Of a DNA stretch of 64,000 nucleotides, positions 1 through 64,000 are shown in pieces (positions within the stretch are counted from its first letter, which is position 1; each line of letters starts with the position of its first letter). The notes beneath the pieces were generated by a model. That model had not been told where the DNA came from and ran no database searches. It worked only from the letters and a program-made list of their open reading frames with translations. The stretch is from an uncultured Rhodospirillales bacterium (GTDB lineage: Bacteria; Pseudomonadota; Alphaproteobacteria; Azospirillales; Azospirillaceae). Position numbers and translations under genes: made by a program. The DNA is taken from assembly GCA_903927615.1 (NCBI GenBank), contig CAIYNU010000077.1:1-64000 (forward strand). The letters run 5' to 3'.

Positions 1-229
1 CAACACCCTTCACAAGCCATTTGGTCTTTTCAAGGTTTATGTTGCCAAAACGTAAAGAGTTGAGCTGAGCTATAGGACGTGGCCCACTAGCGTTGTGACC
101 GAGACGTTTCATACCCAAAGATCGTGTCCCGGTCACAACACGATGCCGATACCAAGTCGTGTTCCGGCCCCGACGGGCGGGGAACCACCAGTCGGAGTCG
201 GAACACCAAGCGGGAGACGTCCTGACGGA
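1..229. other. noncoding left edge of window
   Basis: I see no convincing gene here. It lies downstream of the minus-strand CheW gene. Around 161-185 there is an imperfect inverted repeat (GTTCC...GGAAC enclosing a CCCCG/CGGGG core) that could act as a terminator for that gene, but it lacks a T-tract. Confidence 0.4.
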
Positions 230-1636
230 TCACACCTTCAACAAGGCGGTGTGGTCCAAGAGCGACACTAGGTGATGGCCAACCCGCAGCATATGGCTGA
301 CCCTCGGATGAACCGACGCCTCGGCCGGTTGAACCGCCGAGGCCGGCACCACCGCCAGCCGGTCAATGCGGTCGACCACCATCACCCAAGGTCCATCCCC
401 CCCCGCCACAACGATCATGGCGGTCCAGTCGTCCACCACCGCCGGCACCGCCATCGCCGTGCGTAAATCGATGGTGGGTAAAACCTCGGCGCCGATTTCG
501 ACCACGCCGGCCAGCCCGGTCGCCGATGCCGGGACCGGCAAGGGGACCGGCGTTCGATAAGAGGTGAGTCTGACCACCGCCCCAACATCAAGCGCATACC
601 ATTCCGGTCCGACGCGGAACAACAGCACCTGTCGGGTGCTTTCCTCCCCTTCGGCTGAGGCTGCCGACGCCGGGACCAACGGCAGAGTCGCTCGCCCGCC
701 GCCAAACGCCGCCAAACGGTCGACATCCAGCAAACCGATGACCCGGTCTTCGGTATCAACCATATAGCCAGCACCGGCACCGGCTGCGGCGTCGGCATGG
801 ATGCGCGATAACGGGAAACGCCGGACCCCGATCACCCCATCCACCGGGAGCGCGAAACGGCCGCAGCCGCTATCGACCACCATCAGAATCCCGGGCGGCG
901 CTATCCCGGTGCCGGCCCAGGCCCGCACCACCGGAGCCAGCACCGGCAACGGTCGGCCCCGCACTTGAACCAGGCCCACCCATTCGGCCGGCGCGCCGGG
1001 GACCGGCGTCACCGTCCCGGCCGCGACCACCTCGGCCACCTGCCCGACCGGCACGGCAAAATATCCCGGCCCGCACCGGGCCACCACATAATCCTGATGC
1101 GGTTCGACCGGTGTCGATGGCGCCAGAGCGGTCCCCCGGGCCAATCGTCCCGATCCGTCCCCGCCACCGGATCCACCGCCGCGCGTCACCGGTTCCTGCA
1201 ATCCCAGCCGATCAGGATGAAGAAGCAGCACCGTCCGTCCCTGTCGCCAGGGCAACTCGCCGGTGACCAGTCCAGGTGTCAACCCCCGCACGCCGCCGGA
1301 CGCCGGCCCGGCCTCGAACACGGGAATCACGTCGGGCGCCACCGTGGTCACGGTCACCACCCGGTCGACCCGCAAGGCGTAACTGCCCTCGTCGGCCATC
1401 ACCACCACCAGATCCCCCGCCGCGCCGGCCGCCGCCGCGGGCAGCGCCAACCGACGGCGCAAGTCGATCTGAGGCAGTATCCGGCCGCCAAGCCCGACCA
1501 GACCGTCCACATATCCAGGAACCGACGGCAGCGGCGTCACCGGTACCGGGGCGGTGACATGAGCGACCGCCAAAGCGGGAAGCGCAAAGGCGATTCCCGC
1601 GGCTTCGACCACCATGACGGCCAACCCCGCCGGCAT
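230..1636 (-). CDS. triple CheW-domain chemotaxis coupling protein
   Basis: This is a soluble protein of about 468 residues made of three consecutive CheW-like domains (roughly residues 6-110, 180-280 and 336-468). Each shows the CheW pattern of a beta-barrel with a 'V.GLV..GG..LP..DLR' type core, for example VDGLVGLGGRILPQIDLR in the first and LAGVVEIGAEVLPTIDLR in the third. CheW domains couple chemoreceptors to the kinase CheA; a protein with only CheW domains would be an adaptor or scaffold. It lies 30-odd bases downstream of an MCP gene on the same strand, so the two are probably co-transcribed. I chose the ATG at 1636 because AAGGGGG sits five bases upstream; a GTG at 1654 is also possible. 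Three CheW domains in one chain is unusual compared with the ordinary single-domain protein of about 160 residues. No CheA is nearby. Confidence 0.85.
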   Translation of the reverse strand: MPAGLAVMVVEAAGIAFALPALAVAHVTAPVPVTPLPSVPGYVDGLVGLGGRILPQIDLRRRLALPAAAAGAAGDLVVVMADEGSYALRVDRVVTVTTVAPDVIPVFEAGPASGGVRGLTPGLVTGELPWRQGRTVLLLHPDRLGLQEPVTRGGGSGGGDGSGRLARGTALAPSTPVEPHQDYVVARCGPGYFAVPVGQVAEVVAAGTVTPVPGAPAEWVGLVQVRGRPLPVLAPVVRAWAGTGIAPPGILMVVDSGCGRFALPVDGVIGVRRFPLSRIHADAAAGAGAGYMVDTEDRVIGLLDVDRLAAFGGGRATLPLVPASAASAEGEESTRQVLLFRVGPEWYALDVGAVVRLTSYRTPVPLPVPASATGLAGVVEIGAEVLPTIDLRTAMAVPAVVDDWTAMIVVAGGDGPWVMVVDRIDRLAVVPASAVQPAEASVHPRVSHMLRVGHHLVSLLDHTALLKV

Positions 1637-1670
1637 CACCGCCCCCTTCACCACGCCATCGCCCTGCCCT

Positions 1671-3434
1671 TCACATCATCGCCTTGAAGGCCTCCGCACC
1701 GCTGCGGGCACAGTCCGCGATTTTCACCAGATCATTCATGGTGGCGAGGATTTCCTCGGACGCGGTCGCGTTGCCTTCACTGATCTGCGCCAGGCTCTGG
1801 ACCGTGACGTCAATTTCTTTGGTGCTGGCCTGTTGCTGGGTGGTAGCACCGGCAATGACACTGGCCATACGCTCGATCTGGCGAAAAGCCTCGCCGATTC
1901 GGTTCATGTCGGCGCCGACATCATGACTCACCGCCACCCCGCGCTCGGCTTCGGTGTTCGCGGCGACCACGATCTCGGCGATCTCTTGGGCCGAATTCGC
2001 CACCTCCTCGGCCAGTTTACGCACCTCTTCGGCAACCACCGCAAAACCGCGACCATGCTCGCCGGCCCGGGCCGCCTCAATGGCCGCGTTGAGAGCCAAC
2101 ATATTGGTCTGATTGGCGATGCGGGTAATGACGCCGGTAATGCGGCTGATGCTGCGGCTGTTTTCCGAAGTGGTCTTCACCAGTCGGTCAAGCGCCACCA
2201 CTTTGGTCAGGGCGCCATCAACCAGCACCACGGCGTCCTTGGTAAACTTATAAGTCTGGCCGGAACTGCTGGCCACGTCTTCGATGGCATTGGCTGACTG
2301 CTTGATGGCCACGCCGATCTGCCTGACCGCAATCATCTGGGTCCGGGCGCCCTCCGAAACCTGGCCGATGGCGACACTGGCCTGGTTACTGCCGGTGGCC
2401 ACCTGCCGGGCGGCGTCGTTCAGGGCCGCCAGGGCTTGACCGAGAGTCCCCAGCACGCTGCGGCTGACCAGCCAGGCCAAAAGCAGGCTCAGGGCAATGG
2501 CCGCAAGCCCCAGCACCAGGCCGGCGCGCTGGCTATCGGCGATGCCCTGCTGGGCCCGGGCTTCGGTCTCGACGGCCCGATGCTGCATCCGAACGCGAAG
2601 CGTCTCCAAAGCCTCGTCAAGATGGCGGCCAAGCAACGGCAAGGTCTCATTAAGGATGCGCTGGTCCGCCAGCACCACCGGGAGAATTTCACCGAGCTTT
2701 TCGGCATAGCCCTCGGCCAGTCCCAGCAGTTCCTGTCCGGCCTGTTTGACCTCCGGCCTGGCCAAGGAGTCGGTCTGGGCGGCGAAGGCCGCTTTCAGGC
2801 CCCGCACGGCCTCCGTCATCCGCGTGCGAGCCTCATCCGCGCGTTTTTCGTCGGGAACGCGCAAAAAACCGCTGACCGCCATCCGGGCCACCATCCACAG
2901 ATCCGAAGCCCGCCCCAGGGCCAGGGTCGTCGCATAATCCTGACGACTGGCCGCGGCATCGATCAGATCGACCAGTTTCTGCCGCACCCCCGGTCCGGCT
3001 ACCCCGAATTCGTTGGTGACCGCCCGCTGCTGCTTCAGACGACCGCTCACCAGCGGCATCAAGTCGTCCCGAAATTTTTCCAGGGCATTGTTAACCAACA
3101 ATAAATCGTGCGCGGTATCGTCCCCCGCCTTAACCTGAGCCAATCGCGCCAAAGACTGTTGAAGCCGTTCCAGATCGGCCGTGACCGCCGCCGCCGCGGC
3201 ATCGCTGCCGACGGCGGCGAAAATCTGGGCATCGAGACGCAGACGGACCAGTTCCACCTGACAATCCGAGGACTCCTGGGTTGTCTCACCGACCGTGGTT
3301 AACTCCCCCAATTGGCCGGCAAGCGTGGTCAGGGTGAACCAGCAGGCGACAAACATCACCACCATCAACGTTACGACCATCGCATACCCGATGGCAATCC
3401 GCGCGCCGATCCGCACATCCTTCAACATAATCAT
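1671..3434 (-). CDS. methyl-accepting chemotaxis protein lacking an obvious HAMP domain
   Basis: This is a transmembrane chemoreceptor of 587 residues. TM1 is at about 13-37, a long helical periplasmic sensor region (helical-bimodular-like) spans about 40-300, TM2 is at about 313-333, and the cytoplasmic signalling domain fills 340-587. The hairpin tip is canonical: [20 protein letters not shown] followed by [17 protein letters not shown] (about 440-480). After TM2 the chain runs almost directly into the signalling coiled coil ([19 protein letters not shown]), leaving no room for a standard 50-residue HAMP domain. There is no C-terminal CheR-tethering pentapeptide. The triple-CheW gene follows on the same strand with a very short gap, so the pair probably forms one signalling unit. 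The ligand is unknown. Confidence 0.93.
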
Positions 3435-3767
3435 GTCGGCTTCCCCCCCGGAACAGCCCGCCCACGCGCCTGGACGCGTGCCATGCCCTCATCGCCAGAG
3501 GAACGATATCATTGCCCCGTTGCATTCCGAAAGCGTTCGTCCCCCTCCGCCAGTCAAACCGCCGTTGCCGCGCAGGGGGGCTTCACGCCCGGTTCCAGGT
3601 TGCCAAAGATCGGTTGGTATGAAACAAAGTCGGACTTGATATCCGTTGGCCCGCGGCGGCGGATGTTTGGCACCGTGTCATGAGCGAATCTGGCAGAGAC
3701 AAACACGGTGATCGCCCGCCGGAGCTGATTTTCGAAGCTTTGGAAGCGATGTGGCCTTGGAGGGGGC
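3435..3767. other. divergent intergenic region
   Basis: This gap separates the minus-strand MCP gene from the plus-strand PAS/GGDEF/EAL gene and must hold promoters for both. I could not pick out convincing -35/-10 pairs, and I see no conserved small gene or RNA. Confidence 0.4.
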
Positions 3768-6700
3768 ATGACCATGGTGTCGCGGCGCGCCCGACTGTCG
3801 GTCGCCGGTATCGCGCTGGCTCTGGCCGCGCTGATCGTTACGTTCCAGTGGATTCAAGCCAGCCACACCCGCGTTACCGCGCTTGGCCACGCCGCCCGGG
3901 AAACCCAACTGCTGGCGCACATGCTGGCCGAGCACAGCCAATACGCGATCCATCTGGCGGATCTGGCCCTGGACGACGCGGTGCGCGACCAGGAAAATCT
4001 GGCGGCTCCGGATACCCTTTTTTCCGCCGAATTCCGGAGGCTGACCACGCCGTTGAGCGTCATCCGCAACGTCATGGTGCTGAACCGCGACGGCCGGGTG
4101 CTCCGGGCTCTGCGGACCGACCAGAATAGGACCGAAGAGGCGCTGGCTCTTCAGGCGCCCCTTCGGTCCGGTCCAACCGACGACATCGTCGGCGTTCCCG
4201 CGCAAGGTGGCCTGGCACCGGGAATCATGATTCGGCGCAGCCTGGGTCCCGCCGGCGTGGTCGCAACCGTCCTTGACACCGACTCGTTAACGTCATGCTG
4301 CGCGTTGACGTCTCCGGAAGCCGCTGCCGGGGACAGTGTGGTCGGTTCCATCGTCCTCTCCCTGGCTAGCGCCGACGGTACCGACCTGATTCAGTCCGAC
4401 GGCCAACGGCCCGGCAGCTCCGCCGAAACCCGACTGGTCTCGATAACCCGGATCGGTGACCTGCCGATCCTGGCGGTCGCCGCCATTGACCGGGACGTCG
4501 CGCTGGCCGGCTGGCGTCTGGATACCACGGTCGGCGCCATCCGCACGGTCCTGCTGGTTCTGATCATCGGCACTCTTGCCGTTCTTGGCCTCCGGCTGAT
4601 GAGTCGGCAGGACGCTTACCAACGGAACCTGGGCGAACAGGCGGCGCTGTTGCGCGCCACCGTCGACGGGGTCAGCCACGGCATCAGCGTCTTCGACCGC
4701 GAAGGCCGTCTGGTGCTATGGAATCGCCGGTTCATCGAGCTGCAAACCATTCCCGAGCCCCTGGCCACCGTCGGAACACCGTTTGCCGCCATTGCAGACC
4801 ATTTTGCCGCGCCCGGGGAAAACCAGTCGGACACTGCCGATGCTTTGGCGCCTCCCGCAGGCCAGGCCGTCCGCGAGCGTACCCTGGCCAGCGGCGTGGT
4901 GGTCGAGCTTCGGGACACCACCTTGCCCGACGGCAGTTTCATCACCACCACCACCGACGTAACCGAGCACCGCCGCGCCGAAATTGCACTCCGGACCACA
5001 GCCGAACGTTTCCGGCTGCTGTTTGACGGCACGCCGGCCATTGCGGTCCAGGGTTACGACGGCAACCGCCGGGTGGTGTTCTGGAATGCCGCCAGCGAGG
5101 CGCTTTATGACTACCGCCGCGATCAGGCCCTCGGCTGTCGCTTGGAAGACCTGATCGCCCCTTCGTCTCAATACGCCAAAGTGGTGCGCGAACTGACCGA
5201 CTGGCGGGATGCCGACACCACGCCGGTCTCGGGTGAACGCATCCGACGCCGCCGCGACGGCACGCCGGTGCCGGTGTACACCAGCCATGCCCGTCTCACC
5301 ACCCCGGACGGACATCAGGAATTCTATTGCATCGACATTGATCTCACCGAGATCAAGCGAACCCAAGACGCGCTCCGCGCCAGCGAAGGGCGGTTCCGCG
5401 ACTATGCCGACGCGGCGTCGGACTGGTTTTGGGAAATGGCGCCGGACCTGCGGATCACCAGCGTTTCCAATGACAGGACCAAGACCGGCAGCCTGGACCG
5501 GCACGATTTGCTGGGCCTGACCCGGCCGGAAGACACCGGAAACCCCGCCGACACGCCGTTCTGGCGTTCACATCGGGAACTGCTGGACCGACGGCTGCCG
5601 TTCCGCGACTTCATTTATCCGGTCACCGCCAACACTGCCGCCGCCGACACCGGCAACGACACCGGCCATGCTCGGGTCCGCTATATCAGGGCCAGCGGCA
5701 AGCCGGCCTTCGACGAGGACGGCGTCTTCCTTGGCTACCGCGGCACCGCCAGCGACGTGACCGCCCAGGTCAGGGCTGGGGAAACATTGCACAAGCTCTC
5801 GGAGGCCGTGGCCCAATGCCCCGCCGCCATCGCCATCGTCGACGCCCATGGCCTGATCGAATACGTCAACCGCCGCTTCAGCGAGAACACCGGCTATCAC
5901 CCGGACGAGGTGGAAAATCAATCTCTGTCCATTCTGAACCCCGAGGCCGACACCCGACCCGAGGCCTGGCAGCCGCCGGGCGGCGGGCGGGCATGGCGGG
6001 GCGAATGGCACAAACGACGCAAGGACGGCTCGCTCTACTGGGAGCTGGCCACGGTGACACCGATCACCGCCACCGACGGCCGCGTCAGTCACTTCCTGGT
6101 GATCGGCGAAGACCTCTCCGAGCGCAAGATTTTCGAAAAGCAACTCCTGCACCAGGCCCATTACGACGCACTGACCGGTTTGCCCAATCGGCTGCTGTTG
6201 TTCGATCGCCTGACCCAGGCGCTGGCGGCCGGACGGCGCGAACACCGGGTGCTGGCGCTGCTGTTCGTCGACCTCGACCACTTCAAGGTCATCAACGAGG
6301 TGCTGGGGCACGATGGCGGCGACCGGTTGCTGATCGAGGCCGCCCGCCGGTTGGTGGAGGTGGTGTCCGATGGCGACACCGTCGCCCGATTCGGCAGTGA
6401 CGAGTTCGTGATCATCCTTCCTGACCTGACCGCCTGCGTTTACGCCGACGCCGTCGCCCACCGCATTCTGGCTGCGTTTTCCCGCCCGTTCACCGTCAGC
6501 GGCCGGGAGTTCACCGTCACCGCCAGCGTCGGCATCACGGTTGCCCCCGCAGACGGCGACGCGCCCCAATCCCTGCTGCGAAACGCCGACGCGGCCATGC
6601 GGCAAGCCAAAGCGGTCGGGCGCAACAGTTACCGGTTCTTCACGCCCGAGATCAACCGCAAGGTGGGCGAGCGGCTGACCTTGGAAAGCCATCTGCGGTA

Positions 6701-7436
6701 CGCCGTCGCCCGCAACGAGTTGTCACTGGTCTATCAGCCGATTACCGACCTGCGCACCGGCGCCTCCATCGGGGCCGAGGCGTTGCTGCGCTGGTCCAAT
6801 CCGGATTTGGGGCAAGTGCCGCCGGACCACTTCATCCCGGTGGCCGAAGACACCGGCCTGATCATCGAGATCGGCGAATGGGTGTTGCATCAGGCCTGTC
6901 AGGAAGCCGGCGGCTGGGCCGCCCTGGCCGGTCGTCCGATCAGCCTGGCCGTTAATATTTCCGCCTGTCAGTTCCGCCGCCTGGAGTTGATTCGCACCGT
7001 CACCGAGGCCCTCGCGGCCGGCGGCCTGTCCGCCACCGCCCTGGAACTGGAGATCACCGAACGCCTGCTGGTTGAGAGCGCCTCCGCCAACATGGTGATT
7101 CTGGAAGAACTCCACGAGATGGGCATCCGCATCTCCATCGACGACTTCGGGACCGGCTATTCCTCCCTCAGCTACCTCAAGCACCTGCCGGTTCAGACGC
7201 TCAAGATCGACCGCTCCTTCGTCAAGGACGTGCCCACCGGCCCTCGCGACTCGGCGCTCACCGCCGCCATCGTCGCGCTCGCCCACAATCTCGACCTCCA
7301 GGTGATCGGCGAGGGCGTGGAAACCCAAGCGCAACTCGATTTCCTCCGTAGCCAGGGTTGCGATTATATCCAGGGCTATCTCATCAGCCGCCCCCTCCCC
7401 GCCCCGGCCTTCCGGGCGTTTCTCCAGCGGACATAA
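3768..7436 (+). CDS. membrane PAS-PAS-PAS-PAS-GGDEF-EAL sensor, probable c-di-GMP phosphodiesterase
   Basis: This is a 1222-residue membrane sensor. TM1 lies at about 10-30 and TM2 at about 260-280, enclosing a periplasmic sensor region. About four PAS-type segments follow (roughly 290-400, 410-530, 545-665 and 675-790; the first resembles PAS_7), then GGDEF (about 795-960) and EAL (about 975-1222). The GGDEF motif is altered to GSDEF (about 875-879) and the residues upstream (SDGD) do not match the RxxD inhibitory site, so cyclase activity is doubtful. The EAL domain keeps its key motifs: AEALLRW, LEITERLL, IDDFGTGYSS, LKIDRSFV and GEGVET. The likely activity is hydrolysis of cyclic-di-GMP, with the GGDEF domain possibly regulatory. 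It is divergent from the chemoreceptor gene. The ATG at 3768 follows a purine-rich GGAGGGGGC stretch. Confidence 0.92.
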   Translation: MTMVSRRARLSVAGIALALAALIVTFQWIQASHTRVTALGHAARETQLLAHMLAEHSQYAIHLADLALDDAVRDQENLAAPDTLFSAEFRRLTTPLSVIRNVMVLNRDGRVLRALRTDQNRTEEALALQAPLRSGPTDDIVGVPAQGGLAPGIMIRRSLGPAGVVATVLDTDSLTSCCALTSPEAAAGDSVVGSIVLSLASADGTDLIQSDGQRPGSSAETRLVSITRIGDLPILAVAAIDRDVALAGWRLDTTVGAIRTVLLVLIIGTLAVLGLRLMSRQDAYQRNLGEQAALLRATVDGVSHGISVFDREGRLVLWNRRFIELQTIPEPLATVGTPFAAIADHFAAPGENQSDTADALAPPAGQAVRERTLASGVVVELRDTTLPDGSFITTTTDVTEHRRAEIALRTTAERFRLLFDGTPAIAVQGYDGNRRVVFWNAASEALYDYRRDQALGCRLEDLIAPSSQYAKVVRELTDWRDADTTPVSGERIRRRRDGTPVPVYTSHARLTTPDGHQEFYCIDIDLTEIKRTQDALRASEGRFRDYADAASDWFWEMAPDLRITSVSNDRTKTGSLDRHDLLGLTRPEDTGNPADTPFWRSHRELLDRRLPFRDFIYPVTANTAAADTGNDTGHARVRYIRASGKPAFDEDGVFLGYRGTASDVTAQVRAGETLHKLSEAVAQCPAAIAIVDAHGLIEYVNRRFSENTGYHPDEVENQSLSILNPEADTRPEAWQPPGGGRAWRGEWHKRRKDGSLYWELATVTPITATDGRVSHFLVIGEDLSERKIFEKQLLHQAHYDALTGLPNRLLLFDRLTQALAAGRREHRVLALLFVDLDHFKVINEVLGHDGGDRLLIEAARRLVEVVSDGDTVARFGSDEFVIILPDLTACVYADAVAHRILAAFSRPFTVSGREFTVTASVGITVAPADGDAPQSLLRNADAAMRQAKAVGRNSYRFFTPEINRKVGERLTLESHLRYAVARNELSLVYQPITDLRTGASIGAEALLRWSNPDLGQVPPDHFIPVAEDTGLIIEIGEWVLHQACQEAGGWAALAGRPISLAVNISACQFRRLELIRTVTEALAAGGLSATALELEITERLLVESASANMVILEELHEMGIRISIDDFGTGYSSLSYLKHLPVQTLKIDRSFVKDVPTGPRDSALTAAIVALAHNLDLQVIGEGVETQAQLDFLRSQGCDYIQGYLISRPLPAPAFRAFLQRT

Positions 7437-7869
7437 ACCGGTCAAGCCAAAGCCGTCGGTCAGATAAGATGTGACCGCCACGGGCGCGTTCCCTCCCGCC
7501 ATGCATGATCCGGTCCCTCATGGGAACGGCCTTTTCGCTGTTCCGCTGGACTGGCTGACGCGGTAACGGGGGCTGGGCGAGGCCTCCCGTTTTTCTCGAG
7601 TCGCCGCCGGCCGAACATCCTCACGTATGGTGGCAAAGCTATCGCGTGGATCGAGAAACGTTAGAACACAACCCAAAATTTCAGAGATTCCCCGAGCTGC
7701 CCTGCCCGCTTCACCTTCCTATCGATGGTGAGGTGCCTTATAATAGCGCGGGGTCACTGGTGTCGGGTCTTGAGTCCACGGGCACATTCCGGTTTGCCCA
7801 GGGGTTCGGAACCCAGGATCGGCATGGCGACCGCACGGCTTTCAACCGGCTGCCGACGAGGGTGAAGTC
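7437..7869. other. intergenic region with a perfect -10 hexamer
   Basis: No gene is visible in this gap between two co-directional sensor genes. A TATAAT hexamer sits at 7739-7744, about 125 bases upstream of the kinase start, but the matching -35 region (TTCCTA) is poor. It may be a promoter for the kinase gene, possibly activator-dependent. Confidence 0.35.
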
Positions 7870-10821
7870 ATGGCGGAGGGGCAAGTCGAACGGAATGGGG
7901 AACGACTCCGGCTGCTGGCGTGCTGCGTCCTGGTATTACTGGGAGTAAATGGCTTTTTCGCGTTCAGTTTGTGGGTCAGTTGGCAGGACCGGTTGGATAC
8001 GGCCCGCCAGGAAACCCGGACTATGGCACAGAGTCTCGCCGACCACGCCGAGCGCACCATCGGCAGCGCCGACCAGATGCTTTCGGGCGTGGTCGAAACC
8101 ATCCAGGAGCGAATGGCCAGCGGTCGGCAGGTGGCAAGCGATCCCCGGTTGCCGATGCTGTTGTTACGCCGGGCCGGCATGGTGCCGTTCGTGCGCTCAC
8201 TCACCCTGTTGGACGGGAACGGGCTGGTCATCGGCGACGCTGGGGGCCGCCAGGCCAACCTCACCGACCGCTCGAATTTGCTGGAATTCGCGTTCCATCG
8301 GAATCAGGACCGGAGAATCCTGTTCATCGACGCTCCCAGAATCGACGGCGAGGGCGGAGCCTGGCTCTTCAGCCTCAGCCGGCGCATCGTCGATCGCCAG
8401 GGGCAATTTGCCGGGGTGGCGGTGGCGATGGCCGACCCCGAGACGTTCCGCCGCTACGACAGCACCCTTGGAGTCGACGGCGACGGTTTCGCCGAACTGT
8501 GCGATCGCAAAGGCGTGGTCTATAGCCGGGAACCCGGATTTGCCGCCGCGATCGGCCGACGTGAGGCCGATTTGCCACAATTGGCGACCCTCCTGGCCGA
8601 CGCGCCCGCCGGCACCGCCCAGCGCACCGACGCCGACGGCATTCTTCGGATCGTCAGCTATCGCAGCGTCGCCGGTACGCCCCTGGTCGCCATCGCGGCA
8701 CTGTCCGTCAACCATGCGCTGGCGCCGTGGCGCCGCACGCTTTATGGCCAGTTGCTGGCGGCACTGCTGGCCAATGCGGCCATCCTCGCTTTCGCCATCG
8801 CTCTGATGCGGCAGATCCGGCGCCTGAACACCGCCGCCCGAGATCTTCGCGCCAGCGAGGCCAGAGCCGTCGCCGCCCGCCGCCAACTGGTCGACGCCAT
8901 CGAAAGCATGAGCGAAGGCTTCGTGCTGTTCGATCGGAACGGACACATCGTGCTGTTCAACGATCGCTACCGCAGGATGCTCCGGCGGATGAACACCGTC
9001 CTGGTCCCGGGCCTACCGTACCGGGCACTGCTTGAGGAGGCGGCGTCGAACGGTTTCGTCAAGGTCACCCAGGCGAATGCCCAAGACTGGATCCAAAGCC
9101 GACTGGAACAACACCAGCGCCCGTCCAATGAGCCGGTGGAGCAGGAGTTGGCCACCGGCGAATGGGTCCTGACCCGGGCGTTTCCCACCAACGACGGCGG
9201 CCGGGTCCATATCCGAACCGACATCACGCACCTCAAGCGCCAGCAAGAGGAGGCCGCGCGGCAGGAGCTGCTGCTGCGGACCACCGTCGAAAACATCGTT
9301 CAGGGCCTGTGCGTGTTCGATCCCAACCGTCAACTGGTTTTGTGGAACCGCAACTGGCTGGCGTTGCTGGACCTGCCGCCGGAGTTCGGCCGGGTCGGCA
9401 TGCCGCTCCAAGAGATTCTGAAATGGCGGGCCGCCCGGGGGGATTACGGTCCAGGCAGCGTGACCGAATCAGCCGCCCCTTTATCCACCCTGTCCGACCT
9501 GGACGACCAGGCCGGCGAGCGGGTGCTGCCCAACGGCACCGCGGTGGAAGTCCTGGGGGTCTTGATGCCCGACGGCGGCCGGCTCACCACCTACACCGAC
9601 ATTACGGTGCGCCGCAGCGCCAAATTGGCGCTGCGGCAAAAGTCCGATGTGCTCGAGGTGACCCTTCAGAGCGTCGACCAGGGCATCGCCATGTTCGACC
9701 ACACCTTCCGCCTGATCGCGGCCAACCATCGCTACTATCACCTCCTCGACATCCCCGAGACCGCTTTTCCGTTGGGAACCCCCTTCGAAGTCCTCCTGCG
9801 TCACTTTGCGACGCGGGGCGAATTCGGCCCCGGCTGCGTCGAAGAACGGGTGGCCGAACGGCTCCAACGCGCCCAAAAGCTCCAGCCCTACCTTTTTGAA
9901 CGCACCCGCCTGGACGGTACCGTGATCGAGGCCCGGCGGACCCCCACCCTCCAAGGGGGTTTCGTCACCACCTACACCGACATCACCGAACGCAAGGCAC
10001 GCGAGAACGAACTGACAGCGGCCAAGGCGGCGGCGGAACGGACCAGCGAGGTCCGGTCGCTGTTTCTCGCCAAGATGAGCCACGAACTGCGCACCCCATT
10101 TAACGCCATCATCGGCTTTGCCGAAATCATCGCCGACAAGGCGTTCGGCCACGACCGCCAGGCGATTGACGTCTACGCCAGTTATGCCGCGGAGATTCGT
10201 CACAGCGGCCAGCACATGTTGGATTTGGTCAACAACATTCTCGACCTGTCAAAGATCGAAGCAGGCCGGATGACGGTCATGATCGATCGCTTTGACCTCC
10301 GGCAAACACTTCAGTCCAGTCTGAGCATGATGCGGGAACTCAGCCGCACCCAGGGTGTCACCATCTCCCTGGCGATCCCCCAACCGCTGCCCGAAACCCG
10401 GGCCGACGAACGGGCAGTCAAACAAATCATCACCAACCTGTTGTCGAACGCCCTGAAATTCACCCCCGAAAACGGCTGCATCAGCCTGATGGCCAGCCCC
10501 ACCCCGTGCGGCGGCTTCGAGATCGCGGTCAGCGACACCGGAGTCGGCATTCCGTCCGATCAGATTGACCGCGTCTTACTACCTTTCGAACAAATCGACA
10601 ACCGATATTCCCGCACAACCGGAGGCACCGGCCTTGGCCTGTCTCTGGTCAAAGGGTTGGTGGAGCTACACGGCGGCAGCCTCCGCATCGAAAGCACACT
10701 CGGCTGTGGCACCACCGTCACCGCCATCTTTCCGGCACTCCCGCCCGACCCCGTGGCTCCCGAGTCGAGAACCCGGACGGCCAACGGCCAGACCGACTTG
10801 ACCCGGCGGCCATCACTTTAG
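7870..10821 (+). CDS. membrane sensor histidine kinase with three PAS domains
   Basis: The protein has 983 residues. TM1 is at about 15-38, a periplasmic Cache-like sensor region spans about 40-290, and TM2 is at about 294-316. Three related PAS segments (PAS_7-like; each with a core such as 'G.CVFD....LVLWNR') occupy roughly 340-445, 465-575 and 595-705. The dimerisation/phosphoacceptor site is KMSHELRTPFNAIIGF with the histidine near 736. The ATPase domain shows NLLSNALKFTPE, DTGVGIP and GGTGLGLSLVKGLVELHGG. There is no receiver domain and no adjacent response-regulator gene, so this is an orphan kinase. GGTG just upstream of the ATG supports the start. The partner and signal are unknown. 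Confidence 0.92.
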   Translation: MAEGQVERNGERLRLLACCVLVLLGVNGFFAFSLWVSWQDRLDTARQETRTMAQSLADHAERTIGSADQMLSGVVETIQERMASGRQVASDPRLPMLLLRRAGMVPFVRSLTLLDGNGLVIGDAGGRQANLTDRSNLLEFAFHRNQDRRILFIDAPRIDGEGGAWLFSLSRRIVDRQGQFAGVAVAMADPETFRRYDSTLGVDGDGFAELCDRKGVVYSREPGFAAAIGRREADLPQLATLLADAPAGTAQRTDADGILRIVSYRSVAGTPLVAIAALSVNHALAPWRRTLYGQLLAALLANAAILAFAIALMRQIRRLNTAARDLRASEARAVAARRQLVDAIESMSEGFVLFDRNGHIVLFNDRYRRMLRRMNTVLVPGLPYRALLEEAASNGFVKVTQANAQDWIQSRLEQHQRPSNEPVEQELATGEWVLTRAFPTNDGGRVHIRTDITHLKRQQEEAARQELLLRTTVENIVQGLCVFDPNRQLVLWNRNWLALLDLPPEFGRVGMPLQEILKWRAARGDYGPGSVTESAAPLSTLSDLDDQAGERVLPNGTAVEVLGVLMPDGGRLTTYTDITVRRSAKLALRQKSDVLEVTLQSVDQGIAMFDHTFRLIAANHRYYHLLDIPETAFPLGTPFEVLLRHFATRGEFGPGCVEERVAERLQRAQKLQPYLFERTRLDGTVIEARRTPTLQGGFVTTYTDITERKARENELTAAKAAAERTSEVRSLFLAKMSHELRTPFNAIIGFAEIIADKAFGHDRQAIDVYASYAAEIRHSGQHMLDLVNNILDLSKIEAGRMTVMIDRFDLRQTLQSSLSMMRELSRTQGVTISLAIPQPLPETRADERAVKQIITNLLSNALKFTPENGCISLMASPTPCGGFEIAVSDTGVGIPSDQIDRVLLPFEQIDNRYSRTTGGTGLGLSLVKGLVELHGGSLRIESTLGCGTTVTAIFPALPPDPVAPESRTRTANGQTDLTRRPSL

Positions 10822-10999
10822 CGCAACGGGACTCTAACGAGCCAACATCACAGCTCGGCAAGGGCAAGCCCCGGGGAGCGGGAAAAAGTACTGAAAGGGG
10901 TTTTGCCGCGATGCATTATTCCGGAGGATGACCTATTCTCCGGCACGGTACAGGACGGCGATCATCCCGTCGCCTGCGCCTTGCTCCGGAGACCGCCCG

Positions 11000-11899
11000 A
11001 TGCTGCCGAGATCCGCCCCCGAACCGACGCGACGCCCCGCCCGGGGACCGAACCCGGTTTCGTCCGAGGCTGACGCTCCGGCACTGCCCGACCTGGGCCA
11101 CGGACGCCACCGCCCCTTTGTTCTGCCCGCCCTGCCCTACGCCGAAGGTGCGCTGGCGCCCACGATTTCGGCGCGAACCATGCATTATCACTATCACCGC
11201 CATCATGCCGGCTATGTGGCGACCCTCAACCGACTTTTGGCCGACTCACTGCCGACCGACCCCACCTTGGCCAGCCAGTCGCTGATCTCGATCATCCGCA
11301 GCAGTGCCGACAACGCCGCCCGCACCGGGCTGTTCAACAATGCCGCACAAGTTTGGAACCACAGTTTCTATTGGCGCTGCCTGTTGCCCGGTGGCGGCGG
11401 CCGACCCGGTGGCGCCATCGCCAGCGCCATTGACCGAACCTTCGGTCATTACGCGACCTTCCGCGAACACATGATCGGCGCCGCGGTGGGCCAGTTCGGC
11501 AGCGGTTGGGCGTGGTTGTGCGTCGAAGGCGACCGGCTGACCATCCGTCGCACCGCCAATGCCAGAACGCCGGTTCAAGTGCCGGGATTGACGCCGCTGC
11601 TCACCATTGATGTCTGGGAACACGCCTATTACCTGGATAGCCAGAACCGGCGGGCGGACCATGTCACCCAAGTGGTCGACCGCTTGCTCAACTGGCCATT
11701 CGTCAACGCCATACTGGAAGCCCATCAGCGCGCCCTCAATCCGGTCCCCGCCCAGCGGCTGGCGCCGACCGGCAACCTGCCGACCACGACGGCCATCCAC
11801 ACGCCACGATTGCCGGCGCCGGTGCCGTCCCCAGCGCCGTCCTGGCAGGTCGCCGATACCCGCGCCGCCTCCTTTGCCCGTCTGGCCCGTCGCCGTTGA
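11000..11899 (+). CDS. sodB: superoxide dismutase, Fe/Mn family, with extended termini
   Basis: The enzyme converts superoxide to hydrogen peroxide and oxygen. All four metal ligands are visible in the usual contexts: the first His in the MHYHYHRHHAGYV segment, His in VWNHSFYW, and Asp and His in TIDVWEHAYYLD. The GGGGRPGGAI and GQFGSGWAWLC segments are also typical of the iron type. Compared with the usual 195-200 residues, this protein has about 40 extra residues at the N-terminus and a proline/alanine-rich tail of about 55 residues at the C-terminus. I placed the start at the ATG at 11000, which has GGAG seven bases upstream; an earlier in-frame ATG at 10928 has its Shine-Dalgarno directly abutting and is less likely. 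The long termini have no recognised function. A candidate small RNA and terminator follow. Confidence 0.9.
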   Translation: MLPRSAPEPTRRPARGPNPVSSEADAPALPDLGHGRHRPFVLPALPYAEGALAPTISARTMHYHYHRHHAGYVATLNRLLADSLPTDPTLASQSLISIIRSSADNAARTGLFNNAAQVWNHSFYWRCLLPGGGGRPGGAIASAIDRTFGHYATFREHMIGAAVGQFGSGWAWLCVEGDRLTIRRTANARTPVQVPGLTPLLTIDVWEHAYYLDSQNRRADHVTQVVDRLLNWPFVNAILEAHQRALNPVPAQRLAPTGNLPTTTAIHTPRLPAPVPSPAPSWQVADTRAASFARLARRR

Positions 11900-11932
11900 C
11901 CCAGCCCTGCACGCCAAGCTCAAGCGTTCTGT

Positions 11933-11938
11933 CATAAT
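11933..11938 (+). promoter_or_regulatory. candidate extended -10 promoter for a small RNA
   Basis: CATAAT is preceded by TG with one base between (TGTCATAAT), the extended -10 pattern. No good -35 is present at the usual distance. It lies about 30 bases past the superoxide dismutase stop codon and just upstream of a strong stem-loop. Confidence 0.35.
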
Positions 11939-11940
11939 TT

Positions 11941-12042
11941 GCTTGGAAGCGGCCATCGTGGAGCCTATGGTCCCGTTTCCAAGCACTCCCATCCTGTCAT
12001 CTTAACGACTCCCAGCCGCCATCGGCCGGGAGTCGTCTTTTT
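11941..12042 (+). ncRNA. candidate small RNA ending in a Rho-independent terminator
   Basis: After the candidate -10 there is a stem GCTTGGAA / TTCCAAGC (about 11941-11978) with an inner GGCCAT/ATGGTC-type helix. A single-stranded ACTCCCATCCTGTC stretch follows, then the strong terminator hairpin ending in a T-run. This gives a compact structured transcript of about 100 bases with no long reading frame. It could equally be the 3' untranslated region of the sodB transcript. I do not recognise an Rfam family. Confidence 0.4.
12005..12042 (+). terminator. Rho-independent terminator
   Basis: The hairpin ACGACTCCC...GGGAGTCGT with an inner GCCG/CGGC helix is followed by CTTTTT. The T-run is on the plus strand only, so it terminates sodB and/or the candidate small RNA. 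The convergent uspA-type gene ends 40 bases further on. Confidence 0.85.
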
Positions 12043-12085
12043 GATCGGTGAGCCCGGATGGGCGAAAACGCCGCCCCCCCAATTC

Positions 12086-12925
12086 CTAATGGCTCAACAA
12101 CACCGGCACCGTCATGTGTTCGAGGATGAACCCGGTGAGGCTGCCCAACACCAGGCTCCGCAACCGATTGCGGCCATAGGCACCCATCACGATCAGATCG
12201 CACCCCAAATCCGTCGTATAATTCAGCAGGGTGTCGCCGATTTCGTGGGGCTCGCAGATAAAATGGGCGGCTTCGGCGATGATGGCATGATGAGCCAAAT
12301 GGCGGGCAATCCCAAGCCCCGGTTCATCTCCAACCTCGTCCTTTCCTGGGGCGGTGTTGATGGCCAGCAGCGTCACCAGCCGCGCGCGTTCCAGCACCGG
12401 CAGGGCGTCGGCCACCGCCCGGGCTGCCTCCCGACTGCCGTTCCAGCCGACCAGCACCCGCCGGCCAACCGTCTCAAAGCGTCCGACATAAGGCACCACC
12501 AGCACCGGCCGACCACAGGCGAACACCAGAGCCTCGGGTTCCAGTTGCGGCAGACCCGGTGCGGCGGCCGGGTCCTGTTGGCTCACCACCACCAGATCCG
12601 CATAACGTCCATGGACTGCCGCGACCTCTGCGGCCACACCGGTCACGACCCGCCATTCCGACCGCTCCAGCCGGCCGGCCCGACGGACACTTTCGGTGAA
12701 ACGAATACCCGCTTGCGCAGCCCGGGCGTTTTCTTCCGCTTCCCAGGTTGTGCGCATCTCCTCCGTCAGAAAACTCTCGATATAACTCGGCAGACTGACT
12801 GGCAACGATATATATAGACCGGTAAGGTGGGCGTCGTGCTCTGCGGACAGCGCCAGGGCAACATCGATACGCGCCCCAGCCGCTGGCTGCTCGTCAACAA
12901 TCACCAGGATATCCTTGAGCGCCAT
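12086..12925 (-). CDS. universal stress protein, tandem UspA domains
   Basis: The protein has 279 residues and two UspA folds in tandem (about 1-145 and 150-279). The first begins MALKDILVIVDE and the second GRRVLVGWNGSREAARAV. The second carries the ATP-binding pattern G-2x-G-9x-G-S (GAYGRNRLRSLVLGS); the first lacks it. Proteins of this family bind ATP and help survival under stress, but the precise role is unknown. I chose the ATG at 12925 because GAGGGG lies seven bases upstream and the UspA fold starts immediately after it. The gene converges with sodB. Confidence 0.9.
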   Translation of the reverse strand: MALKDILVIVDEQPAAGARIDVALALSAEHDAHLTGLYISLPVSLPSYIESFLTEEMRTTWEAEENARAAQAGIRFTESVRRAGRLERSEWRVVTGVAAEVAAVHGRYADLVVVSQQDPAAAPGLPQLEPEALVFACGRPVLVVPYVGRFETVGRRVLVGWNGSREAARAVADALPVLERARLVTLLAINTAPGKDEVGDEPGLGIARHLAHHAIIAEAAHFICEPHEIGDTLLNYTTDLGCDLIVMGAYGRNRLRSLVLGSLTGFILEHMTVPVLLSH

Positions 12926-13180
12926 GACAGTTCCCCTCGCTTCAGACCCAGGGTCTGGACCCGTTGCCACAGACCCCCGCCAACCCTCATATGGGGAGAG
13001 TTCAAGGGATGATAAAACCGATATCGACGGCGGCGAATTGTCCCGGGGTGCCGGAACCCGAACTGAAACGGCTCCAGGCACTCGGAGCACGCCACGGTCA
13101 AACTCACAAAGTTATCTGTTGACGCCAATATTAAACTGTTCTTAAGGCGATTCCGCATTTCGCCCCAGGGTTGACCCACA

Positions 13181-15313
13181 ATGACCCTTGATGTTGCACT
13201 GAATAGCATCAACCCTCCCCTGCCCGGTTCGGACATCGGCACCTGGATGCCGTCGGGCGGATTCCTCCGCCTGATCGAGACACTGCCGGCCCAACTCTGC
13301 GTCATTGGCACCGATGGCCGTTTTCGATACGTCAACAGCACATTCGCGGCATCCACCGGCTGGCCCCAGGCGCGCATTGCCGGCCACACCGTCGCCGAGG
13401 TCCTCGGTGTCGCCGCCGCCCGGGACTTTGAGGCTCACGGCCGTCGGGCATTGACGGGCGAGACGGCCTCTTTTGATGGCTGGGTCACCGACCGCACCGG
13501 CCATCGCCGATTCCTGCGTCGCATCGCTGCGCCTCATCTGGCCGCCGAGGGCGGCAAGATCGACGCCTATTCGATGTTGATCATCGACTGCACCCAAGAT
13601 CGCACCGCCGAGGCTGCGTTGCACCTCAGCGAAGCCGTCAAGACAGCCGCCATCAACAATGCCCGGGATGCGATCATCGCCATCGACGACCAGGGAATCG
13701 TGATTGACTATAATCCTGCCGCGGCCCATCTGTTCGGCTACCCTCGCGATCAGGCCATCGGCCGCCCGATTGCCGACCTGATCATTCCCCCCGAATTGCG
13801 CCATAACCATGCGCTCGGGCTCTCCCGCGCCGTGGCTCGGGAGCGCGGGCACACCCTGCACCGACGGTTGGAGACCCAGGGGTTACGCGCCGACGGCAGT
13901 CGGGTCCCGGTCGAGGTCACCCTCGCCGATGTCATGGTGGGCGAGCGACGGCTATTCATTGCCAACCTTCGCGACATTTCCGAATCGCAGTTCAGCACCG
14001 ACCAGCAGACGGCCATGGCTTATCACGACCCGGTCACCGGGTTGGGCAATCGGGCCTTGCTGATGCGCGTGGTCGGCGAAGCCTTGACCCGGCGGGATCC
14101 GGTTCTGCTGGTCAATATCCACATCGATCGTTTTTCCAGCATCCGCAGCAGCTTTGGCCATGCGTTTGCCGACGATCTGTTGATCGGAATGGCCGGACGT
14201 TTGGCGGGCGACGTGCTGCCCGGCGATCATCTGGTTCGGATCGGTGACCATGTGCTGGCGCTGCTTCTTCATGGGTATCGCGACGACCCGATGGTGCTCC
14301 GGCGCCTTGATGCCATCGCCGACATCTTGCGCTCGGTGGTGACGCCGTCGGGAGCGTCGGTGTTCCTGTCCGCCAGCACGGGGATCGTCGCGGCCACCCC
14401 TCAGCACGAGACCCCGGAAGACCTGCTGCGCGATGCCGAGATCGCCACCAGTCGGGCCCGCGAAACCGGAGGCTCCCGAGTCGTCTGGTTCGACCCGTCG
14501 ATGCACGCCCGTGTCATCGATCAAGTGCGAACCGAGCACGACTTGCGCCATTCCCTCGACCTTGGGGTCGGCCTGTGGGTCGCCTACCAACCCATCGTCG
14601 AACTGGTGACCGAACGCCTGGCCGGTTTCGAGGCTTTGGTCCGCTGGAACCATCCGGAACGGGGACAAATTCCGCCGGTCCACTTCGTGCCCATCGCCGA
14701 AGAGACCGGGTTGGTGGTCACACTCGGCCGCTGGGTGCTGGGCGTCGCCTGCCGCCAACTGGCGCACTGGCAGGCCCTGCGCCCGCCAGGCATGTCTGAC
14801 TTGTTTATGAGCATCAACCTGTCGCCGCGCCAACTGGACGAACCCGGCTTTGTCGACTCCGTCCGCGCCGTCATCGCCGAGACCGGCATCGACCCCAAAT
14901 GTCTGAAACTGGAACTCACCGAAAGTGCGGTGATGCGCCGCCCCGAGGATTCCATCGTGATCCTGCGCGAACTTAAAAGTCTGGGCGTCAGCCTGTCCAT
15001 TGACGACTTCGGCACCGGCTATTCATCGCTATCATATTTGCACAAGTTTCCCCTCGATAGCATCAAGGTTGACCGTTCGTTCATCAGCGCGCTCCATCTC
15101 TCGGAAGAGAACCGCTCGATCGTGCGGATTATTGTGGATCTTGCGCGCTTGTTGGGCTTCGATGTGATCGCCGAAGGCATCGAAAGCGAATCCGACGCCA
15201 ACCTGCTGCGCGCACTGGCCTGCGACTATGGTCAGGGCTACCATTATTCCCGGCCGCAACCGCCCGATCAGATGGAACGGGTCTTGCGCGGGCGGGCGCC
15301 CTGGCAACGCTGA
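13181..15313 (+). CDS. PAS-PAS-GGDEF-EAL protein with degenerate GGDEF, probable c-di-GMP phosphodiesterase
   Basis: This is a 710-residue soluble protein with no transmembrane segment. Two PAS domains (about 27-140 and 150-270) precede a GGDEF-fold domain (about 280-440) and an EAL domain (about 450-700). The GGDEF motif position reads IGDHV (near 353), so the cyclase site is lost. EAL is intact: FEALVRWNHPE, LKLELTESAVM, SIDDFGTGYSSLSYL, IKVDRSFI and IAEGIESE. It should hydrolyse cyclic-di-GMP under PAS control. The gene stands alone, divergent from the universal stress gene. Confidence 0.92.
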   Translation: MTLDVALNSINPPLPGSDIGTWMPSGGFLRLIETLPAQLCVIGTDGRFRYVNSTFAASTGWPQARIAGHTVAEVLGVAAARDFEAHGRRALTGETASFDGWVTDRTGHRRFLRRIAAPHLAAEGGKIDAYSMLIIDCTQDRTAEAALHLSEAVKTAAINNARDAIIAIDDQGIVIDYNPAAAHLFGYPRDQAIGRPIADLIIPPELRHNHALGLSRAVARERGHTLHRRLETQGLRADGSRVPVEVTLADVMVGERRLFIANLRDISESQFSTDQQTAMAYHDPVTGLGNRALLMRVVGEALTRRDPVLLVNIHIDRFSSIRSSFGHAFADDLLIGMAGRLAGDVLPGDHLVRIGDHVLALLLHGYRDDPMVLRRLDAIADILRSVVTPSGASVFLSASTGIVAATPQHETPEDLLRDAEIATSRARETGGSRVVWFDPSMHARVIDQVRTEHDLRHSLDLGVGLWVAYQPIVELVTERLAGFEALVRWNHPERGQIPPVHFVPIAEETGLVVTLGRWVLGVACRQLAHWQALRPPGMSDLFMSINLSPRQLDEPGFVDSVRAVIAETGIDPKCLKLELTESAVMRRPEDSIVILRELKSLGVSLSIDDFGTGYSSLSYLHKFPLDSIKVDRSFISALHLSEENRSIVRIIVDLARLLGFDVIAEGIESESDANLLRALACDYGQGYHYSRPQPPDQMERVLRGRAPWQR

Positions 15314-15499
15314 ACACCCGACCGCCGGCGCCGAACCTTGGGATATCGTTCACCGGTGGTGGTTGAACCCGGCACGATTCCGGATTATTGATCCCTCTTG
15401 CGCCGCGAGCCACCGGCGGAGTCCATTGACGGGCGGACGTTTGGGGGCAAACGATGGAAGTGCAGACACTTGAGTATGGAACCGGGAGACCCTGACCCC

Positions 15500-16147
15500 A
15501 TGGCCGACGCCCCTTATCTCCGCGCGGATGACGACGACGACGAAAACGGCGACGAACCGGGAACCGACAAGCCCGAGGCCCCGGCCAAGGATGCGGCGGC
15601 GCCCTTCGCCACCGTCTCGCGGAATCTGTTTGCGTCCCGCACAGTGCTGATCTTCGGTCAGGTCACCATGAAGCTGGCCCAGGACATTTCGGCCCAGTTG
15701 CTCGCGCTCTCATACGAGAATGACGACCCGATCCGGATCTTCCTGAACTCGCCCGGCGGCCATGTCGAAGCCGGCGACACCATTCACGACATGATCCGCT
15801 TTATCAAGCCAACCGTTAAGGTGCTGGGAACCGGTTGGGTCGCCAGTGCCGGGGCTCATATTTTCCTCGGCGCCCACCCTGACCAGCGATTCTGCCTGCC
15901 CAATACCCGCTTCCTGATCCACCAACCCCTGGGCGGCGTCGGCGGCAAGGCCACCGATATTGCCATCGAGGCCAAAGAAATCATCAAGATGCGCCAACGC
16001 CTGAACCTGATTATCGCCCGGGAAACCGGACAGCCGTTGGAGAAAGTCGAGCGGGATACCGACCGCAATTACTGGATGAGCGCCGAGGAGGCAAAAGCGT
16101 ACGGAATCGTCACACACATTATCGAAACCCACACCCAGTTTGTCTGA
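15500..16147 (+). CDS. ClpP-family serine protease (second-type ClpP)
   Basis: This S14-family protein has 215 residues. The triad is intact: Ser in GTGWVASAGAH, His in NTRFLIHQPLGG, and Asp in the DTDRNYWMSAEEA region. ClpP normally forms a tetradecameric chamber fed by ClpA or ClpX. This sequence matches the paralogue found in many alphaproteobacteria that is not linked to clpX, and it has an acidic, low-complexity N-terminal stretch (DDDDDENGDE) of about 35 residues before the fold. I chose the ATG at 15500 with GGGAGA ten bases upstream; an ATG at 15476 is also possible. The ClpA and ClpS genes are 45 kb away in this window. Confidence 0.9.
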   Translation: MADAPYLRADDDDDENGDEPGTDKPEAPAKDAAAPFATVSRNLFASRTVLIFGQVTMKLAQDISAQLLALSYENDDPIRIFLNSPGGHVEAGDTIHDMIRFIKPTVKVLGTGWVASAGAHIFLGAHPDQRFCLPNTRFLIHQPLGGVGGKATDIAIEAKEIIKMRQRLNLIIARETGQPLEKVERDTDRNYWMSAEEAKAYGIVTHIIETHTQFV

Positions 16148-16191
16148 GGCCGGCCCTAGCCCCCCCAGCAGCCGAGCGCCCGCGATGTTGC

Positions 16192-16236
16192 GCCTTCGGC
16201 CCTTCGCTCACCGCGACGGGGCTGAAGGCGCGACGT
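16192..16236 (+). terminator. possible terminator hairpin after the ClpP gene
   Basis: GCGCCTTCGGCCC pairs, with one G-U pair or mismatch, with GGGGCTGAAGGCGC across a loop of about 17 bases. There is no T-run. It separates the GC-rich clpP region from the more AT-rich cheY-like operon. Confidence 0.35.
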
Positions 16237-16420
16237 CGCCCACTCCCCCTGGTTCGGAACCCAGACCGCGCCCACCGAAGACTTGCGGCCTTCGCAGAAT
16301 GATTGGTTTTCTGACCGACTTCCTGTATGACCTGACCCAGTGGGTTACACGGGTTTCATCAAGATTTCAGGCACCAAAAGCATTCGGGCAAACATACTAT
16401 TATTTTTGGAGATGACAAAC

Positions 16421-16795
16421 ATGGCAGCGCCGAAATGTGTCCTCGTGGTTGATGACAGCTTACTCGCGCGGATGATGCTAAAAAAGTTCGTTTCAAAATT
16501 ATTGCCAGACTGGGTCCTCATTGAAGCAAAAGACGGCCAGGACGCTCTCGCCAGAATCGCTGGGAAAAATCTTGATATTGCACTCGTCGATTACAACATG
16601 CCCGGAATATCCGGTATTGATCTGGCAAAGAAGCTCAGGCAACAGTTTTCAAATGCTGCAATTGCCCTAATCACTGCAAATATCCAAGATTATATCATTA
16701 ACGAAGCTAAAGTTCTGGGTATTTCATTTATATCGAAGCCGATCGAAGAAGAGAAGATTGCTGCATTCATTTGTGCTGTGGAGAATATCCCATGA
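16421..16795 (+). CDS. CheY-like single-domain response regulator
   Basis: This is a stand-alone receiver domain of 124 residues. The acidic pocket is in VVDDSLLAR, the phosphoacceptor Asp in DIALVDYNMPG, a conserved Thr in ALITAN and the Lys in FISKPI. The ATG at 16421 has GGAG nine bases upstream; the ATG at 16412 abuts the same GGAG and is unlikely. It is the first gene of a chemosensory run and overlaps the following cheC by four bases (ATGA), so translation is coupled. Its codon use is visibly more A/T-rich than that of flanking genes. Its target could be a motor, the neighbouring c-di-GMP enzyme or CheC, but this is not known. Confidence 0.93.
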   Translation: MAAPKCVLVVDDSLLARMMLKKFVSKLLPDWVLIEAKDGQDALARIAGKNLDIALVDYNMPGISGIDLAKKLRQQFSNAAIALITANIQDYIINEAKVLGISFISKPIEEEKIAAFICAVENIP

Positions 16796-17400
16796 ACCTT
16801 TCAGAATTTGAACGGGATGCCATTTGTGAACTGGTCAATATCGGGATCGGACGGGCGGCCCGGTCACTGGGGAAGATGGTTGATGATCGCGTCCTGCTCA
16901 CCATACCTGCTATTGAACTGGTTGAACATGCCAACGTTGAAGCCATGCTCTCCACCCAGGCCGACGGTATTTTAACCGCTATTCGGGAGCGGTTCTCGGG
17001 AGCCTTTCAGGGGGATGCGTTTCTGGTATTCCCTGAAAACCATAGCCTGGAGTTAGTCCGGTCCCTGCTCGACGAAGAAACACCCATTGAGACCCTGACT
17101 GACCTCGAACAGGAATCGCTACTGGAAGTTGGGAATATCGTTCTGAATGCCTGCCTTGGCACCTTCACCAACATTTTATCCTGCCGGCTCGATATCGATT
17201 TGCCAGTTCTCTGCCGCGGCTCGATCGACCAGATTTTAGGAGGACGGGTATCGTCGGAAAATACCATTTATATGGTAATGAGAATTGATTTTACGACTCA
17301 AAGAAGAATGATCAAGGGATACCTCGTATTTCTATTTGACTCCGAGTTCACAACCACCTTCCTCGCGCAGATTAATTCTTACGTCGCCAAGAGCCGATGA
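16792..17400 (+). CDS. cheC: CheC family CheY-P phosphatase
   Basis: This 202-residue protein matches CheC, which dephosphorylates phospho-CheY. Both conserved active-site patches are present: RDAICELVNIGIGRAA near the N-terminus and EQESLLEVGNIVLNACLG in the middle (E and N in each). It begins at the ATG that overlaps the cheY-like stop, with GGAG eight bases upstream, and its own stop overlaps the start of the next gene in the same ATGA way. That makes a tight three-gene unit: cheY-like, cheC, GGDEF-EAL. CheC paired with a lone CheY next to a c-di-GMP enzyme suggests that receiver phosphorylation tunes second-messenger output (inference). Confidence 0.88.
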   Translation: MNLSEFERDAICELVNIGIGRAARSLGKMVDDRVLLTIPAIELVEHANVEAMLSTQADGILTAIRERFSGAFQGDAFLVFPENHSLELVRSLLDEETPIETLTDLEQESLLEVGNIVLNACLGTFTNILSCRLDIDLPVLCRGSIDQILGGRVSSENTIYMVMRIDFTTQRRMIKGYLVFLFDSEFTTTFLAQINSYVAKSR

Positions 17401-19592
17401 CCGAAGATGAAACATATTCGGCCTCTGAAATCGACAGCCTATTACATCAGGGCGTCGACAAAGCCGATATTGGATACATCATCATCGATAAGGCAGGCCG
17501 GGTCCTTGTTTGGAACAAGTGGATGGAACAGGCCTCCGGCAAACGCAAGGATCAGGTATTAAATTTTCCGATAGCAGAGATATTCCCCGAAATCCGCGAT
17601 AACCGCCTGGAAGAAGCAATCGCCAATGCCCTTGAGCGTGGCATGGCGGGTCTCCTTTCCGCCAAATTGCATCGCGCCCCGCCTTTATCTTTGCAACGGG
17701 TCGATGGCAGTGCCGCTCCCTTGACCAACCCTGTCATTATCCTACGCCCCCTGGTCGGGGTTGAACCCGGCCACCACGGCTGCCTTATTCAAATCATTGA
17801 CGAAACAACCTCGGCGACTCGAGAGAAAACCCTGCGGGCCCAAGCCATCACCCTGCGGGCACAGGAGGAGCAACTAAGGACACTCTTTGAAGCGATCAAC
17901 GATACCGTTTTGCTCATTGACGAGAATGGTCGGATCGTCGCCCTGAATGACACAGCATGCATCCGATTGGGGGGAAAGAAGGCGACAATGCTTGGTCGTC
18001 CCTTGCTTGAGTTATTGCCGAATTCAAACGCCCTAACCTATCGACGCCATTTGGACGCTCTCACCGCCTCCGGAACACCCCAGCGGTTTGAAGACACGTT
18101 GGGCGATGACACTTATCTCATTTCGATGTATCCTGTTCCAAACGGCAAAGGAGCCATCCAGCGGATTGCCGTGTTGGCCAGTGATATCACAGAGCGGAAA
18201 GTATTCGAAAAGCGCATTTTTCATTTAGCGCATCACGATACCTTGACTGGACTGCCCAATCGGGCCTATTTGTTGGATCGTGTGGAACATGCGATCGCCG
18301 TCGCGGGACGAATGAACCGCCGTCTGGGCCTGGCATTCCTGGATCTCGACCATTTCAAGGCGGTCAATGATACCCTGGGGCACGATTCCGGAGATGCCCT
18401 GCTCAAGACCGTCGCCGGCAAGCTCACCTCGGCGGTTCGGGCCAGCGACACCGTTGCCCGAATGGGAGGCGACGAGTTTGTGATCCTGCTGGAACCTGCG
18501 GGTCATAACGACGACATCGCCCGCATGATGGGCCGGATTCTTAAAGCTCTTGATTTGCAATGGGGGGCCGACAACGAGGCGATTCGCGTCACGACATCGG
18601 TTGGTATCGCGATTTTCCCGGATAACGGCAATGACGCGCGCCTGTTGATGAAGGCCGCGGACACCGCCATGTACGCCGCCAAATCAGAAGGCCGCAATCG
18701 GTTTCAGTTCTTCTCAGAAGAGATGACGACCCAAACCTTGCTCCGACTCCACCTGGAGCGCGACATCCGAGACGCTATTCATAAAGGAGAGTTTGAGCTG
18801 TATTATCAGCCAAAGATCTGTTTCGAATCCAATACCACTTGTGGTGCTGAAGCCTTGATCCGGTGGCAGCATCCGGAGCGCGGACAGGTCGCACCCAGTG
18901 AGTTCATTCCATTGGCCGAAGAAACCGGAATCATTGTCGAGATCGGAGCATGGGTCATCGAAGCCGTCTGTAAACAGATTGCCGAATGGATAAAGGCTGG
19001 CCGGACGCCGGTATCGGTCGCTATTAACATATCGCCGAAACAGCTTTTTTCCGGGAATTTTGTAACACTTTTTACCGATTGTTTTGAAAAATATCAGGTG
19101 CCGTTAAAATTCGTCCAAATTGAAATCACGGAAAGTACCGTTATGGCGGATTCAACCAAAGCGGCACTTATCCTATCACGCCTGCGCGAGCTTGGCGTTT
19201 CAATTGCCATTGACGATTTCGGAACCGGTTATTCCAGCTTATCTCATTTATCGCGATTGCCGATCGATGTCATAAAAATCGACCGGTCATTTGTTGCTGG
19301 GCTGGCCGACCGAAGCGAAAATCTTGAAATTATCAATGCCGTGGTCTCGCTGGGGCGATCCCTTAAGATGATTGTCATCGCCGAAGGGATTGAGACCGAC
19401 AATGATGTCGGCGTCCTGACGGACGCTTGCTGCCATCTTGGTCAAGGCTACCTGTTCGCCAAGCCGATGCCCGCCAGTGACCTGGAACATTGGTTAGATA
19501 TCCGAGGACATCTTGGTGATTGCTGGGGATGTACCAGGCATTCGAGTTCCAACCGGGACAGTCAGAATCATATGCTAAAATTGTGTCAATGA
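17397..19592 (+). CDS. PAS-PAS-GGDEF-EAL protein, intact motifs in both domains
   Basis: This is a 731-residue soluble protein. PAS domains lie at about 12-130 and 155-265, GGDEF at about 280-435 and EAL at about 450-715. The GGDEF motif is intact (MGGDEFVILL, near 356) and is preceded by an RASD inhibitory site at the correct five-residue spacing. EAL is also intact: GAEALIRWQHPE, IEITESTVM, AIDDFGTGYSS, IKIDRSFV and IAEGIET. It could make or degrade cyclic-di-GMP; the balance cannot be read from sequence. It is translationally coupled to cheC through an ATGA overlap, tying c-di-GMP turnover to a chemotaxis-type phosphorelay. Confidence 0.93.
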   Translation: MTEDETYSASEIDSLLHQGVDKADIGYIIIDKAGRVLVWNKWMEQASGKRKDQVLNFPIAEIFPEIRDNRLEEAIANALERGMAGLLSAKLHRAPPLSLQRVDGSAAPLTNPVIILRPLVGVEPGHHGCLIQIIDETTSATREKTLRAQAITLRAQEEQLRTLFEAINDTVLLIDENGRIVALNDTACIRLGGKKATMLGRPLLELLPNSNALTYRRHLDALTASGTPQRFEDTLGDDTYLISMYPVPNGKGAIQRIAVLASDITERKVFEKRIFHLAHHDTLTGLPNRAYLLDRVEHAIAVAGRMNRRLGLAFLDLDHFKAVNDTLGHDSGDALLKTVAGKLTSAVRASDTVARMGGDEFVILLEPAGHNDDIARMMGRILKALDLQWGADNEAIRVTTSVGIAIFPDNGNDARLLMKAADTAMYAAKSEGRNRFQFFSEEMTTQTLLRLHLERDIRDAIHKGEFELYYQPKICFESNTTCGAEALIRWQHPERGQVAPSEFIPLAEETGIIVEIGAWVIEAVCKQIAEWIKAGRTPVSVAINISPKQLFSGNFVTLFTDCFEKYQVPLKFVQIEITESTVMADSTKAALILSRLRELGVSIAIDDFGTGYSSLSHLSRLPIDVIKIDRSFVAGLADRSENLEIINAVVSLGRSLKMIVIAEGIETDNDVGVLTDACCHLGQGYLFAKPMPASDLEHWLDIRGHLGDCWGCTRHSSSNRDSQNHMLKLCQ

Positions 19593-19736
19593 CACAAAAC
19601 AATTGATGGCAACGATTGTCCTGGACCAAGCCCGGCATCCCGACCTTGACTTCTTCTGCGATTTTCCCTTAGCTCATTCACGCCCTGGCGAGGATGCGTG
19701 GGACAGTTATGTACTAACGAAAGCTTCTTCGGCAAG

Positions 19737-21110
19737 ATGACTGACTTACTCTATTTTAAGTGCGTCGCGACCTATGGCGCTTTTCCGGCTGAGGCGGTCG
19801 TCAGGATTTTACCGAAAACAACGGCTTGTCGGCTGCCCTTCTCACGAAATCTCCTCCAAGGTTTGGTATCGATTGACAATAGTCTTGCGGCATTAGTGAT
19901 TTGGCCGCCGAACGCTGACCACGAGGTGGGGTGCAACGGCTATTTTTTGCTGATTAAAACACCTAAGGGAAATATTATATTTCCGGTTGATGCGGTATCG
20001 ACCACCGAACTTTCCCGGCCGGCCGGGACGACCCTGTACGGCCTGGACGATATCGAAGCATTGGTCGCTGACTTCGCGGAGGCTAAGGGGGGGCACCAAG
20101 CCATGACCGGCCCACCGGTCCCGGAACCGCCCGACCCCCGTATCACTATCCTCATCGCCGAAGCCACCGGCGCCCTGATTGCCGTCCCCGCGACGCCGGT
20201 CATCCGTATTGACCGACACCAGGGCAGTACGACCATGCGCGTCGGTGATGCCTGTGAACGCCTGGTGACGATTGACGGCACACTGATGGCCGGCTTTTCT
20301 CTCGACCACTGGCTTGATCCCAAAAGGCAAACAGCGCATGCCGATTCGAGCGCCGAACCTTGGGCCCTCATCCTTGATGATGGGGGCCGTCACTTTGCCG
20401 TGACGGTGAAACGACTGCGCGGCCTGGTGGAGGCCGAGCGTCACACGATCCAGACCATTGCCCACCGCCTCGGCACCTCCTACTGGTATCTGGACCCGGC
20501 CCGAGGGCCCATCGAGATCATTGACCCGACTGCATTCGCGCAACCATCCCAGTCCGACCAGGTCCTGGCAGGTCGCCTGCCACCGCCGTCTCCAAGTCCC
20601 ACCGAAAGCCACGAGGCGGCAACCGAACGCCGGGCCGGGCTTCAAGTCAAGCGTGGCCTTGGGGTACAAGTCGGACCGTATTTCTGCGTCTTTCCCGCCG
20701 CATCAACCCTCTCGGTCATCGGCGACTTCCGTCGAAACCAGATAAGCACTCGCCAAGCGGGCAGTTACCCGGTGCTTGATCTGGCAGCTCTGCTCGACAT
20801 CCGGCCCCAAACGACACCGGGACGCGCCATTCTGGTCAAACGCCGCCATCGAAGAGCCATCATTATTCTAGTTGATGAGGTTATCACGGTGTCATCTGAA
20901 AATGTCCGGCATCCACTGCCCGCCTTACCCACCATTTTCCATGATCTGCTTAATGGAATTGGCTACGATGGAACTAGGATTTACCTTCATGTAAAGGAAG
21001 AGGTGTTGAGCAGACGGCCAATCAAGGCGCTTGCCGGCTTGTCAACACGATCTTTGATTGGCTACGCTCCCCGCGCCAGTCTGCCGGATTGGGCTATCGC
21101 CAAGCTCTGA
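19737..21110 (+). CDS. second triple CheW-like domain protein, divergent
   Basis: This protein of about 457 residues appears to contain three CheW-like folds (about 1-120, 135-255 and 315-455). They are more divergent than those of the protein at 230-1636. CheW-like cues are the repeated 'DLLYFKCVATYGAFPAEAVVRI', 'LIAVPATPVIRID' and 'PYFCVFPAASTLSVIG' opening strands, each followed by a short domain ending in an FPVD- or AVTV-type strand. It contains no kinase or receiver domain. The start is uncertain: ATG 19737 begins right at the first domain, while GTG 19698 has GAGG four bases upstream. The MCP gene follows within 40 bases, so it probably works as an adaptor for that receptor. Confidence 0.7.
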   Translation: MTDLLYFKCVATYGAFPAEAVVRILPKTTACRLPFSRNLLQGLVSIDNSLAALVIWPPNADHEVGCNGYFLLIKTPKGNIIFPVDAVSTTELSRPAGTTLYGLDDIEALVADFAEAKGGHQAMTGPPVPEPPDPRITILIAEATGALIAVPATPVIRIDRHQGSTTMRVGDACERLVTIDGTLMAGFSLDHWLDPKRQTAHADSSAEPWALILDDGGRHFAVTVKRLRGLVEAERHTIQTIAHRLGTSYWYLDPARGPIEIIDPTAFAQPSQSDQVLAGRLPPPSPSPTESHEAATERRAGLQVKRGLGVQVGPYFCVFPAASTLSVIGDFRRNQISTRQAGSYPVLDLAALLDIRPQTTPGRAILVKRRHRRAIIILVDEVITVSSENVRHPLPALPTIFHDLLNGIGYDGTRIYLHVKEEVLSRRPIKALAGLSTRSLIGYAPRASLPDWAIAKL

Positions 21111-21145
21111 ACAAGCCCCCGGTCGTCGTTTCTCTCCGGTCATGG

Positions 21146-23104
21146 ATGAATTTCATGCTTAAGAATGTCAAAATCGGCCATCGCCTTTTGCTCCTGGTTG
21201 CCCTGTTGTCGCTATTTGTTTGCGCAACGGGCGTAGTGGGGCTGCAAGGGATGAAAACAACCGATGTTTCGCTTGATACGGTCTACAATGACCGTGTTAT
21301 TCCACTGCGCGATCTCAAAATAATTGCGGACATGTACGCAGTTAATATTGTCGACACCACTCATAAGGCCCGTAACGGCGCTCTAACCTTAACCCAGGCG
21401 ATCAGTAACATCGACAATGCCAATGAGGTGATCCACCAAAAATGGAAGGACTATCTCGCGACCTACCTTGTCGATCAGGAACATCAATTGGTCAATCAGA
21501 TCACACCGCTCATGGTAGTGGCGGACCGTGAAGTTGCACGCGTGCGCGCGATACTGTTGGCCGGCGATGCCAATAAATTAGCGCAATTTACCATAACATC
21601 ACTTTATCCCGCGATTGACCCGGTTTCTGAAAAATTTAGTGATCTGATTAACGTCCAAATCACCGTTTCCAAATCCGAATATGAAGCCTCTCAAGTCCGT
21701 TACGATCACTATTTCGACTATATGATTGCGTTGCTGGTCGCGGCCCTTGTTCTGGGCATCGGCTTCAGCATTACCATTATCCGTTCCATCACCATCCCCA
21801 TCAATCATATCAGCGCGATTATCGGGCGCTTGGCCAAAGGTGACCTCGCGGTTGACCTCGCCGATGATGGGCGTCAGGACGAAATCGGCCAGATGACGCG
21901 AGCCGCGGCTTTGATCGTATCGACACTGAAGGACGTCGCCGGCGATCTGGTGGACATGATCGATGCCGCCCGTGCCGGTGCCCTCTCAACACGCACCGAT
22001 CCGTCCCGGCAGTCGGGCGAATTCGCCGTGTTGTTGCACGGAGTGAATGATCTGTTGGAAGTCATCACGGCACCGCTGTTCGAGGTTGCCACGGTCATGG
22101 CGAAATTGGCGTCGGGAGATATCCGAGGGCGGATTTCCGGCGCGTACGAAGGTGACCTGCGGGCACTGAAGGGAAACGTCAATCGCAGCCTGGATGGGTT
22201 GGTATCACTGTTGGACGAGATTTCGGCCTTTGCCAGTGCGATGGCTTCCGGTGACATCACCCGCTCGATTGACGGGTCATACCAGGGTGACTTTGCCGCC
22301 ATTAAGCTTAACTTGAATAAAGCTGCGGCACAACTGCGTACTGTTCTGGGAGCGGTTGCCACTTCGACACAGCATGTGGCCAATTCTGCGACCGAAACCA
22401 CCGCCGCCGCTATTGACGTCTCGCGCCAGGCGGCGACCCAGATGGTCACATTGACCGAGGTTTCCTCAGCCATCGAACAAACCGCCGCGGCGGTGAGCGA
22501 CATCGCGCGAAGTGCCGAGCGCGCCAACACCCTCGCCGGTGAAGCAGCCACCGCGGCCGAGAGTGGGCAGACCAAGCTCTTGAATTTATCAAGCGCCGTT
22601 GAAAGCATCCAAAAGGGCAATACCCGGATCGGCCAGATCAGCAATTTGATTTCTACCATTGCTGATAAAACTTACGTGCTTGCCCTTAACGCCGGGTTGG
22701 AGGCGGCCCGGGCCGGTGACCACGGCCGCGGTTTTGGTTTGATCGCGCATCAGATCACTAAACTGGCAGAAGACGTGGCTCAAGCCACCCGGGATATCCG
22801 GGCCCTCATTGACGACGCAACCAGCAGTGTTCAGATTGGTGTGGTGACCACCGAGGCTGCCGGTGTGGCCATGGCCCGCATCGTCGGCGCCGCCCGGGAG
22901 AGCGGACTCACGGTTCAGGCGATCGCCGCAGCGATCGAGGAGCAAAACACCATGACTCAGCTCTTGAAGGAGCGGGTCACCCACCTGCGCATGGTCGGCC
23001 AGAACACCGCCGGCGCAGCGGAAGAAATTTCTGCGACCATGACCTCGCTGACGGCCATGGCCCAGCATCTGAAAGCCGAAGCCGCCTGTATTAAATACTT
23101 GTGA
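21146..23104 (+). CDS. chemoreceptor with poly-HAMP and a non-canonical signalling tip
   Basis: This is a 652-residue receptor. TM1 is at about 10-32, a four-helix-type periplasmic domain spans 35-190, and TM2 is at about 193-215. A HAMP domain (about 215-270) is followed by two further HAMP-like repeats, recognisable from the paired SGDIRGRISGAYEGDLRALK and SGDITRSIDGSYQGDFAAIK segments. The signalling hairpin near 505-540 reads IADKTYVLALNAGLEAARAG then GRGFGLIAHQITKLAED, where the family consensus is QTN for [16 protein letters not shown], and [12 protein letters not shown]. The Asn and Gln that help bind CheA/CheW are therefore replaced. TTG at 21089 is a possible but unlikely start; ATG 21146 puts the membrane anchor in the normal place. 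It sits between a divergent triple-CheW gene and a channel gene. Confidence 0.9.
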   Translation: MNFMLKNVKIGHRLLLLVALLSLFVCATGVVGLQGMKTTDVSLDTVYNDRVIPLRDLKIIADMYAVNIVDTTHKARNGALTLTQAISNIDNANEVIHQKWKDYLATYLVDQEHQLVNQITPLMVVADREVARVRAILLAGDANKLAQFTITSLYPAIDPVSEKFSDLINVQITVSKSEYEASQVRYDHYFDYMIALLVAALVLGIGFSITIIRSITIPINHISAIIGRLAKGDLAVDLADDGRQDEIGQMTRAAALIVSTLKDVAGDLVDMIDAARAGALSTRTDPSRQSGEFAVLLHGVNDLLEVITAPLFEVATVMAKLASGDIRGRISGAYEGDLRALKGNVNRSLDGLVSLLDEISAFASAMASGDITRSIDGSYQGDFAAIKLNLNKAAAQLRTVLGAVATSTQHVANSATETTAAAIDVSRQAATQMVTLTEVSSAIEQTAAAVSDIARSAERANTLAGEAATAAESGQTKLLNLSSAVESIQKGNTRIGQISNLISTIADKTYVLALNAGLEAARAGDHGRGFGLIAHQITKLAEDVAQATRDIRALIDDATSSVQIGVVTTEAAGVAMARIVGAARESGLTVQAIAAAIEEQNTMTQLLKERVTHLRMVGQNTAGAAEEISATMTSLTAMAQHLKAEAACIKYL

Positions 23105-23114
23105 GGTCACGGTG

Positions 23115-24569
23115 ATGACCGGATCATTCAAACAGATATTTGGGAAAATTATTGCGCCGCTGTTGGTCTGCTGCATTATTTTCACTCTATTCTATGCCGG
23201 CGGCGATAATTACCAGAATTTTGGCTTGGCCGCGGTGGACAGCACCCGCAAAGCGGTAAAATATGTGCTGGGCGTCATTGCCTTTCTATCCTTGGCAGTT
23301 CTATCTCAGCGTGTTATTCGTTACGTGGTGTTTGACGGCATCGTCGCCCGGGCAACGGGTGCGCCGGTTCCCCGCTTGCTGAGCCAGATTTCTGGTCTGG
23401 TCATTTATTTGATTGCAACCTCGGCCTGCGCCGGAATCGTCTTCGATCAAGACCTCACGGTCCTGTGGGCCGCTTCGGGCGTCGCGGGGTTGGTGCTCGG
23501 CATGGCGCTGAAAGAGTTGCTTCAGGATGTATTCGCCGGAATCGCCCTCAATATCGATCGCGCGGTGCGCATTGGTGAGTACATCCGCCTCCATAAGGCC
23601 GGGGACGACACCGTGGCCGGACAATTGCTGGAAATCAGTTGGCGCACCAGTCGGGTTAAAGACTTCTATGGTGATATCGTCATTCTGCCCAACAGCAAAT
23701 TCAGTTCCTGCACCATAACCAATTTCAGCCAGCCGGAACCGACCAGTTATCGGTTTGTCACCATCACTTTGGATGCCCGGGTGCCTCAGGCGCGGGCGAC
23801 CCGTGTCTTGCAGGCGGCGGTACTGGAAGCCCTGCTGGGACTGGTTGGACCCGAAGCGAATCAGCCTTGGGTTGAGGTGAAATCGATCAAATTAGAGGGG
23901 ATTGAGTATGCCATTTACTATAAGGCCGAATGGCGGCATCTGGTTAATGCCCGCCCCCTGATATTCCAATCAATTCTAACCCATTTGAGCCAGGCCGGAC
24001 TTGAGCCGGCGCATGCCCGTCAGGATACTTTTAGTCCCAGCCCCGGCCATAACCCACATCACCCCGATCTCGGACGTCTGATTTCGCTGATTGGCGCTAC
24101 TGAATTGTTCAAGGGACTGACCGAAAGCGATCTCTTTTTACTGGGCAAAGGCGCGCATTTACAGGTTCATCCTTCGGACCGGATTGTCGTCCAGTCCGGT
24201 GAGGCCGGCACCATTCTATACCTGATTATCGAGGGATTACTCTCCGTCGATCCCGGACGCCGCAAAAGCCAACGCTCTGACCCACGCCCCATGTTGCGCC
24301 CGGGCGATCTCTTCGATCCTTCGGTGGCCTTGTTGGGCGAGGCGCATAGCAACACGGTCCGCACGCGCACCTCGGTGCTTTTGTGTGAAATGAGCCGGGA
24401 ACTCTTCAGCGCGCTGTTCCGCGCCAATCCCGAGACGATTTACCAGATCGGGCGCAATCTCGCTGCGCAGAAGCGTCCGGGAGCGTCGGACCAGGATAAC
24501 GAAGTCGCCGACGATCTGTTACGCCAGATGCAGCACTATTTCGCGGATTCGACTGGGCAAAACCTATAA
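23115..24569 (+). CDS. MscS-family mechanosensitive channel with C-terminal cyclic-nucleotide-binding-type domain
   Basis: This 484-residue membrane protein has four transmembrane helices in about residues 8-150. The last carries the MscS pore-like GVAGLVLGMALKELLQDVFAGIAL segment, and the MscS beta/alpha cytoplasmic region follows (about 150-300). A cNMP-type beta-roll lies at about 320-440 (LFKGLTESDLFLLG... GTILYLIIEGLLSV). In the phosphate-binding cassette the expected FGE...R(T/A)A signature reads FDPSVALLGEAHSNTV, so the glutamate and arginine are missing and cAMP binding is doubtful. The ATG at 23115 has GAGG eight bases upstream. The gene follows the MCP by ten bases and probably closes the same transcription unit. 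The channel may be gated by a different ligand or only modulated by that domain. Confidence 0.9.
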   Translation: MTGSFKQIFGKIIAPLLVCCIIFTLFYAGGDNYQNFGLAAVDSTRKAVKYVLGVIAFLSLAVLSQRVIRYVVFDGIVARATGAPVPRLLSQISGLVIYLIATSACAGIVFDQDLTVLWAASGVAGLVLGMALKELLQDVFAGIALNIDRAVRIGEYIRLHKAGDDTVAGQLLEISWRTSRVKDFYGDIVILPNSKFSSCTITNFSQPEPTSYRFVTITLDARVPQARATRVLQAAVLEALLGLVGPEANQPWVEVKSIKLEGIEYAIYYKAEWRHLVNARPLIFQSILTHLSQAGLEPAHARQDTFSPSPGHNPHHPDLGRLISLIGATELFKGLTESDLFLLGKGAHLQVHPSDRIVVQSGEAGTILYLIIEGLLSVDPGRRKSQRSDPRPMLRPGDLFDPSVALLGEAHSNTVRTRTSVLLCEMSRELFSALFRANPETIYQIGRNLAAQKRPGASDQDNEVADDLLRQMQHYFADSTGQNL

Positions 24570-24574
24570 GGCAC

Positions 24575-25015
24575 TCACAACCCGATATCCTTAAATCTGT
24601 CACCCCCAGACCGCAGATATTCGGCAATCTGCAAGTCCATCACCAGGACATGCGTAATAATCCAGTGCCCCAAGAACTCTACAAAATCCGAACTTGCCTC
24701 CTCATTATTTGCAATTGAAACCGCAAGGTCGTCGACGTAATTATAAAATAATTTATGCTCGCTTTTGTGGTTAACATAGTCCGGATAACCCGCCGCCAGC
24801 ATCACATCTTCTTCCATCTTGAAGTGAGTGTCGGCATAGCTTTTCAGCACGATAATGGCCTCTTCGTTGACTTTGCTCTCTGATTCCAGTGACAGAGTCG
24901 ACACGATGTGGTTATAGACCCGAATCAGGCCTTCATGGTCGCGGTCGATCGCGGCCACCCCAATCCGATATTGATCCGTCCACGCAATCTGGCCGACAAC
25001 GGGGCGACAGGACAT
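24575..25015 (-). CDS. bacteriohemerythrin
   Basis: This is a 146-residue single-domain hemerythrin. The di-iron ligands are all present: His in IDRDHEGL, HxxxE in HFKMEE, HxxxH in HKSEH, and the final His/Asp pair HVLVMD after GHWIITH. Such proteins reversibly bind oxygen and supply or sense it in microaerobic bacteria. The ATG at 25015 has AAGGAG with good spacing. It is convergent with the channel gene and lies upstream of nothing obviously linked. The start gives the usual length of the family. Confidence 0.93.
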   Translation of the reverse strand: MSCRPVVGQIAWTDQYRIGVAAIDRDHEGLIRVYNHIVSTLSLESESKVNEEAIIVLKSYADTHFKMEEDVMLAAGYPDYVNHKSEHKLFYNYVDDLAVSIANNEEASSDFVEFLGHWIITHVLVMDLQIAEYLRSGGDRFKDIGL

Positions 25016-25144
25016 GACGATCTCCTTCGGCAGAGGCGTGTCCGGCGTTGGACACCGGCCTCTTGCCGACACATGGTGACCAGAGACTTTAGGCTCCGGT
25101 TCCCGGCAGCCCGGTTTTTTCCTGCGGACTGGCTTGCGAACGGA

Positions 25145-26056
25145 TCAACCCTGACTCAACCCGTTCTCATGACGCTTGAGCACCCGTCCAGCCACCGCAT
25201 CCAGTTGCGCCAGCACCGCAGGATCTCGCTTCTCCGGTGCCGTGATCAAGGCATTATCGAGCGCCGTCTGGCAGCCGCACCGACAACTCTGGTCACGGCT
25301 CCGTAACAAGGGCGCGGTGCGTTTGACGAGGCTGCGGGCGCGATCCGCATTATCAAGCAGCACCTTGATAATCGCTTCCACCGTCACATGGTCATGGTCT
25401 TCGTGCCAGCAATCATAGTCGGTGACCATGGCAACCGTCGCATAACACAGTTCAGCTTCCCGAGCGAGCTTGGCCTCCGGCATATTGGTCATGCCGATCA
25501 CGTCACAGCCCCATGACTGATAAAGTCGCGACTCGGCCTTGGTCGAGAATTGCGGTCCTTCCATCACCAGATAAGTCCCGCCTCGCTGGTGCTTGATGTC
25601 CAATTCCTTCAGCGCAAACTCGACGGCGTCGCCCAGGCGCCCGCAGACCGGGTGCCCAAAGCCAACATGAGCAACCATACCGGTGGTGAAGAACGACTTG
25701 GTGCGCGCAAAGGTCCGATCGATGAACTGGTCAGCGATCACGAAGGTTCCGGGCGGCAGATGCTCTTTCAACGAGCCCACCGCCGACAGCGACAGCACCT
25801 CGGTGACGCCAACGCGCTTCAACACATCAATGTTGGCGCGATAATTGATTTCCGACGGCGGGACGCGGTGGCCGCGGCCGTGGCGCGGTAGAAAGGCCAA
25901 CGGCTGGCCATCGAGTTCCCCCGTTAACACCTCATCGGACGGCGTCCCGAACGGTGACGCAACCGCCCGCCACTGCTTCCTGATCAACCCGTCGATGTCG
26001 TACACACCGCTACCGCCGATAATGCCCAGCATGGGCGGTATCCCTGGAATGGTCAT
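25145..26056 (-). CDS. mtnP: S-methyl-5'-thioadenosine phosphorylase
   Basis: This 303-residue enzyme cleaves methylthioadenosine with phosphate to adenine and methylthioribose-1-phosphate in methionine salvage. Typical segments are LGIIGGSGVYDIDGL at the N-terminus, FLPRHGRGHRVPPSEINYRANI, FVIADQFIDRT, GGTYLVMEGPQFSTKAESRLY, and GMTNMPEAKLAREAELCYATVAMVTDYDCW. The ATG at 26056 has GAGGAG seven bases upstream. The length is normal for the MTAP group of the purine nucleoside phosphorylase family. No other mtn gene is adjacent. Confidence 0.95.
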   Translation of the reverse strand: MTIPGIPPMLGIIGGSGVYDIDGLIRKQWRAVASPFGTPSDEVLTGELDGQPLAFLPRHGRGHRVPPSEINYRANIDVLKRVGVTEVLSLSAVGSLKEHLPPGTFVIADQFIDRTFARTKSFFTTGMVAHVGFGHPVCGRLGDAVEFALKELDIKHQRGGTYLVMEGPQFSTKAESRLYQSWGCDVIGMTNMPEAKLAREAELCYATVAMVTDYDCWHEDHDHVTVEAIIKVLLDNADRARSLVKRTAPLLRSRDQSCRCGCQTALDNALITAPEKRDPAVLAQLDAVAGRVLKRHENGLSQG

Positions 26057-26244
26057 GATTTCTCCTCTCACGGATCGCACGGCGCCGCACCTGAAAAGGC
26101 CCGCCCGGATCATAACGGCGGTCCCATGTCAGGCGAAGCGAAACCCGGTCGTGGCAATCTGACAGCTCGCAAAAGACCAACCGATTAACCATACTCAGGT
26201 CTGCCCGAGCGGGCGTGGCCAACTTCGATCAACCGAGACTGCCG

Positions 26245-26760
26245 ATGTTCAAGAGTCGCGAACGGGCCTGGTCGCCGTATGTCGCCGGCGTTGCCATCGG
26301 CCTCTTGGTCATTCCGGCGATGGTGCTGGCCGATACCGTGGTGGATCCTTCCTTGGGATTCTCGACTTTGGTTAATGGCCTGCTCGCGCCCGTCCTGCCC
26401 GAGACACTCCGGACCGCACCCTCCGCGACGCTTATGAATGACAGCGGGGCCTGGTGGCAAGTCACCTTGCTCGTCAGTATCCTGTTCGGGGCCTTGATCT
26501 CGGCATCGACCACACACAGTCGGCATAACGCGCCCTCTCCCATCTGGGCCAAGGTGTTGGGAACACCGTCGCTGAGAATGCGCGCCGCCACCGGTTTTGC
26601 CGGTGGCTTTCTGATGCTGCTGGGAGCGTCACTGGCCGGTGGCGGGCTCATGGGTCATGGCCTGTCGGGAATGGCACAACTGGCGGCTGATTCCACCATC
26701 GTCCTGGCCGCCATGGTCGCCGGCGGCCTGACGGCCGGCCGACTCCTGCGCCGGCTCTGA
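26245..26760 (+). CDS. YeeE/YedE-type membrane protein, first half
   Basis: This protein of about 171 residues is made of several hydrophobic helices and matches one half of the YeeE/YedE sulfur-transport family, whose TsuA member carries thiosulfate. The signature loop is ASLAGGGLMGHGLSGM (about 140-155). In the family this loop usually has a cysteine (GGCTSGHG); here it reads GGGLMGHG. The partner half is encoded directly downstream. The start is not certain: ATG 26245 begins just before the first helix, and an in-frame GTG lies at 26215. It is divergent from mtnP. Confidence 0.8.
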   Translation: MFKSRERAWSPYVAGVAIGLLVIPAMVLADTVVDPSLGFSTLVNGLLAPVLPETLRTAPSATLMNDSGAWWQVTLLVSILFGALISASTTHSRHNAPSPIWAKVLGTPSLRMRAATGFAGGFLMLLGASLAGGGLMGHGLSGMAQLAADSTIVLAAMVAGGLTAGRLLRRL

Positions 26761-26783
26761 GCCAAAGGAAAGAAAGAGCGGTC

Positions 26784-27437
26784 ATGCTCCTTGTTACCGC
26801 CCTCACCCTTGGACTCGTCAACGGGTTGGCGCTCGGTTTTTTGTTGGAAAAGTCCCGGGCTTTCGAGCCGGGAATGGTGGTCGGCCAGATGCAGCTCCGC
26901 AATCTGATCCTGGTCAAGGTCTGGTTCAGCGCCATCGCCACCGCCTTGATCGCGGTGACCCTGCTCCACGAGCTGGGGCTCGTCACCTTGCACCCACACC
27001 CCATCCATATGGCCGCCGACATCGTCGGCGGCCTGTTGGTGGGAACCGGTGTAACACTGGCCGGCGGTTGCCCGGCGATGATCATGGTCCAGATCGGGGC
27101 AGGCTATCGCGACGCCTGGTTCGTGGTGTTGGGCGGGGTCGCGGGCTCGGTAACGTTCCTGGCGGTGGAGCCACTGCTCCGACCGTTGCTGACCGGCGGT
27201 CCCGGACCCTTGACGTGGTGCGACATCCTGGCGCTACCGCGCCCGGCGCTGGCGGTTGCCCTCAGCGTTGCCCTGTTTGCCTGCATCATGGCTATGGAGC
27301 GGCTACGGCCGTGGCGGCTCGATCTTGGCCCCCGGGCCGATGGCGTCCACCACGGCCCCCCCTCTCACGGCGCGGACCCATTACGTCACCACCCTATTCC
27401 CGCCTCCCCTGGCCCAGAACCTCATCGAGCGTCATGA
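26784..27437 (+). CDS. YeeE/YedE-type membrane protein, second half
   Basis: This 217-residue polytopic membrane protein contains the second YeeE signature loop, TLAGGCPAMIMVQIGAG (about 91-107), with the conserved cysteine that relays sulfur species. The last 35 residues are hydrophilic and His/Pro-rich. AAGGAAAG precedes the ATG. Together with the upstream gene it would form a split two-subunit transporter. Its stop codon overlaps the start of the photolyase gene (ATGA), so the two are translationally coupled. Confidence 0.85.
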   Translation: MLLVTALTLGLVNGLALGFLLEKSRAFEPGMVVGQMQLRNLILVKVWFSAIATALIAVTLLHELGLVTLHPHPIHMAADIVGGLLVGTGVTLAGGCPAMIMVQIGAGYRDAWFVVLGGVAGSVTFLAVEPLLRPLLTGGPGPLTWCDILALPRPALAVALSVALFACIMAMERLRPWRLDLGPRADGVHHGPPSHGADPLRHHPIPASPGPEPHRAS

Positions 27438-28894
27438 CTGACGCCCCCCCCATCATCGTCTGGTTTCGCCGCGACCTCAGACTGTCCGACCATCCTGCCC
27501 TGTCGGCCGCGGTCCAGAGCGGGCGGCCCCTGATCCCGGTGGTGATCCTGGATTCCGGGAATAGCGACCCCTGGCCGCCCGGCGCCGCCGGGCGCTGGTG
27601 GTGGCACCACAGTCTGGCGGCGCTCGCCCGCTCGCTGGCGACGTGGGGGGCCCCGCTGCTGCTGCGACGGGGTCCCGAAGCCGCTGTGCTGACCGAACTC
27701 GCGACTGTCACCGGTGCGCGGGCGGTGTTCTGTAATCAGGTGGTTGAACCCTGGCGACAGGCCCATGACCACACGATTTCGGAACACCTCGCGCAAGGTG
27801 GCGTCGGCATGGCCTTCTTCTCCGGATCGGTGCTGTTCGATCCGGACCTGATGATTGCCGGTCGCGGGCGTCCCTGGACGGTCTTTGGCCCCTTTTGGCG
27901 GCGCTGCCTGGCCTTACCCGCGCCGAACCGGCCGCTGCCGGTACCGCCGGCCCCCGCCGCGACGTTACATCTGGCATCCGACACACTGGACAGTTGGCGG
28001 CTGGTCCCGGACCGGCCGGAGGGTTGGGACAGTCTCGCCGCCACCTGGACTCCGGGAGAGGCCGACGCTCAAGGGCGGCTGACCGCCTTTCTGGACGACC
28101 ACGCCGACGACTATGAACACGGCCGGGACCGCGTCGACCGGCCAGGCACCGCGCAACTCTCGCCTTGCTTGCATTGGGGCGAACTCAGTGTCCGGCAGGT
28201 CTGGCATGCGGTCTCCGCCTCTCTCGACCATCGACCGGAGAGCGGACCGGGCGACGCCTCGCGCCGGGCTTTCCTGCGCCAACTGGGCTGGCGGGAATTC
28301 TCCACACACCTGCTTCACCATTTCCCGGACCTGCCGACCCGGCCCTTCCACGCCCGGTTCGAAGCCTTCCCCACCCGCCGCGACGCCGAGGACCTGGCCG
28401 CCTGGCAGCACGGCCGGACCGGCTATCCGCTGGTTGATGCAGCCATGCGCCAGATGCGGACAACCGGTTGGATGCACAATCGCTTGCGGATGGTCGCGGC
28501 GTCTTTTCTGGTCAAGCACCTGCTCCTGCCCTGGCAGGACGGCGCCGCCTGGTTCTGGGACGGGCTGGTGGACGCCGATCTGGCCAACAATAGCGCCGGT
28601 TGGCAATGGATTGCCGGCTGCGGTACCGATGCCGCGCCCTTCTTCCGCATTTTCAATCCGGTCCTTCAGGGTCGCCGCTTCGACCCCGACGGCGCGCTGG
28701 TCCGCCAATACATCCCTGAATTGGCAGAGGTTGCCACTCCGCAGATTCACGAGCCGTGGCGGGCCGCGGGCAGCGCAGCCCATGCCGCCCGTAGGGGCTA
28801 TCCGCCGCCCCTGGTCGATCACCGGCTGGCTCGGGAGCGGGCACTGGCCGCCTTCCGCAGCCTGCGCCCTGAAGCAGAAGCGGGGAACATTTGA
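27434..28894 (+). CDS. phrB: deoxyribodipyrimidine photolyase, class I type
   Basis: This 486-residue flavoprotein repairs UV-induced pyrimidine dimers using light. It starts IIVWFRRDLRLSDHPAL (antenna-binding domain). The FAD-binding half shows LGWREFSTHLLHHFP, TGYPLVDAAMRQMRTTGWMHNRLRM and DADLANNSAGWQWIAGCGTD followed by FRIFNP. The tryptophans expected for the electron-transfer chain and the Asn of LANNSAGWQW, expected in true photolyases, are present. It overlaps the upstream membrane gene by four bases. A promoter for mlaA overlaps its stop codon. Confidence 0.95.
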   Translation: MTDAPPIIVWFRRDLRLSDHPALSAAVQSGRPLIPVVILDSGNSDPWPPGAAGRWWWHHSLAALARSLATWGAPLLLRRGPEAAVLTELATVTGARAVFCNQVVEPWRQAHDHTISEHLAQGGVGMAFFSGSVLFDPDLMIAGRGRPWTVFGPFWRRCLALPAPNRPLPVPPAPAATLHLASDTLDSWRLVPDRPEGWDSLAATWTPGEADAQGRLTAFLDDHADDYEHGRDRVDRPGTAQLSPCLHWGELSVRQVWHAVSASLDHRPESGPGDASRRAFLRQLGWREFSTHLLHHFPDLPTRPFHARFEAFPTRRDAEDLAAWQHGRTGYPLVDAAMRQMRTTGWMHNRLRMVAASFLVKHLLLPWQDGAAWFWDGLVDADLANNSAGWQWIAGCGTDAAPFFRIFNPVLQGRRFDPDGALVRQYIPELAEVATPQIHEPWRAAGSAAHAARRGYPPPLVDHRLARERALAAFRSLRPEAEAGNI

Positions 28895-28919
28895 CAGACT
28901 CAAGAACCGGGTCTAAGAT
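28891..28919 (+). promoter_or_regulatory. sigma-70-type promoter upstream of mlaA
   Basis: TTGACA (28891-28896) and TAAGAT (28914-28919) are separated by exactly 17 bases. The -35 hexamer overlaps the last sense codon and stop of the photolyase gene. Transcription from here would give a leader of about 85 bases before the chosen mlaA start. Confidence 0.6.
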
Positions 28920-29010
28920 CGTTGATCATCTCGCACCATCAAGTTCCGACTTCATCCCCGTGCGCGATGGTCTTTCGAGAGGTTTTTCTTGGGTGTGGAC
29001 CCCGGTGGTC

Positions 29011-29862
29011 ATGCTGCGTTGCAATAAAAATGTGTCTTCAATTGGCTTGGCCTTGGGATTGTCACTTTGTCCGATTGCGGCCAAAGCTGATGGTGATGCG
29101 CTGGAGCAATTCAACCGATCCATGCACGAATTCAACCAAAAGTACTACACCTCATCCGAGGATGGCGCCAATCAGTTTTTTGTCGACACGGTGCCCGAGG
29201 CGGTGCGGCGCGGGGTCAATAACTTCTTCGCAAACCTTGGCGAACCGGTGATTGCGGTCAGCAGCTTGGCCGAAGGCGACGTCGGCAATGCCGAGGTCGC
29301 CACCCGGCGGTTTTTTTACAACCTCGTCTGGGGGTATGGCGGCTTCTACGATCAGGCCAGCGCGGCCGGGGTCAACCCCAAGCATCACGAGATGGGGGAA
29401 ATCACCTGCTCCTACGGCCTGCCCGACGGCCCGTTCCTGGAACTGCCGTTCTACGGACCGGCGACGGTTGGCGATCTGGTGGGCTCGACCTTGCCGCTGG
29501 TGGCCGGCTATGTCGTCCTTGGCGAGGCCTTCTTTTTCTATCGCGCCAGCAGCCGGGTCGCGTCGTTTATGGACGACAAAAAGGACGACGATCAGAGCGG
29601 CGGCGATCAAAAGCGTGAGAGCACCAGTAACGACAATAACAGTCGTGATGACGGGAGCCGCGCGGTTAAGGCCGCCGAAGCCGACGCCCCCGCGGTTCCG
29701 GACGCCAGAACCAACGACACCAAAACCGACGACTCCGCCAAGGCCGAACCCGTCAGCTACCAGGAAGCCAAAGACCGTTATCTCGCCGCCCGGATGGCGG
29801 TATGCCGAAACCGCGTCTCCAAAGCCACCGCCCCCACCGACCCGGCGGCGACGGTTCGATAG
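29011..29862 (+). CDS. mlaA: MlaA/VacJ family outer-membrane lipid asymmetry protein
   Basis: This 283-residue protein would act with the MlaFEDB system to remove phospholipids from the outer leaflet. The MlaA core is seen in EQFNRSMHEFNQ, PEAVRRGVNNFFANLGEPV, ATRRFFYNLVWGYGGFYDQAS, and SYGLPDGPFLELPFYGPATVGDLVG. The first 26 residues form a Sec signal ending AKA/DGD; I see no lipobox cysteine at the cleavage point, unlike the E. coli lipoprotein. The last 90 residues are a highly charged, low-complexity Asp/Lys/Ser-rich tail (DDKKDDDQSGGDQK...). No other mla gene is adjacent. ATG 29011 was chosen because it starts the signal peptide; ribosome-binding evidence is weak. Confidence 0.85.
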   Translation: MLRCNKNVSSIGLALGLSLCPIAAKADGDALEQFNRSMHEFNQKYYTSSEDGANQFFVDTVPEAVRRGVNNFFANLGEPVIAVSSLAEGDVGNAEVATRRFFYNLVWGYGGFYDQASAAGVNPKHHEMGEITCSYGLPDGPFLELPFYGPATVGDLVGSTLPLVAGYVVLGEAFFFYRASSRVASFMDDKKDDDQSGGDQKRESTSNDNNSRDDGSRAVKAAEADAPAVPDARTNDTKTDDSAKAEPVSYQEAKDRYLAARMAVCRNRVSKATAPTDPAATVR

Positions 29863-29919
29863 CCCGGACCGAACGCCATTTCAGTATGCTATCCCGACTA
29901 CGATCGAAAAAGGGGCAAG

Positions 29920-30138
29920 ATGCTCGACTGCGCCCGGTTGATGGAGACAATCGAACAGGCCGAGGCGCGCGCGGAAAAGCTACTGACCCGTTGCAACCAA
30001 GATGGTTTTCCGTTTCACCCGCCCTATACCACCGTTGGTCGCCTGACCCGGGAAATTCGAAAGGCCGCGCTGGCCTTCAGCCACCAGGGGCTTTGCCCCT
30101 GGCCGCCGCCAGGGGCTGCCCCATGGGCGCTAGGATAA
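29920..30138 (+). CDS. small hypothetical protein running into a palindromic repeat
   Basis: A 72-residue frame begins with an ATG that has AAGGGG five bases upstream. The first 53 residues look like a real protein (amphipathic helix METIEQAEARAEKLLTRC, then a mixed segment). The last 19 residues are Pro/Gly/Ala-rich and are encoded by a GC-rich palindromic repeat, as if the original 3' end were replaced or truncated. I do not recognise the family. Confidence 0.35.
   Translation: MLDCARLMETIEQAEARAEKLLTRCNQDGFPFHPPYTTVGRLTREIRKAALAFSHQGLCPWPPPGAAPWALG
30084..30122. repeat. GC-rich palindromic intergenic element
   Basis: CCAGGGGC and GCCCCTGG form a perfect 8-bp stem with loop TTT (30084-30102). 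A second GGGGC...GCCCC unit follows directly. Elements of this look are common between genes in GC-rich alphaproteobacteria. Confidence 0.5.
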
Positions 30139-30146
30139 GGCCCGGT

Positions 30147-30181
30147 CCTGGGAAGGCGGGCAGGATGCCCGCGCTCCCAAG
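30147..30181. repeat. palindromic element, possible terminator
   Basis: An imperfect inverted repeat with core GCGGGCA-GGA-TGCCCGC and outer arms CCTGGGA/TCCCAAG lies four bases past the end of the minus-strand oxidoreductase gene. It could terminate that transcript or be a dispersed repeat. Confidence 0.5.
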
Positions 30182-30184
30182 AAG

Positions 30185-33100
30185 TTACAACGCCGCGCGC
30201 TTGACCGATGGATTGGCCGCGCAATGGTCGATCCATTGGGCGGTCAGCTTTTCCTGAACCGCGTTCTGCCCCAGCCGTTCCCGCAGGCTTCCGAAGTCCA
30301 CCACATCCAGGGGCTGATCCTGATTGTAGCAGGTAAACACCACCGTTTCCTCACCGCTGATCGGATCCTTGTGCAGTTGCAGACATTGGGCGCAGATTTC
30401 CTTCATCATGCACTGCATTGGCGAGTTAATCGAGCCAATCGCCTCATGATCCGGATTAAGATAGGGTTTCAACACCCCATGCCGGGCCGTCCCCACCGCA
30501 TGCATCATCCGATCCGAACCGATGGCGATGATCCGGTTGACATCACTCATGGGGATGACCGGATCACCCAGTTGACCGGCGGCGTAAGCATGCAGCGCCT
30601 CGACGATGTTGCCGACGAACCCCAGATCGCCCGGCCGGCTGGGCGTGAATCCCGGGGCCTCGTCACAGCACCAGACCACCAGATCGGCCGCCGCCTCGAT
30701 TTGTGAAACCTTATAACGGTCGCTCTGCTTCTTGTAGCCGGCAAAGTAAACCACCCGGCAACCCTTGGCCCGCATGGCCTGGCCGATGGAAAACAGCACC
30801 GCGTTGCCCAGACCGCCGCCCACCAGGCACACGGTTTCTCCTTCGGGAATCTCGGTGGGCGTGCCGGTGGGGCCCATCAACACCACCGGTTCACCGGCCT
30901 TCAGCAACGTACACAGGCTGGACGAACCGCCCATCTCCAGCACGATGGTCGACAGCAACCCCTTGCCCTTATCCACCCAGGCACCGGTCAGGGCCAAACC
31001 TTCCATGGCCAGGGTGGTCACGGCTTGGCCGTTGGTGGCCACCCGCGGCGCCAGGGATTCAAAATTCTGCAACCGATAGAACTGGCCGGGCTGGAAGTTG
31101 GCCGCAGCCCGCGGCGCCCGCACCACCACCTCGACGATGTTCGGAGCAAGCCGATGAACCTCATGAACCACCGGGCGCAGTTGGCGGTTGAGGGTGGCCA
31201 TCAAATCGCCGGGAGTAATGGGCGTCGGCTCCCGCCGTGCCAACAGCCGGCACAACACCGGGAACCCCTTGCGCGCGCCCGCCATGGCACGGACGACATT
31301 GCCGGCGAACGACGGATGCAAGTCGCCAAAAAAAGACACCCCGCGACCGTCGGACAACTGGGTGGTCAGCACGGCCACCTTGGCGGGCTTGGGCAACGGT
31401 TCGGGGTGAACCGGATTGCCGTCCTCGTCCAACGCCCGATAATATTTGCCGTCCAGGGTGAGGAAGCCGGGCGTTTCCCGGGCCAGCACCGTATTCGGCT
31501 GGGTCCCGGCCGCCACCAGAATGGTTTTAGCCGGCAGCACCACCTCATGGCCATCGGCGCCTTTGACCCGCAACGCTTCGGCATGACCGAAACCATCGAC
31601 CGCCACCGCCACCGGCGTGACCTGCTCGACGAAGCGGATGCCCTCTTCCATGGCCAGGGCCACCTCCTCATGATTGAGGGTGTAGCTGGGGGCATCGACC
31701 AACCGCCGACGGTAGGCGACGGTGGCGCCGCCCCAGTCATCAAGCAACTGCTGGATGCGGGGCGGTCGTCCTTGGGCGGCAGCGGCCAGCCGCTCGGCGC
31801 GCAGCGCCTGGGCGTGGGCCAGAAACTCGTCGGCAGTGGTCCGTTCCTCGTCGCGCCAGCTCGCCCGCACCGCGTCGGCCCCCCGCGACGCGACCAGCGT
31901 CTCGTAACGATGAAGAAACTTCTCCACCTGCACCGGATAGTACGCCAAGGACTCGGTTGCGGTATCGATGGCCGTCAGGCCGCCGCCGATCACCACCACC
32001 GGCAACCGCACTTGCAGGTTAGCCAGGGAATCGGTCTTGGCCGCGCCGGTCAATTGGAGCGCCATCAGAAAATCCGAGGCCTGGCGAACACCCCGGGCAA
32101 GGCCATTGCCCATGGGAATGACGGTTGGGCGACCGGCCCCGGCACACAACGCAATATGATCGAAGCCTGCCGCAAAGGCGTCATCAATGGTCAGAGTACC
32201 ACCGAATCTGACGCCACCCAGAATACACATCGTGATGCGCCGCTCCAGCAACAAGCGAATAATCTTAAGAAAATTCTTGTTCCAACGCACGGTGATGCCG
32301 TACTCGGCAACCCCGCCGAAGCCGGCCATCACCCGTTCGTCGAGCCGGTCGTAAAGGTCATCCACGCGCCGGATCGGCCGGAACTGCACCCGGTCGCCCG
32401 AAGGCAGCACGCCGGACAAATCGGCCGGTAAGGGCTCGATCTTGAGGCCATCGATGCCGATCACCGCATGGCCTTCGTTCAGCAGATAATGGGACAGGGT
32501 GTAGCCCGCCGGCCCCAGCCCCACCACCAGAACCTTGTAACCCGAGTGCGGCTTGGGCAGCGGCCGGCGCAGATTAAGCGGGTTCCAGCGGCTCAGCAGC
32601 CCATAGATTTCGAAACCCCAGGGCAAGTCCAGCACGTTCTTCAGATTGCGGGTCTCGGCCTGGGGAATATCCACCGGTTCTTGCTTCTGATAGATGCAGG
32701 CCTTCATGCAGTCGTTGCAAATGCGGTGGCCAGTGCCCGCGATCATCGGATTATCGACCATCGCGATGGCCAAGGCCGCCACCGGCTGGCCTCGCACCAT
32801 CGCGGTGTGCATCTCGGAAATCTTTTCCTCCAGCGGGCAACCGGTCAGCGGCACGCCGAACGGGCTCTTCTGGTAGGTACCACTCTTGCGGTCACGCAAC
32901 CCTTTAGAGCAACTGTCTTTGCCCTGGTTGTGGCACCAGATGCAGTAATTGGCCTCGTCCAGCGCCCCCGCGAGATCGCATCCGAGGTCGGTCAGGTCAA
33001 AGCCCTCGCGCAACCGACGATCATGCTCGGGCAGGCGCAGCATGCTGACACCGTCAATGACCACGGTCTCGACCGGCACCAGTCGGTGGGGCTCAATCCG

Positions 33101-33670
33101 CGACGGCACCTGGAACAGGATGCCGTGGCCGTGGCGGTCCCGCCCCGCCGGGGCGTAGAGCGCCCAGGCAGCGTACCGTTCGGCCAGCGCCAGCGCCTCG
33201 CCATGGGCCGCCGGTTCCTCCGCCCAGGTCATCACCTGGCGGGCGAAGGCGGCTTCGTCGAACCCGACGCCCAACCGGTCCGCCACCTCCGCGGTGAGCG
33301 CGGCACCGTCAAAGGCCGCCGCCTGTTCGGGCTTGAACGCCTTGGCGGCACGCCGCTGCACAAACAGGCGCTTGCAGGTATAGAGCGAGGCCAGCGCGCC
33401 GTGGCCCGCGGCAAGCGCCCCCAGTTCCGTCCGGATGTCGAATAAAGCGGCAATCACCTCTTCCAGATGGGGCGCGAGATCGATCAGCAATTCGCTTTCG
33501 GCCTTGGCCTCCAGGCCATCGGGCGCCGCCCGGGCTGCCAGCAACCGGTTGGCCAGGGGCTGATCGGCGGCGGCGAGTTGCTCCAGGAAGGCCCGGTCTA
33601 GCCGGGCCAGACCAACATGATCGTACAGATCGTTGAATTCGAGGCCAAAACCAAGAGTGAGTTCGCTCAT
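30185..33670 (-). CDS. fused NfnB/GltD-like plus NfnA/PyrK-like FAD-iron-sulfur oxidoreductase
   Basis: This 1161-residue soluble protein has three parts. Residues of about 1-230 form an N-terminal region I do not recognise. The middle (about 240-840) resembles the GltD/NfnB family: iron-sulfur cysteines in NYCIWCHNQGKDSC and GHRICNDCMKACIY, an FAD fold VLVVGLGPAGYTLSHYLL, and an NAD(P) fold VVVIGGGLTAIDTATE. The C-terminal part (about 880-1150) is ferredoxin-reductase/PyrK-like: PGQFYRLQNF, then VCLVGGGLGNAVLFSIG, and a final cysteine group CMMKEICAQC...C of the 2Fe-2S type. In NfnAB these parts are separate subunits that couple NADPH, NADH and ferredoxin, so a transhydrogenase or electron-bifurcating role is possible but unproven. 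ATG 33670 is chosen because homologous-looking sequence starts there. Confidence 0.82.
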   Translation of the reverse strand: MSELTLGFGLEFNDLYDHVGLARLDRAFLEQLAAADQPLANRLLAARAAPDGLEAKAESELLIDLAPHLEEVIAALFDIRTELGALAAGHGALASLYTCKRLFVQRRAAKAFKPEQAAAFDGAALTAEVADRLGVGFDEAAFARQVMTWAEEPAAHGEALALAERYAAWALYAPAGRDRHGHGILFQVPSRIEPHRLVPVETVVIDGVSMLRLPEHDRRLREGFDLTDLGCDLAGALDEANYCIWCHNQGKDSCSKGLRDRKSGTYQKSPFGVPLTGCPLEEKISEMHTAMVRGQPVAALAIAMVDNPMIAGTGHRICNDCMKACIYQKQEPVDIPQAETRNLKNVLDLPWGFEIYGLLSRWNPLNLRRPLPKPHSGYKVLVVGLGPAGYTLSHYLLNEGHAVIGIDGLKIEPLPADLSGVLPSGDRVQFRPIRRVDDLYDRLDERVMAGFGGVAEYGITVRWNKNFLKIIRLLLERRITMCILGGVRFGGTLTIDDAFAAGFDHIALCAGAGRPTVIPMGNGLARGVRQASDFLMALQLTGAAKTDSLANLQVRLPVVVIGGGLTAIDTATESLAYYPVQVEKFLHRYETLVASRGADAVRASWRDEERTTADEFLAHAQALRAERLAAAAQGRPPRIQQLLDDWGGATVAYRRRLVDAPSYTLNHEEVALAMEEGIRFVEQVTPVAVAVDGFGHAEALRVKGADGHEVVLPAKTILVAAGTQPNTVLARETPGFLTLDGKYYRALDEDGNPVHPEPLPKPAKVAVLTTQLSDGRGVSFFGDLHPSFAGNVVRAMAGARKGFPVLCRLLARREPTPITPGDLMATLNRQLRPVVHEVHRLAPNIVEVVVRAPRAAANFQPGQFYRLQNFESLAPRVATNGQAVTTLAMEGLALTGAWVDKGKGLLSTIVLEMGGSSSLCTLLKAGEPVVLMGPTGTPTEIPEGETVCLVGGGLGNAVLFSIGQAMRAKGCRVVYFAGYKKQSDRYKVSQIEAAADLVVWCCDEAPGFTPSRPGDLGFVGNIVEALHAYAAGQLGDPVIPMSDVNRIIAIGSDRMMHAVGTARHGVLKPYLNPDHEAIGSINSPMQCMMKEICAQCLQLHKDPISGEETVVFTCYNQDQPLDVVDFGSLRERLGQNAVQEKLTAQWIDHCAANPSVKRAAL

Positions 33671-33794
33671 CGCCAAATCCAGGGTGTTGGTGGCGGCAGG
33701 TCGCTGTGGGCAGACTCCGCCGACCGGGACATAAGTCAGTCTCGCGACCGTTCTATTAACATGTTCTGTCGGCGCTGCCAGCAGGGATCCACAC

Positions 33795-34424
33795 TCAGGC
33801 GGCCTCGGCGTCGACAGCCGGTGGAACCGGACGACCCTCGTGACCCACCAGGCCAGCCCGATGGAGCGCATCGACGGCATCGGCGAAGAAGGCCACAGTC
33901 GATGCCCGGTGAGCCCCTTCCAACCAATTCTGTTCGAGACAGGCGAGAATCGCCGGTTGACCCAGTTCCGCTTCCCACAAAATGCCGAGCAGGGAGGTCA
34001 GAACCTCTTCGGTCTCGCGTTGCTCCTCCGAAACGCAAAAAGCGGCGTTTGCCGCCTCTTTCAACCCGGTTTCCGGTCCCGCGCCCAAGCCGAAATCGGG
34101 TAACGGCCGACGCTCGGGCGCGCACAGCAGCCAATGGGCAACCTCGTGAACGATGACCGAGGCTTCGCTGCGGGTCCGGATGCAACGGCCGTCCCAACTG
34201 AACGCCACAGCCGGTTCCTGGTCGAGTGTGGCGACGCCGAAGGAATGCGCCAAAGCAACGGCATCGGCGCGTTGGGCTGGCGTGTCGACGGTCCCGGGCG
34301 TTACCGGCCAGGTGGCGGCAATCCGAGCAAAGGCCGCCGCCGCCCGTGGCCGATCGGCAAGGCGATCGGCGAAGTGCGTCAGCACGGCGTCCAGCCGGTC
34401 GGTTGAAATCGGCGTCAGAATCAT
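33795..34424 (-). CDS. HEVAHW-motif putative metalloprotein, EpmC-like
   Basis: This 209-residue soluble protein has a metal-binding type motif VIVHEVAHWLL near residue 92, followed by CAPERRPLPDFGLG. From memory this layout (HE.AHW...R...DFG) resembles elongation factor P hydroxylase EpmC/YfcM, which needs iron; a generic HExxH zinc peptidase is an alternative. The C-terminal part (EEVLTSLLGILWEAELGQPA) is alpha-helical. It lies upstream of, and on the same strand as, the large oxidoreductase with a gap of about 120 bases. The ribosome-binding site at ATG 34424 is weak. Confidence 0.55.
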   Translation of the reverse strand: MILTPISTDRLDAVLTHFADRLADRPRAAAAFARIAATWPVTPGTVDTPAQRADAVALAHSFGVATLDQEPAVAFSWDGRCIRTRSEASVIVHEVAHWLLCAPERRPLPDFGLGAGPETGLKEAANAAFCVSEEQRETEEVLTSLLGILWEAELGQPAILACLEQNWLEGAHRASTVAFFADAVDALHRAGLVGHEGRPVPPAVDAEAA

Positions 34425-35032
34425 GATGGGGCGGACTCCCAGGAGGAAAAGCGACAGGTCACGGCGATAAGACGGGGCGGCTTCCGTTTCCGGGCCTGTC
34501 GTTAGCGCGCCGGCCGCGGGTATGCAATCCTCGATGCCGATGGTTAAGAAACCATGACGACGCCCAGTCAAGACTGGACATCACCCGGTCCGGCGGGGTC
34601 TTGGTGGTCAATCCGGCGACCGATCCACCGATAGCGCCACGGTCTGGCGAACGATGACGGCCTGCAAAATCGGAACCATTGCAACAGAGCGGCTGATTCG
34701 CCAGCCTGATCGGCTCATGCGGCGACCCAGGGTCCGAAAAGCCGACAAGAACCCACAGTAATAATGAGATGTACGGCGTCGGCAGCCCGTCGCGTTCCAC
34801 CATATCCAACCACACCTACTCCAGCTGGCACTATAGATCACGATAATTCCAATACACCCCTGTGCAGGTTGCCAGGTACCGTCGAAATGACACAAAAAAG
34901 CCTGAATGTGAGACCTTAAGCGTTATGTTCGCGTACAACAGAATGCCATGATGCTGGTCGATGATACCGGTATCGTAATGTCTTTCAAGTTGTAACGGAC
35001 ACCGCGATAATGTCCCGACAAAGGTTAAGATC
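34425..35032. other. long intergenic region upstream of the porin gene
   Basis: I see no supported gene in these 608 bases; frames on the minus strand have poor composition and no ribosome-binding site. Towards the porin the sequence becomes more AT-rich, and a GATAAT at 35006-35011 could be a -10 element with a weak TTTCAA -35 (34983-34988). AAGG nine bases before the porin ATG is its likely ribosome-binding site. Confidence 0.4.
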
Positions 35033-36427
35033 ATGAAAAAAAGGTTAATGCTCAGTTGCGCCGCGGGGGCACTGATTGCTTCAAGCGGAAATGCTTTTGC
35101 CGACACACCAGGAAAATTTAACATCATCCTCCACGGTGACGCTTGGTTTACCGCTGGTTTTGTCGATCAGAACAGTTTTAGTGATCCGTTCGCGCCGGGT
35201 GGGCTCAGCGGCGGTGCCGTTCAATCGCAAAAGCATGTGGCCTTTGCCGATCGCTTTCATATGACGGTGATGGCCGACGCCAACGCCGACAACGGTATCG
35301 AGTACGGCGCCCTGCTCAGCCTGCGGGCGGCCTACGGCGGTTCCCCGAATCCGGTGGATGGCAATTTCACCAACAAGGGCGGCCTGGTCGATAGCGATCA
35401 GGCTTACGTCTTCGTCAACAGCAATATCGGCGAATTTCAAGGGGGTGTCGTCCCAGGCGTCAACAATGCCATGCACACCGGAGCGCCCAACAATTTCGGG
35501 ACCGGGGGTGTCGACGGCGATTGGAACATGACGCCCGGTCCGTCGTGGATCATGAACCAGGGAACCTTCCTGGAACCGTACTTCGGCGGCGGCTTCACCA
35601 CCGTGACCTACAATCAATACGGCCAAAAGCTGAACTACTTCACGCCTCGCATCTTCCAGCAGGATGGCGACCACCACACCGGTCTCGGCGCCATGTTCAG
35701 CTATGGGCCGAATAACAGCGAATTCAGCACCGGTGTCAATCGCGCCACGGTTTCTCGCCTGTCGGCCGCTGAAGGTCCCTATATTCAGAACTGTGGCACA
35801 AGCTCGGCGATCCTGACCTGCGATTATCAGAATGTCTGGGAAACCGGCTTGCGTTATGATGGTGCCTTCTCGGATGTTTCGGTAACCTCCAACTTTGGCG
35901 TCATCGGTGCGACCACCCGACCGACCACGGGCGGGGCCGGCGGTCCGACCAACTATAACGACCTCTTGGCCTATCAGTTCGGGTTGCAACTCGGCTACGG
36001 TCCGTGGCAGGTCGGCGGTGCCTACGCCAATGCCGGGCATTCCGCATACACCAAGAACCCGGTCACCCAAAGCTTGTTCTTCGGATCGGCTTACACCGGC
36101 ACCACCCATCTCGCCGATCAATACACATGGGACATCGGCCTGTCCTATCAGGCTACCGACGCTTTGACCGTTGGCTTCAACTATCAATACGGTCATGATG
36201 CGGGCGATCCGGCCTTCGCCGGTGCGCGCAGTGCCGATCTTTATTCCGTGGGCGCGACTTACGTCCTGGCGCCCGGGTTGACCACGTCGCTGGAATACCT
36301 GAAGAGCGTGACCAACAACCAGTCGGCGGTCACCAGCTTCGCCAAGGCAACGGGCAACACCGCGTCCCTGAACGCCATGAGCGGCAATGCCGACATCGTT
36401 CTGTGGAAGAACAGCGTCTCCTTCTGA
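35033..36427 (+). CDS. outer-membrane porin
   Basis: This 464-residue protein starts with a clear Sec signal (MKKRLMLSCAAGALIASSG, cleavage after NAFA). It continues as alternating amphipathic strands typical of a 16-strand general porin (for example FNIILHGDAWFTAGFV, LSYQATDALTVGFNYQYGH, YSVGATYVLAPGLTTSLEY) and ends in a C-terminal phenylalanine, the BAM recognition signal. Gly/Asn-rich loops lie between strands. It should form a trimeric diffusion pore; selectivity cannot be told. The stop codon falls inside the first copy of an 18-bp tandem repeat. Confidence 0.88.
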   Translation: MKKRLMLSCAAGALIASSGNAFADTPGKFNIILHGDAWFTAGFVDQNSFSDPFAPGGLSGGAVQSQKHVAFADRFHMTVMADANADNGIEYGALLSLRAAYGGSPNPVDGNFTNKGGLVDSDQAYVFVNSNIGEFQGGVVPGVNNAMHTGAPNNFGTGGVDGDWNMTPGPSWIMNQGTFLEPYFGGGFTTVTYNQYGQKLNYFTPRIFQQDGDHHTGLGAMFSYGPNNSEFSTGVNRATVSRLSAAEGPYIQNCGTSSAILTCDYQNVWETGLRYDGAFSDVSVTSNFGVIGATTRPTTGGAGGPTNYNDLLAYQFGLQLGYGPWQVGGAYANAGHSAYTKNPVTQSLFFGSAYTGTTHLADQYTWDIGLSYQATDALTVGFNYQYGHDAGDPAFAGARSADLYSVGATYVLAPGLTTSLEYLKSVTNNQSAVTSFAKATGNTASLNAMSGNADIVLWKNSVSF

Positions 36428-36531
36428 TCGTAAAGTCGGGGCTGATCGTAAAGTCGGGGCTGATCGTAAAGTCGGGGCTGATCGTAAAGTCGGGGCTGAT
36501 CGTAAAGTCGGGGCTGATCGTAAAGTCCGGG
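36424..36531. repeat. six-copy 18-bp tandem repeat starting at the porin stop codon
   Basis: The unit CTGATCGTAAAGTCGGGG is repeated six times without spacer; five copies are identical and the last differs (CTGATCGTAAAGTCCGGG). The porin TGA stop lies in the first copy. Each copy contains GATC. The function is unknown; it could be a variable-number repeat, a protein-binding array or part of the mRNA 3' end. Confidence 0.95.
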
Positions 36532-36585
36532 ATCGGCGGCGATCCGTCGTTGGATAACCACGCCGCCGGCCCCGGATGGCCCGGG

Positions 36586-36607
36586 GTCCGGGGCAATGCC
36601 CCCGGAC
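36586..36607. terminator. hairpin between convergent porin and mfd
   Basis: GTCCGGGG pairs perfectly with CCCCGGAC across a CAATGC loop. It lies between the convergent ends of the porin and mfd genes and has no T-run, so it may act on either strand or be a palindromic repeat. Confidence 0.5.
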
Positions 36608-36615
36608 GCCGAAGG

Positions 36616-39600
36616 TCAGGTCACCATCTCCGCCAACTCTTTCATCAACCGCAAAGTCCCTTTCAACCTCACTTCGGGATGATCCCAAGCGCGCAAACAG
36701 ATCAGCTTGTGATCGGGACGCAGCTTGATGGTTCCGGCCTGTTTGGAAAGGTACGCGACCAACCGGGCGGGTTGCGTGAAGGTATTGTTGTGGAAGGTCA
36801 ACACCGCGCCCTTGGGTCCGGCATCGACCCGCTCGACACCGGTGGTACGGCATAACTGTTTGATGGCCACCACCTGGAGCAAGTTATCCACCTCGGCCGG
36901 GAGCCGGCCGAAACGGTCGATCAACTCGGCCGCGAAAGCGTCCAGTTCGGCGCGGTCGATCAGATCGGCCAGTCGCCGATAGAGCCCCAACCGCACCGCC
37001 AGATCGGCAACATAGGTTTCGGGAATCAGAACCGGCATGCCCAAGTTGATCTGAGGTGTCCAGCGTTCGCCGGCATCCGGCCCCGGTGCGGCACTGGCGC
37101 CTGAACGCGCGGTGGCCACCGCCTCTTCCAGCATGTGCTGGTAAAGCTCGACCCCCACTTCGCGAATGTGCCCCGACTGTTCCTCTCCCAACAAATTTCC
37201 CGCGCCGCGGATATCCATGTCATGGGACGCGAGCTGAAAACCCGCACCCAAACTGTCCAATGTTTCCATAACGTGAAGCCGCTGCTTCGCCGCCTCGGAC
37301 AACACAACCTTCGGCACATAAGTCAGGTAGGCGTACCCGCGCAATTTCGAGCGCCCGACCCGGCCCCGCAACTGATAAAGCTGGGCCAGGCCGAACAGAT
37401 CCGCACGATGAATGATCAGCGTGTTGGCGTTGGGAATATCGAGACCGGACTCGATGATGTTGGTGGCCAACAGCACATCGAAGGCGCGATCGTCAAAGGC
37501 GGTCATCACCTCTTCCAGATCGCCCGCCGACATCTGCCCATGAGCCGTCACCACCTTGACCTCGGGCACCAACTCGCGCAACCGCTCGGTCACCTTTGCC
37601 AGGTCTTCAATCCGCGGGCAAACGTAAAAGCTCTGTCCGCCCCGGTAATGTTCGCGCAGAATGGCTTCACGAATCACCACCGGGTCAAACGGCAACACAA
37701 AAGTTCGAACCGCCAGCCGATCGACCGGCGGCGTTGCGATCACCGTCAGTTCCCGCACACCAGACAGGGCCATCTGCAAAGTTCGCGGAATCGGCGTTGC
37801 GGTCAATGTCACCACATGGACATCGGCGCGCAACTCCTTAAGGCGCTCCTTTTGCTTGACGCCGAAATGCTGCTCTTCGTCCACGATCACCAGCCCCAAC
37901 CGCTTGAAGCTGATGGTTTTCGAGAGCAGCGCGTGGGTGCCCACCAGAATATCGAGGATGCCGTCGGCCGCTTCCTTACGGATGCGGGTCGCGTCTTTGG
38001 GCGTAACCAGCCGGGAAATCTGTTCCACCCGGACCGGCAGGCCGGCAAACCGGGCCGAGAAGGTGCGATAATGCTGACGCGCCAGCAGCGTGGTGGGAAC
38101 CACCACCGCCACTTGCAGGCCGGAAAGCGCGGTGACAAACGCCGCCCGCAGCGCCACCTCGGTCTTGCCGAAACCGACATCGCCACAGACCAACCGGTCC
38201 ATCGGCCGGCCAGAGCCCAAATCCGTCAGAACATCGGTAATGGCGTTCGCCTGGTCTTCGGTTTCGGGATAGGGAAACCGGGCGGCGAATTCGGCATAGA
38301 GGCCTTCGGGCGCGGTCAGCCGTTCGCCCCTGCGCAGTTCGCGCTCGGCTGCGATGCGCAGCAGAGCGTCGGCCATATCCTTGAGCCGCTTCTTGACCCG
38401 CGCCCGCCGCCCCTGCCAGGCGGTGCCGCCCAACCGATCAAGCTGAGCGCCGGCATCTTCGGAGCCGTAGCGCGACAACAGGTCGAGATTTTCCACCGGC
38501 ACGAACAGCTTCTCGTTACCGTCGTAGACGATCCGCAAGCAGTCGTGAGGCGCGCCCGTCACCGTCACGGTTTCGAGTCCATCGAACCGGCCGATGCCGT
38601 ATTCCACATGGACCACCAGATCACCGGCGGCCAGACCGGCCGCTTCGGCGATGAAATTGGCGGCGCGGCGCCGCTTGCGGGGCGGACGGGCCAGACGGTC
38701 GCCGAGAATATCCTGCTCGGTGATGACCGCCAGATCGCCGGTGACGAAACCATGCTCGACGCCCAGCACGATCATGGCGAGCGTGCCGCGACCGAAGCGT
38801 TGGGCTTCCGGCCAGGACTCCGCGGTCTTCAGCCCGGCGATGCCGTGGTCGGCCAGCACCGATTGCAACCGGTCCCGCGAGCCCTGGCTATAGCCGGCCA
38901 CCATCACCCGCCGGCCGCCCTGGGCCAACTCGACGATGTGCTGATGCACCGCGTCGAAGACATTGAGGTCGGGACGGGCTCGGGCCTCGGTAAAGTCGTG
39001 ACCGCGCCGCCCGCCGGCATCCAGTTGACCGATCAGCCCGGGTGGCACCGCAAAGGGTGCAAGCTGCACCACCGCGTGGCAGCCGGTGATCAGTTCCCAA
39101 TCGTCGCGGTCAAGATAGAGCCGGCCGGGAGTCAACGGCTTGTAGGCCGGAATGCTGGCGGCCCGCTCGGCCGCCCGCAGGGTGCGGCGGGCGTCATAGA
39201 AGTCGGCGACCTGGGCCAGTCGGGAGTCCCGCGCCTCTTCGGCCTGATGATCGAAACTGATGATGGCCTGGGGCAGGTAGTCTGACAGGGTTTCCAGGCC
39301 AGAATGAAACAGCGGCAGCCAATGCTCCATGCCGGGATGCTTGCGACCGGCGCTGATCGCCTCGTACAGCGGGTCCTGGTCGGTGACGGCCCCGAACAGT
39401 TCCCGATAGCCGGTGCGGAAGCGGGCAATGGAGGGCTCGTCCAGGAACAGTTCGGCCATGGGTTTCAGGCGCACCCGGTCCCGCTTTTCGGTGGTCCGTT
39501 GGGACAACGGGTCGAAGGCCCGTACCCCATCCAGTTCATCACCGAACAGGTCGAGGCGGAGCGGTTCTTCGGTCCCCGGCGGGAACAGGTCGACGATGCC

Positions 39601-40107
39601 GCCCCGCATGGCGTATTCGCCGGGCTCGCGCACGGTCTGCGCCCGATTATAGCCGTTATGCGTAAGGTACCGCTGGAGTTGCGCCAGATCGAGTCGCTCG
39701 CCGATTCCCGCCTGGAAACCGGCCTGGCGCAGGGCGCTCCGCGGCGGCAGCTTTTGGACCATGCCGTTGATGGTGGTCAGGACCAACCGGCCGCCGCCAT
39801 GGGGAACCGGCTCCAGCACCTGGGTCAGGGTATCGATCCGTTTGCTGACGATCGCCGGATTGGGCGACAACCGGTCGTAGGGCAGGCAGTCCCAGGCCGG
39901 AAACGACAGCACCTCCAACTCGGGCGCGAAGAATGCCAGCATCTCAGCCAGCCGCGCCGCCCGGCCATCGTCCAAAGCAACGTGAAGCACGCCGGCCGGC
40001 CCCGCCTTGGCCGCCAGCGCCGCCAGCACCCGGACATCGGCCCCCTCGGGCGCGCCGCCGATCAGCAGGCGTCCGGGCCGCCCCGGGGTAAGATCAAACT
40101 TCAACAA
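36616..40107 (-). CDS. mfd: transcription-repair coupling factor Mfd
   Basis: This 1163-residue DNA translocase displaces stalled RNA polymerase and recruits UvrABC. The UvrB-homology part opens with LLIGGAPEGADVRVLAAL and LSFPAWDCLPYDRLSPN. The RNA-polymerase-interacting part follows (DLVVHVEYGIGRFDGLETV). The RecG-like helicase has Walker A GDVGFGKTEVALRAAF, DEEQ box VIVDEEQHFGVKQKERLK, TATPIPRTLQMA, and the TRG-type ATNIIESGLDIPNANTLI and QLYQLRGRVGRS motifs. The C-terminal TRCF domain is complete. The length is normal. It lies immediately downstream of sdhE on the same strand, as in other alphaproteobacteria. Confidence 0.97.
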   Translation of the reverse strand: MLKFDLTPGRPGRLLIGGAPEGADVRVLAALAAKAGPAGVLHVALDDGRAARLAEMLAFFAPELEVLSFPAWDCLPYDRLSPNPAIVSKRIDTLTQVLEPVPHGGGRLVLTTINGMVQKLPPRSALRQAGFQAGIGERLDLAQLQRYLTHNGYNRAQTVREPGEYAMRGGIVDLFPPGTEEPLRLDLFGDELDGVRAFDPLSQRTTEKRDRVRLKPMAELFLDEPSIARFRTGYRELFGAVTDQDPLYEAISAGRKHPGMEHWLPLFHSGLETLSDYLPQAIISFDHQAEEARDSRLAQVADFYDARRTLRAAERAASIPAYKPLTPGRLYLDRDDWELITGCHAVVQLAPFAVPPGLIGQLDAGGRRGHDFTEARARPDLNVFDAVHQHIVELAQGGRRVMVAGYSQGSRDRLQSVLADHGIAGLKTAESWPEAQRFGRGTLAMIVLGVEHGFVTGDLAVITEQDILGDRLARPPRKRRRAANFIAEAAGLAAGDLVVHVEYGIGRFDGLETVTVTGAPHDCLRIVYDGNEKLFVPVENLDLLSRYGSEDAGAQLDRLGGTAWQGRRARVKKRLKDMADALLRIAAERELRRGERLTAPEGLYAEFAARFPYPETEDQANAITDVLTDLGSGRPMDRLVCGDVGFGKTEVALRAAFVTALSGLQVAVVVPTTLLARQHYRTFSARFAGLPVRVEQISRLVTPKDATRIRKEAADGILDILVGTHALLSKTISFKRLGLVIVDEEQHFGVKQKERLKELRADVHVVTLTATPIPRTLQMALSGVRELTVIATPPVDRLAVRTFVLPFDPVVIREAILREHYRGGQSFYVCPRIEDLAKVTERLRELVPEVKVVTAHGQMSAGDLEEVMTAFDDRAFDVLLATNIIESGLDIPNANTLIIHRADLFGLAQLYQLRGRVGRSKLRGYAYLTYVPKVVLSEAAKQRLHVMETLDSLGAGFQLASHDMDIRGAGNLLGEEQSGHIREVGVELYQHMLEEAVATARSGASAAPGPDAGERWTPQINLGMPVLIPETYVADLAVRLGLYRRLADLIDRAELDAFAAELIDRFGRLPAEVDNLLQVVAIKQLCRTTGVERVDAGPKGAVLTFHNNTFTQPARLVAYLSKQAGTIKLRPDHKLICLRAWDHPEVRLKGTLRLMKELAEMVT

Positions 40108-40116
40108 GGACGCAGG

Positions 40117-40395
40117 TCAATTCAAAGACGGTGAAACGACGCGAAACGCCTTCAGCAGCGCCATCACATCGTGGTCATAGTCCGGCGGCACCGGCGCCCG
40201 GCCGACATACCAGTCGTAGAGGTCGGCGTCGGCCATCTCCAGCAAAGCCTCAAAGCGGTCAAGTTGCTGGTCGGAAAATCCATCCACATGAGCGTCGGCA
40301 AAACCACCCATCAGCAAGTCGGACTCGCGCATGCCGCGGTGCCAGGCACGAAACCGCAAACGCTTGCGGCGAATCTCGATCGGTTCGGAACTCAT
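40117..40395 (-). CDS. sdhE: succinate dehydrogenase FAD assembly factor SdhE
   Basis: This 92-residue helical protein promotes covalent FAD attachment to SdhA. The RGxxE signature is present as HRGMRESDLLMGGF (the family often has RGMLELD), and the C-terminal YDWYVGRAPVP segment is typical. It is nine bases upstream of mfd, an arrangement seen in relatives. The length is normal. Confidence 0.93.
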   Translation of the reverse strand: MSSEPIEIRRKRLRFRAWHRGMRESDLLMGGFADAHVDGFSDQQLDRFEALLEMADADLYDWYVGRAPVPPDYDHDVMALLKAFRVVSPSLN

Positions 40396-40679
40396 GAAAA
40401 TCCACCAGGAACTGCAAGGGCCGGCATGATAGCGGGGTCGCGAAGGTACGGCAACCGGAACCGCCGGCCAAGCCCACGGCCCCGGTCTAGCCGTCGACGT
40501 GAATCCGGGATTCGGGCTTCACGGACCTTCGGAACACAAATCCCGCCGTTCACCCGGACTCTTCGGTCGGGGAAGGTATTTGACGCCGGCCCGTCAGACT
40601 CCTTGATCTGGCCCCGAACTTGAGGATGAATAGGGGCGCGGGGCAACGAACCGGTTGGCGAGCCGATAAGGAGACGGGC

Positions 40680-41354
40680 ATGGGGAGACGGGGCATCGGG
40701 CGATTGGGGCCTGGATTAGGGCTGGGACTCGCCATACTGATCGCGGTGGCCACAGTGCCGGCGGCGGCCGACCCGACGGCAAGCTTCGACTGCACCAAGG
40801 CACGCACCATCACCGAAAAGGCGATCTGTAAAGAGGATTCGTTGGCGTGGCTGGATATGCAGTTAAATCAACTGTATACGGATGTCCGCCAGCTTCAGGA
40901 CGAAGGCGCGCGCTTGGCCCTGCGCGACGAACAGCGCGATTGGGTTGCCCGTCGCGATGCGTGTGGCGGCGTCAGCGCCTGCATCACCAAACTGTACTGG
41001 CAACGATTGCAGGCGCTGGCCGGCCGGATCAGCAAGCGGGGCCTGACCGGATTCTTCGAGTATGCCGAAAAGGGCATGGCCGGTTCTTTGGGCCTGGTCG
41101 AGTTTCCCGGCAACCGTGCCGCCGGTTGGATCGAAACCATCAATCTCGGTCGGGGCCACATGTGCCAGGTCGATATGGCGGACCTGCGCGTGGATAGCCA
41201 AACGCTGACCTGGAATGATCCCGAGGAAGTGGACGGCAAGCACTGTCGGGTCGATCTCACCATCGGTCCGGGCGGCGCCGTGGTGGCCGGTCAGAACTGC
41301 CGCAATTGGTGTGGTATGGCGGGCTACTTCGAGGGACATTACCAGCGCCGATGA
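40680..41354 (+). CDS. secreted protein with LprI-like (DUF1311) domain
   Basis: This 224-residue protein has a Sec signal ([19 protein letters not shown]..., cleavage near AAA/DP). The LprI-like domain follows at about 30-115: [41 protein letters not shown] and [14 protein letters not shown], with four cysteines placed to form disulfides. Proteins of this type include lysozyme inhibitors and uncharacterised periplasmic proteins. The C-terminal 110 residues form a separate domain with more cysteines that I do not recognise. The ATG at 40680 has AAGGAG with good spacing. The his genes follow after 88 bases. Confidence 0.8.
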
Positions 41355-41442
41355 GCACCAGCGCCGATCACCGCCGATCAACCCCGGCGTCCCGGCGGTC
41401 ACCCCCGATTCGCCTCACATCCGACAACAGACCCGATCAACC

Positions 41443-42102
41443 ATGACCAATGCCCCGCCCGTTCCGCCCCCTGCCCTCACCACCCGTCGCGCCATCGTGA
41501 ACCGCATCACCCGGGAAACCCGCATCCGGGTCGAGGTCGACCTGGATGGACGAGGCCGGTCGGAAATCCGGACGGGCCTTGGCTTTCTCGACCACATGCT
41601 GGAGCAGTTGGCCCGGCACGGACTGATCGACCTGACGGTTCATACCGACGGAGACCTGCATATTGACGGCCATCACACCACCGAAGATACCGGCATCGCC
41701 ATCGGTCAGGCGATCAGCCAAGCCCTCGGGGACCGGCGGGGGATCAGCCGGTATGGCCATGCCTATGTCCCCATGGACGAAACCCTGACCCGGGTTGCTC
41801 TCGACCTGTCGAATCGGCCATACTTGGTGTGGAAGGTCGGGTTCAGCCGGGATAAACTCGGTGACATGGACACCGAGTTGTTTAGGGAATGGTTCCAAGC
41901 TTTTGCCCAAGCCGCGGGCGCGACGTTGCACGTTGAAGCGTTTTATGGTGAAAACAATCACCACATCGTCGAAAGCTGCTACAAAGCCCTGGCCCGGGCG
42001 TTGCGGACCGCGGTCGCCATCGATCCACGCCAGGCCGGGGAAGTTCCCTCGACCAAGGGAACCCTCGGCGGTTCACCAAGCCCAACCGGATCACCACCCT
42101 AA
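41443..42102 (+). CDS. hisB: imidazoleglycerol-phosphate dehydratase
   Basis: This 219-residue enzyme carries out the dehydration step of histidine synthesis. The two manganese-binding His clusters are present: [16 protein letters not shown] with [16 protein letters not shown]-type sequence ([11 protein letters not shown]), and [23 protein letters not shown]. It is the first gene of the his block here. The C-terminal tail is slightly extended and Pro/Ser-rich. The stop TAA is followed after 21 bases by the CTG start of hisH in the same frame. Confidence 0.97.
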
Positions 42103-42123
42103 CCCCCCCTGGAGACCCCGCCC

Positions 42124-42771
42124 CTGTCTACCGTCGCCATCATCGATTACGGATCGGGCAACCTGCGCTCCGCAGCCAAGGCTTTCGAGCGGGCGGCGGC
42201 AGAGCATACCCTAACCCGCACCATCCTGGTTACGGCCGATGCCGAAATGGTCCGTCGCGCCGATCATGTGGTTCTACCGGGGGTGGGCGCCTTCGCGGAT
42301 TGCATGCGCGGCCTGAACGACGTCCCGGGAATGCAGGAGGCCCTCAAGGAAGCGGTGCTGGGCCGCGGCGTTCCCTTCCTGGGCATCTGCGTCGGCATGC
42401 AGTTGATGGCCGAGCGAGGCTTTGAACACGGACTGGCCCAAGGCCTCGGCTGGATTCCCGGTGACGTGGTCCCGCTGGCTCCGACCGATGCCGCACTCAA
42501 GGTGCCGCACATGGGCTGGAACAATCTCGTGATGCTCCGGGGGGATCATCCGGTCCTGGCCGGCCTGCCGGAGTCGATGCATGGTTACTTCGTCCACTCC
42601 TATCAACTTCAATGCGCCGATCCCGGACATCGGTTGGCGACCGTTGATTATGGCGGCGACGTGACCGCCGTCATCGGACGCGACAACCTGATCGGAACCC
42701 AATTTCACCCGGAAAAGAGTCAGGCGGCAGGATTGCATCTGATCGCCAACTTCCTTGGCTGGCGACCTTAG
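42124..42771 (+). CDS. hisH: imidazole glycerol phosphate synthase glutaminase subunit, CTG start
   Basis: This 215-residue subunit releases ammonia from glutamine for HisF. The nucleophile is in [11 protein letters not shown], and the His-Glu pair in [10 protein letters not shown]. The conserved N-terminus reads [21 protein letters not shown], which aligns with the usual M[12 protein letters not shown], but no ATG, GTG or TTG precedes it in frame after the hisB stop. CTG at 42124 sits exactly at the expected start with GGAG (42111-42114) nine bases upstream. The first conventional start, ATG 42247, would delete the first 41 residues including the nucleotide-loop region, so I infer a CTG initiation codon. 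Confidence 0.88.
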
Positions 42772-42774
42772 CCC

Positions 42775-43347
42775 ATGTCAGCGCCCCCCGCGACCCCGCC
42801 CCCGACCGTTTCGATCACACGGGTCGACAAGCTGCGGCCGGCCGACCTTCATGACCTCGGCGACGCGGCCGAGCAGGCGATCCGGGACGGCGGCGGCTTC
42901 GGCTGGCTGGAAGCCCCAACCCGCGACCTGATGGAACGCTACTGGCGTGGGGTCATGCTCATTCCGGACCGCAGCTTGTTTGTGGGAAGACTCGACGGCG
43001 TGATCGGCGGTTCGGTACAATTGGTCCGGCCGCCACGCAATAACGAAGCCCAGGCTCATACCGCCATCGTCACAACCTGTTTCGTCGCCCCCTGGGCACG
43101 CGGACACGGATTGGCCCGGCGGCTGATTCAGGCCGCGGAGACCGAGGCCCGGGCCACGGGTGTACGTGTACTGAACCTGGACGTCCGGGCAACCCAAGAG
43201 CCGGCCGTTCGCCTGTTTGAATCTTTGGGCTTTATTTGTTGGGGAAGCCACCCCTATTATGCCCGCGTCGGTGAGAAGGCCATAGTCGGCCGCTACTATT
43301 ATAAGGACCTGACCGAACCGACCGGACAAACCGACCCCAAACTCTGA
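42775..43347 (+). CDS. GNAT-family N-acetyltransferase within the his operon
   Basis: This 190-residue protein has a GNAT fold: an acetyl-CoA binding loop [14 protein letters not shown], a central beta-strand TTCFVAPW, and the C-terminal [23 protein letters not shown] typical of the family. It starts four bases after the hisH stop and is followed by hisA after 53 bases, so it is co-transcribed with histidine genes. The substrate is unknown; a role in modifying a small amine or protein N-terminus cannot be decided. Confidence 0.9.
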
Positions 43348-43400
43348 TCTTACCAATATCACCCCAGTCTGACGACACATCACCGGGACACGCGGCCGCA

Positions 43401-44162
43401 ATGATTCTCTATCCCGCCATTGATCTCAAAGACGGCGCTTGCGTCAGGCTGGTACGGGGCGTGATGGACCACGCCACGGTGTTCAACACCGATCCCGGCG
43501 ACCAGGCTCAGGCGTTCGAAGAGCAAGGCTTCGACTGGTTACATCTGGTCGACCTGAACGGCGCCTTCGCCGGACACCCGGTCAATGGCGACGCCGTTGA
43601 CCGGGTTCTGGCCGCCATCACCATACCGGTCCAATTGGGTGGCGGCATCCGCAACCTTCAGACCATTGAAGATTGGCTGGAACGGGGCATCCGGCGGGTG
43701 ATCCTCGGCACCGTGGCGCTCCACCAGCCCGAACTGGTCAAGGAAGCATGCCGGCGCTTTCCCGGCCAGATCGCGGTGGGGATCGATGCCCGCGAGGGCT
43801 TCGTCGCGGTTTCGGGTTGGGCCGAATCCTCCACGGTCCGGGTCCTTGACCTGGCGTTACGCTACGAGGACTGCGGCGTGGCCGCCATCATCTATACCGA
43901 CATCAACCGCGACGGCGCCATGGGCGGCGTCAACGTCGAGGCCACGGCCGACCTTGCCTTCGCCCTGACCACGCCGGTCATCGCCTCGGGCGGCGTCTCG
44001 TCCATCGCCGACCTGCGCGCGCTCAAAGCCGAGGAGCATACCGGCATCGACGGTGTGATCGTCGGTCGCGCCCTTTACGACGGCCGGATCGACCCCAAGG
44101 AAGCCCTGGCCCTGCTCTCGGAAAGCGGCAAAGTCCCGGCAACCGGAGCCTCCGAATGCTGA
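43401..44162 (+). CDS. hisA: phosphoribosylformimino-5-aminoimidazole carboxamide ribotide isomerase
   Basis: This 253-residue (beta/alpha)8 enzyme isomerises ProFAR to PRFAR. The N-terminal catalytic Asp is in [17 protein letters not shown], the second Asp in [14 protein letters not shown], and phosphate-binding loops in LGGGIRN and ASGGVSS. It overlaps hisF by seven bases, indicating coupled translation. Confidence 0.97.
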
Positions 44163-44938
44163 AGAGCCGCGTCATTCCCTGCCTCGACGTCAAGGACGGC
44201 CGGGTCGTCAAGGGCGTCAATTTCGTCGATCTGGTGGATGCCGGCGACCCGGTGGAGCAAGCTCGTGTCTATGACCGCGAAGGCGCCGACGAGCTGACGT
44301 TTCTCGATATCACCGCGAGCCACGAAGGCCGGGACACGCTTTACGACGTGGTGCGCCGCACGGCCGAACAGGTGTTCATGCCTCTGACCGTCGGCGGCGG
44401 GGTCCGGACGGTCGATGACATCCGCAAGCTGTTGCTGGCCGGCGCCGACAAAGTCTCGATCAACACTGCGGCGGTTGACCGGCCGGACTTGGTGCGTGAG
44501 GCGGCCGAAAAATTCGGCAGCCAATGCATTGTGGTGGCCATCGACGCCAAACGCGCAACCGCCGTTGGCGCCACCGGCTGGGAGGTGTTCACCCATGGCG
44601 GACGGCGGCCGACCGGCCTGGATGTGGTTGACTGGGCGCGACGCCTGACGGCGCTCGGCGCCGGCGAGGTGCTGCTGACTTCCATGGACCGCGACGGCAC
44701 CCGCTCGGGCTTTGACCTGGCGCTGACCCGGGCGGTGGCCGACGCCGTGACCGTGCCGGTGATCGCGTCCGGCGGAGTCGGGACCCTGAGCCATATGGTG
44801 GAGGGAATCCGGGACGGCCACGCCAGCGCCGTGCTGGCCGCCTCGATCTTCCATTTCGGTATGTTTTCCATCGCCGAGACCAAGGCGGCCATGGCCTCCG
44901 CCGGAATTCCTGTCCGTATCACCACCAACCCGGGGTAA
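44156..44938 (+). CDS. hisF: imidazole glycerol phosphate synthase cyclase subunit
   Basis: This 260-residue (beta/alpha)8 subunit forms imidazole glycerol phosphate and AICAR with ammonia from HisH. Catalytic Asp residues lie in [19 protein letters not shown] and [30 protein letters not shown] and [11 protein letters not shown] bind phosphate. It overlaps hisA and is followed by hisE after four bases. Confidence 0.97.
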
Positions 44939-44942
44939 GCGC

Positions 44943-45290
44943 ATGGCTGACGACACCGCCAAACCCACTGCCGAAGTCCTGGATCGCCTGTACCGGACGG
45001 TCCTGTCGCGTCGGGGGGCCGATCCATCCACCTCGTACACCGCCAAGCTGCTGAGCCGCGGCACCGCCAAGATCGCCCAGAAGGTCGGCGAGGAAGCCGT
45101 CGAGACGGTCATTGAGGCCATGCGCGGTGACCGCGACAAGCTTGCGGACGAAAGTGCCGATCTCCTTTACCATCTGGTGGTGTTGTGGGCCGACGCCAAG
45201 CTGGCGCCCGCCGAAGTTTATACCCGGCTCGCCGCCCGCGAAGGCGTCGGTGGACTGGAAGAAAAGAAAGCGCGCAAGCCGGTCAATTGA
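44943..45290 (+). CDS. hisE: phosphoribosyl-ATP pyrophosphatase
   Basis: This 115-residue all-alpha enzyme removes pyrophosphate from PR-ATP. The MazG-like metal-binding helix pattern is seen in [17 protein letters not shown] and [16 protein letters not shown]. It is separate from HisI, as usual in alphaproteobacteria. The short gap after hisF places it in the same operon. Confidence 0.95.
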
Positions 45291-45318
45291 TCCCGCGGTT
45301 GGTCACTGGGAGGCAGAC

Positions 45319-45693
45319 GTGAGCGACTATGACCCTAATAACATTTTTGCCCGTATCCTTCGCGGCGAGCTGCCGTGTGCCAAGGTTTTTGAGGACGACC
45401 ATGTCCTGGCCTTCAACGACATCCATCCCCAGGCCCCCGTTCATGTCCTGGTAATCCCCAAGGGCGCCTATATTTCCCTTGATGACTTCGGCGCACGTGC
45501 CAGCGATACGGAAATCGCGGCCCTGTTCAGAGCCGTAGCCACCATCGCCCGACAGTTGGAGATCGACGTCTCCGGCTACCGTTTCCTGGCCAACCACGGC
45601 ACCAACGCCCACCAGGAAGTCCCCCATTTCCACGTTCATCTGTTTGGTGGCCGAAAGCTGGGGCCGATGCTGAGCCGCAAAACCACTGAATAA
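45319..45693 (+). CDS. HIT-family nucleotide hydrolase
   Basis: This 124-residue HINT-type protein has the triad motif HFHVHLFGG, with the upstream IFARILRGELPCAKVFEDDHVLAFNDI-type start (kept here as IFARILRGELPC) and HVLVIPKGAYISL. It hydrolyses purine nucleotide phosphoramidates or similar substrates. The GTG at 45319 has GGGAGG five bases upstream. It ends the his operon; a HIT protein next to hisE is seen in other alphaproteobacteria. Confidence 0.93.
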   Translation: MSDYDPNNIFARILRGELPCAKVFEDDHVLAFNDIHPQAPVHVLVIPKGAYISLDDFGARASDTEIAALFRAVATIARQLEIDVSGYRFLANHGTNAHQEVPHFHVHLFGGRKLGPMLSRKTTE

Positions 45694-45766
45694 CGATCGG
45701 CAACCACGCGTATCTCGCCGATACGCCTGACCACCCGAAATTACTCCACGAGAGTCGGCAATTCTG

Positions 45767-47665
45767 ATGACGCGAATACTTCAACTCTGCGCAATTTTCT
45801 TATGTTCCCTGGCTTTCTTAGAGATGATTTCCGCGAGCAGCTTCGCTGCGGGAAACGTTGGCAGCGCCGCTGCCAACAAAGTCGGCATACAGGTTTTCGA
45901 GGGCAAGATTGCACCCTCACAACTGATTGCGTACCAACTCACCGGCCTTAAAAAGGGGGATAAACTCAAGGCGCATCTTCATAGCACCAGTGGAAATCTT
46001 GACCCGATTGTTGCTTTGCTTGATATTCCATTTAATTATCAAAAATTTAAAAGAGCCTTACGCGAACAGACCGAGAAAAACGTCGCGGCCGGTCAGGATC
46101 CCCGAGATACTCTGACCACACTGGCAAAAGGCCTTTTTCTCGCCTGGAACGCCGATCCGAGTTCATCATACGATGCCGATTTCGAAACGGTGGCCCCGCA
46201 TGACGGCTCCTTTCTTATTTTGGTTGCCGGCGCCCTGGTGTTGACCAACTCGGGCACCAACACCGAAGCCACCTTCGGCGACTTTCGGCTGGTCCTGGGA
46301 CTGAACACCCCGATGGCCCTGAACCAGGACACCCCCGCGAGCGGCGGCGTGTTTGCGATGGTCGACCCTGACGTCGGAACCACCGAAAGCAGGGTGCAGT
46401 ATCTCAGCGGGGAACTGAATGCCACCCGCCCACAGGCGGCCTTTGTTCTCAATACCATCGAAGCAGGATCAACCCTGACGGTTCTGATCGAGGGCGACGC
46501 CGGGAAAGCTCCGCCAGATGTGCAACTTCTCGATTTTGGGAAGAGGACCCTGCGGCGCGCCACCGTCTCCGGCCAGGGAATGGTCTTGAGCTACACCTTT
46601 GCCCAATCAGCCCAGGAACACCGCCTGAGACTGACGGCCAACCCCGACAGTTATGGCAGCTATAAGGTGACGCTGGGGATCGACGCCCCGGACATCTTGA
46701 CCGGCAAGCCGACCGAGCGTGGCGGTCCGGTGGCCCGCCCACCGATTCCGGTGACTGTCTCATTCAAGTTGGATCAAATCTTTAATATTGTTCAGAAAGA
46801 AGAAAAATTCAGTGTTGCGGCGACATTACGGCTTCAGTGGCAAGATTCCGGCTACGCCTTCAGTCCAGCTAGCTGTAATTGTAACTTCAAAACATTTAAT
46901 GAAGCCGATTTTAGGCATTTCGTCGATGAGCGCCATCTACGGTGGCCAGAATTCATTATTTACAATATTCAGGGAAGCCGTTCGAGCCAACGCTCAACTG
47001 TATCCATCGAGTCAGATGGCACTGCATATTATATGGAGAGATTCTCCGCGGATTTGCAGGCCCCAGCCATGAATTTTCGGCAATTTCCCTTCGACACCCA
47101 AGATTTCTATATTCATATCGATTCGATATTCCCCAGCGAGCGGTATCGATTTTCGGTCAATCAACAAAAGACCGGTATCGGTAACCAAGTCGGCGCTGAA
47201 GAATGGAAAGTGTTGGGATACGACACGCCAGTCACCTTGACCAGTGATTTGCGATCACGTTTCACATTTCATGTCGCGATGAAGCGCGAAATTATATACT
47301 ACTTGTTCAAAATATTTCTACCCTTGATTATCATTATGATCGTTTCATGGATGACTTTTCTTCTGGATGACTACAATAAAAGAGCTGACATCACCGGCGG
47401 TCATCTATTGCTATTTATTGCCTTCAGTTTCACTCTATCTAATGATCTGCCCAGGCTAGGGTATTTAACATTTATCGATGTCATCCTGGCGAATGCGTTT
47501 CTGGTCGGTGGCTTGGTGGTTGCGCTTAATCTCTGGATGAAGAAGATGGAATCCTCCGGCCATCTTAAGCACCATGTCTTGATCGACCGGCTCATGTTAA
47601 TTCTTTACCCGGTGGCTTATTTTGTACCCTGGCTGGTTGCCCTGTTGGCTTATCAAGTGATTTAA
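45767..47665 (+). CDS. pentameric ligand-gated ion channel with extra N-terminal region (DeCLIC-like)
   Basis: This 632-residue protein starts with a signal peptide (cleavage near SFAA/GN). Residues of about 35-310 form one or two beta-rich domains; the first resembles pre-peptidase C-terminal domains (SGNLDPIVALLD; DGSFLILVAG). A pLGIC ligand-binding domain follows (about 330-505) with the prokaryotic 'Cys-loop' lacking cysteines, RQFPFDTQDFYIHIDS (near 440). Four transmembrane helices come next: M1 YLFKIFLPLIIIMIVSWM (about 510-530), M2 ADITGGHLLLFIAFSFTL with LPRLGYLT after it, M3 and a C-terminal M4. The domain order matches DeCLIC, a bacterial channel with extra N-terminal domains. The ligand and ion selectivity are unknown. 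The transmembrane half is AT-richer than neighbours. A terminator follows. Confidence 0.9.
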   Translation: MTRILQLCAIFLCSLAFLEMISASSFAAGNVGSAAANKVGIQVFEGKIAPSQLIAYQLTGLKKGDKLKAHLHSTSGNLDPIVALLDIPFNYQKFKRALREQTEKNVAAGQDPRDTLTTLAKGLFLAWNADPSSSYDADFETVAPHDGSFLILVAGALVLTNSGTNTEATFGDFRLVLGLNTPMALNQDTPASGGVFAMVDPDVGTTESRVQYLSGELNATRPQAAFVLNTIEAGSTLTVLIEGDAGKAPPDVQLLDFGKRTLRRATVSGQGMVLSYTFAQSAQEHRLRLTANPDSYGSYKVTLGIDAPDILTGKPTERGGPVARPPIPVTVSFKLDQIFNIVQKEEKFSVAATLRLQWQDSGYAFSPASCNCNFKTFNEADFRHFVDERHLRWPEFIIYNIQGSRSSQRSTVSIESDGTAYYMERFSADLQAPAMNFRQFPFDTQDFYIHIDSIFPSERYRFSVNQQKTGIGNQVGAEEWKVLGYDTPVTLTSDLRSRFTFHVAMKREIIYYLFKIFLPLIIIMIVSWMTFLLDDYNKRADITGGHLLLFIAFSFTLSNDLPRLGYLTFIDVILANAFLVGGLVVALNLWMKKMESSGHLKHHVLIDRLMLILYPVAYFVPWLVALLAYQVI

Positions 47666-47680
47666 CCCATCCGACCCTCG

Positions 47681-47706
47681 AGCTTGGATGATGACTGATC
47701 CAAGCT
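47681..47706 (+). terminator. terminator hairpin after the ligand-gated channel
   Basis: AGCTTGGAT pairs perfectly with ATCCAAGCT over an eight-base loop, 16 bases past the stop codon, followed by TCCCTC. The T-run is weak. Confidence 0.6.
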
Positions 47707-47827
47707 TCCCTCAAACGCCGGGCGCGCACGGGCGCGCGGGGCATCTGACCATCATCAAGGGTTCATCCAAACGTTCGGTTCCCAATGTTAGGCTCACACA
47801 ACAAGAACAGGTTGGTGGAGCTGGGTC

Positions 47828-48886
47828 ATGGTACAAAGACTGAACACACGGGTGCGGGCGCGGCTCTTCGCCGGAGGACTGATCGCCGTGGCGCTGGTTG
47901 CGGCCGTCAACCCGGCTCTGGCGCGTGATCGCATCCGCGTCGTTGGCTCGGGAACCGTCTTCCCCTTCACCTCGGCGGTCGGTGAGGCCTTTGCGGCCCG
48001 CACCGGCTTCAAGGCACCGGTGGTGGAGTCTACCGGCACCGTCGCCGGTATAAAGCTCTTATGCACCGGCATCGGCGACCGCTACCCCGACCTGGCAAAC
48101 GCCTCGCGCCGGATCACCGCCGAAGAAGTCGACCGTTGCGCCGCCAATCACGCCGGCCCGCTCGTGGAACTGCCGATCGGCTACGACGGCATCGTGGTGG
48201 CGACGCGCAAAGACGGCACGGCCTTGACTCTCAGTTCGACCGCCCTGTGGAAAGCACTGTCAGCCCGGCTTCCCGACCATGGCCGCCTGGTGGATAATCC
48301 CAACCGGAGCTGGCACGATGTCATGATCGATGCCCCCGACTTGCCCATCGAGGTCCTGGGACCGCCGCCCACCTCCGGAACCCGCGACGTCTTCATCGAA
48401 CGGGTGATGCGCCAGACTTGCCTGAGCGCACCGGAAACCATAGCCCTGGATAAAGACATCGATCGCGATCAAGCCTGCGGCCCCTTGCGCGAGGATGGTG
48501 TCTACATCGAGGCTGGAGAATACTATCACCTGATCGTCCAGCGACTGGCCGCATCCCATGATGGCGCCATCGGCATCTTCGGCTTCAGCTACTACGATCA
48601 GAACCGTACCGTCATCGACGCTCTGACGATTGACGGCGTCGCCCCAACGCCGGCCAGCATCGCGTCTGGCCGTTATCCGCTGGCGCGCCCGCTGTTCGTC
48701 TACCTCAAGACCGCCCACCTGACCCTGGCACCGGGCATCCGCGAGTTTTTGGGCGAATATGTCGGCGCCGCCGCCATCGGACCCGACGGCTATCTGACCA
48801 CGCGCGGCCTGATCCCTTTGCCCGCCAATCAGCATGCCAACGCTGCCGCGATTGCCGCCAACCTAACCCCCATGAGGCGCCCCTAA
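47828..48886 (+). CDS. PstS-like periplasmic substrate-binding protein
   Basis: This 352-residue protein has a Sec signal ending PALA/RD and then the PstS-type start RIRVVGSGTVFPFTSAVGEAF. Other PstS features are the ASRRITAEEVDRC segment and PPPTSGTRDVFIERV, where phosphate-contacting Ser/Thr/Arg residues lie. It probably binds phosphate or another oxyanion in the periplasm. No PstCAB permease genes adjoin it, so it may be an orphan phosphate-binding or adhesin-type protein. The ATG has GGAG seven bases upstream. It converges with the cyclase gene after 12 bases. Confidence 0.85.
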   Translation: MVQRLNTRVRARLFAGGLIAVALVAAVNPALARDRIRVVGSGTVFPFTSAVGEAFAARTGFKAPVVESTGTVAGIKLLCTGIGDRYPDLANASRRITAEEVDRCAANHAGPLVELPIGYDGIVVATRKDGTALTLSSTALWKALSARLPDHGRLVDNPNRSWHDVMIDAPDLPIEVLGPPPTSGTRDVFIERVMRQTCLSAPETIALDKDIDRDQACGPLREDGVYIEAGEYYHLIVQRLAASHDGAIGIFGFSYYDQNRTVIDALTIDGVAPTPASIASGRYPLARPLFVYLKTAHLTLAPGIREFLGEYVGAAAIGPDGYLTTRGLIPLPANQHANAAAIAANLTPMRRP

Positions 48887-48898
48887 CCTTTCGGTCGG

Positions 48899-50572
48899 TC
48901 AGGGCAGTGCGGGTGATACCGCGGCCTGGATCGGCGCCACCGCTTCGGCGGCACGGGTGGCATTCAACACAACGCGATTGCGACCGTTGCTCTTTGCGTC
49001 GTAAAGAGCGACATCAGCGCGACGCAAGAGTGCGGACGGCACCAAGCCGGGTTGCCACTCGGCGACCCCGATGCTGACCGAAATCCGCAAGCTGCCGTCG
49101 ACCACCCCCGAAAAGTCCAAGGCCTCGACATCAGCCCGCAATCGCTCGGCAACCTCGCCGGCACGATCCAGGGGGGTCTCGGGCAGAACAATGGCGAACT
49201 CCTCACCGCCATAGCGGCCCGGCACGTCGCTCAGCCGGGATGCCCCCCGAATGACATCCGCCACCCGAATCAGAACCGCATCTCCCACCGGATGGCCGTA
49301 GCCGTCATTGATCCGCTTGAAATGATCCAGATCAAGCAACAGCAAAGACAGGGCCGCCCCACTGCGCTCCGCCCGCTTGACTTCCTCCAACAGCCGCTCA
49401 TCGAAAAAGCGGCGATTGAACAGCTCGGTCAACCCGTCCCGATTGGCCAGGACCGAGACCCGCGCCAGCAGTGCGTTAACCTCCTTGGTGCGGGTCTGAA
49501 TTTCATGCTCCAGACGCCGCGTCACGACATCAATCAGCAGCCAGATCAAGAACTCCATGACGATGAAGGCGGTCACGGCAAAGCACAGGTTAATCACCTG
49601 ATTGCGGTTGAACTGGTGAACCCGGTCGGTCAGGTCCTGCCAGCCGATCACCACGCCCGACGACGGCGCCCCGGCGTCCTGCCGGTTGCGATAATCGCGC
49701 AACGGAAAATAGGTGACGCTGAACCAACGATCGACCACCCGGATCAAATGAACCTCGCGACTCTTCGGGTCGGGAATCGGGTCGGCAGCCAGCAAGGCCC
49801 GAGTCAACGCCGGATTCGAGGCCGCTTCAATAAACCAGTTGTGCCAACGCCGATCGGGCGAAAAATATTCGTTGGTGACATCCCCATCCATTCGGGCGCG
49901 AACCTGAGCATCCGACAGCAATATCGAAATGCCGCAAGACGAGGCCGGGCAGATCGGGATCAGCATCATGTCGAACGACGAGCCAACCTCAATGGCCGCA
50001 ACCCGACTGCCGGACCCGTTGGCCCCGTCTCCGATCTCGATGGGCGCCACACCGCGCACCCCGGTGGATAAGCGATCAATGGCAAAGCCGTTCTGGGGTT
50101 GAGCGGTCCGCATGGCGGCCACCACCGGAGATGCGGGGTCGGCGAGTTGATCACCGTATTCGTAAGGCTGCTGCACCCGCAGAAAAGCGGTGCTCCCGGG
50201 CGGCACGTAAAAGGAAAACTGCCGCAACAGGTACTTGAACTGAAGCGCCTTCCAGCGCAAACCGACCACGCCCAGCAACGACTCGCGAGCCCGGTCCGCG
50301 CCGGCGGCATCATCGGCGGCGACCGCCTGGGCCGCCGCCGCCAAGTCAGCCTTCACCTCGGGAATGCCGGCCACGAAAGCGGCGATCTCGGTAAGCTTCA
50401 GTTCCGTCGTGTAGAGCGCGATCTCAAAGCCATCCCGCAAAGATGCCCCACGCTCCTTGACCGTGTCGTTTAATACGCTATCCGCTGAAATGTAATTGAT
50501 GGCCAGAAAACCGCAATCGGTTGCCAGCAACACCAGACTCAAAACAATGAGTATTTTGGTTTTTCGCTTCAT
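48899..50572 (-). CDS. membrane diguanylate cyclase
   Basis: This 557-residue protein has TM1 at about 5-25, a periplasmic double-Cache-like sensor region (about 30-320) and TM2 at about 325-350. A short coiled coil leads into a GGDEF domain (about 385-555). The active motif is GGEEF in RYGGEEFAIVLPE, and the RLSD inhibitory site precedes it at the correct five-residue spacing, so it should make cyclic-di-GMP with product inhibition. ATG 50572 puts the first helix at the N-terminus; a GTG at 50596 is possible. The periplasmic ligand is unknown. Confidence 0.92.
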   Translation of the reverse strand: MKRKTKILIVLSLVLLATDCGFLAINYISADSVLNDTVKERGASLRDGFEIALYTTELKLTEIAAFVAGIPEVKADLAAAAQAVAADDAAGADRARESLLGVVGLRWKALQFKYLLRQFSFYVPPGSTAFLRVQQPYEYGDQLADPASPVVAAMRTAQPQNGFAIDRLSTGVRGVAPIEIGDGANGSGSRVAAIEVGSSFDMMLIPICPASSCGISILLSDAQVRARMDGDVTNEYFSPDRRWHNWFIEAASNPALTRALLAADPIPDPKSREVHLIRVVDRWFSVTYFPLRDYRNRQDAGAPSSGVVIGWQDLTDRVHQFNRNQVINLCFAVTAFIVMEFLIWLLIDVVTRRLEHEIQTRTKEVNALLARVSVLANRDGLTELFNRRFFDERLLEEVKRAERSGAALSLLLLDLDHFKRINDGYGHPVGDAVLIRVADVIRGASRLSDVPGRYGGEEFAIVLPETPLDRAGEVAERLRADVEALDFSGVVDGSLRISVSIGVAEWQPGLVPSALLRRADVALYDAKSNGRNRVVLNATRAAEAVAPIQAAVSPALP

Positions 50573-50887
50573 AAAACTGCAATATTCTGTTCCCACCCTA
50601 CGGAATATAGCACCAAGAGATGGTTATGGGAAGAACAACAAGCTTCCACCGAAGACGCCCGAGCCTTTGATGGTCGGCCTACGGCGCCACGCCGCACCAC
50701 TCCAAGAAACTCGACAGCGTGCCGCACCACTCCAAAAAATGGCGGCGCACCGCAAACCCCAAAAAAAATGGCGGCGGCGTTAACGAAAAAAATAGGGGGA
50801 GCTTGGTTAGTTTGCGTCGAAAAGAGAAGTTCTGGAGGTGGAATTGACTCCTCGAATCCGGCACCGGACTAAGGCGGAGGCAAGGGC
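50573..50887. other. divergent intergenic region with direct repeats
   Basis: No gene is seen between the minus-strand cyclase and the plus-strand giant kinase. It contains a 17-18-base direct repeat, GCCGCACCACTCCAAGAA (50691-50708) and GCCGCACCACTCCAAAAA (50721-50738), spaced 30 bases apart, then two copies of AAAAAATGGCGGCG (near 50734 and 50763). GGAGG precedes the kinase ATG by eight bases. Confidence 0.5.
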
Positions 50888-53800
50888 ATGACCGTGCTCA
50901 CCGGCTATCGTGAGCTTCACGCCCTTCATCGCAGCCGCAACACGATGGTGGTGCGCGCTGTGGCGGACGACGGCACCCGGGTCATCCTGAAGGCGCTGAA
51001 CCGGGACGCCCCCAACGCCGCGGAACTGGCGCGCTTCCGGCGGGAATACGAGATTACCCGGGGGTTTCGCGATCTCGGCATCGTCGATGTGCGGGAATTC
51101 GGCCGAATCAACGGCCACTGGTGCCTGGTCATGACCGACGACGGGTCGGTGGCTTTGCGTGACGTGCTCCAGGGTCTGCCGTTTCCAGTTGCCGATACCA
51201 TCGACATTGCGCTGGCCCTGGTCCGAATCCTGCGCATCGTCCACCGGGCCGGAATCATCCACCGGGACGTCAATCCCGATAACGTCGTCTGGAACCGAAC
51301 CAGCGGTACTCTGAGGCTGATTGACTTCGGGATCGCCACCACCGCAACACGCGAGGCGGGAGCCGCGGTCCTCCCTCCGTCGTTGGAAGGTACGCTTGGC
51401 TATCTGGCTCCCGAGCAGACCGGACGAACCAGCCAGGCGCTGGATTACCGGGCCGATTTTTATGCTCTGGGCGCCACGCTCTACCAACTGCTCACCGGGA
51501 TGCTCCCCTTCAGCTTCGCCGACGCCGCCGAAGCGGTGCATGCGCACCTGGCCCGGATCCCAGACTCCCCGCACCGGCGGCTGCCGTCGATCCCCGAGCA
51601 GTTGTCCGCCATCGTCATGACGCTGCTGGCCAAGGCCCCCGAGGACCGCTACCAGAGCCATGACGACCTGACCACCGACCTGGAGCGCGTGCGGGCGGCG
51701 CTGGGCCGGGACGGCGTGGTCCCGGCCTTCGCCATCGCCGCCCGGGAGGTCTCCGACGGCTTTCGGATTCCGACGCGGGTTTACGGCCGGGAGTCCGAAC
51801 TGGCCGTGCTGACCCGGGCGCTGGAGCGGGCCGCCACCGGCCAACCGCAACTGGCGCTGGTCGGCGGCGCCCCCGGCATCGGCAAGACCGCCCTGGTCCG
51901 GGAACTGATCCAGCGCAATCTGGGCCGACTGAGTCTGGTCGTCACCGGCAAATGCCATGCCGCCCACCGCCACCAGCCCTACGCCGCCTTCGTCATGGCC
52001 TTGCGTCAATGGTTGGATCAGGTGCTGGCCGAACCGCCGCCGGTCCAGAACCGCTGGCGTGACCGCCTGCTTGATCATCTGGGCAGCGGCGCCCGTCTGC
52101 TCACCGACCTTGTGCCCGAACTGGCGCGCCTGTTGGGTGAACGGCCGGCGCCACCCGAAGTCCCGGCACGGGAGGCCGAACGCCGCATCCTGACCGCTTT
52201 CCAACGGTTGATCCAGGTGCTCGCCGGATCGGAGCAGCCACTGCTGCTGTTTCTCGATGACCTTCACTGGGTCGACATGGCGTCGATTCAGGCCTTGCAG
52301 CAAATCATCCTTGATACCGAAAATGTGCCGCTCCTGATGATCGGCGCCTGCCGCGATGCCGAGGTCGATCTTAATCATCCTTTGGAACGGGCGGCCGCCA
52401 CCGCACACGAGACGGGACAGCGCCTGACCCGAATCGCATTAGGACCGCTGCCGCCACCGGCGGTCGCCGAACTGATCGGCGACCTGTTCGGGCTACCGGA
52501 TGGGGAAGCCCATGAACTGGCAAGCCTATGTCTCGATAAAACAGGCGGCAACCCCTTCTTTCTGACTCAGTTCCTGGACAAGCTGCACACCGGGGGGTTG
52601 ATCGCCTTTGACCGGACGGCCGATCTCTGGCGTTGGGACGGCGCCCGCATCCGTCAGGCCGGCATTGCCGATACTGTTCTGAGCCTGATGATCCAACGGA
52701 TCGGCGAGTTGTCCGAGGCCACGCGTCTGGTGCTGCGTCAGGCCGCCTGCCTTGGCGGTGCGTTCGATCTCGACACGCTGGCCCTGGCGGTGGGCACCGA
52801 CGCGCCCGAGACGGCAACCGCCCTGTCGGAAACGATCCGCGCCGGTCTGGTGAGTCCGCTTGACGGCGCCGGCTCCACCCCCGGTTTTGGTTACACCTTC
52901 GTTCACGACCGGGTGCAGGAGGCGGCCTATTCGCTGACCCCGCCCGCCGAACGGCCGGTGCTGCACCTGGAGATCGGCCGGCGGCTGGCTGCGGCACCCA
53001 ACGCCGATGCCCGGTTTTTCGAGCGGCTCGGTCATCTCAATCTGGGCAGCGGACTGATCATCGACCCCGACGAACGGCAAGCCCTGATTGACCTCAATCG
53101 CACCGCCGCCGAGCGATCCCGGGCCGCCGCCGCCTTTGACAGCGCCGCCCAATTCGCGACCAAGGCCATCCAGCTTCTGGGGAACGATGCCTGGGACCAG
53201 GAGTCCGAGAGCACGATGGCGCTGCACCTGATGGCGGCGCGGATGGCGGCTCTAAGCGGCCGCCGTGAGGAGCGCGACCGGATCATTGCGGCGGCGCTGC
53301 CCCATGCCCATCGCCGCGAAGCACGAGCCACCCTGTTCGAAGTGCAGATCGAGGCACTCTTCTCTGAACATCGGCTGACCGACGCCATCACCCTGGGGCT
53401 CGATACCCTTGGATTATTGGGCTTCGCGGTCGCCGACCAGGGCGACGACGAAGACGTCCGCCGGTTGCTGCTGGCGCTCAGAATGGAACTGGCGGACATC
53501 ACTCTGCCGGTCCTGGCCCACCGGCCGGAAATGAAGCCGGGCCGGTTAAAGACCGCGATCCGAATCGGGGCCATGATCTGCGGTCCCGCCGCCATCGTCC
53601 GGCCCGAATTGGTGCCCCATCTGGTGCTGCCGATGGTTTCGGCCATGATGCACCTGGGTCAAGTCCCCGATGGTCTGGTCGCGTATCCCTTGCTCGGCGT
53701 TCTGATGGCCGAGGGCCTTGACGACTGCCGGCTGGCTTGGGACTTGGGCCGGCTGACCACTGACCTGATGACGCGCTGGGGCTGGCAACCCGGCCCGGCC

Positions 53801-56800
53801 CTGGTGGTTCACCAATCGATCCGACCGCTCAAGGACCCGCTGGTCTCAACCCTGCCGGCTCTGCTCGAGATCCACCGCCGGGCCCAGGGCGTGGGCGCCC
53901 AGCGCCATGCCGCCCTGGCGGCCTACGCCTATTGTAGCCACGCCTTTGCGGCGGGCAAGCCGCTCGCGCCGCTGGAACGGGAATTTGCCGGCTTTTCCGA
54001 AGCCTTGGGCCGGTTGCGCCAGCCCGTGGCCCTGAACTACCTGGCCAATCTCCGGCAGTTGGTGGCGTGCTTGCGCGGCGGTTGTGCCGAACCGGAACGA
54101 TTTGCCGGCGAACACGCCGACAGCGAAATCATGCTGACCGATTTCACGGACTCCGGTGACCGGACCGGCGGCTTCCTGATTCACGCGACCCGGGCAATTC
54201 TGCTGGCCTTCCTTGGGCGACACGCCGCGGCGGTGCGCGAGGCTGAACGGGCCGAGGAGCACCTGCCGGCGGTTCGCGGCCTGGCAGTGGTCCCGACATT
54301 GCTGTTCCACGCGACGCTGGCCCGACTGGCCCTGCTCCACCGGTTGCCGGCCGCCGAACGGGTCATCGCGCTGGCCAGAATCCACGCGGCCATCGACCGC
54401 TTTGGCTTGTGGGCCGAAACGGCACCGGCCAACAGCCACCACCGTCTGTTGCTTCTGACCGCCGAATTGGATCGCACCGAGGAGCGGTCCGAAAGCGCCT
54501 TTGCCGGCTTCGAGGCCGCCATCGCAGCGGCCCACCAGAGCGGTTGCCTGCCCGAGGAGGCCCTGGCCTACGAAATCGCGGCCCGGGCCCTGATGGCCGC
54601 CGGTCGGACCGCCGCCGCCGAGGGGCATGCCCGGCAAGCCCACGCGCTCTATCTGCGCTGGGGCGGCGATGCCAAAGCGGCCCAACTCCAGGCGGTCTAC
54701 CCGGTCCTGTCGGAAAGCACCGCCGGCCTCGGCGAAACCGCCAGCCCCTCATCGGGCACCGCCGACGTCGACCTCGCCTCGGTGCTCAAGGCAACCCAGG
54801 CCATCTCCGGGGAGATTCGGCTACCGGCGCTCCTGGTCCGACTGCTGGGGATCGCCTTGGAAAGTGCGGGCGCCCAACGCGGCGCCCTGCTTCATCGCGA
54901 CCGGCCCCGGGACGGCGAAGTCTGGCGCGTGGATGCCGCCGGCGACGCCGCCACCGGTCAGGTCACGACCCGAAGCGACAGCGGTCACGAGGCCAATGCC
55001 GGGATCGCGGTGACAGTGCCGACCGCCCTGGTCAACCGGGCGGCGGCCTCGGGCCGGCCGGTGATTCTGGCCGATGCCGGCGCCGATCCGGCGTTTGCGG
55101 ACGCCAATCCGGCCTTTACCGGCAAAGACCAGGCGCCGCGTTCGGTGCTGTGCCTGCCGATCCCGTTCAAGGGGGCCGTCAACGACGTGCTGTACCTGGA
55201 AAACAACCTGCTGCCGGGCGCCTTTACCCGCAGCAGGGTCCAACTTTTATCCTTGCTGACCGGTCAGATCGCCATTTCCCTGGAGAATGCCCGCCTCTAC
55301 CATAAACTGTCGGGGCTGACCCAAAGTCTGGAAGTGAGGGTTGAACAACGAACGCGAGAACTCCACGAAAGCGAAACAAGGCTGCGGGCGGTGCTGGCCT
55401 CGGCCCCGCTGCCGATGCTGGTGGCATCCCACAGCAGCGGGCGCATGATGTTCATCAACGCCAAGGCCAGCCGGTTGCTCGGGCTGACCGGCGGCGGCAC
55501 GGTCGGACGTTTCGGGTTCGACCATTATCTGGAACCCGCGGAGCGGCTCCGGCTGATGTCGGCGCTGGCGACCACCAATCAGGTCGAAGACTTTGAGACT
55601 CCTCTTCACCCCCGAACCGGTCGGCCCTTCTGGGTGGCGCTTTCCGCCACCCGGATCGGCTACGACGGCGAGGCGGCGGTGCTGCTGGCTTTTTCCGACA
55701 TCACCGAACGCCGCCGTCACGGGCAGTTGCTGGCGCTGGAAAAAACCGTCCTCCAACAGGTCACCGGCGGCGACCCGATGCCGGCCGTCCTGGACACCCT
55801 GTGCCGGGGGATCGACATGCTGGTTCCCGAGGCGCGAAGCGGGGTGCTGCTTATTGACGAGGATGGCGAAGGCCATGGCTGGCGTACCGCTGCGGCCCCG
55901 GCACTGGCCGCGCGTCTGACCACCGATCTGGAAACCGCGGGTCCGAACGAACCCGCAAGCGGTCCCTGCGCTGCCGCCATGACCGGTCGCCAGAGCCTGG
56001 AAGTGGCCGATCTGGCCGTCGATCACCGCTGGCCGGCATTCTCGGCGATGGCTGCCGCAACCGGATACGCCGCGTGCTGGACTTCTCCCATCGTCTCGGC
56101 CACCGACAGCGTCTATGGCTGCCTGGTGGTGATGTTCGAGGCGGCGCGGGCGGCCGAACCCGCCGACCTCAAAATCATCGACCGGGCGGCGCGACTGGCC
56201 GCGGTCGCCCTTGAACATCGGACCGCCGACGAGGTCTTGCGGGCCAGCGAGCGGAAGTTCCGGGATATGTTTACCACCCATAGCGCGATCATGTACCTGA
56301 TCGATCCCGAGACTCTGCGCTATCTGGACGCCAACCGCGCCGCCCAGCGTTTCTACGGCTATTCTCACGACGAGTTTCTGACCAAGCGGGTGGCCGACGT
56401 CAATGTCGCCGGCGAGGCGACGGTACGCCGGGACATCGCCGACGCCCTGACCTCGGGCAACGCCATCTTTGCCACCCGCCACCGACTGGCTTCGGGCGAA
56501 CACCGGAACATGGAAGTCCGTGTCTCGCCCATTTACGGCGTCAACCGCAAGCCGATCTACTTTGCCGTAGCCAATGACGTCACCGACCGAATCCTGGCCG
56601 AGGCCAAGTTGCGCGAAAGCGAACGACGTTTCCGCGATGTCGCCGATGCTGCCGGCGAATATATCTTCGAGATTGATCTTGAAGGACGATACACCTACGT
56701 GTCGGACCGGGTGGAAGCGGTCAAAGGGTATCGGCCGGCCGAGGTGATCGGACGACGACTGTTCGATAGCATGCCCGAGGTCGAGGCCCCGGGCATCGCC

Positions 56801-58594
56801 GAGACATTCTTCGACATTGCCGATCGGGGCGCCCGCTTCAAGGACCTGGAACATCCCACCTTACACCGCAAGGGCTGGCTGGTTTGGGAACGGATCAGCG
56901 GCGTGCCGATTCTCGATGCCGGCGGCCGGGTCACCGGCTACCGCGGGGCCGGCCGGGACATCACCGAATACAAACGGGCCCAAGAGGAATTGCGGCAGGC
57001 CAAAGAAGCCGCCGAGGCTGCCAACCAGGCCAAGTCCGAGTTCCTGGCCATGATGAGTCACGAGATTCGTACGCCCATGAACGGCATTCTGGGCATGACC
57101 CAGTTGTTGCTGCACGAGCCGTTGCTGCCGGTGGTGCGCGACCGTGTCCAGACCATCCATCAGTCGGGCGAAGCCCTGCTGACCATCCTGAACGACATCC
57201 TCGACTTCTCCAAGCTGGAAGCCGGGCGGATGGCGTTCGAGGCCGTGCCCTTCGATCTGGCCCAGGTGCTGGACGCGACCATCCAGTTGCTGGCCAGCCG
57301 GGCCAGCGAAAAGGGGTTGACGCTTCGGACCCAGGTTGCGCCGGACGTGCCGCCCTGGCTGATCGGCGACGCTAACCGATTGCGCCAGGTGTTGCTGAAC
57401 TTGATCGGCAACGCTATCAAGTTCACCGAGCATGGCGGCGTGGCCATTTCGATCGCCTCGGTGGAAAACGGTCCCGAAGGGATGACGCTCCGCTTCGAGG
57501 TGAGCGACACCGGCATCGGCATCCCCGAACCGGTGCGGGCCCGCCTGTTCCAGTCCTTTACCCAGGCCGACAGCTCGATTGCCCGGCGCTATGGTGGCAG
57601 CGGCCTGGGACTGGCCATCTGCCGCCAGTTGCTCGAACAGCAAGGTGGCAGCATCGGCGTCGATAGTCGCCCCGGCACCGGCAGCCGTTTCTGGTTCATG
57701 TTGCGCTTCGGCCGCGCCGACTCCGCCCCGTCACGGCCGGCCCCGTTAGCCGCCGGCGGGCTGATGCGATCATTGGCCATTCTGATCGCCGAAGATAATC
57801 CCGTCAACCAGATGGTCGCGGTCGGGTTGCTGGAGCGGGACGGTCACCGCGTGACGGCGGTCGACGACGGTGTCCAGGCCGTGGCGGCGGTCACCGGCGG
57901 ACGGTTTGACGTGGTGCTGATGGATGTCCAGATGCCCGAGATGGATGGCCTGGAGGCGGCCCGCACCATCCGCGCCCTGCCCGGCCCCGAAGCCAGGATC
58001 CCCATCATTGCGCTCACCGCCACCGCCGTGCCCGGCGAGTTGGAACGGTGCCTGACCGCCGGCATGGATGACTTCGTGACCAAGCCCTTCGTTTATGAGG
58101 CCCTGACCGCCGTCCTGGCCCGTCATGTCCAGGGCGAAGCTCCGACAGCCGCCCTGCCCCCCGAAACGACGGCCGTCAGCGGCACGCCATTGCCGCCGGC
58201 GCACCGTTTCGACGCCACGGTCATCACCGGACTCGAGCAGCAACTCGGAGCAGACACCACCCGCGAAATTTGCCGGCTGTTTGTGACCCAGCTTGCCGAG
58301 CGCCGGGACCGCATGCTTGAACGGCGCGCTCGCAGCCAGCTTCGTGAGATGTCCGAGCTGGCCCATGCGGTGAAGGGGATGGCGGCCAATCTTGGCTTCA
58401 TCGCCCTACAGGCGTTGACCCAGGCGATCGAGCGGGCCTGCCAGGACGGCGATGACGTCACGGTCGCGGTCTTGGTTGACCGCCTGGACAGCGTCATCGC
58501 CGAGGCACTCTACGGCCTCGAGCGCCACTTGCCCGGCGTGCTTGAGGCCGATTCCGAAGGGCCGCCGATCAAGACGGCGACGTCACTGGTTTGA
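50888..58594 (+). CDS. giant Ser/Thr kinase-AAA-GAF-PAS hybrid histidine kinase with REC and HPt
   Basis: This 2568-residue soluble protein has, in order: a Ser/Thr kinase domain (about 1-275; [14 protein letters not shown] and LIDFGIAT), an AAA ATPase (about 295-560; Walker [15 protein letters not shown], Walker [13 protein letters not shown]), a long TPR-like helical region (to about 1290), GAF (about 1310-1470), PAS (about 1500-1615), a second GAF (about 1635-1780), two PAS domains (about 1795-2035), HisKA ([19 protein letters not shown], His near 2059), HATPase ([41 protein letters not shown]), REC (about 2297-2415; [13 protein letters not shown]) and HPt (about 2440-2545; [13 protein letters not shown]). 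Such proteins are known in cyanobacteria, myxobacteria and some proteobacteria. The last receiver-HPt pair suggests a phosphorelay, possibly to the response regulator encoded 800 bases downstream. Confidence 0.93.
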
Positions 58595-59403
58595 TCACAC
58601 GCAGATCCGGAGAAGCCCTGGACAATCGGCCAGATCACGGGTATTTTCCCAAGTTCTCGGTCTTTTGTCCTGACGCTTGGCGATCTTATCCGTGACCATA
58701 GACCAGATCGGCTGTTCTTGAGACTCAATCAGGGACAAGAGACTCGATACTCCGCACAAACGAGTTCGGGCCTATGGCCGCATAGATTACACACGAGTTA
58801 TATCTGCACAGCGTTGGCAACTTATAGTTGATACATATACTCAATTCTGGGACAATAAATGATATTTTATATGACTTTTAAAGTATTAATCATAACTTCA
58901 TGACGACATGTTAGGCTACAACCGCACTAACCTGATAGCCTATCCTGAATTATATAATTTTGTATACGTCACTTAATATTAATAATTCTACATCATCCAT
59001 TCCAGATAATACAACTATACATCATATTCATACCGGTAATATAACCTATCGACGTCGGCCGGACTCATGACAATCCATAGCGCCGGCGATGCCGACAAAT
59101 ATTTAATTTAGTTTACTACCATGTGAACATTTCTGAGCTTCTATCGCCGGGAATAACCCCTTGCTAACGAAGATTTAGCATGTCAGTCAAGGCACCCGCC
59201 CCCAAGATCAAGACGTCAGCATCTTGACAAAGTTTGGATTTTACTGCTTACTTCACATGGTGACCGTGAACCGGCCTGCTGATGCCGAGCGACCGGTGGT
59301 TGGCTTACTCGCAGTAGGTATGTTGCGCCACAAATTCTGGTAGGGCCTAAAAATCCGGAGATGGCAGGACCGCAAAGCCGGAAAGCCAAGTCAGGTTAAC
59401 ATC
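58595..59403. other. long, partly AT-rich noncoding region
   Basis: These 809 bases separate the giant kinase from the LuxR-type regulator. About 58780-59130 is strikingly AT-rich for this genome and carries perfect palindromes AATTATATAATT (58948-58959) and TTAATATTAA (58973-58982). No frame with a plausible start and composition is present. A TTGACA lies at 59224-59229 with only a weak -10 near 59247 (CTTACT). It may be a large regulatory region bound by a nucleoid protein, or foreign DNA. Confidence 0.55.
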
Positions 59404-60057
59404 ATGAAAATCCTGGTCGCAGACGATCACAAGCTCTTGCGGGAGGGTTTGAAGCCGTTCCTGCGTGAACTTGCTGACGACGTGGTCATCCTGGAAGCCG
59501 CCAACTTCCAGGAAACCCTTGATGTCGCCGCCAATACCCAATCTTTGCGCATGGTCCTGCTGGACCTGTCCATGCCGGGCATGAACGGCATGCATGGCAT
59601 CGCGCTGTTACGCGCCCAGCATCCCAAGCTATCGGTGGTGATCCTGTCCGGGGACTCCCGGCGCGAAACGGTGCTGGGGGCACTTCAGGCCGGAGCCGCC
59701 GGCTTCATCGCCAAGACCATCAGCGGCGCGGCCATGGTCAATGCCCTACGCCTGGTGCTATCGGGCGAAACCTGCCTGCCCGCCAACATCGCCGACACCG
59801 ATGAGGCAGAAACCGACGGCCCTCCTCCCGACGCCACCGCCGGGGATGTCGCGCCGCCGCCGTCGCGCCTCAACGGCCTCAACGGCCGCGACCGGGAAAT
59901 CTTGGCGCTGGTGGTCGAGGGCCTGACCAACAAGGAAATCGGTCGCCGGATCGGTCTTCAAGAGGTCACCATCAAGGCCCACCTACGCAGCCTTTACCGA
60001 CGCATCGGCGCGGTCAATCGCGCCCAGGCGGTCCGGATTACCTTACAAAGCCAGTAA
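59404..60057 (+). CDS. LuxR/NarL-family response regulator
   Basis: This 217-residue protein has an N-terminal receiver (about 1-118; VADDHKLLREG, phosphoacceptor in MVLLDLSMPGMNG, Lys in GFIAKTISG), an Ala/Pro-rich linker, and a C-terminal LuxR-type helix-turn-helix (about 155-215; LNGRDREILALVVEGLTNKEIGRRI-type, seen as GLTNKEIGRRIGLQEVTIKAH). It would bind DNA when phosphorylated. The nearest kinase is the giant hybrid upstream on the same strand, a plausible but unproven partner. A strong hairpin follows. Confidence 0.93.
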   Translation: MKILVADDHKLLREGLKPFLRELADDVVILEAANFQETLDVAANTQSLRMVLLDLSMPGMNGMHGIALLRAQHPKLSVVILSGDSRRETVLGALQAGAAGFIAKTISGAAMVNALRLVLSGETCLPANIADTDEAETDGPPPDATAGDVAPPPSRLNGLNGRDREILALVVEGLTNKEIGRRIGLQEVTIKAHLRSLYRRIGAVNRAQAVRITLQSQ

Positions 60058-60061
60058 ACGA

Positions 60062-60096
60062 CCCCCAAGCCCCACCCCCCGGGCGGGGCTTGGGGG
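60062..60096. terminator. strong hairpin between convergent regulator and clpA
   Basis: CCCCCAAGCCCC pairs perfectly over 12 bp with GGGGCTTGGGGG with a GC-rich loop. It lies right after the regulator stop and before the end of clpA on the other strand, so it may work in both directions. No T-run is present. Confidence 0.65.
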
Positions 60097-60125
60097 CCCC
60101 GGCCTCCGGACGCCCCCAGGTCGCC

Positions 60126-62435
60126 TTAGTCCACCAGTTCGGGGACTTTCTCCTGTTCCTGCTGACGGGATGGCGGCTCGGGATAGGTGAACGCCGGTCT
60201 TTCGTTCCGGATCGTGACCACCACCGTACCGCCGCGCGCAAGACGGCCAAACAACAGTTCCTCGGCCAGCGGCTTCTTGATGTACTCCTGGATGATCCGG
60301 CCCAGCGGGCGGGCGCCGAATAATGGATCGTAGCCCTTTCGGGCCAACCAGGCACGCGCCTCGGTGTCCAGTTCGATGCTGACGCCGCGATCGGTCAGTT
60401 GCGCTTCCAACTGGATGATGAACTTATCAACCACCATCGCGATGACTTCGGGGGGCAACGCCGAGAACGGGATGATCGCGTCCAGTCGATTGCGGAATTC
60501 CGGCGTGAACAACTTCTCGATCGCTTCCATGTCGTCGCCGATCCGAACGCTCCGTTCGAAACCGATGGCATGCTTCGCCATGTCCGCGGCGCCGGCATTG
60601 GTGGTCATGACCAGAATGACGTTCCGGAAATCCACCGACTTGCCATTATGGTCGGTCAGCTTGCCGTGGTCCATCACCTGAAGCAGCACGTTAAACAGGT
60701 CCGGATGGGCCTTTTCGATCTCGTCGAGCAGCAGCACGGCGTGGGGATGCTGATCAATGGCATCGGTCAGCAAGCCCCCCTGGTCGAAGCCGACATAACC
60801 CGGCGGCGCCCCCAACAGACGCGACACCGTATGGCGCTCCATGTACTCGGACATGTCGAAACGAATGAGTTCAATAGCGAGGGCCTTGGCCATCTGCCGC
60901 GCCACCTCGGTCTTGCCGACGCCAGTGGGGCCGGCAAACAGATAACAGCCGATGGGCTTTTCCGGCTCGCGCAGACCGGCGCGGGCCAACTTGATCGCGG
61001 AGGCCAGTGCGGTAATGGCCTGGTCCTGGCCGTAGACCACGGTCTTGAGATCACGTTCCAGATTCAACAGCACCTCGCGATCGTCCTTGCTGACGCTTTT
61101 CGGAGGAATCCGGGCAATCTTCGCCACCACCACTTCCACGTCGCGAACCGAGATGACCTTCTTCCGCCGGCTCTCGGGCAGCAACATCTGCGCGGCGCCG
61201 ACTTCATCAATAATATCGATGGCCTTGTCGGGCAACTTCCGGTCGGTAATGTAGCGTGCCGACAATTCGACCGCCGAGCGGATCGCCTCATTGGTGTAAC
61301 GAACCCGATGGTATTCTTCGTAATAGGGTTTAATTCCGCGCAATATCTTGATCGCATCCTCAACCGACGGCTCATTCACGTCAATCTTCTGAAAACGCCG
61401 GACTAACGCCCGATCCTTCTCGAAATAATTGCGATATTCCTTGTAAGTGGTGGACCCCACACATCGGATGGTCCCCGAGGCCAACGCCGGCTTCAACAGA
61501 TTGGAAGCGTCCATGGCGCCGCCCGAGGTCGCCCCGGCCCCAATCACCGTGTGAATCTCGTCGATGAACAGGATTGCGCCCTCGTGGGCTTCCAGTTCGG
61601 TCAGGACCGCCTTCAGGCGTTCCTCGAAATCACCGCGATAGCGGGTTCCCGCCAACAGGGCCCCCATGTCCAGGGCAAAGATTGTCGCATTGAGCAAAAC
61701 CCCCGGCACTTCGCCGAACACGATACGTCGGGCCAAGCCTTCGGCGATGGCGGTCTTGCCGACACCGGGATCACCGACATAAAGCGGGTTATTCTTGGTC
61801 CGCCGGCACAGAATCTGGATGGTCCGCTCGACTTCCTGCTCGCGGCCGATCAGGGGATCAATCTTGCCGCCGGCGGCCTTCTTATTGAGGTTGACGCAGT
61901 AGGTATCCAGGGCATCGCCGCTCTTTTTCACGACTTTCTCCGCCCCGGCATCCTCATCGGCACCGGCAACCCGTCGAGGCTGATTGCGGCCGGCCACCTT
62001 AGCTATACCGTGCGAAATATAGTTGACGGCGTCGAATCGGGTCATCTCCTGCTCTTGCAGGAAATAGACCGCATGGCTCTCGCGTTCCGAAAACAGCGCC
62101 ACCAGGACATTGGCACCGGTGACTTCCTCACGCCCCGAAGACTGAACGTGGATCGCGGCCCGTTGCAGGACCCGCTGGAAACCGGACGTGGGCTTGGCTT
62201 CTTCGGGCCGGTTCGCCACCAGATTGACCAGTTCGTTGTCCAGATATTCGACCAACTGCCGTCGCAGCCGTTCAAGATCGACGCCACACGCCCGCAACAC
62301 CGCCAAGGCATCGGTATCGTCGCATAAAGCGAGCAAAAGATGTTCCAATGTCGCATACTCGTGCCGACGATCATTGGCAAAGCCGAGTGCGCGGTGCAGC
62401 GTCTGTTCAAGATGACGGGACAGCATGGCGGCCAC
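60126..62435 (-). CDS. clpA: ATP-dependent Clp protease ATP-binding subunit ClpA
   Basis: This 769-residue AAA+ unfoldase feeds substrates into ClpP. The N-terminal Clp repeat starts [17 protein letters not shown]. The two ATPase modules have Walker [16 protein letters not shown] and [13 protein letters not shown], with Walker B/sensor regions [14 protein letters not shown] and [13 protein letters not shown]. The IGF loop ([10 protein letters not shown]) that docks to ClpP is present. It starts one base after the clpS stop (TAG-A-GTG), with AAGGA about five bases upstream, so translation is coupled; ATG 62426 is an alternative start. Confidence 0.97.
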
Positions 62436-62436
62436 T

Positions 62437-62763
62437 CTAGTCCTTCTCTAAGGTACACTGCAACGGATGCTGATGCTGCCGGGCGAAGTCCATCACCTGT
62501 GTCACCTTGGTCTCGGCAACCTCGTAGGTGTAGACGCCGCACAGCCCCACTCCACGACGATGAACATGGAGCATGATCCTAGTCGCGTCCTCCCGGCTCT
62601 TATTGAAAAAACGCTCCAACACATGGACGACAAATTCCATCGGCGTATAGTCGTCATTTAACATCAATACTTTGTACATTGAGGGCTTCTTGGTCTTCGG
62701 CTTGGTGTTTACCACCACGCCGGTGTTGATACCCTCGTCGCCGTTCCGGTCAAAGTCGGTCAT
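62437..62763 (-). CDS. clpS: ATP-dependent Clp protease adaptor ClpS
   Basis: This 108-residue adaptor delivers N-end-rule substrates to ClpA. The core motif [19 protein letters not shown] and the conserved His in [21 protein letters not shown] are present, so the N-degron binding pocket looks intact. The length is normal. It is directly upstream of clpA. Confidence 0.96.
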
Positions 62764-62950
62764 GGTCGGTGCTGGGACCTGTCTCGGGAGTGCAATCCCA
62801 CAATGATATGAGAAGAGACGGCGCGGTTGGAAGTGCCCAAATCACCGATGATGCCGGCGTGCCCCAATCTTGACGCGTCGGGTGCTCCAGACGACCATCG
62901 TCGCACCGATGCTTTCGCCACCCGATCGAACCCATGGCCGGGACAGCAAA

Positions 62951-62985
62951 GCCACCCGGCTCCCCTTCTCGGGGAGCCGGGTGGC
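62951..62985. terminator. perfect 15-bp hairpin downstream of phasin gene
   Basis: GCCACCCGGCTCCCC pairs with GGGGAGCCGGGTGGC over a TTCTC loop. It lies 28 bases after the minus-strand phasin stop. There is no T-run on either side. Confidence 0.65.
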
Positions 62986-63012
62986 TCCAACCAATTCGAT
63001 CGGCGTTCCGAA

Positions 63013-63489
63013 TCACGCCGCCAGCGGACGCGACAACATGGCGATGGTCGCGTTCAACCGCTCGTTGATCGGGCTCAGGACATCACGGGCCGTGGTGGCG
63101 ACCAGCACCGACAGGCGCTCGGTCTCGCTGACCAGGGCTGCGACACTATCCCGGGCAAACGACTGCTGGATTTCCGCGGCCTCGGTCAGGCTGCCGGCGG
63201 CGGCCATCTTGCGGAACACCGACAGCGAGTCCTCGGAACTTTTGCGGACGAACGCCAGGGTTGCCTGACTCGCGTCCTCGGTGGCCTGGGCGGCAATCTG
63301 GCCCGAAACGATCACCGCGTCCAGGTTCTTACGGCTCAGCTCATTGAGCTGCCCGACATTGTCCTGAAGCGCCTGGCCAGTTTTCGCAGCCTGCTGCTGG
63401 CTGGCCTTCACCACCTCCTCGAAGCTTTCCTGGGTCCGGCTGACGATCTCTTCGACGAAACGGGTGGCAGTGGCGATGTGCTCGTTCAT
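63013..63489 (-). CDS. phasin family protein
   Basis: This 158-residue, Ala/Gln/Ser-rich, coiled-coil protein matches Phasin_2: MNEHIATATRFVEEIVSRTQ, SRKNLDAVIVSGQIAAQATEDA, and repeated heptad stretches. Phasins coat polyhydroxyalkanoate granules. The ATG at 63489 has GGAG nine bases upstream. Its promoter carries a 19-bp palindrome and a TTGC-type element, consistent with control by the PHA-responsive repressor PhaR (inference). Confidence 0.9.
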   Translation of the reverse strand: MNEHIATATRFVEEIVSRTQESFEEVVKASQQQAAKTGQALQDNVGQLNELSRKNLDAVIVSGQIAAQATEDASQATLAFVRKSSEDSLSVFRKMAAAGSLTEAAEIQQSFARDSVAALVSETERLSVLVATTARDVLSPINERLNATIAMLSRPLAA

Positions 63490-63533
63490 GATCGTGCTCC
63501 AATAATCCGATGGGGTTTCCGGTGAGCCCGCTG

Positions 63534-63547
63534 GCCTTTGCTGCGCT
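63534..63547. promoter_or_regulatory. second PhaR-like site downstream of the phasin promoter
   Basis: TTGCTGCGCTGCAA is a partial inverted repeat with TTGC/GCAA ends located just downstream of the predicted transcription start. It resembles the GCTGC/GCAGC type sites bound by PhaR in alphaproteobacteria. Confidence 0.4.
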
Positions 63548-63560
63548 GCAACATGCGGCG

Positions 63561-63588
63561 ACTATAGCCGATCTTAAGGGGTTGTCAA
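63561..63588 (-). promoter_or_regulatory. sigma-70-type phasin promoter
   Basis: On the minus strand, TTGACA (63583-63588) and TATAGT (63561-63566) are 16 bases apart. Transcription would begin near 63554, giving a leader of about 65 bases. Confidence 0.7.
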
Positions 63589-63593
63589 TACTT

Positions 63594-63612
63594 TTTTGTG
63601 CACTGCACAAAA
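63594..63612. promoter_or_regulatory. 19-bp palindromic operator upstream of the phasin promoter
   Basis: TTTTGTGCACTGCACAAAA is a perfect inverted repeat around a central C, placed immediately upstream of the -35 box. The TGCA-containing half-sites fit a PhaR-type operator. The position could allow activation or repression, and it may also serve the upstream phasin gene. Confidence 0.6.
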
Positions 63613-63728
63613 CTTATTGCGTGTATCACTCCCCATTATCCCACCACATCGGTTGTCGGCGTAACGGTGCCGTCCCACACCGGCGCGGGTCGACACCGCA
63701 TCACCTCAAACACTTCATCACCACATCC

Positions 63729-63746
63729 CGGGATTCGGAAATCCCG
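63729..63746 (-). terminator. short hairpin after the right-edge phasin
   Basis: CGGGATT pairs with AATCCCG over a four-base loop, starting seven bases past the stop codon of the partial phasin. No T-run follows. Confidence 0.4.
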
Positions 63747-63753
63747 AACGGGT

Positions 63754-64000
63754 TCAGGCGGCCTTGGGCTTGAACCGACGGGTGGTGTCCGACTGGACGT
63801 TCTGGTTCAACGGAACCGCCGCCTGTGCTGCCAGTTCGGAAAACTTCACCAGATCATCGACGCAGGCCTTGACGTAATCCGCTTGAATCCCGACCACATC
63901 CTGAAGGCTCCGGGCTTCGGCCAACCGGGCTCCGGTCGCAATCCCGCGGTCCAGGGCAATCCGACTGAAGGTGCCAATTTCACGCCAGAACATCGCCAGG
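63754..64000 (-). CDS. phasin family protein, partial at window edge
   Basis: The C-terminal 81 residues of a phasin-like protein are visible (EARSLQDVVGIQADYVKACVDDLVKFSELAAQA), ending FKPKAA. The frame stays open to the end of the window, so the start is outside it; an internal Met (63993) is probably not the start. It is on the same strand as, and upstream of, the other phasin gene, with an operator and promoter between. Confidence 0.8.
   Translation of the reverse strand, partial: LAMFWREIGTFSRIALDRGIATGARLAEARSLQDVVGIQADYVKACVDDLVKFSELAAQAAVPLNQNVQSDTTRRFKPKAA

Follow-up and report, generated by a model that had tools for sequence, protein, structure and literature searches.

Can chemosensory genes that come without the kinase CheA form a pathway of their own, and does such a pathway lead to c-di-GMP, to membrane conductance, or to both? 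The question is raised by six plus-strand genes at positions 16421-24569 of the window, by which we mean the whole 64,000-nucleotide stretch analysed here, taken from the start of a 91.7-kb contig in a draft genome near Azospirillum. The original prediction read these genes as a single pathway from a receptor array to both c-di-GMP turnover and conductance. Our analysis retains the link between receptor and conductance and gives up the c-di-GMP half, which belongs to a separate module. With moderate confidence, we propose that the run consists of two modules side by side and that one of them, CheW3-MCP-MscS, is a self-contained, kinase-independent, methylation-adapted receptor-channel system.

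A gene run composed of two modules

Open reading frame calls and Pfam searches of the window bear out six closely packed, co-directional genes with short or overlapping junctions (Table 1). Genes 1 to 3 (16421-19592) are linked by the two expected ATGA overlaps, at the starts at 16792 and 17397, the first of which joins the CheY-like receiver gene to the CheC/CheX-family gene identified by Pfam. The last three genes are likewise separated by tens of bases or less, with 35 nt between CheW3 and MCP and 7 nt between MCP and MscS-cNMP. Between genes 3 and 4 there is a gap of 144 nt, or of 105 nt if the GTG start of CheW3 at 19698 is used, so that two transcription units are possible; a consensus scan of this gap returned no plus-strand promoter-like or terminator-like site, which decides nothing about the transcription units. 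The GC contents of the two halves, 0.513 and 0.566, are below those of all overlapping same-size windows of the 64 kb outside the run (minimum 0.551 among 249 windows and 0.576 among 232 windows, respectively), which is consistent with acquired DNA. The run is bordered by clpP upstream and by an HHE protein and mtnP downstream. As predicted, CheA, CheR and CheB were not detected in the window: the CheA model PF02895 was unmatched on the contig, and tblastn with two queries each for CheA, CheB and CheR came back empty. A second pair of triple-CheW and MCP genes, absent from the original prediction, is located at 230-3434.

Table 1. Genes of the run and the gene at its downstream border, in window coordinates.
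Feature	Coordinates	Strand	Basis and remarks
CheY-like receiver, gene 1 of the CheY-CheC-output module	16421..16795	+	Pfam Response_reg; also beside CheC and GGDEF-EAL in L046 and L047, both lacking the cassette
CheC/CheX-like protein, CheY-P phosphatase family	16792..17400	+	Pfam CheX and CheC; NCBIfam CheC far under cut-off
PAS-GGDEF-EAL protein, output gene of the CheY-CheC module	17397..19592	+	Pfam; GGDEF and EAL sequence motifs present
CheW3, three tandem CheW-like domains, 457 aa, cassette adaptor	19737..21110	+	Pfam CheW on domain 2; fold and profile comparisons
MCP: 4HB periplasmic sensor, HAMP and two HAMP_2, MCP signalling domain	21146..23104	+	Pfam; AAEEIS and SSAIEQ motifs
MscS-type channel, C-terminal cNMP-binding fold, phosphate-binding Arg replaced by His	23112..24569	+	Pfam; Foldseek to MscS and cNMP domains
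Hemerythrin-like (HHE) protein, borders the run together with mtnP	24575..25072	-	Pfam; beside mtnP also in L046 and L052/L143

In related genomes the two halves come apart. At the same site in the sister genome G004, the order is clpP-CheY-CheC-GGDEF/EAL-HHE-mtnP, without CheW3, MCP or channel; in G002, the CheY-CheC module is on another contig, and photolyase, mtnP and HHE genes are found near CheW3-MCP-MscS; in G001, the two modules are likewise on separate contigs. G003 carries CheY-CheC at a contig end, and the window's CheW3 is unmatched there. The CheC of the window has matches in 60 of 119 genomes searched (its own genome counted). CheC was found in none of the 27 loci that contain the CheW3-MCP-MscS cassette, and a window-type channel is near none of the 26 other CheC loci, of which 25 are from other genomes and one is a distant CheC of the window's own genome. 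Since the modules are found apart in sister genomes, and CheC and the cassette were together at none of the other loci examined, we read the run as a juxtaposition of two modules, which most likely resulted from separate acquisition at one site.

The rival view, that the six genes form one pathway in which the receptor array acts on CheY, c-di-GMP turnover and channel together, draws on their adjacency, single direction, short spacers and the low GC of both halves. Against it stand the separation of the halves in G004, G001 and G002, the mutual absence of CheC and channel from each other's loci, and the 144 nt between the halves, and we consider it improbable. The six genes were also rejected as one conserved unit, their order being seen at no other locus examined, so that the comparison of gene order in relatives, suggested alongside the original prediction, gives a divided result: the six-gene order is unique among the loci examined, and the three-gene unit recurs, with CheW3 before the MCP at 24 of 27 cassette loci.

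CheC proteins act as CheY-P phosphatases. The CheY-CheC-GGDEF/EAL module most likely has a separate function, in which CheC would dephosphorylate the CheY-like protein, and the product of the third gene most likely makes and breaks c-di-GMP. This third gene encodes a GGDEF-EAL protein in G004 and G002 (sister loci L046 and L047) and a histidine kinase in all ten more distant loci scanned out of the 26 CheC loci; CheA is present within 11 of the 26 CheC stretches outside the window's.

A conserved adaptor-receptor-channel unit

A scan with an alignment of the channel, covering one genome per species for 84,980 species, yielded 27 loci, in Azospirillum and relatives, a Rhizobiales MAG, Comamonadaceae/Limnohabitans, a Burkholderiales MAG and a Desulfobacteraceae MAG; as the scan leaned on two channel motifs, diverged channels that have lost the MCP may escape it. 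Genes at these loci were assigned by homology and with a codon-trained caller, which missed some CheW3 reading frames that were then recovered by profile. A further copy of the cassette is carried by plasmid pAB510b of Azospirillum sp. B510, a search of plasmids with CheW3 gave no match, and the window's genome has a second full cassette on contig C15 (L116). The MCP gene is immediately upstream of the channel gene on the same strand at every one of the 27 loci, with a spacing below 100 nt at 25 of them, and the reading frame before the MCP matches the CheW3 profile at 24 loci, of which 16 built the profile and 8 are independent. At L136 the contig begins inside the MCP; at L149 the end of the contig truncates CheW3 to a fragment, and a full CheW3 is present downstream on the other strand; L139 has no adjacent CheW3. 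CheA matches were found in none of the 27 cassette stretches (4.8-21.5 kb each). CheW3-MCP-MscS is a conserved recurring unit. All component families are known, and what is new is the three-gene unit of receptor, adaptor and channel; in the open-licence PubMed Central literature, judged on titles and the starts of abstracts, we recognised no CheA-free chemoreceptor-channel operon.

The triple CheW architecture that had been predicted for the adaptor is certain for domain 2 (VIA Z 14), supported for domain 1 (profile E 3e-6) and weak for domain 3, which reached a profile E of 0.0015 compared with 0.3-0.5 for three negative controls. CheW3 evolves fast, its relatives being 17-32% identical to the window's copy. 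In CheW, the arginine of the NLRG motif is a receptor contact. It is present in all five ordinary CheW proteins of the window's genome and in none of 17 aligned rows for CheW3 domain 1 or 18 for domain 2, domain 3 not being alignable at this position, and receptor binding by domains 1 and 2 may therefore not follow the known mode.

The poly-HAMP character of the predicted receptor was confirmed by Pfam (Table 1), and PF00015 was found in the five cassette MCPs scanned. The window's MCP is 60-75% identical to the closer cassette copies and 37-41% to the more distant ones. Among 28 cassette receptors, the second methylation-type motif carries E-E in 25 and E-Q in 2; the first carries E-Q in 16, E-E in one and neither pair in 11, and it is altered in most of the more distant receptor group. 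Of 27 non-cassette tip matches (counted without cassette copies), 23 have an asparagine at a tip position where each of the 28 cassette receptors has Tyr, His, Gln or Asp. A tip lysine (DKT) was considered as a cassette signature and discarded, since KTN occurs in 11 of 15 tip matches from the Limnohabitans genus; only the loss of the following asparagine holds. Receptor tip and adaptor thus both deviate from the standard forms.

The channel, which starts at GTG 23112 or ATG 23115, is 59-75% identical to closer and 37-41% to more distant copies, and its MscS domain and C-terminal cNMP-binding fold are backed by Pfam, a PDB profile and fold searches. In a tree of 54 MscS-cNMP proteins, the 28 cassette channels lie on one side of a branch with support of 100/99. 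Glutamate and arginine residues of the cNMP pocket take part in phosphate binding. The arginine column holds His in 23 and Tyr in 5 of the 28 cassette channels and Arg in none, and the preceding glutamate column retains Glu in two, in contrast to 24 Arg and 22 Glu among 26 other MscS-cNMP homologs, which remained after 7 of 33 were dropped (one duplicate locus and six without an alignable cNMP domain). In a PDB profile alignment, these two columns face residues of FGEAAL and QRSAT in a cGMP-dependent protein kinase. The predicted channel structure has a low pTM of 0.38, and no pocket geometry was drawn from it. With the phosphate-binding arginine lost, gating of the cassette channels by cyclic nucleotides appears unlikely.

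In five of the 27 loci (L142, L144, L145, L146 and L147), CheB and CheR genes follow the channel. At full length, all five operon CheB proteins have the methylesterase domain and show no Response_reg match at E up to 1; they belong to four hosts in which CheA was unmatched and to one with CheA. Receivers carry an acidic pair close to the N-terminus. The N-termini of the CheB proteins from L144-L147 resemble, by eye, the start of a receiver with VLLAP or VLLAQ at the place of this pair, and the CheB of L142 is a bare methylesterase domain. An additional gene in L142 encodes a K+-type channel protein with two Ion_trans stretches and the filter-like motif TSIGYGD. Cassettes without CheR and CheB may be supplied with both from elsewhere in their hosts.

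Cassettes in hosts with and without CheA

We searched the 22 host genomes of the 27 loci with PF02895 (L149, L150, L153, L156 and L158 share an isolate name with a searched locus), using 14 reference genomes as a control, 7 of which were positive. CheA was found in 18 of the 22 host genomes and was unmatched in G458 (L142), G461 (L145), G462 (L146) and G463 (L147). G463 is the draft genome of Limnohabitans sp. Jir72, which comes without a completeness value, and the other two clean CheA-less hosts, G461 and G462, are MAGs. Six MCPs and FlhA are present in G458, whose lack of CheA may reflect an incomplete bin; G460 (L144) has CheA, nine MCP matches and FlhA.

In G461, G462 and G463, there is exactly one MCP match each, that of the cassette itself, and FlhA is unmatched. 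With the CheW model, which would also match an ordinary CheA P5 domain, G462 gave no match, the sole match in G463 was the cassette, and G461 yielded one 117-aa fragment; the cassette CheW3 proteins of G461 and G462 escape this model, which would therefore also overlook a very divergent P5. The fragment in G461 is on a contig other than that of the cassette, together with disrupted pieces of cheR and what we read as pieces of cheB, fliA and cheD; this host seems to have lost its ordinary chemosensory system and kept the cassette operon intact. CheR also occurs outside the operon, with two matches each in G462 and G463 and seven in G461, the additional ones lying in long open frames or fragments. 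MCPs are unmatched in 69 of 90 genomes of Jir72's genus, and among 399 genomes drawn from its family, Jir72 alone has the cassette channel, two others being 27-29% identical.

All five operon genes are stop-free in L146 and L147, which are separated by a dS ranging from 1.7 to saturation. Between these two loci, dN and dS are 0.097 and 1.81 for the MCP and 0.107 and 1.73 for the MscS channel, and dN amounts to 0.20 for CheR, 0.39 for CheB and 0.50 for CheW3. These dS values are near saturation; the low dN relative to dS points to purifying selection on the MCP and the channel at least. Independence from CheA in G461, G462 and G463 is well supported.

The window's own genome carries five CheA, all outside the contig. 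A complete che cluster elsewhere, known to use these proteins in ordinary swimming, had been named as a finding that would refute the original prediction; che clusters with CheA are indeed present in this host. Here, and in the 18 hosts with CheA, the receptor could feed CheA. This leads to an alternative in which the cassette is an ordinary input to the CheA arrays of its host, channel and receptor sensing membrane tension or ions and CheW3 providing the link to CheA. CheW domains bind the P5 domain of CheA in known systems, and the receptor retains an MCP signalling domain and methylation-type motifs, both of which, along with the frequency of CheA among hosts, would fit such an input. The alternative is nevertheless rather unlikely in our estimation: intact and selected operons are kept by three genomes without detectable CheA, in which the cassette MCP is the single one and the CheW model has no further intact match; CheA was found in none of the cassette stretches, the operon CheB of five hosts has no detectable receiver, and CheW3 has lost the NLRG arginine.

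A putative receptor-channel mechanism and its relation to known systems

We therefore return to the self-contained receptor-channel system, in which the chemoreceptor may act via the channel rather than by phosphate signalling. The transmembrane MCP and CheW3 would build a signalling assembly that needs no CheA and has the adjoining MscS-type channel as its target, with the C-terminal domain of the channel, cyclic-nucleotide binding having been given up, probably serving as the contact for the receptor assembly. Such a mechanism would have CheW3, MCP and channel in physical contact and the opening of the channel governed by the receptor, with ion flux or turgor as the output. In some lineages, the operon CheR and the receiver-less CheB would reset the receptor by methylation. 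In its most specific form, with neither kinase nor phosphate transfer, ligand on the MCP-CheW3 assembly would directly set the MscS-derived channel (accompanied in one lineage by a K+-type channel), and CheR with an unregulated CheB would provide a methylation memory; we judge the chances of this version to be evenly balanced.

In Vibrio cholerae, CheW and CheV are able to build baseplates that lack CheA (PMC6759762), so that lattices free of CheA are physically possible. The same baseplates would also fit a lattice of receptor and CheW3 that is a mere scaffold, clustering or placing the channel without gating it. We regard a scaffold as very improbable, given that the receptors scanned keep their periplasmic sensor and HAMP units and that five operons include CheR and CheB, features which point to regulated signalling.

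If the receptor-channel reading is correct, chemoreceptor arrays can drive ion flux, and bacteria possess a receptor system that adapts and has a channel as its output. The five-gene operon, with one receptor in a host that has no other detectable chemoreceptors, would offer a minimal system for the coupling of receptor and effector without phosphorylation, and the cassette indicates a possible output for chemosensory genes in non-flagellated bacteria.

To our knowledge, the chemosensory classes described so far all signal by way of the kinase CheA. With canonical MCP-CheW-CheA-CheY systems, the cassette shares the MCP signalling domain, a CheW-like adaptor and methylation-type motifs and, in some copies, CheR and the CheB methylesterase. 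It differs from them in that CheA was found neither in the unit nor in its surroundings, that a channel is the conserved partner, that three hosts have no detectable CheA, FlhA or second MCP, and that its CheB has no detectable receiver. Like ordinary multi-CheW scaffolds, such as the protein encoded at 230-1654 of the window, CheW3 has three tandem CheW-like domains beside an MCP. The 230-1654 protein gives three clear Pfam CheW matches and has a relative in cluster L064 together with CheA, whereas the cassette CheW3 is highly divergent and has no CheA nearby. For the first half of the run, the closest comparison is with the CheY-CheC-histidine kinase modules of Azospirillaceae, which have the CheY-CheC pair in common with it; here, the third gene is instead PAS-GGDEF-EAL, and CheA is not nearby. 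The channel, finally, resembles the bCNG channels reportedly described by Caldwell et al. in 2010 as MscS-type channels with a cNMP-binding domain, in that an MscS pore and beta domain are followed by a cNMP-binding fold, and is set apart from them by His or Tyr in place of the phosphate-binding Arg in all 28 copies, by a separate tree group and by the MCP neighbour at 27 of 27 loci. Judged from its sequences, the cassette would belong neither with chemosensory pathways as defined by CheA nor with cNMP-gated channels as defined by the pocket arginine.

Further genes of the window

The additional PAS-GGDEF-EAL gene beside clpP (Table) is conserved in the sister genome, G004. A pair related to the second triple-CheW gene and chemoreceptor (MCP) is held by a CheA-bearing cluster of the window's own genome (contig C70, locus L064).

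Additional features at the cassette and related loci
Feature	Location	Context	Remarks
PAS-GGDEF-EAL gene, additional	window 13181-15313	directly upstream of clpP	GC host-like
Triple-CheW gene and MCP, second such pair	window 230-3434 (minus strand)		three clear Pfam CheW domains; at contig end
CheW3-MCP-MscS cassette, complete, second in the window's own genome	L116 4197-9118 (G000 contig C15)		more distant subgroup
CheW-MCP-MscS cassette	L133 5581-10521	plasmid pAB510b, 724 kb	Azospirillum sp. B510
Protein with two Ion_trans and filter-like motif TSIGYGD	L142 (cassette locus of G458) 11484-13028	within receptor-channel operon
Hypothetical protein and ClpV-like ATPase start, example	L150 11642-15566	downstream of channel
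cheW and cheR, broken pieces	L204 (G461 contig C67), about 6437-10061		Comamonadaceae MAG

Plasmid copy and Azospirillum flanks

The cassette-carrying plasmid of Azospirillum sp. B510 was typed as mobilizable, and it is a possible route by which the cassette spreads. Three Azospirillum loci (L150, L153 and L156) present, after the cassette, a hypothetical protein and then, read by eye, the start of a ClpV-like ATPase; the region 3' of the cassette in these loci is possibly a type VI secretion region.

Broken chemotaxis genes in a Comamonadaceae genome

L204 contains, besides its cheW and cheR pieces, further ones resembling cheB, fliA and cheD. The receptor-channel operon is intact in the same MAG, G461, that carries the broken cheW and cheR.
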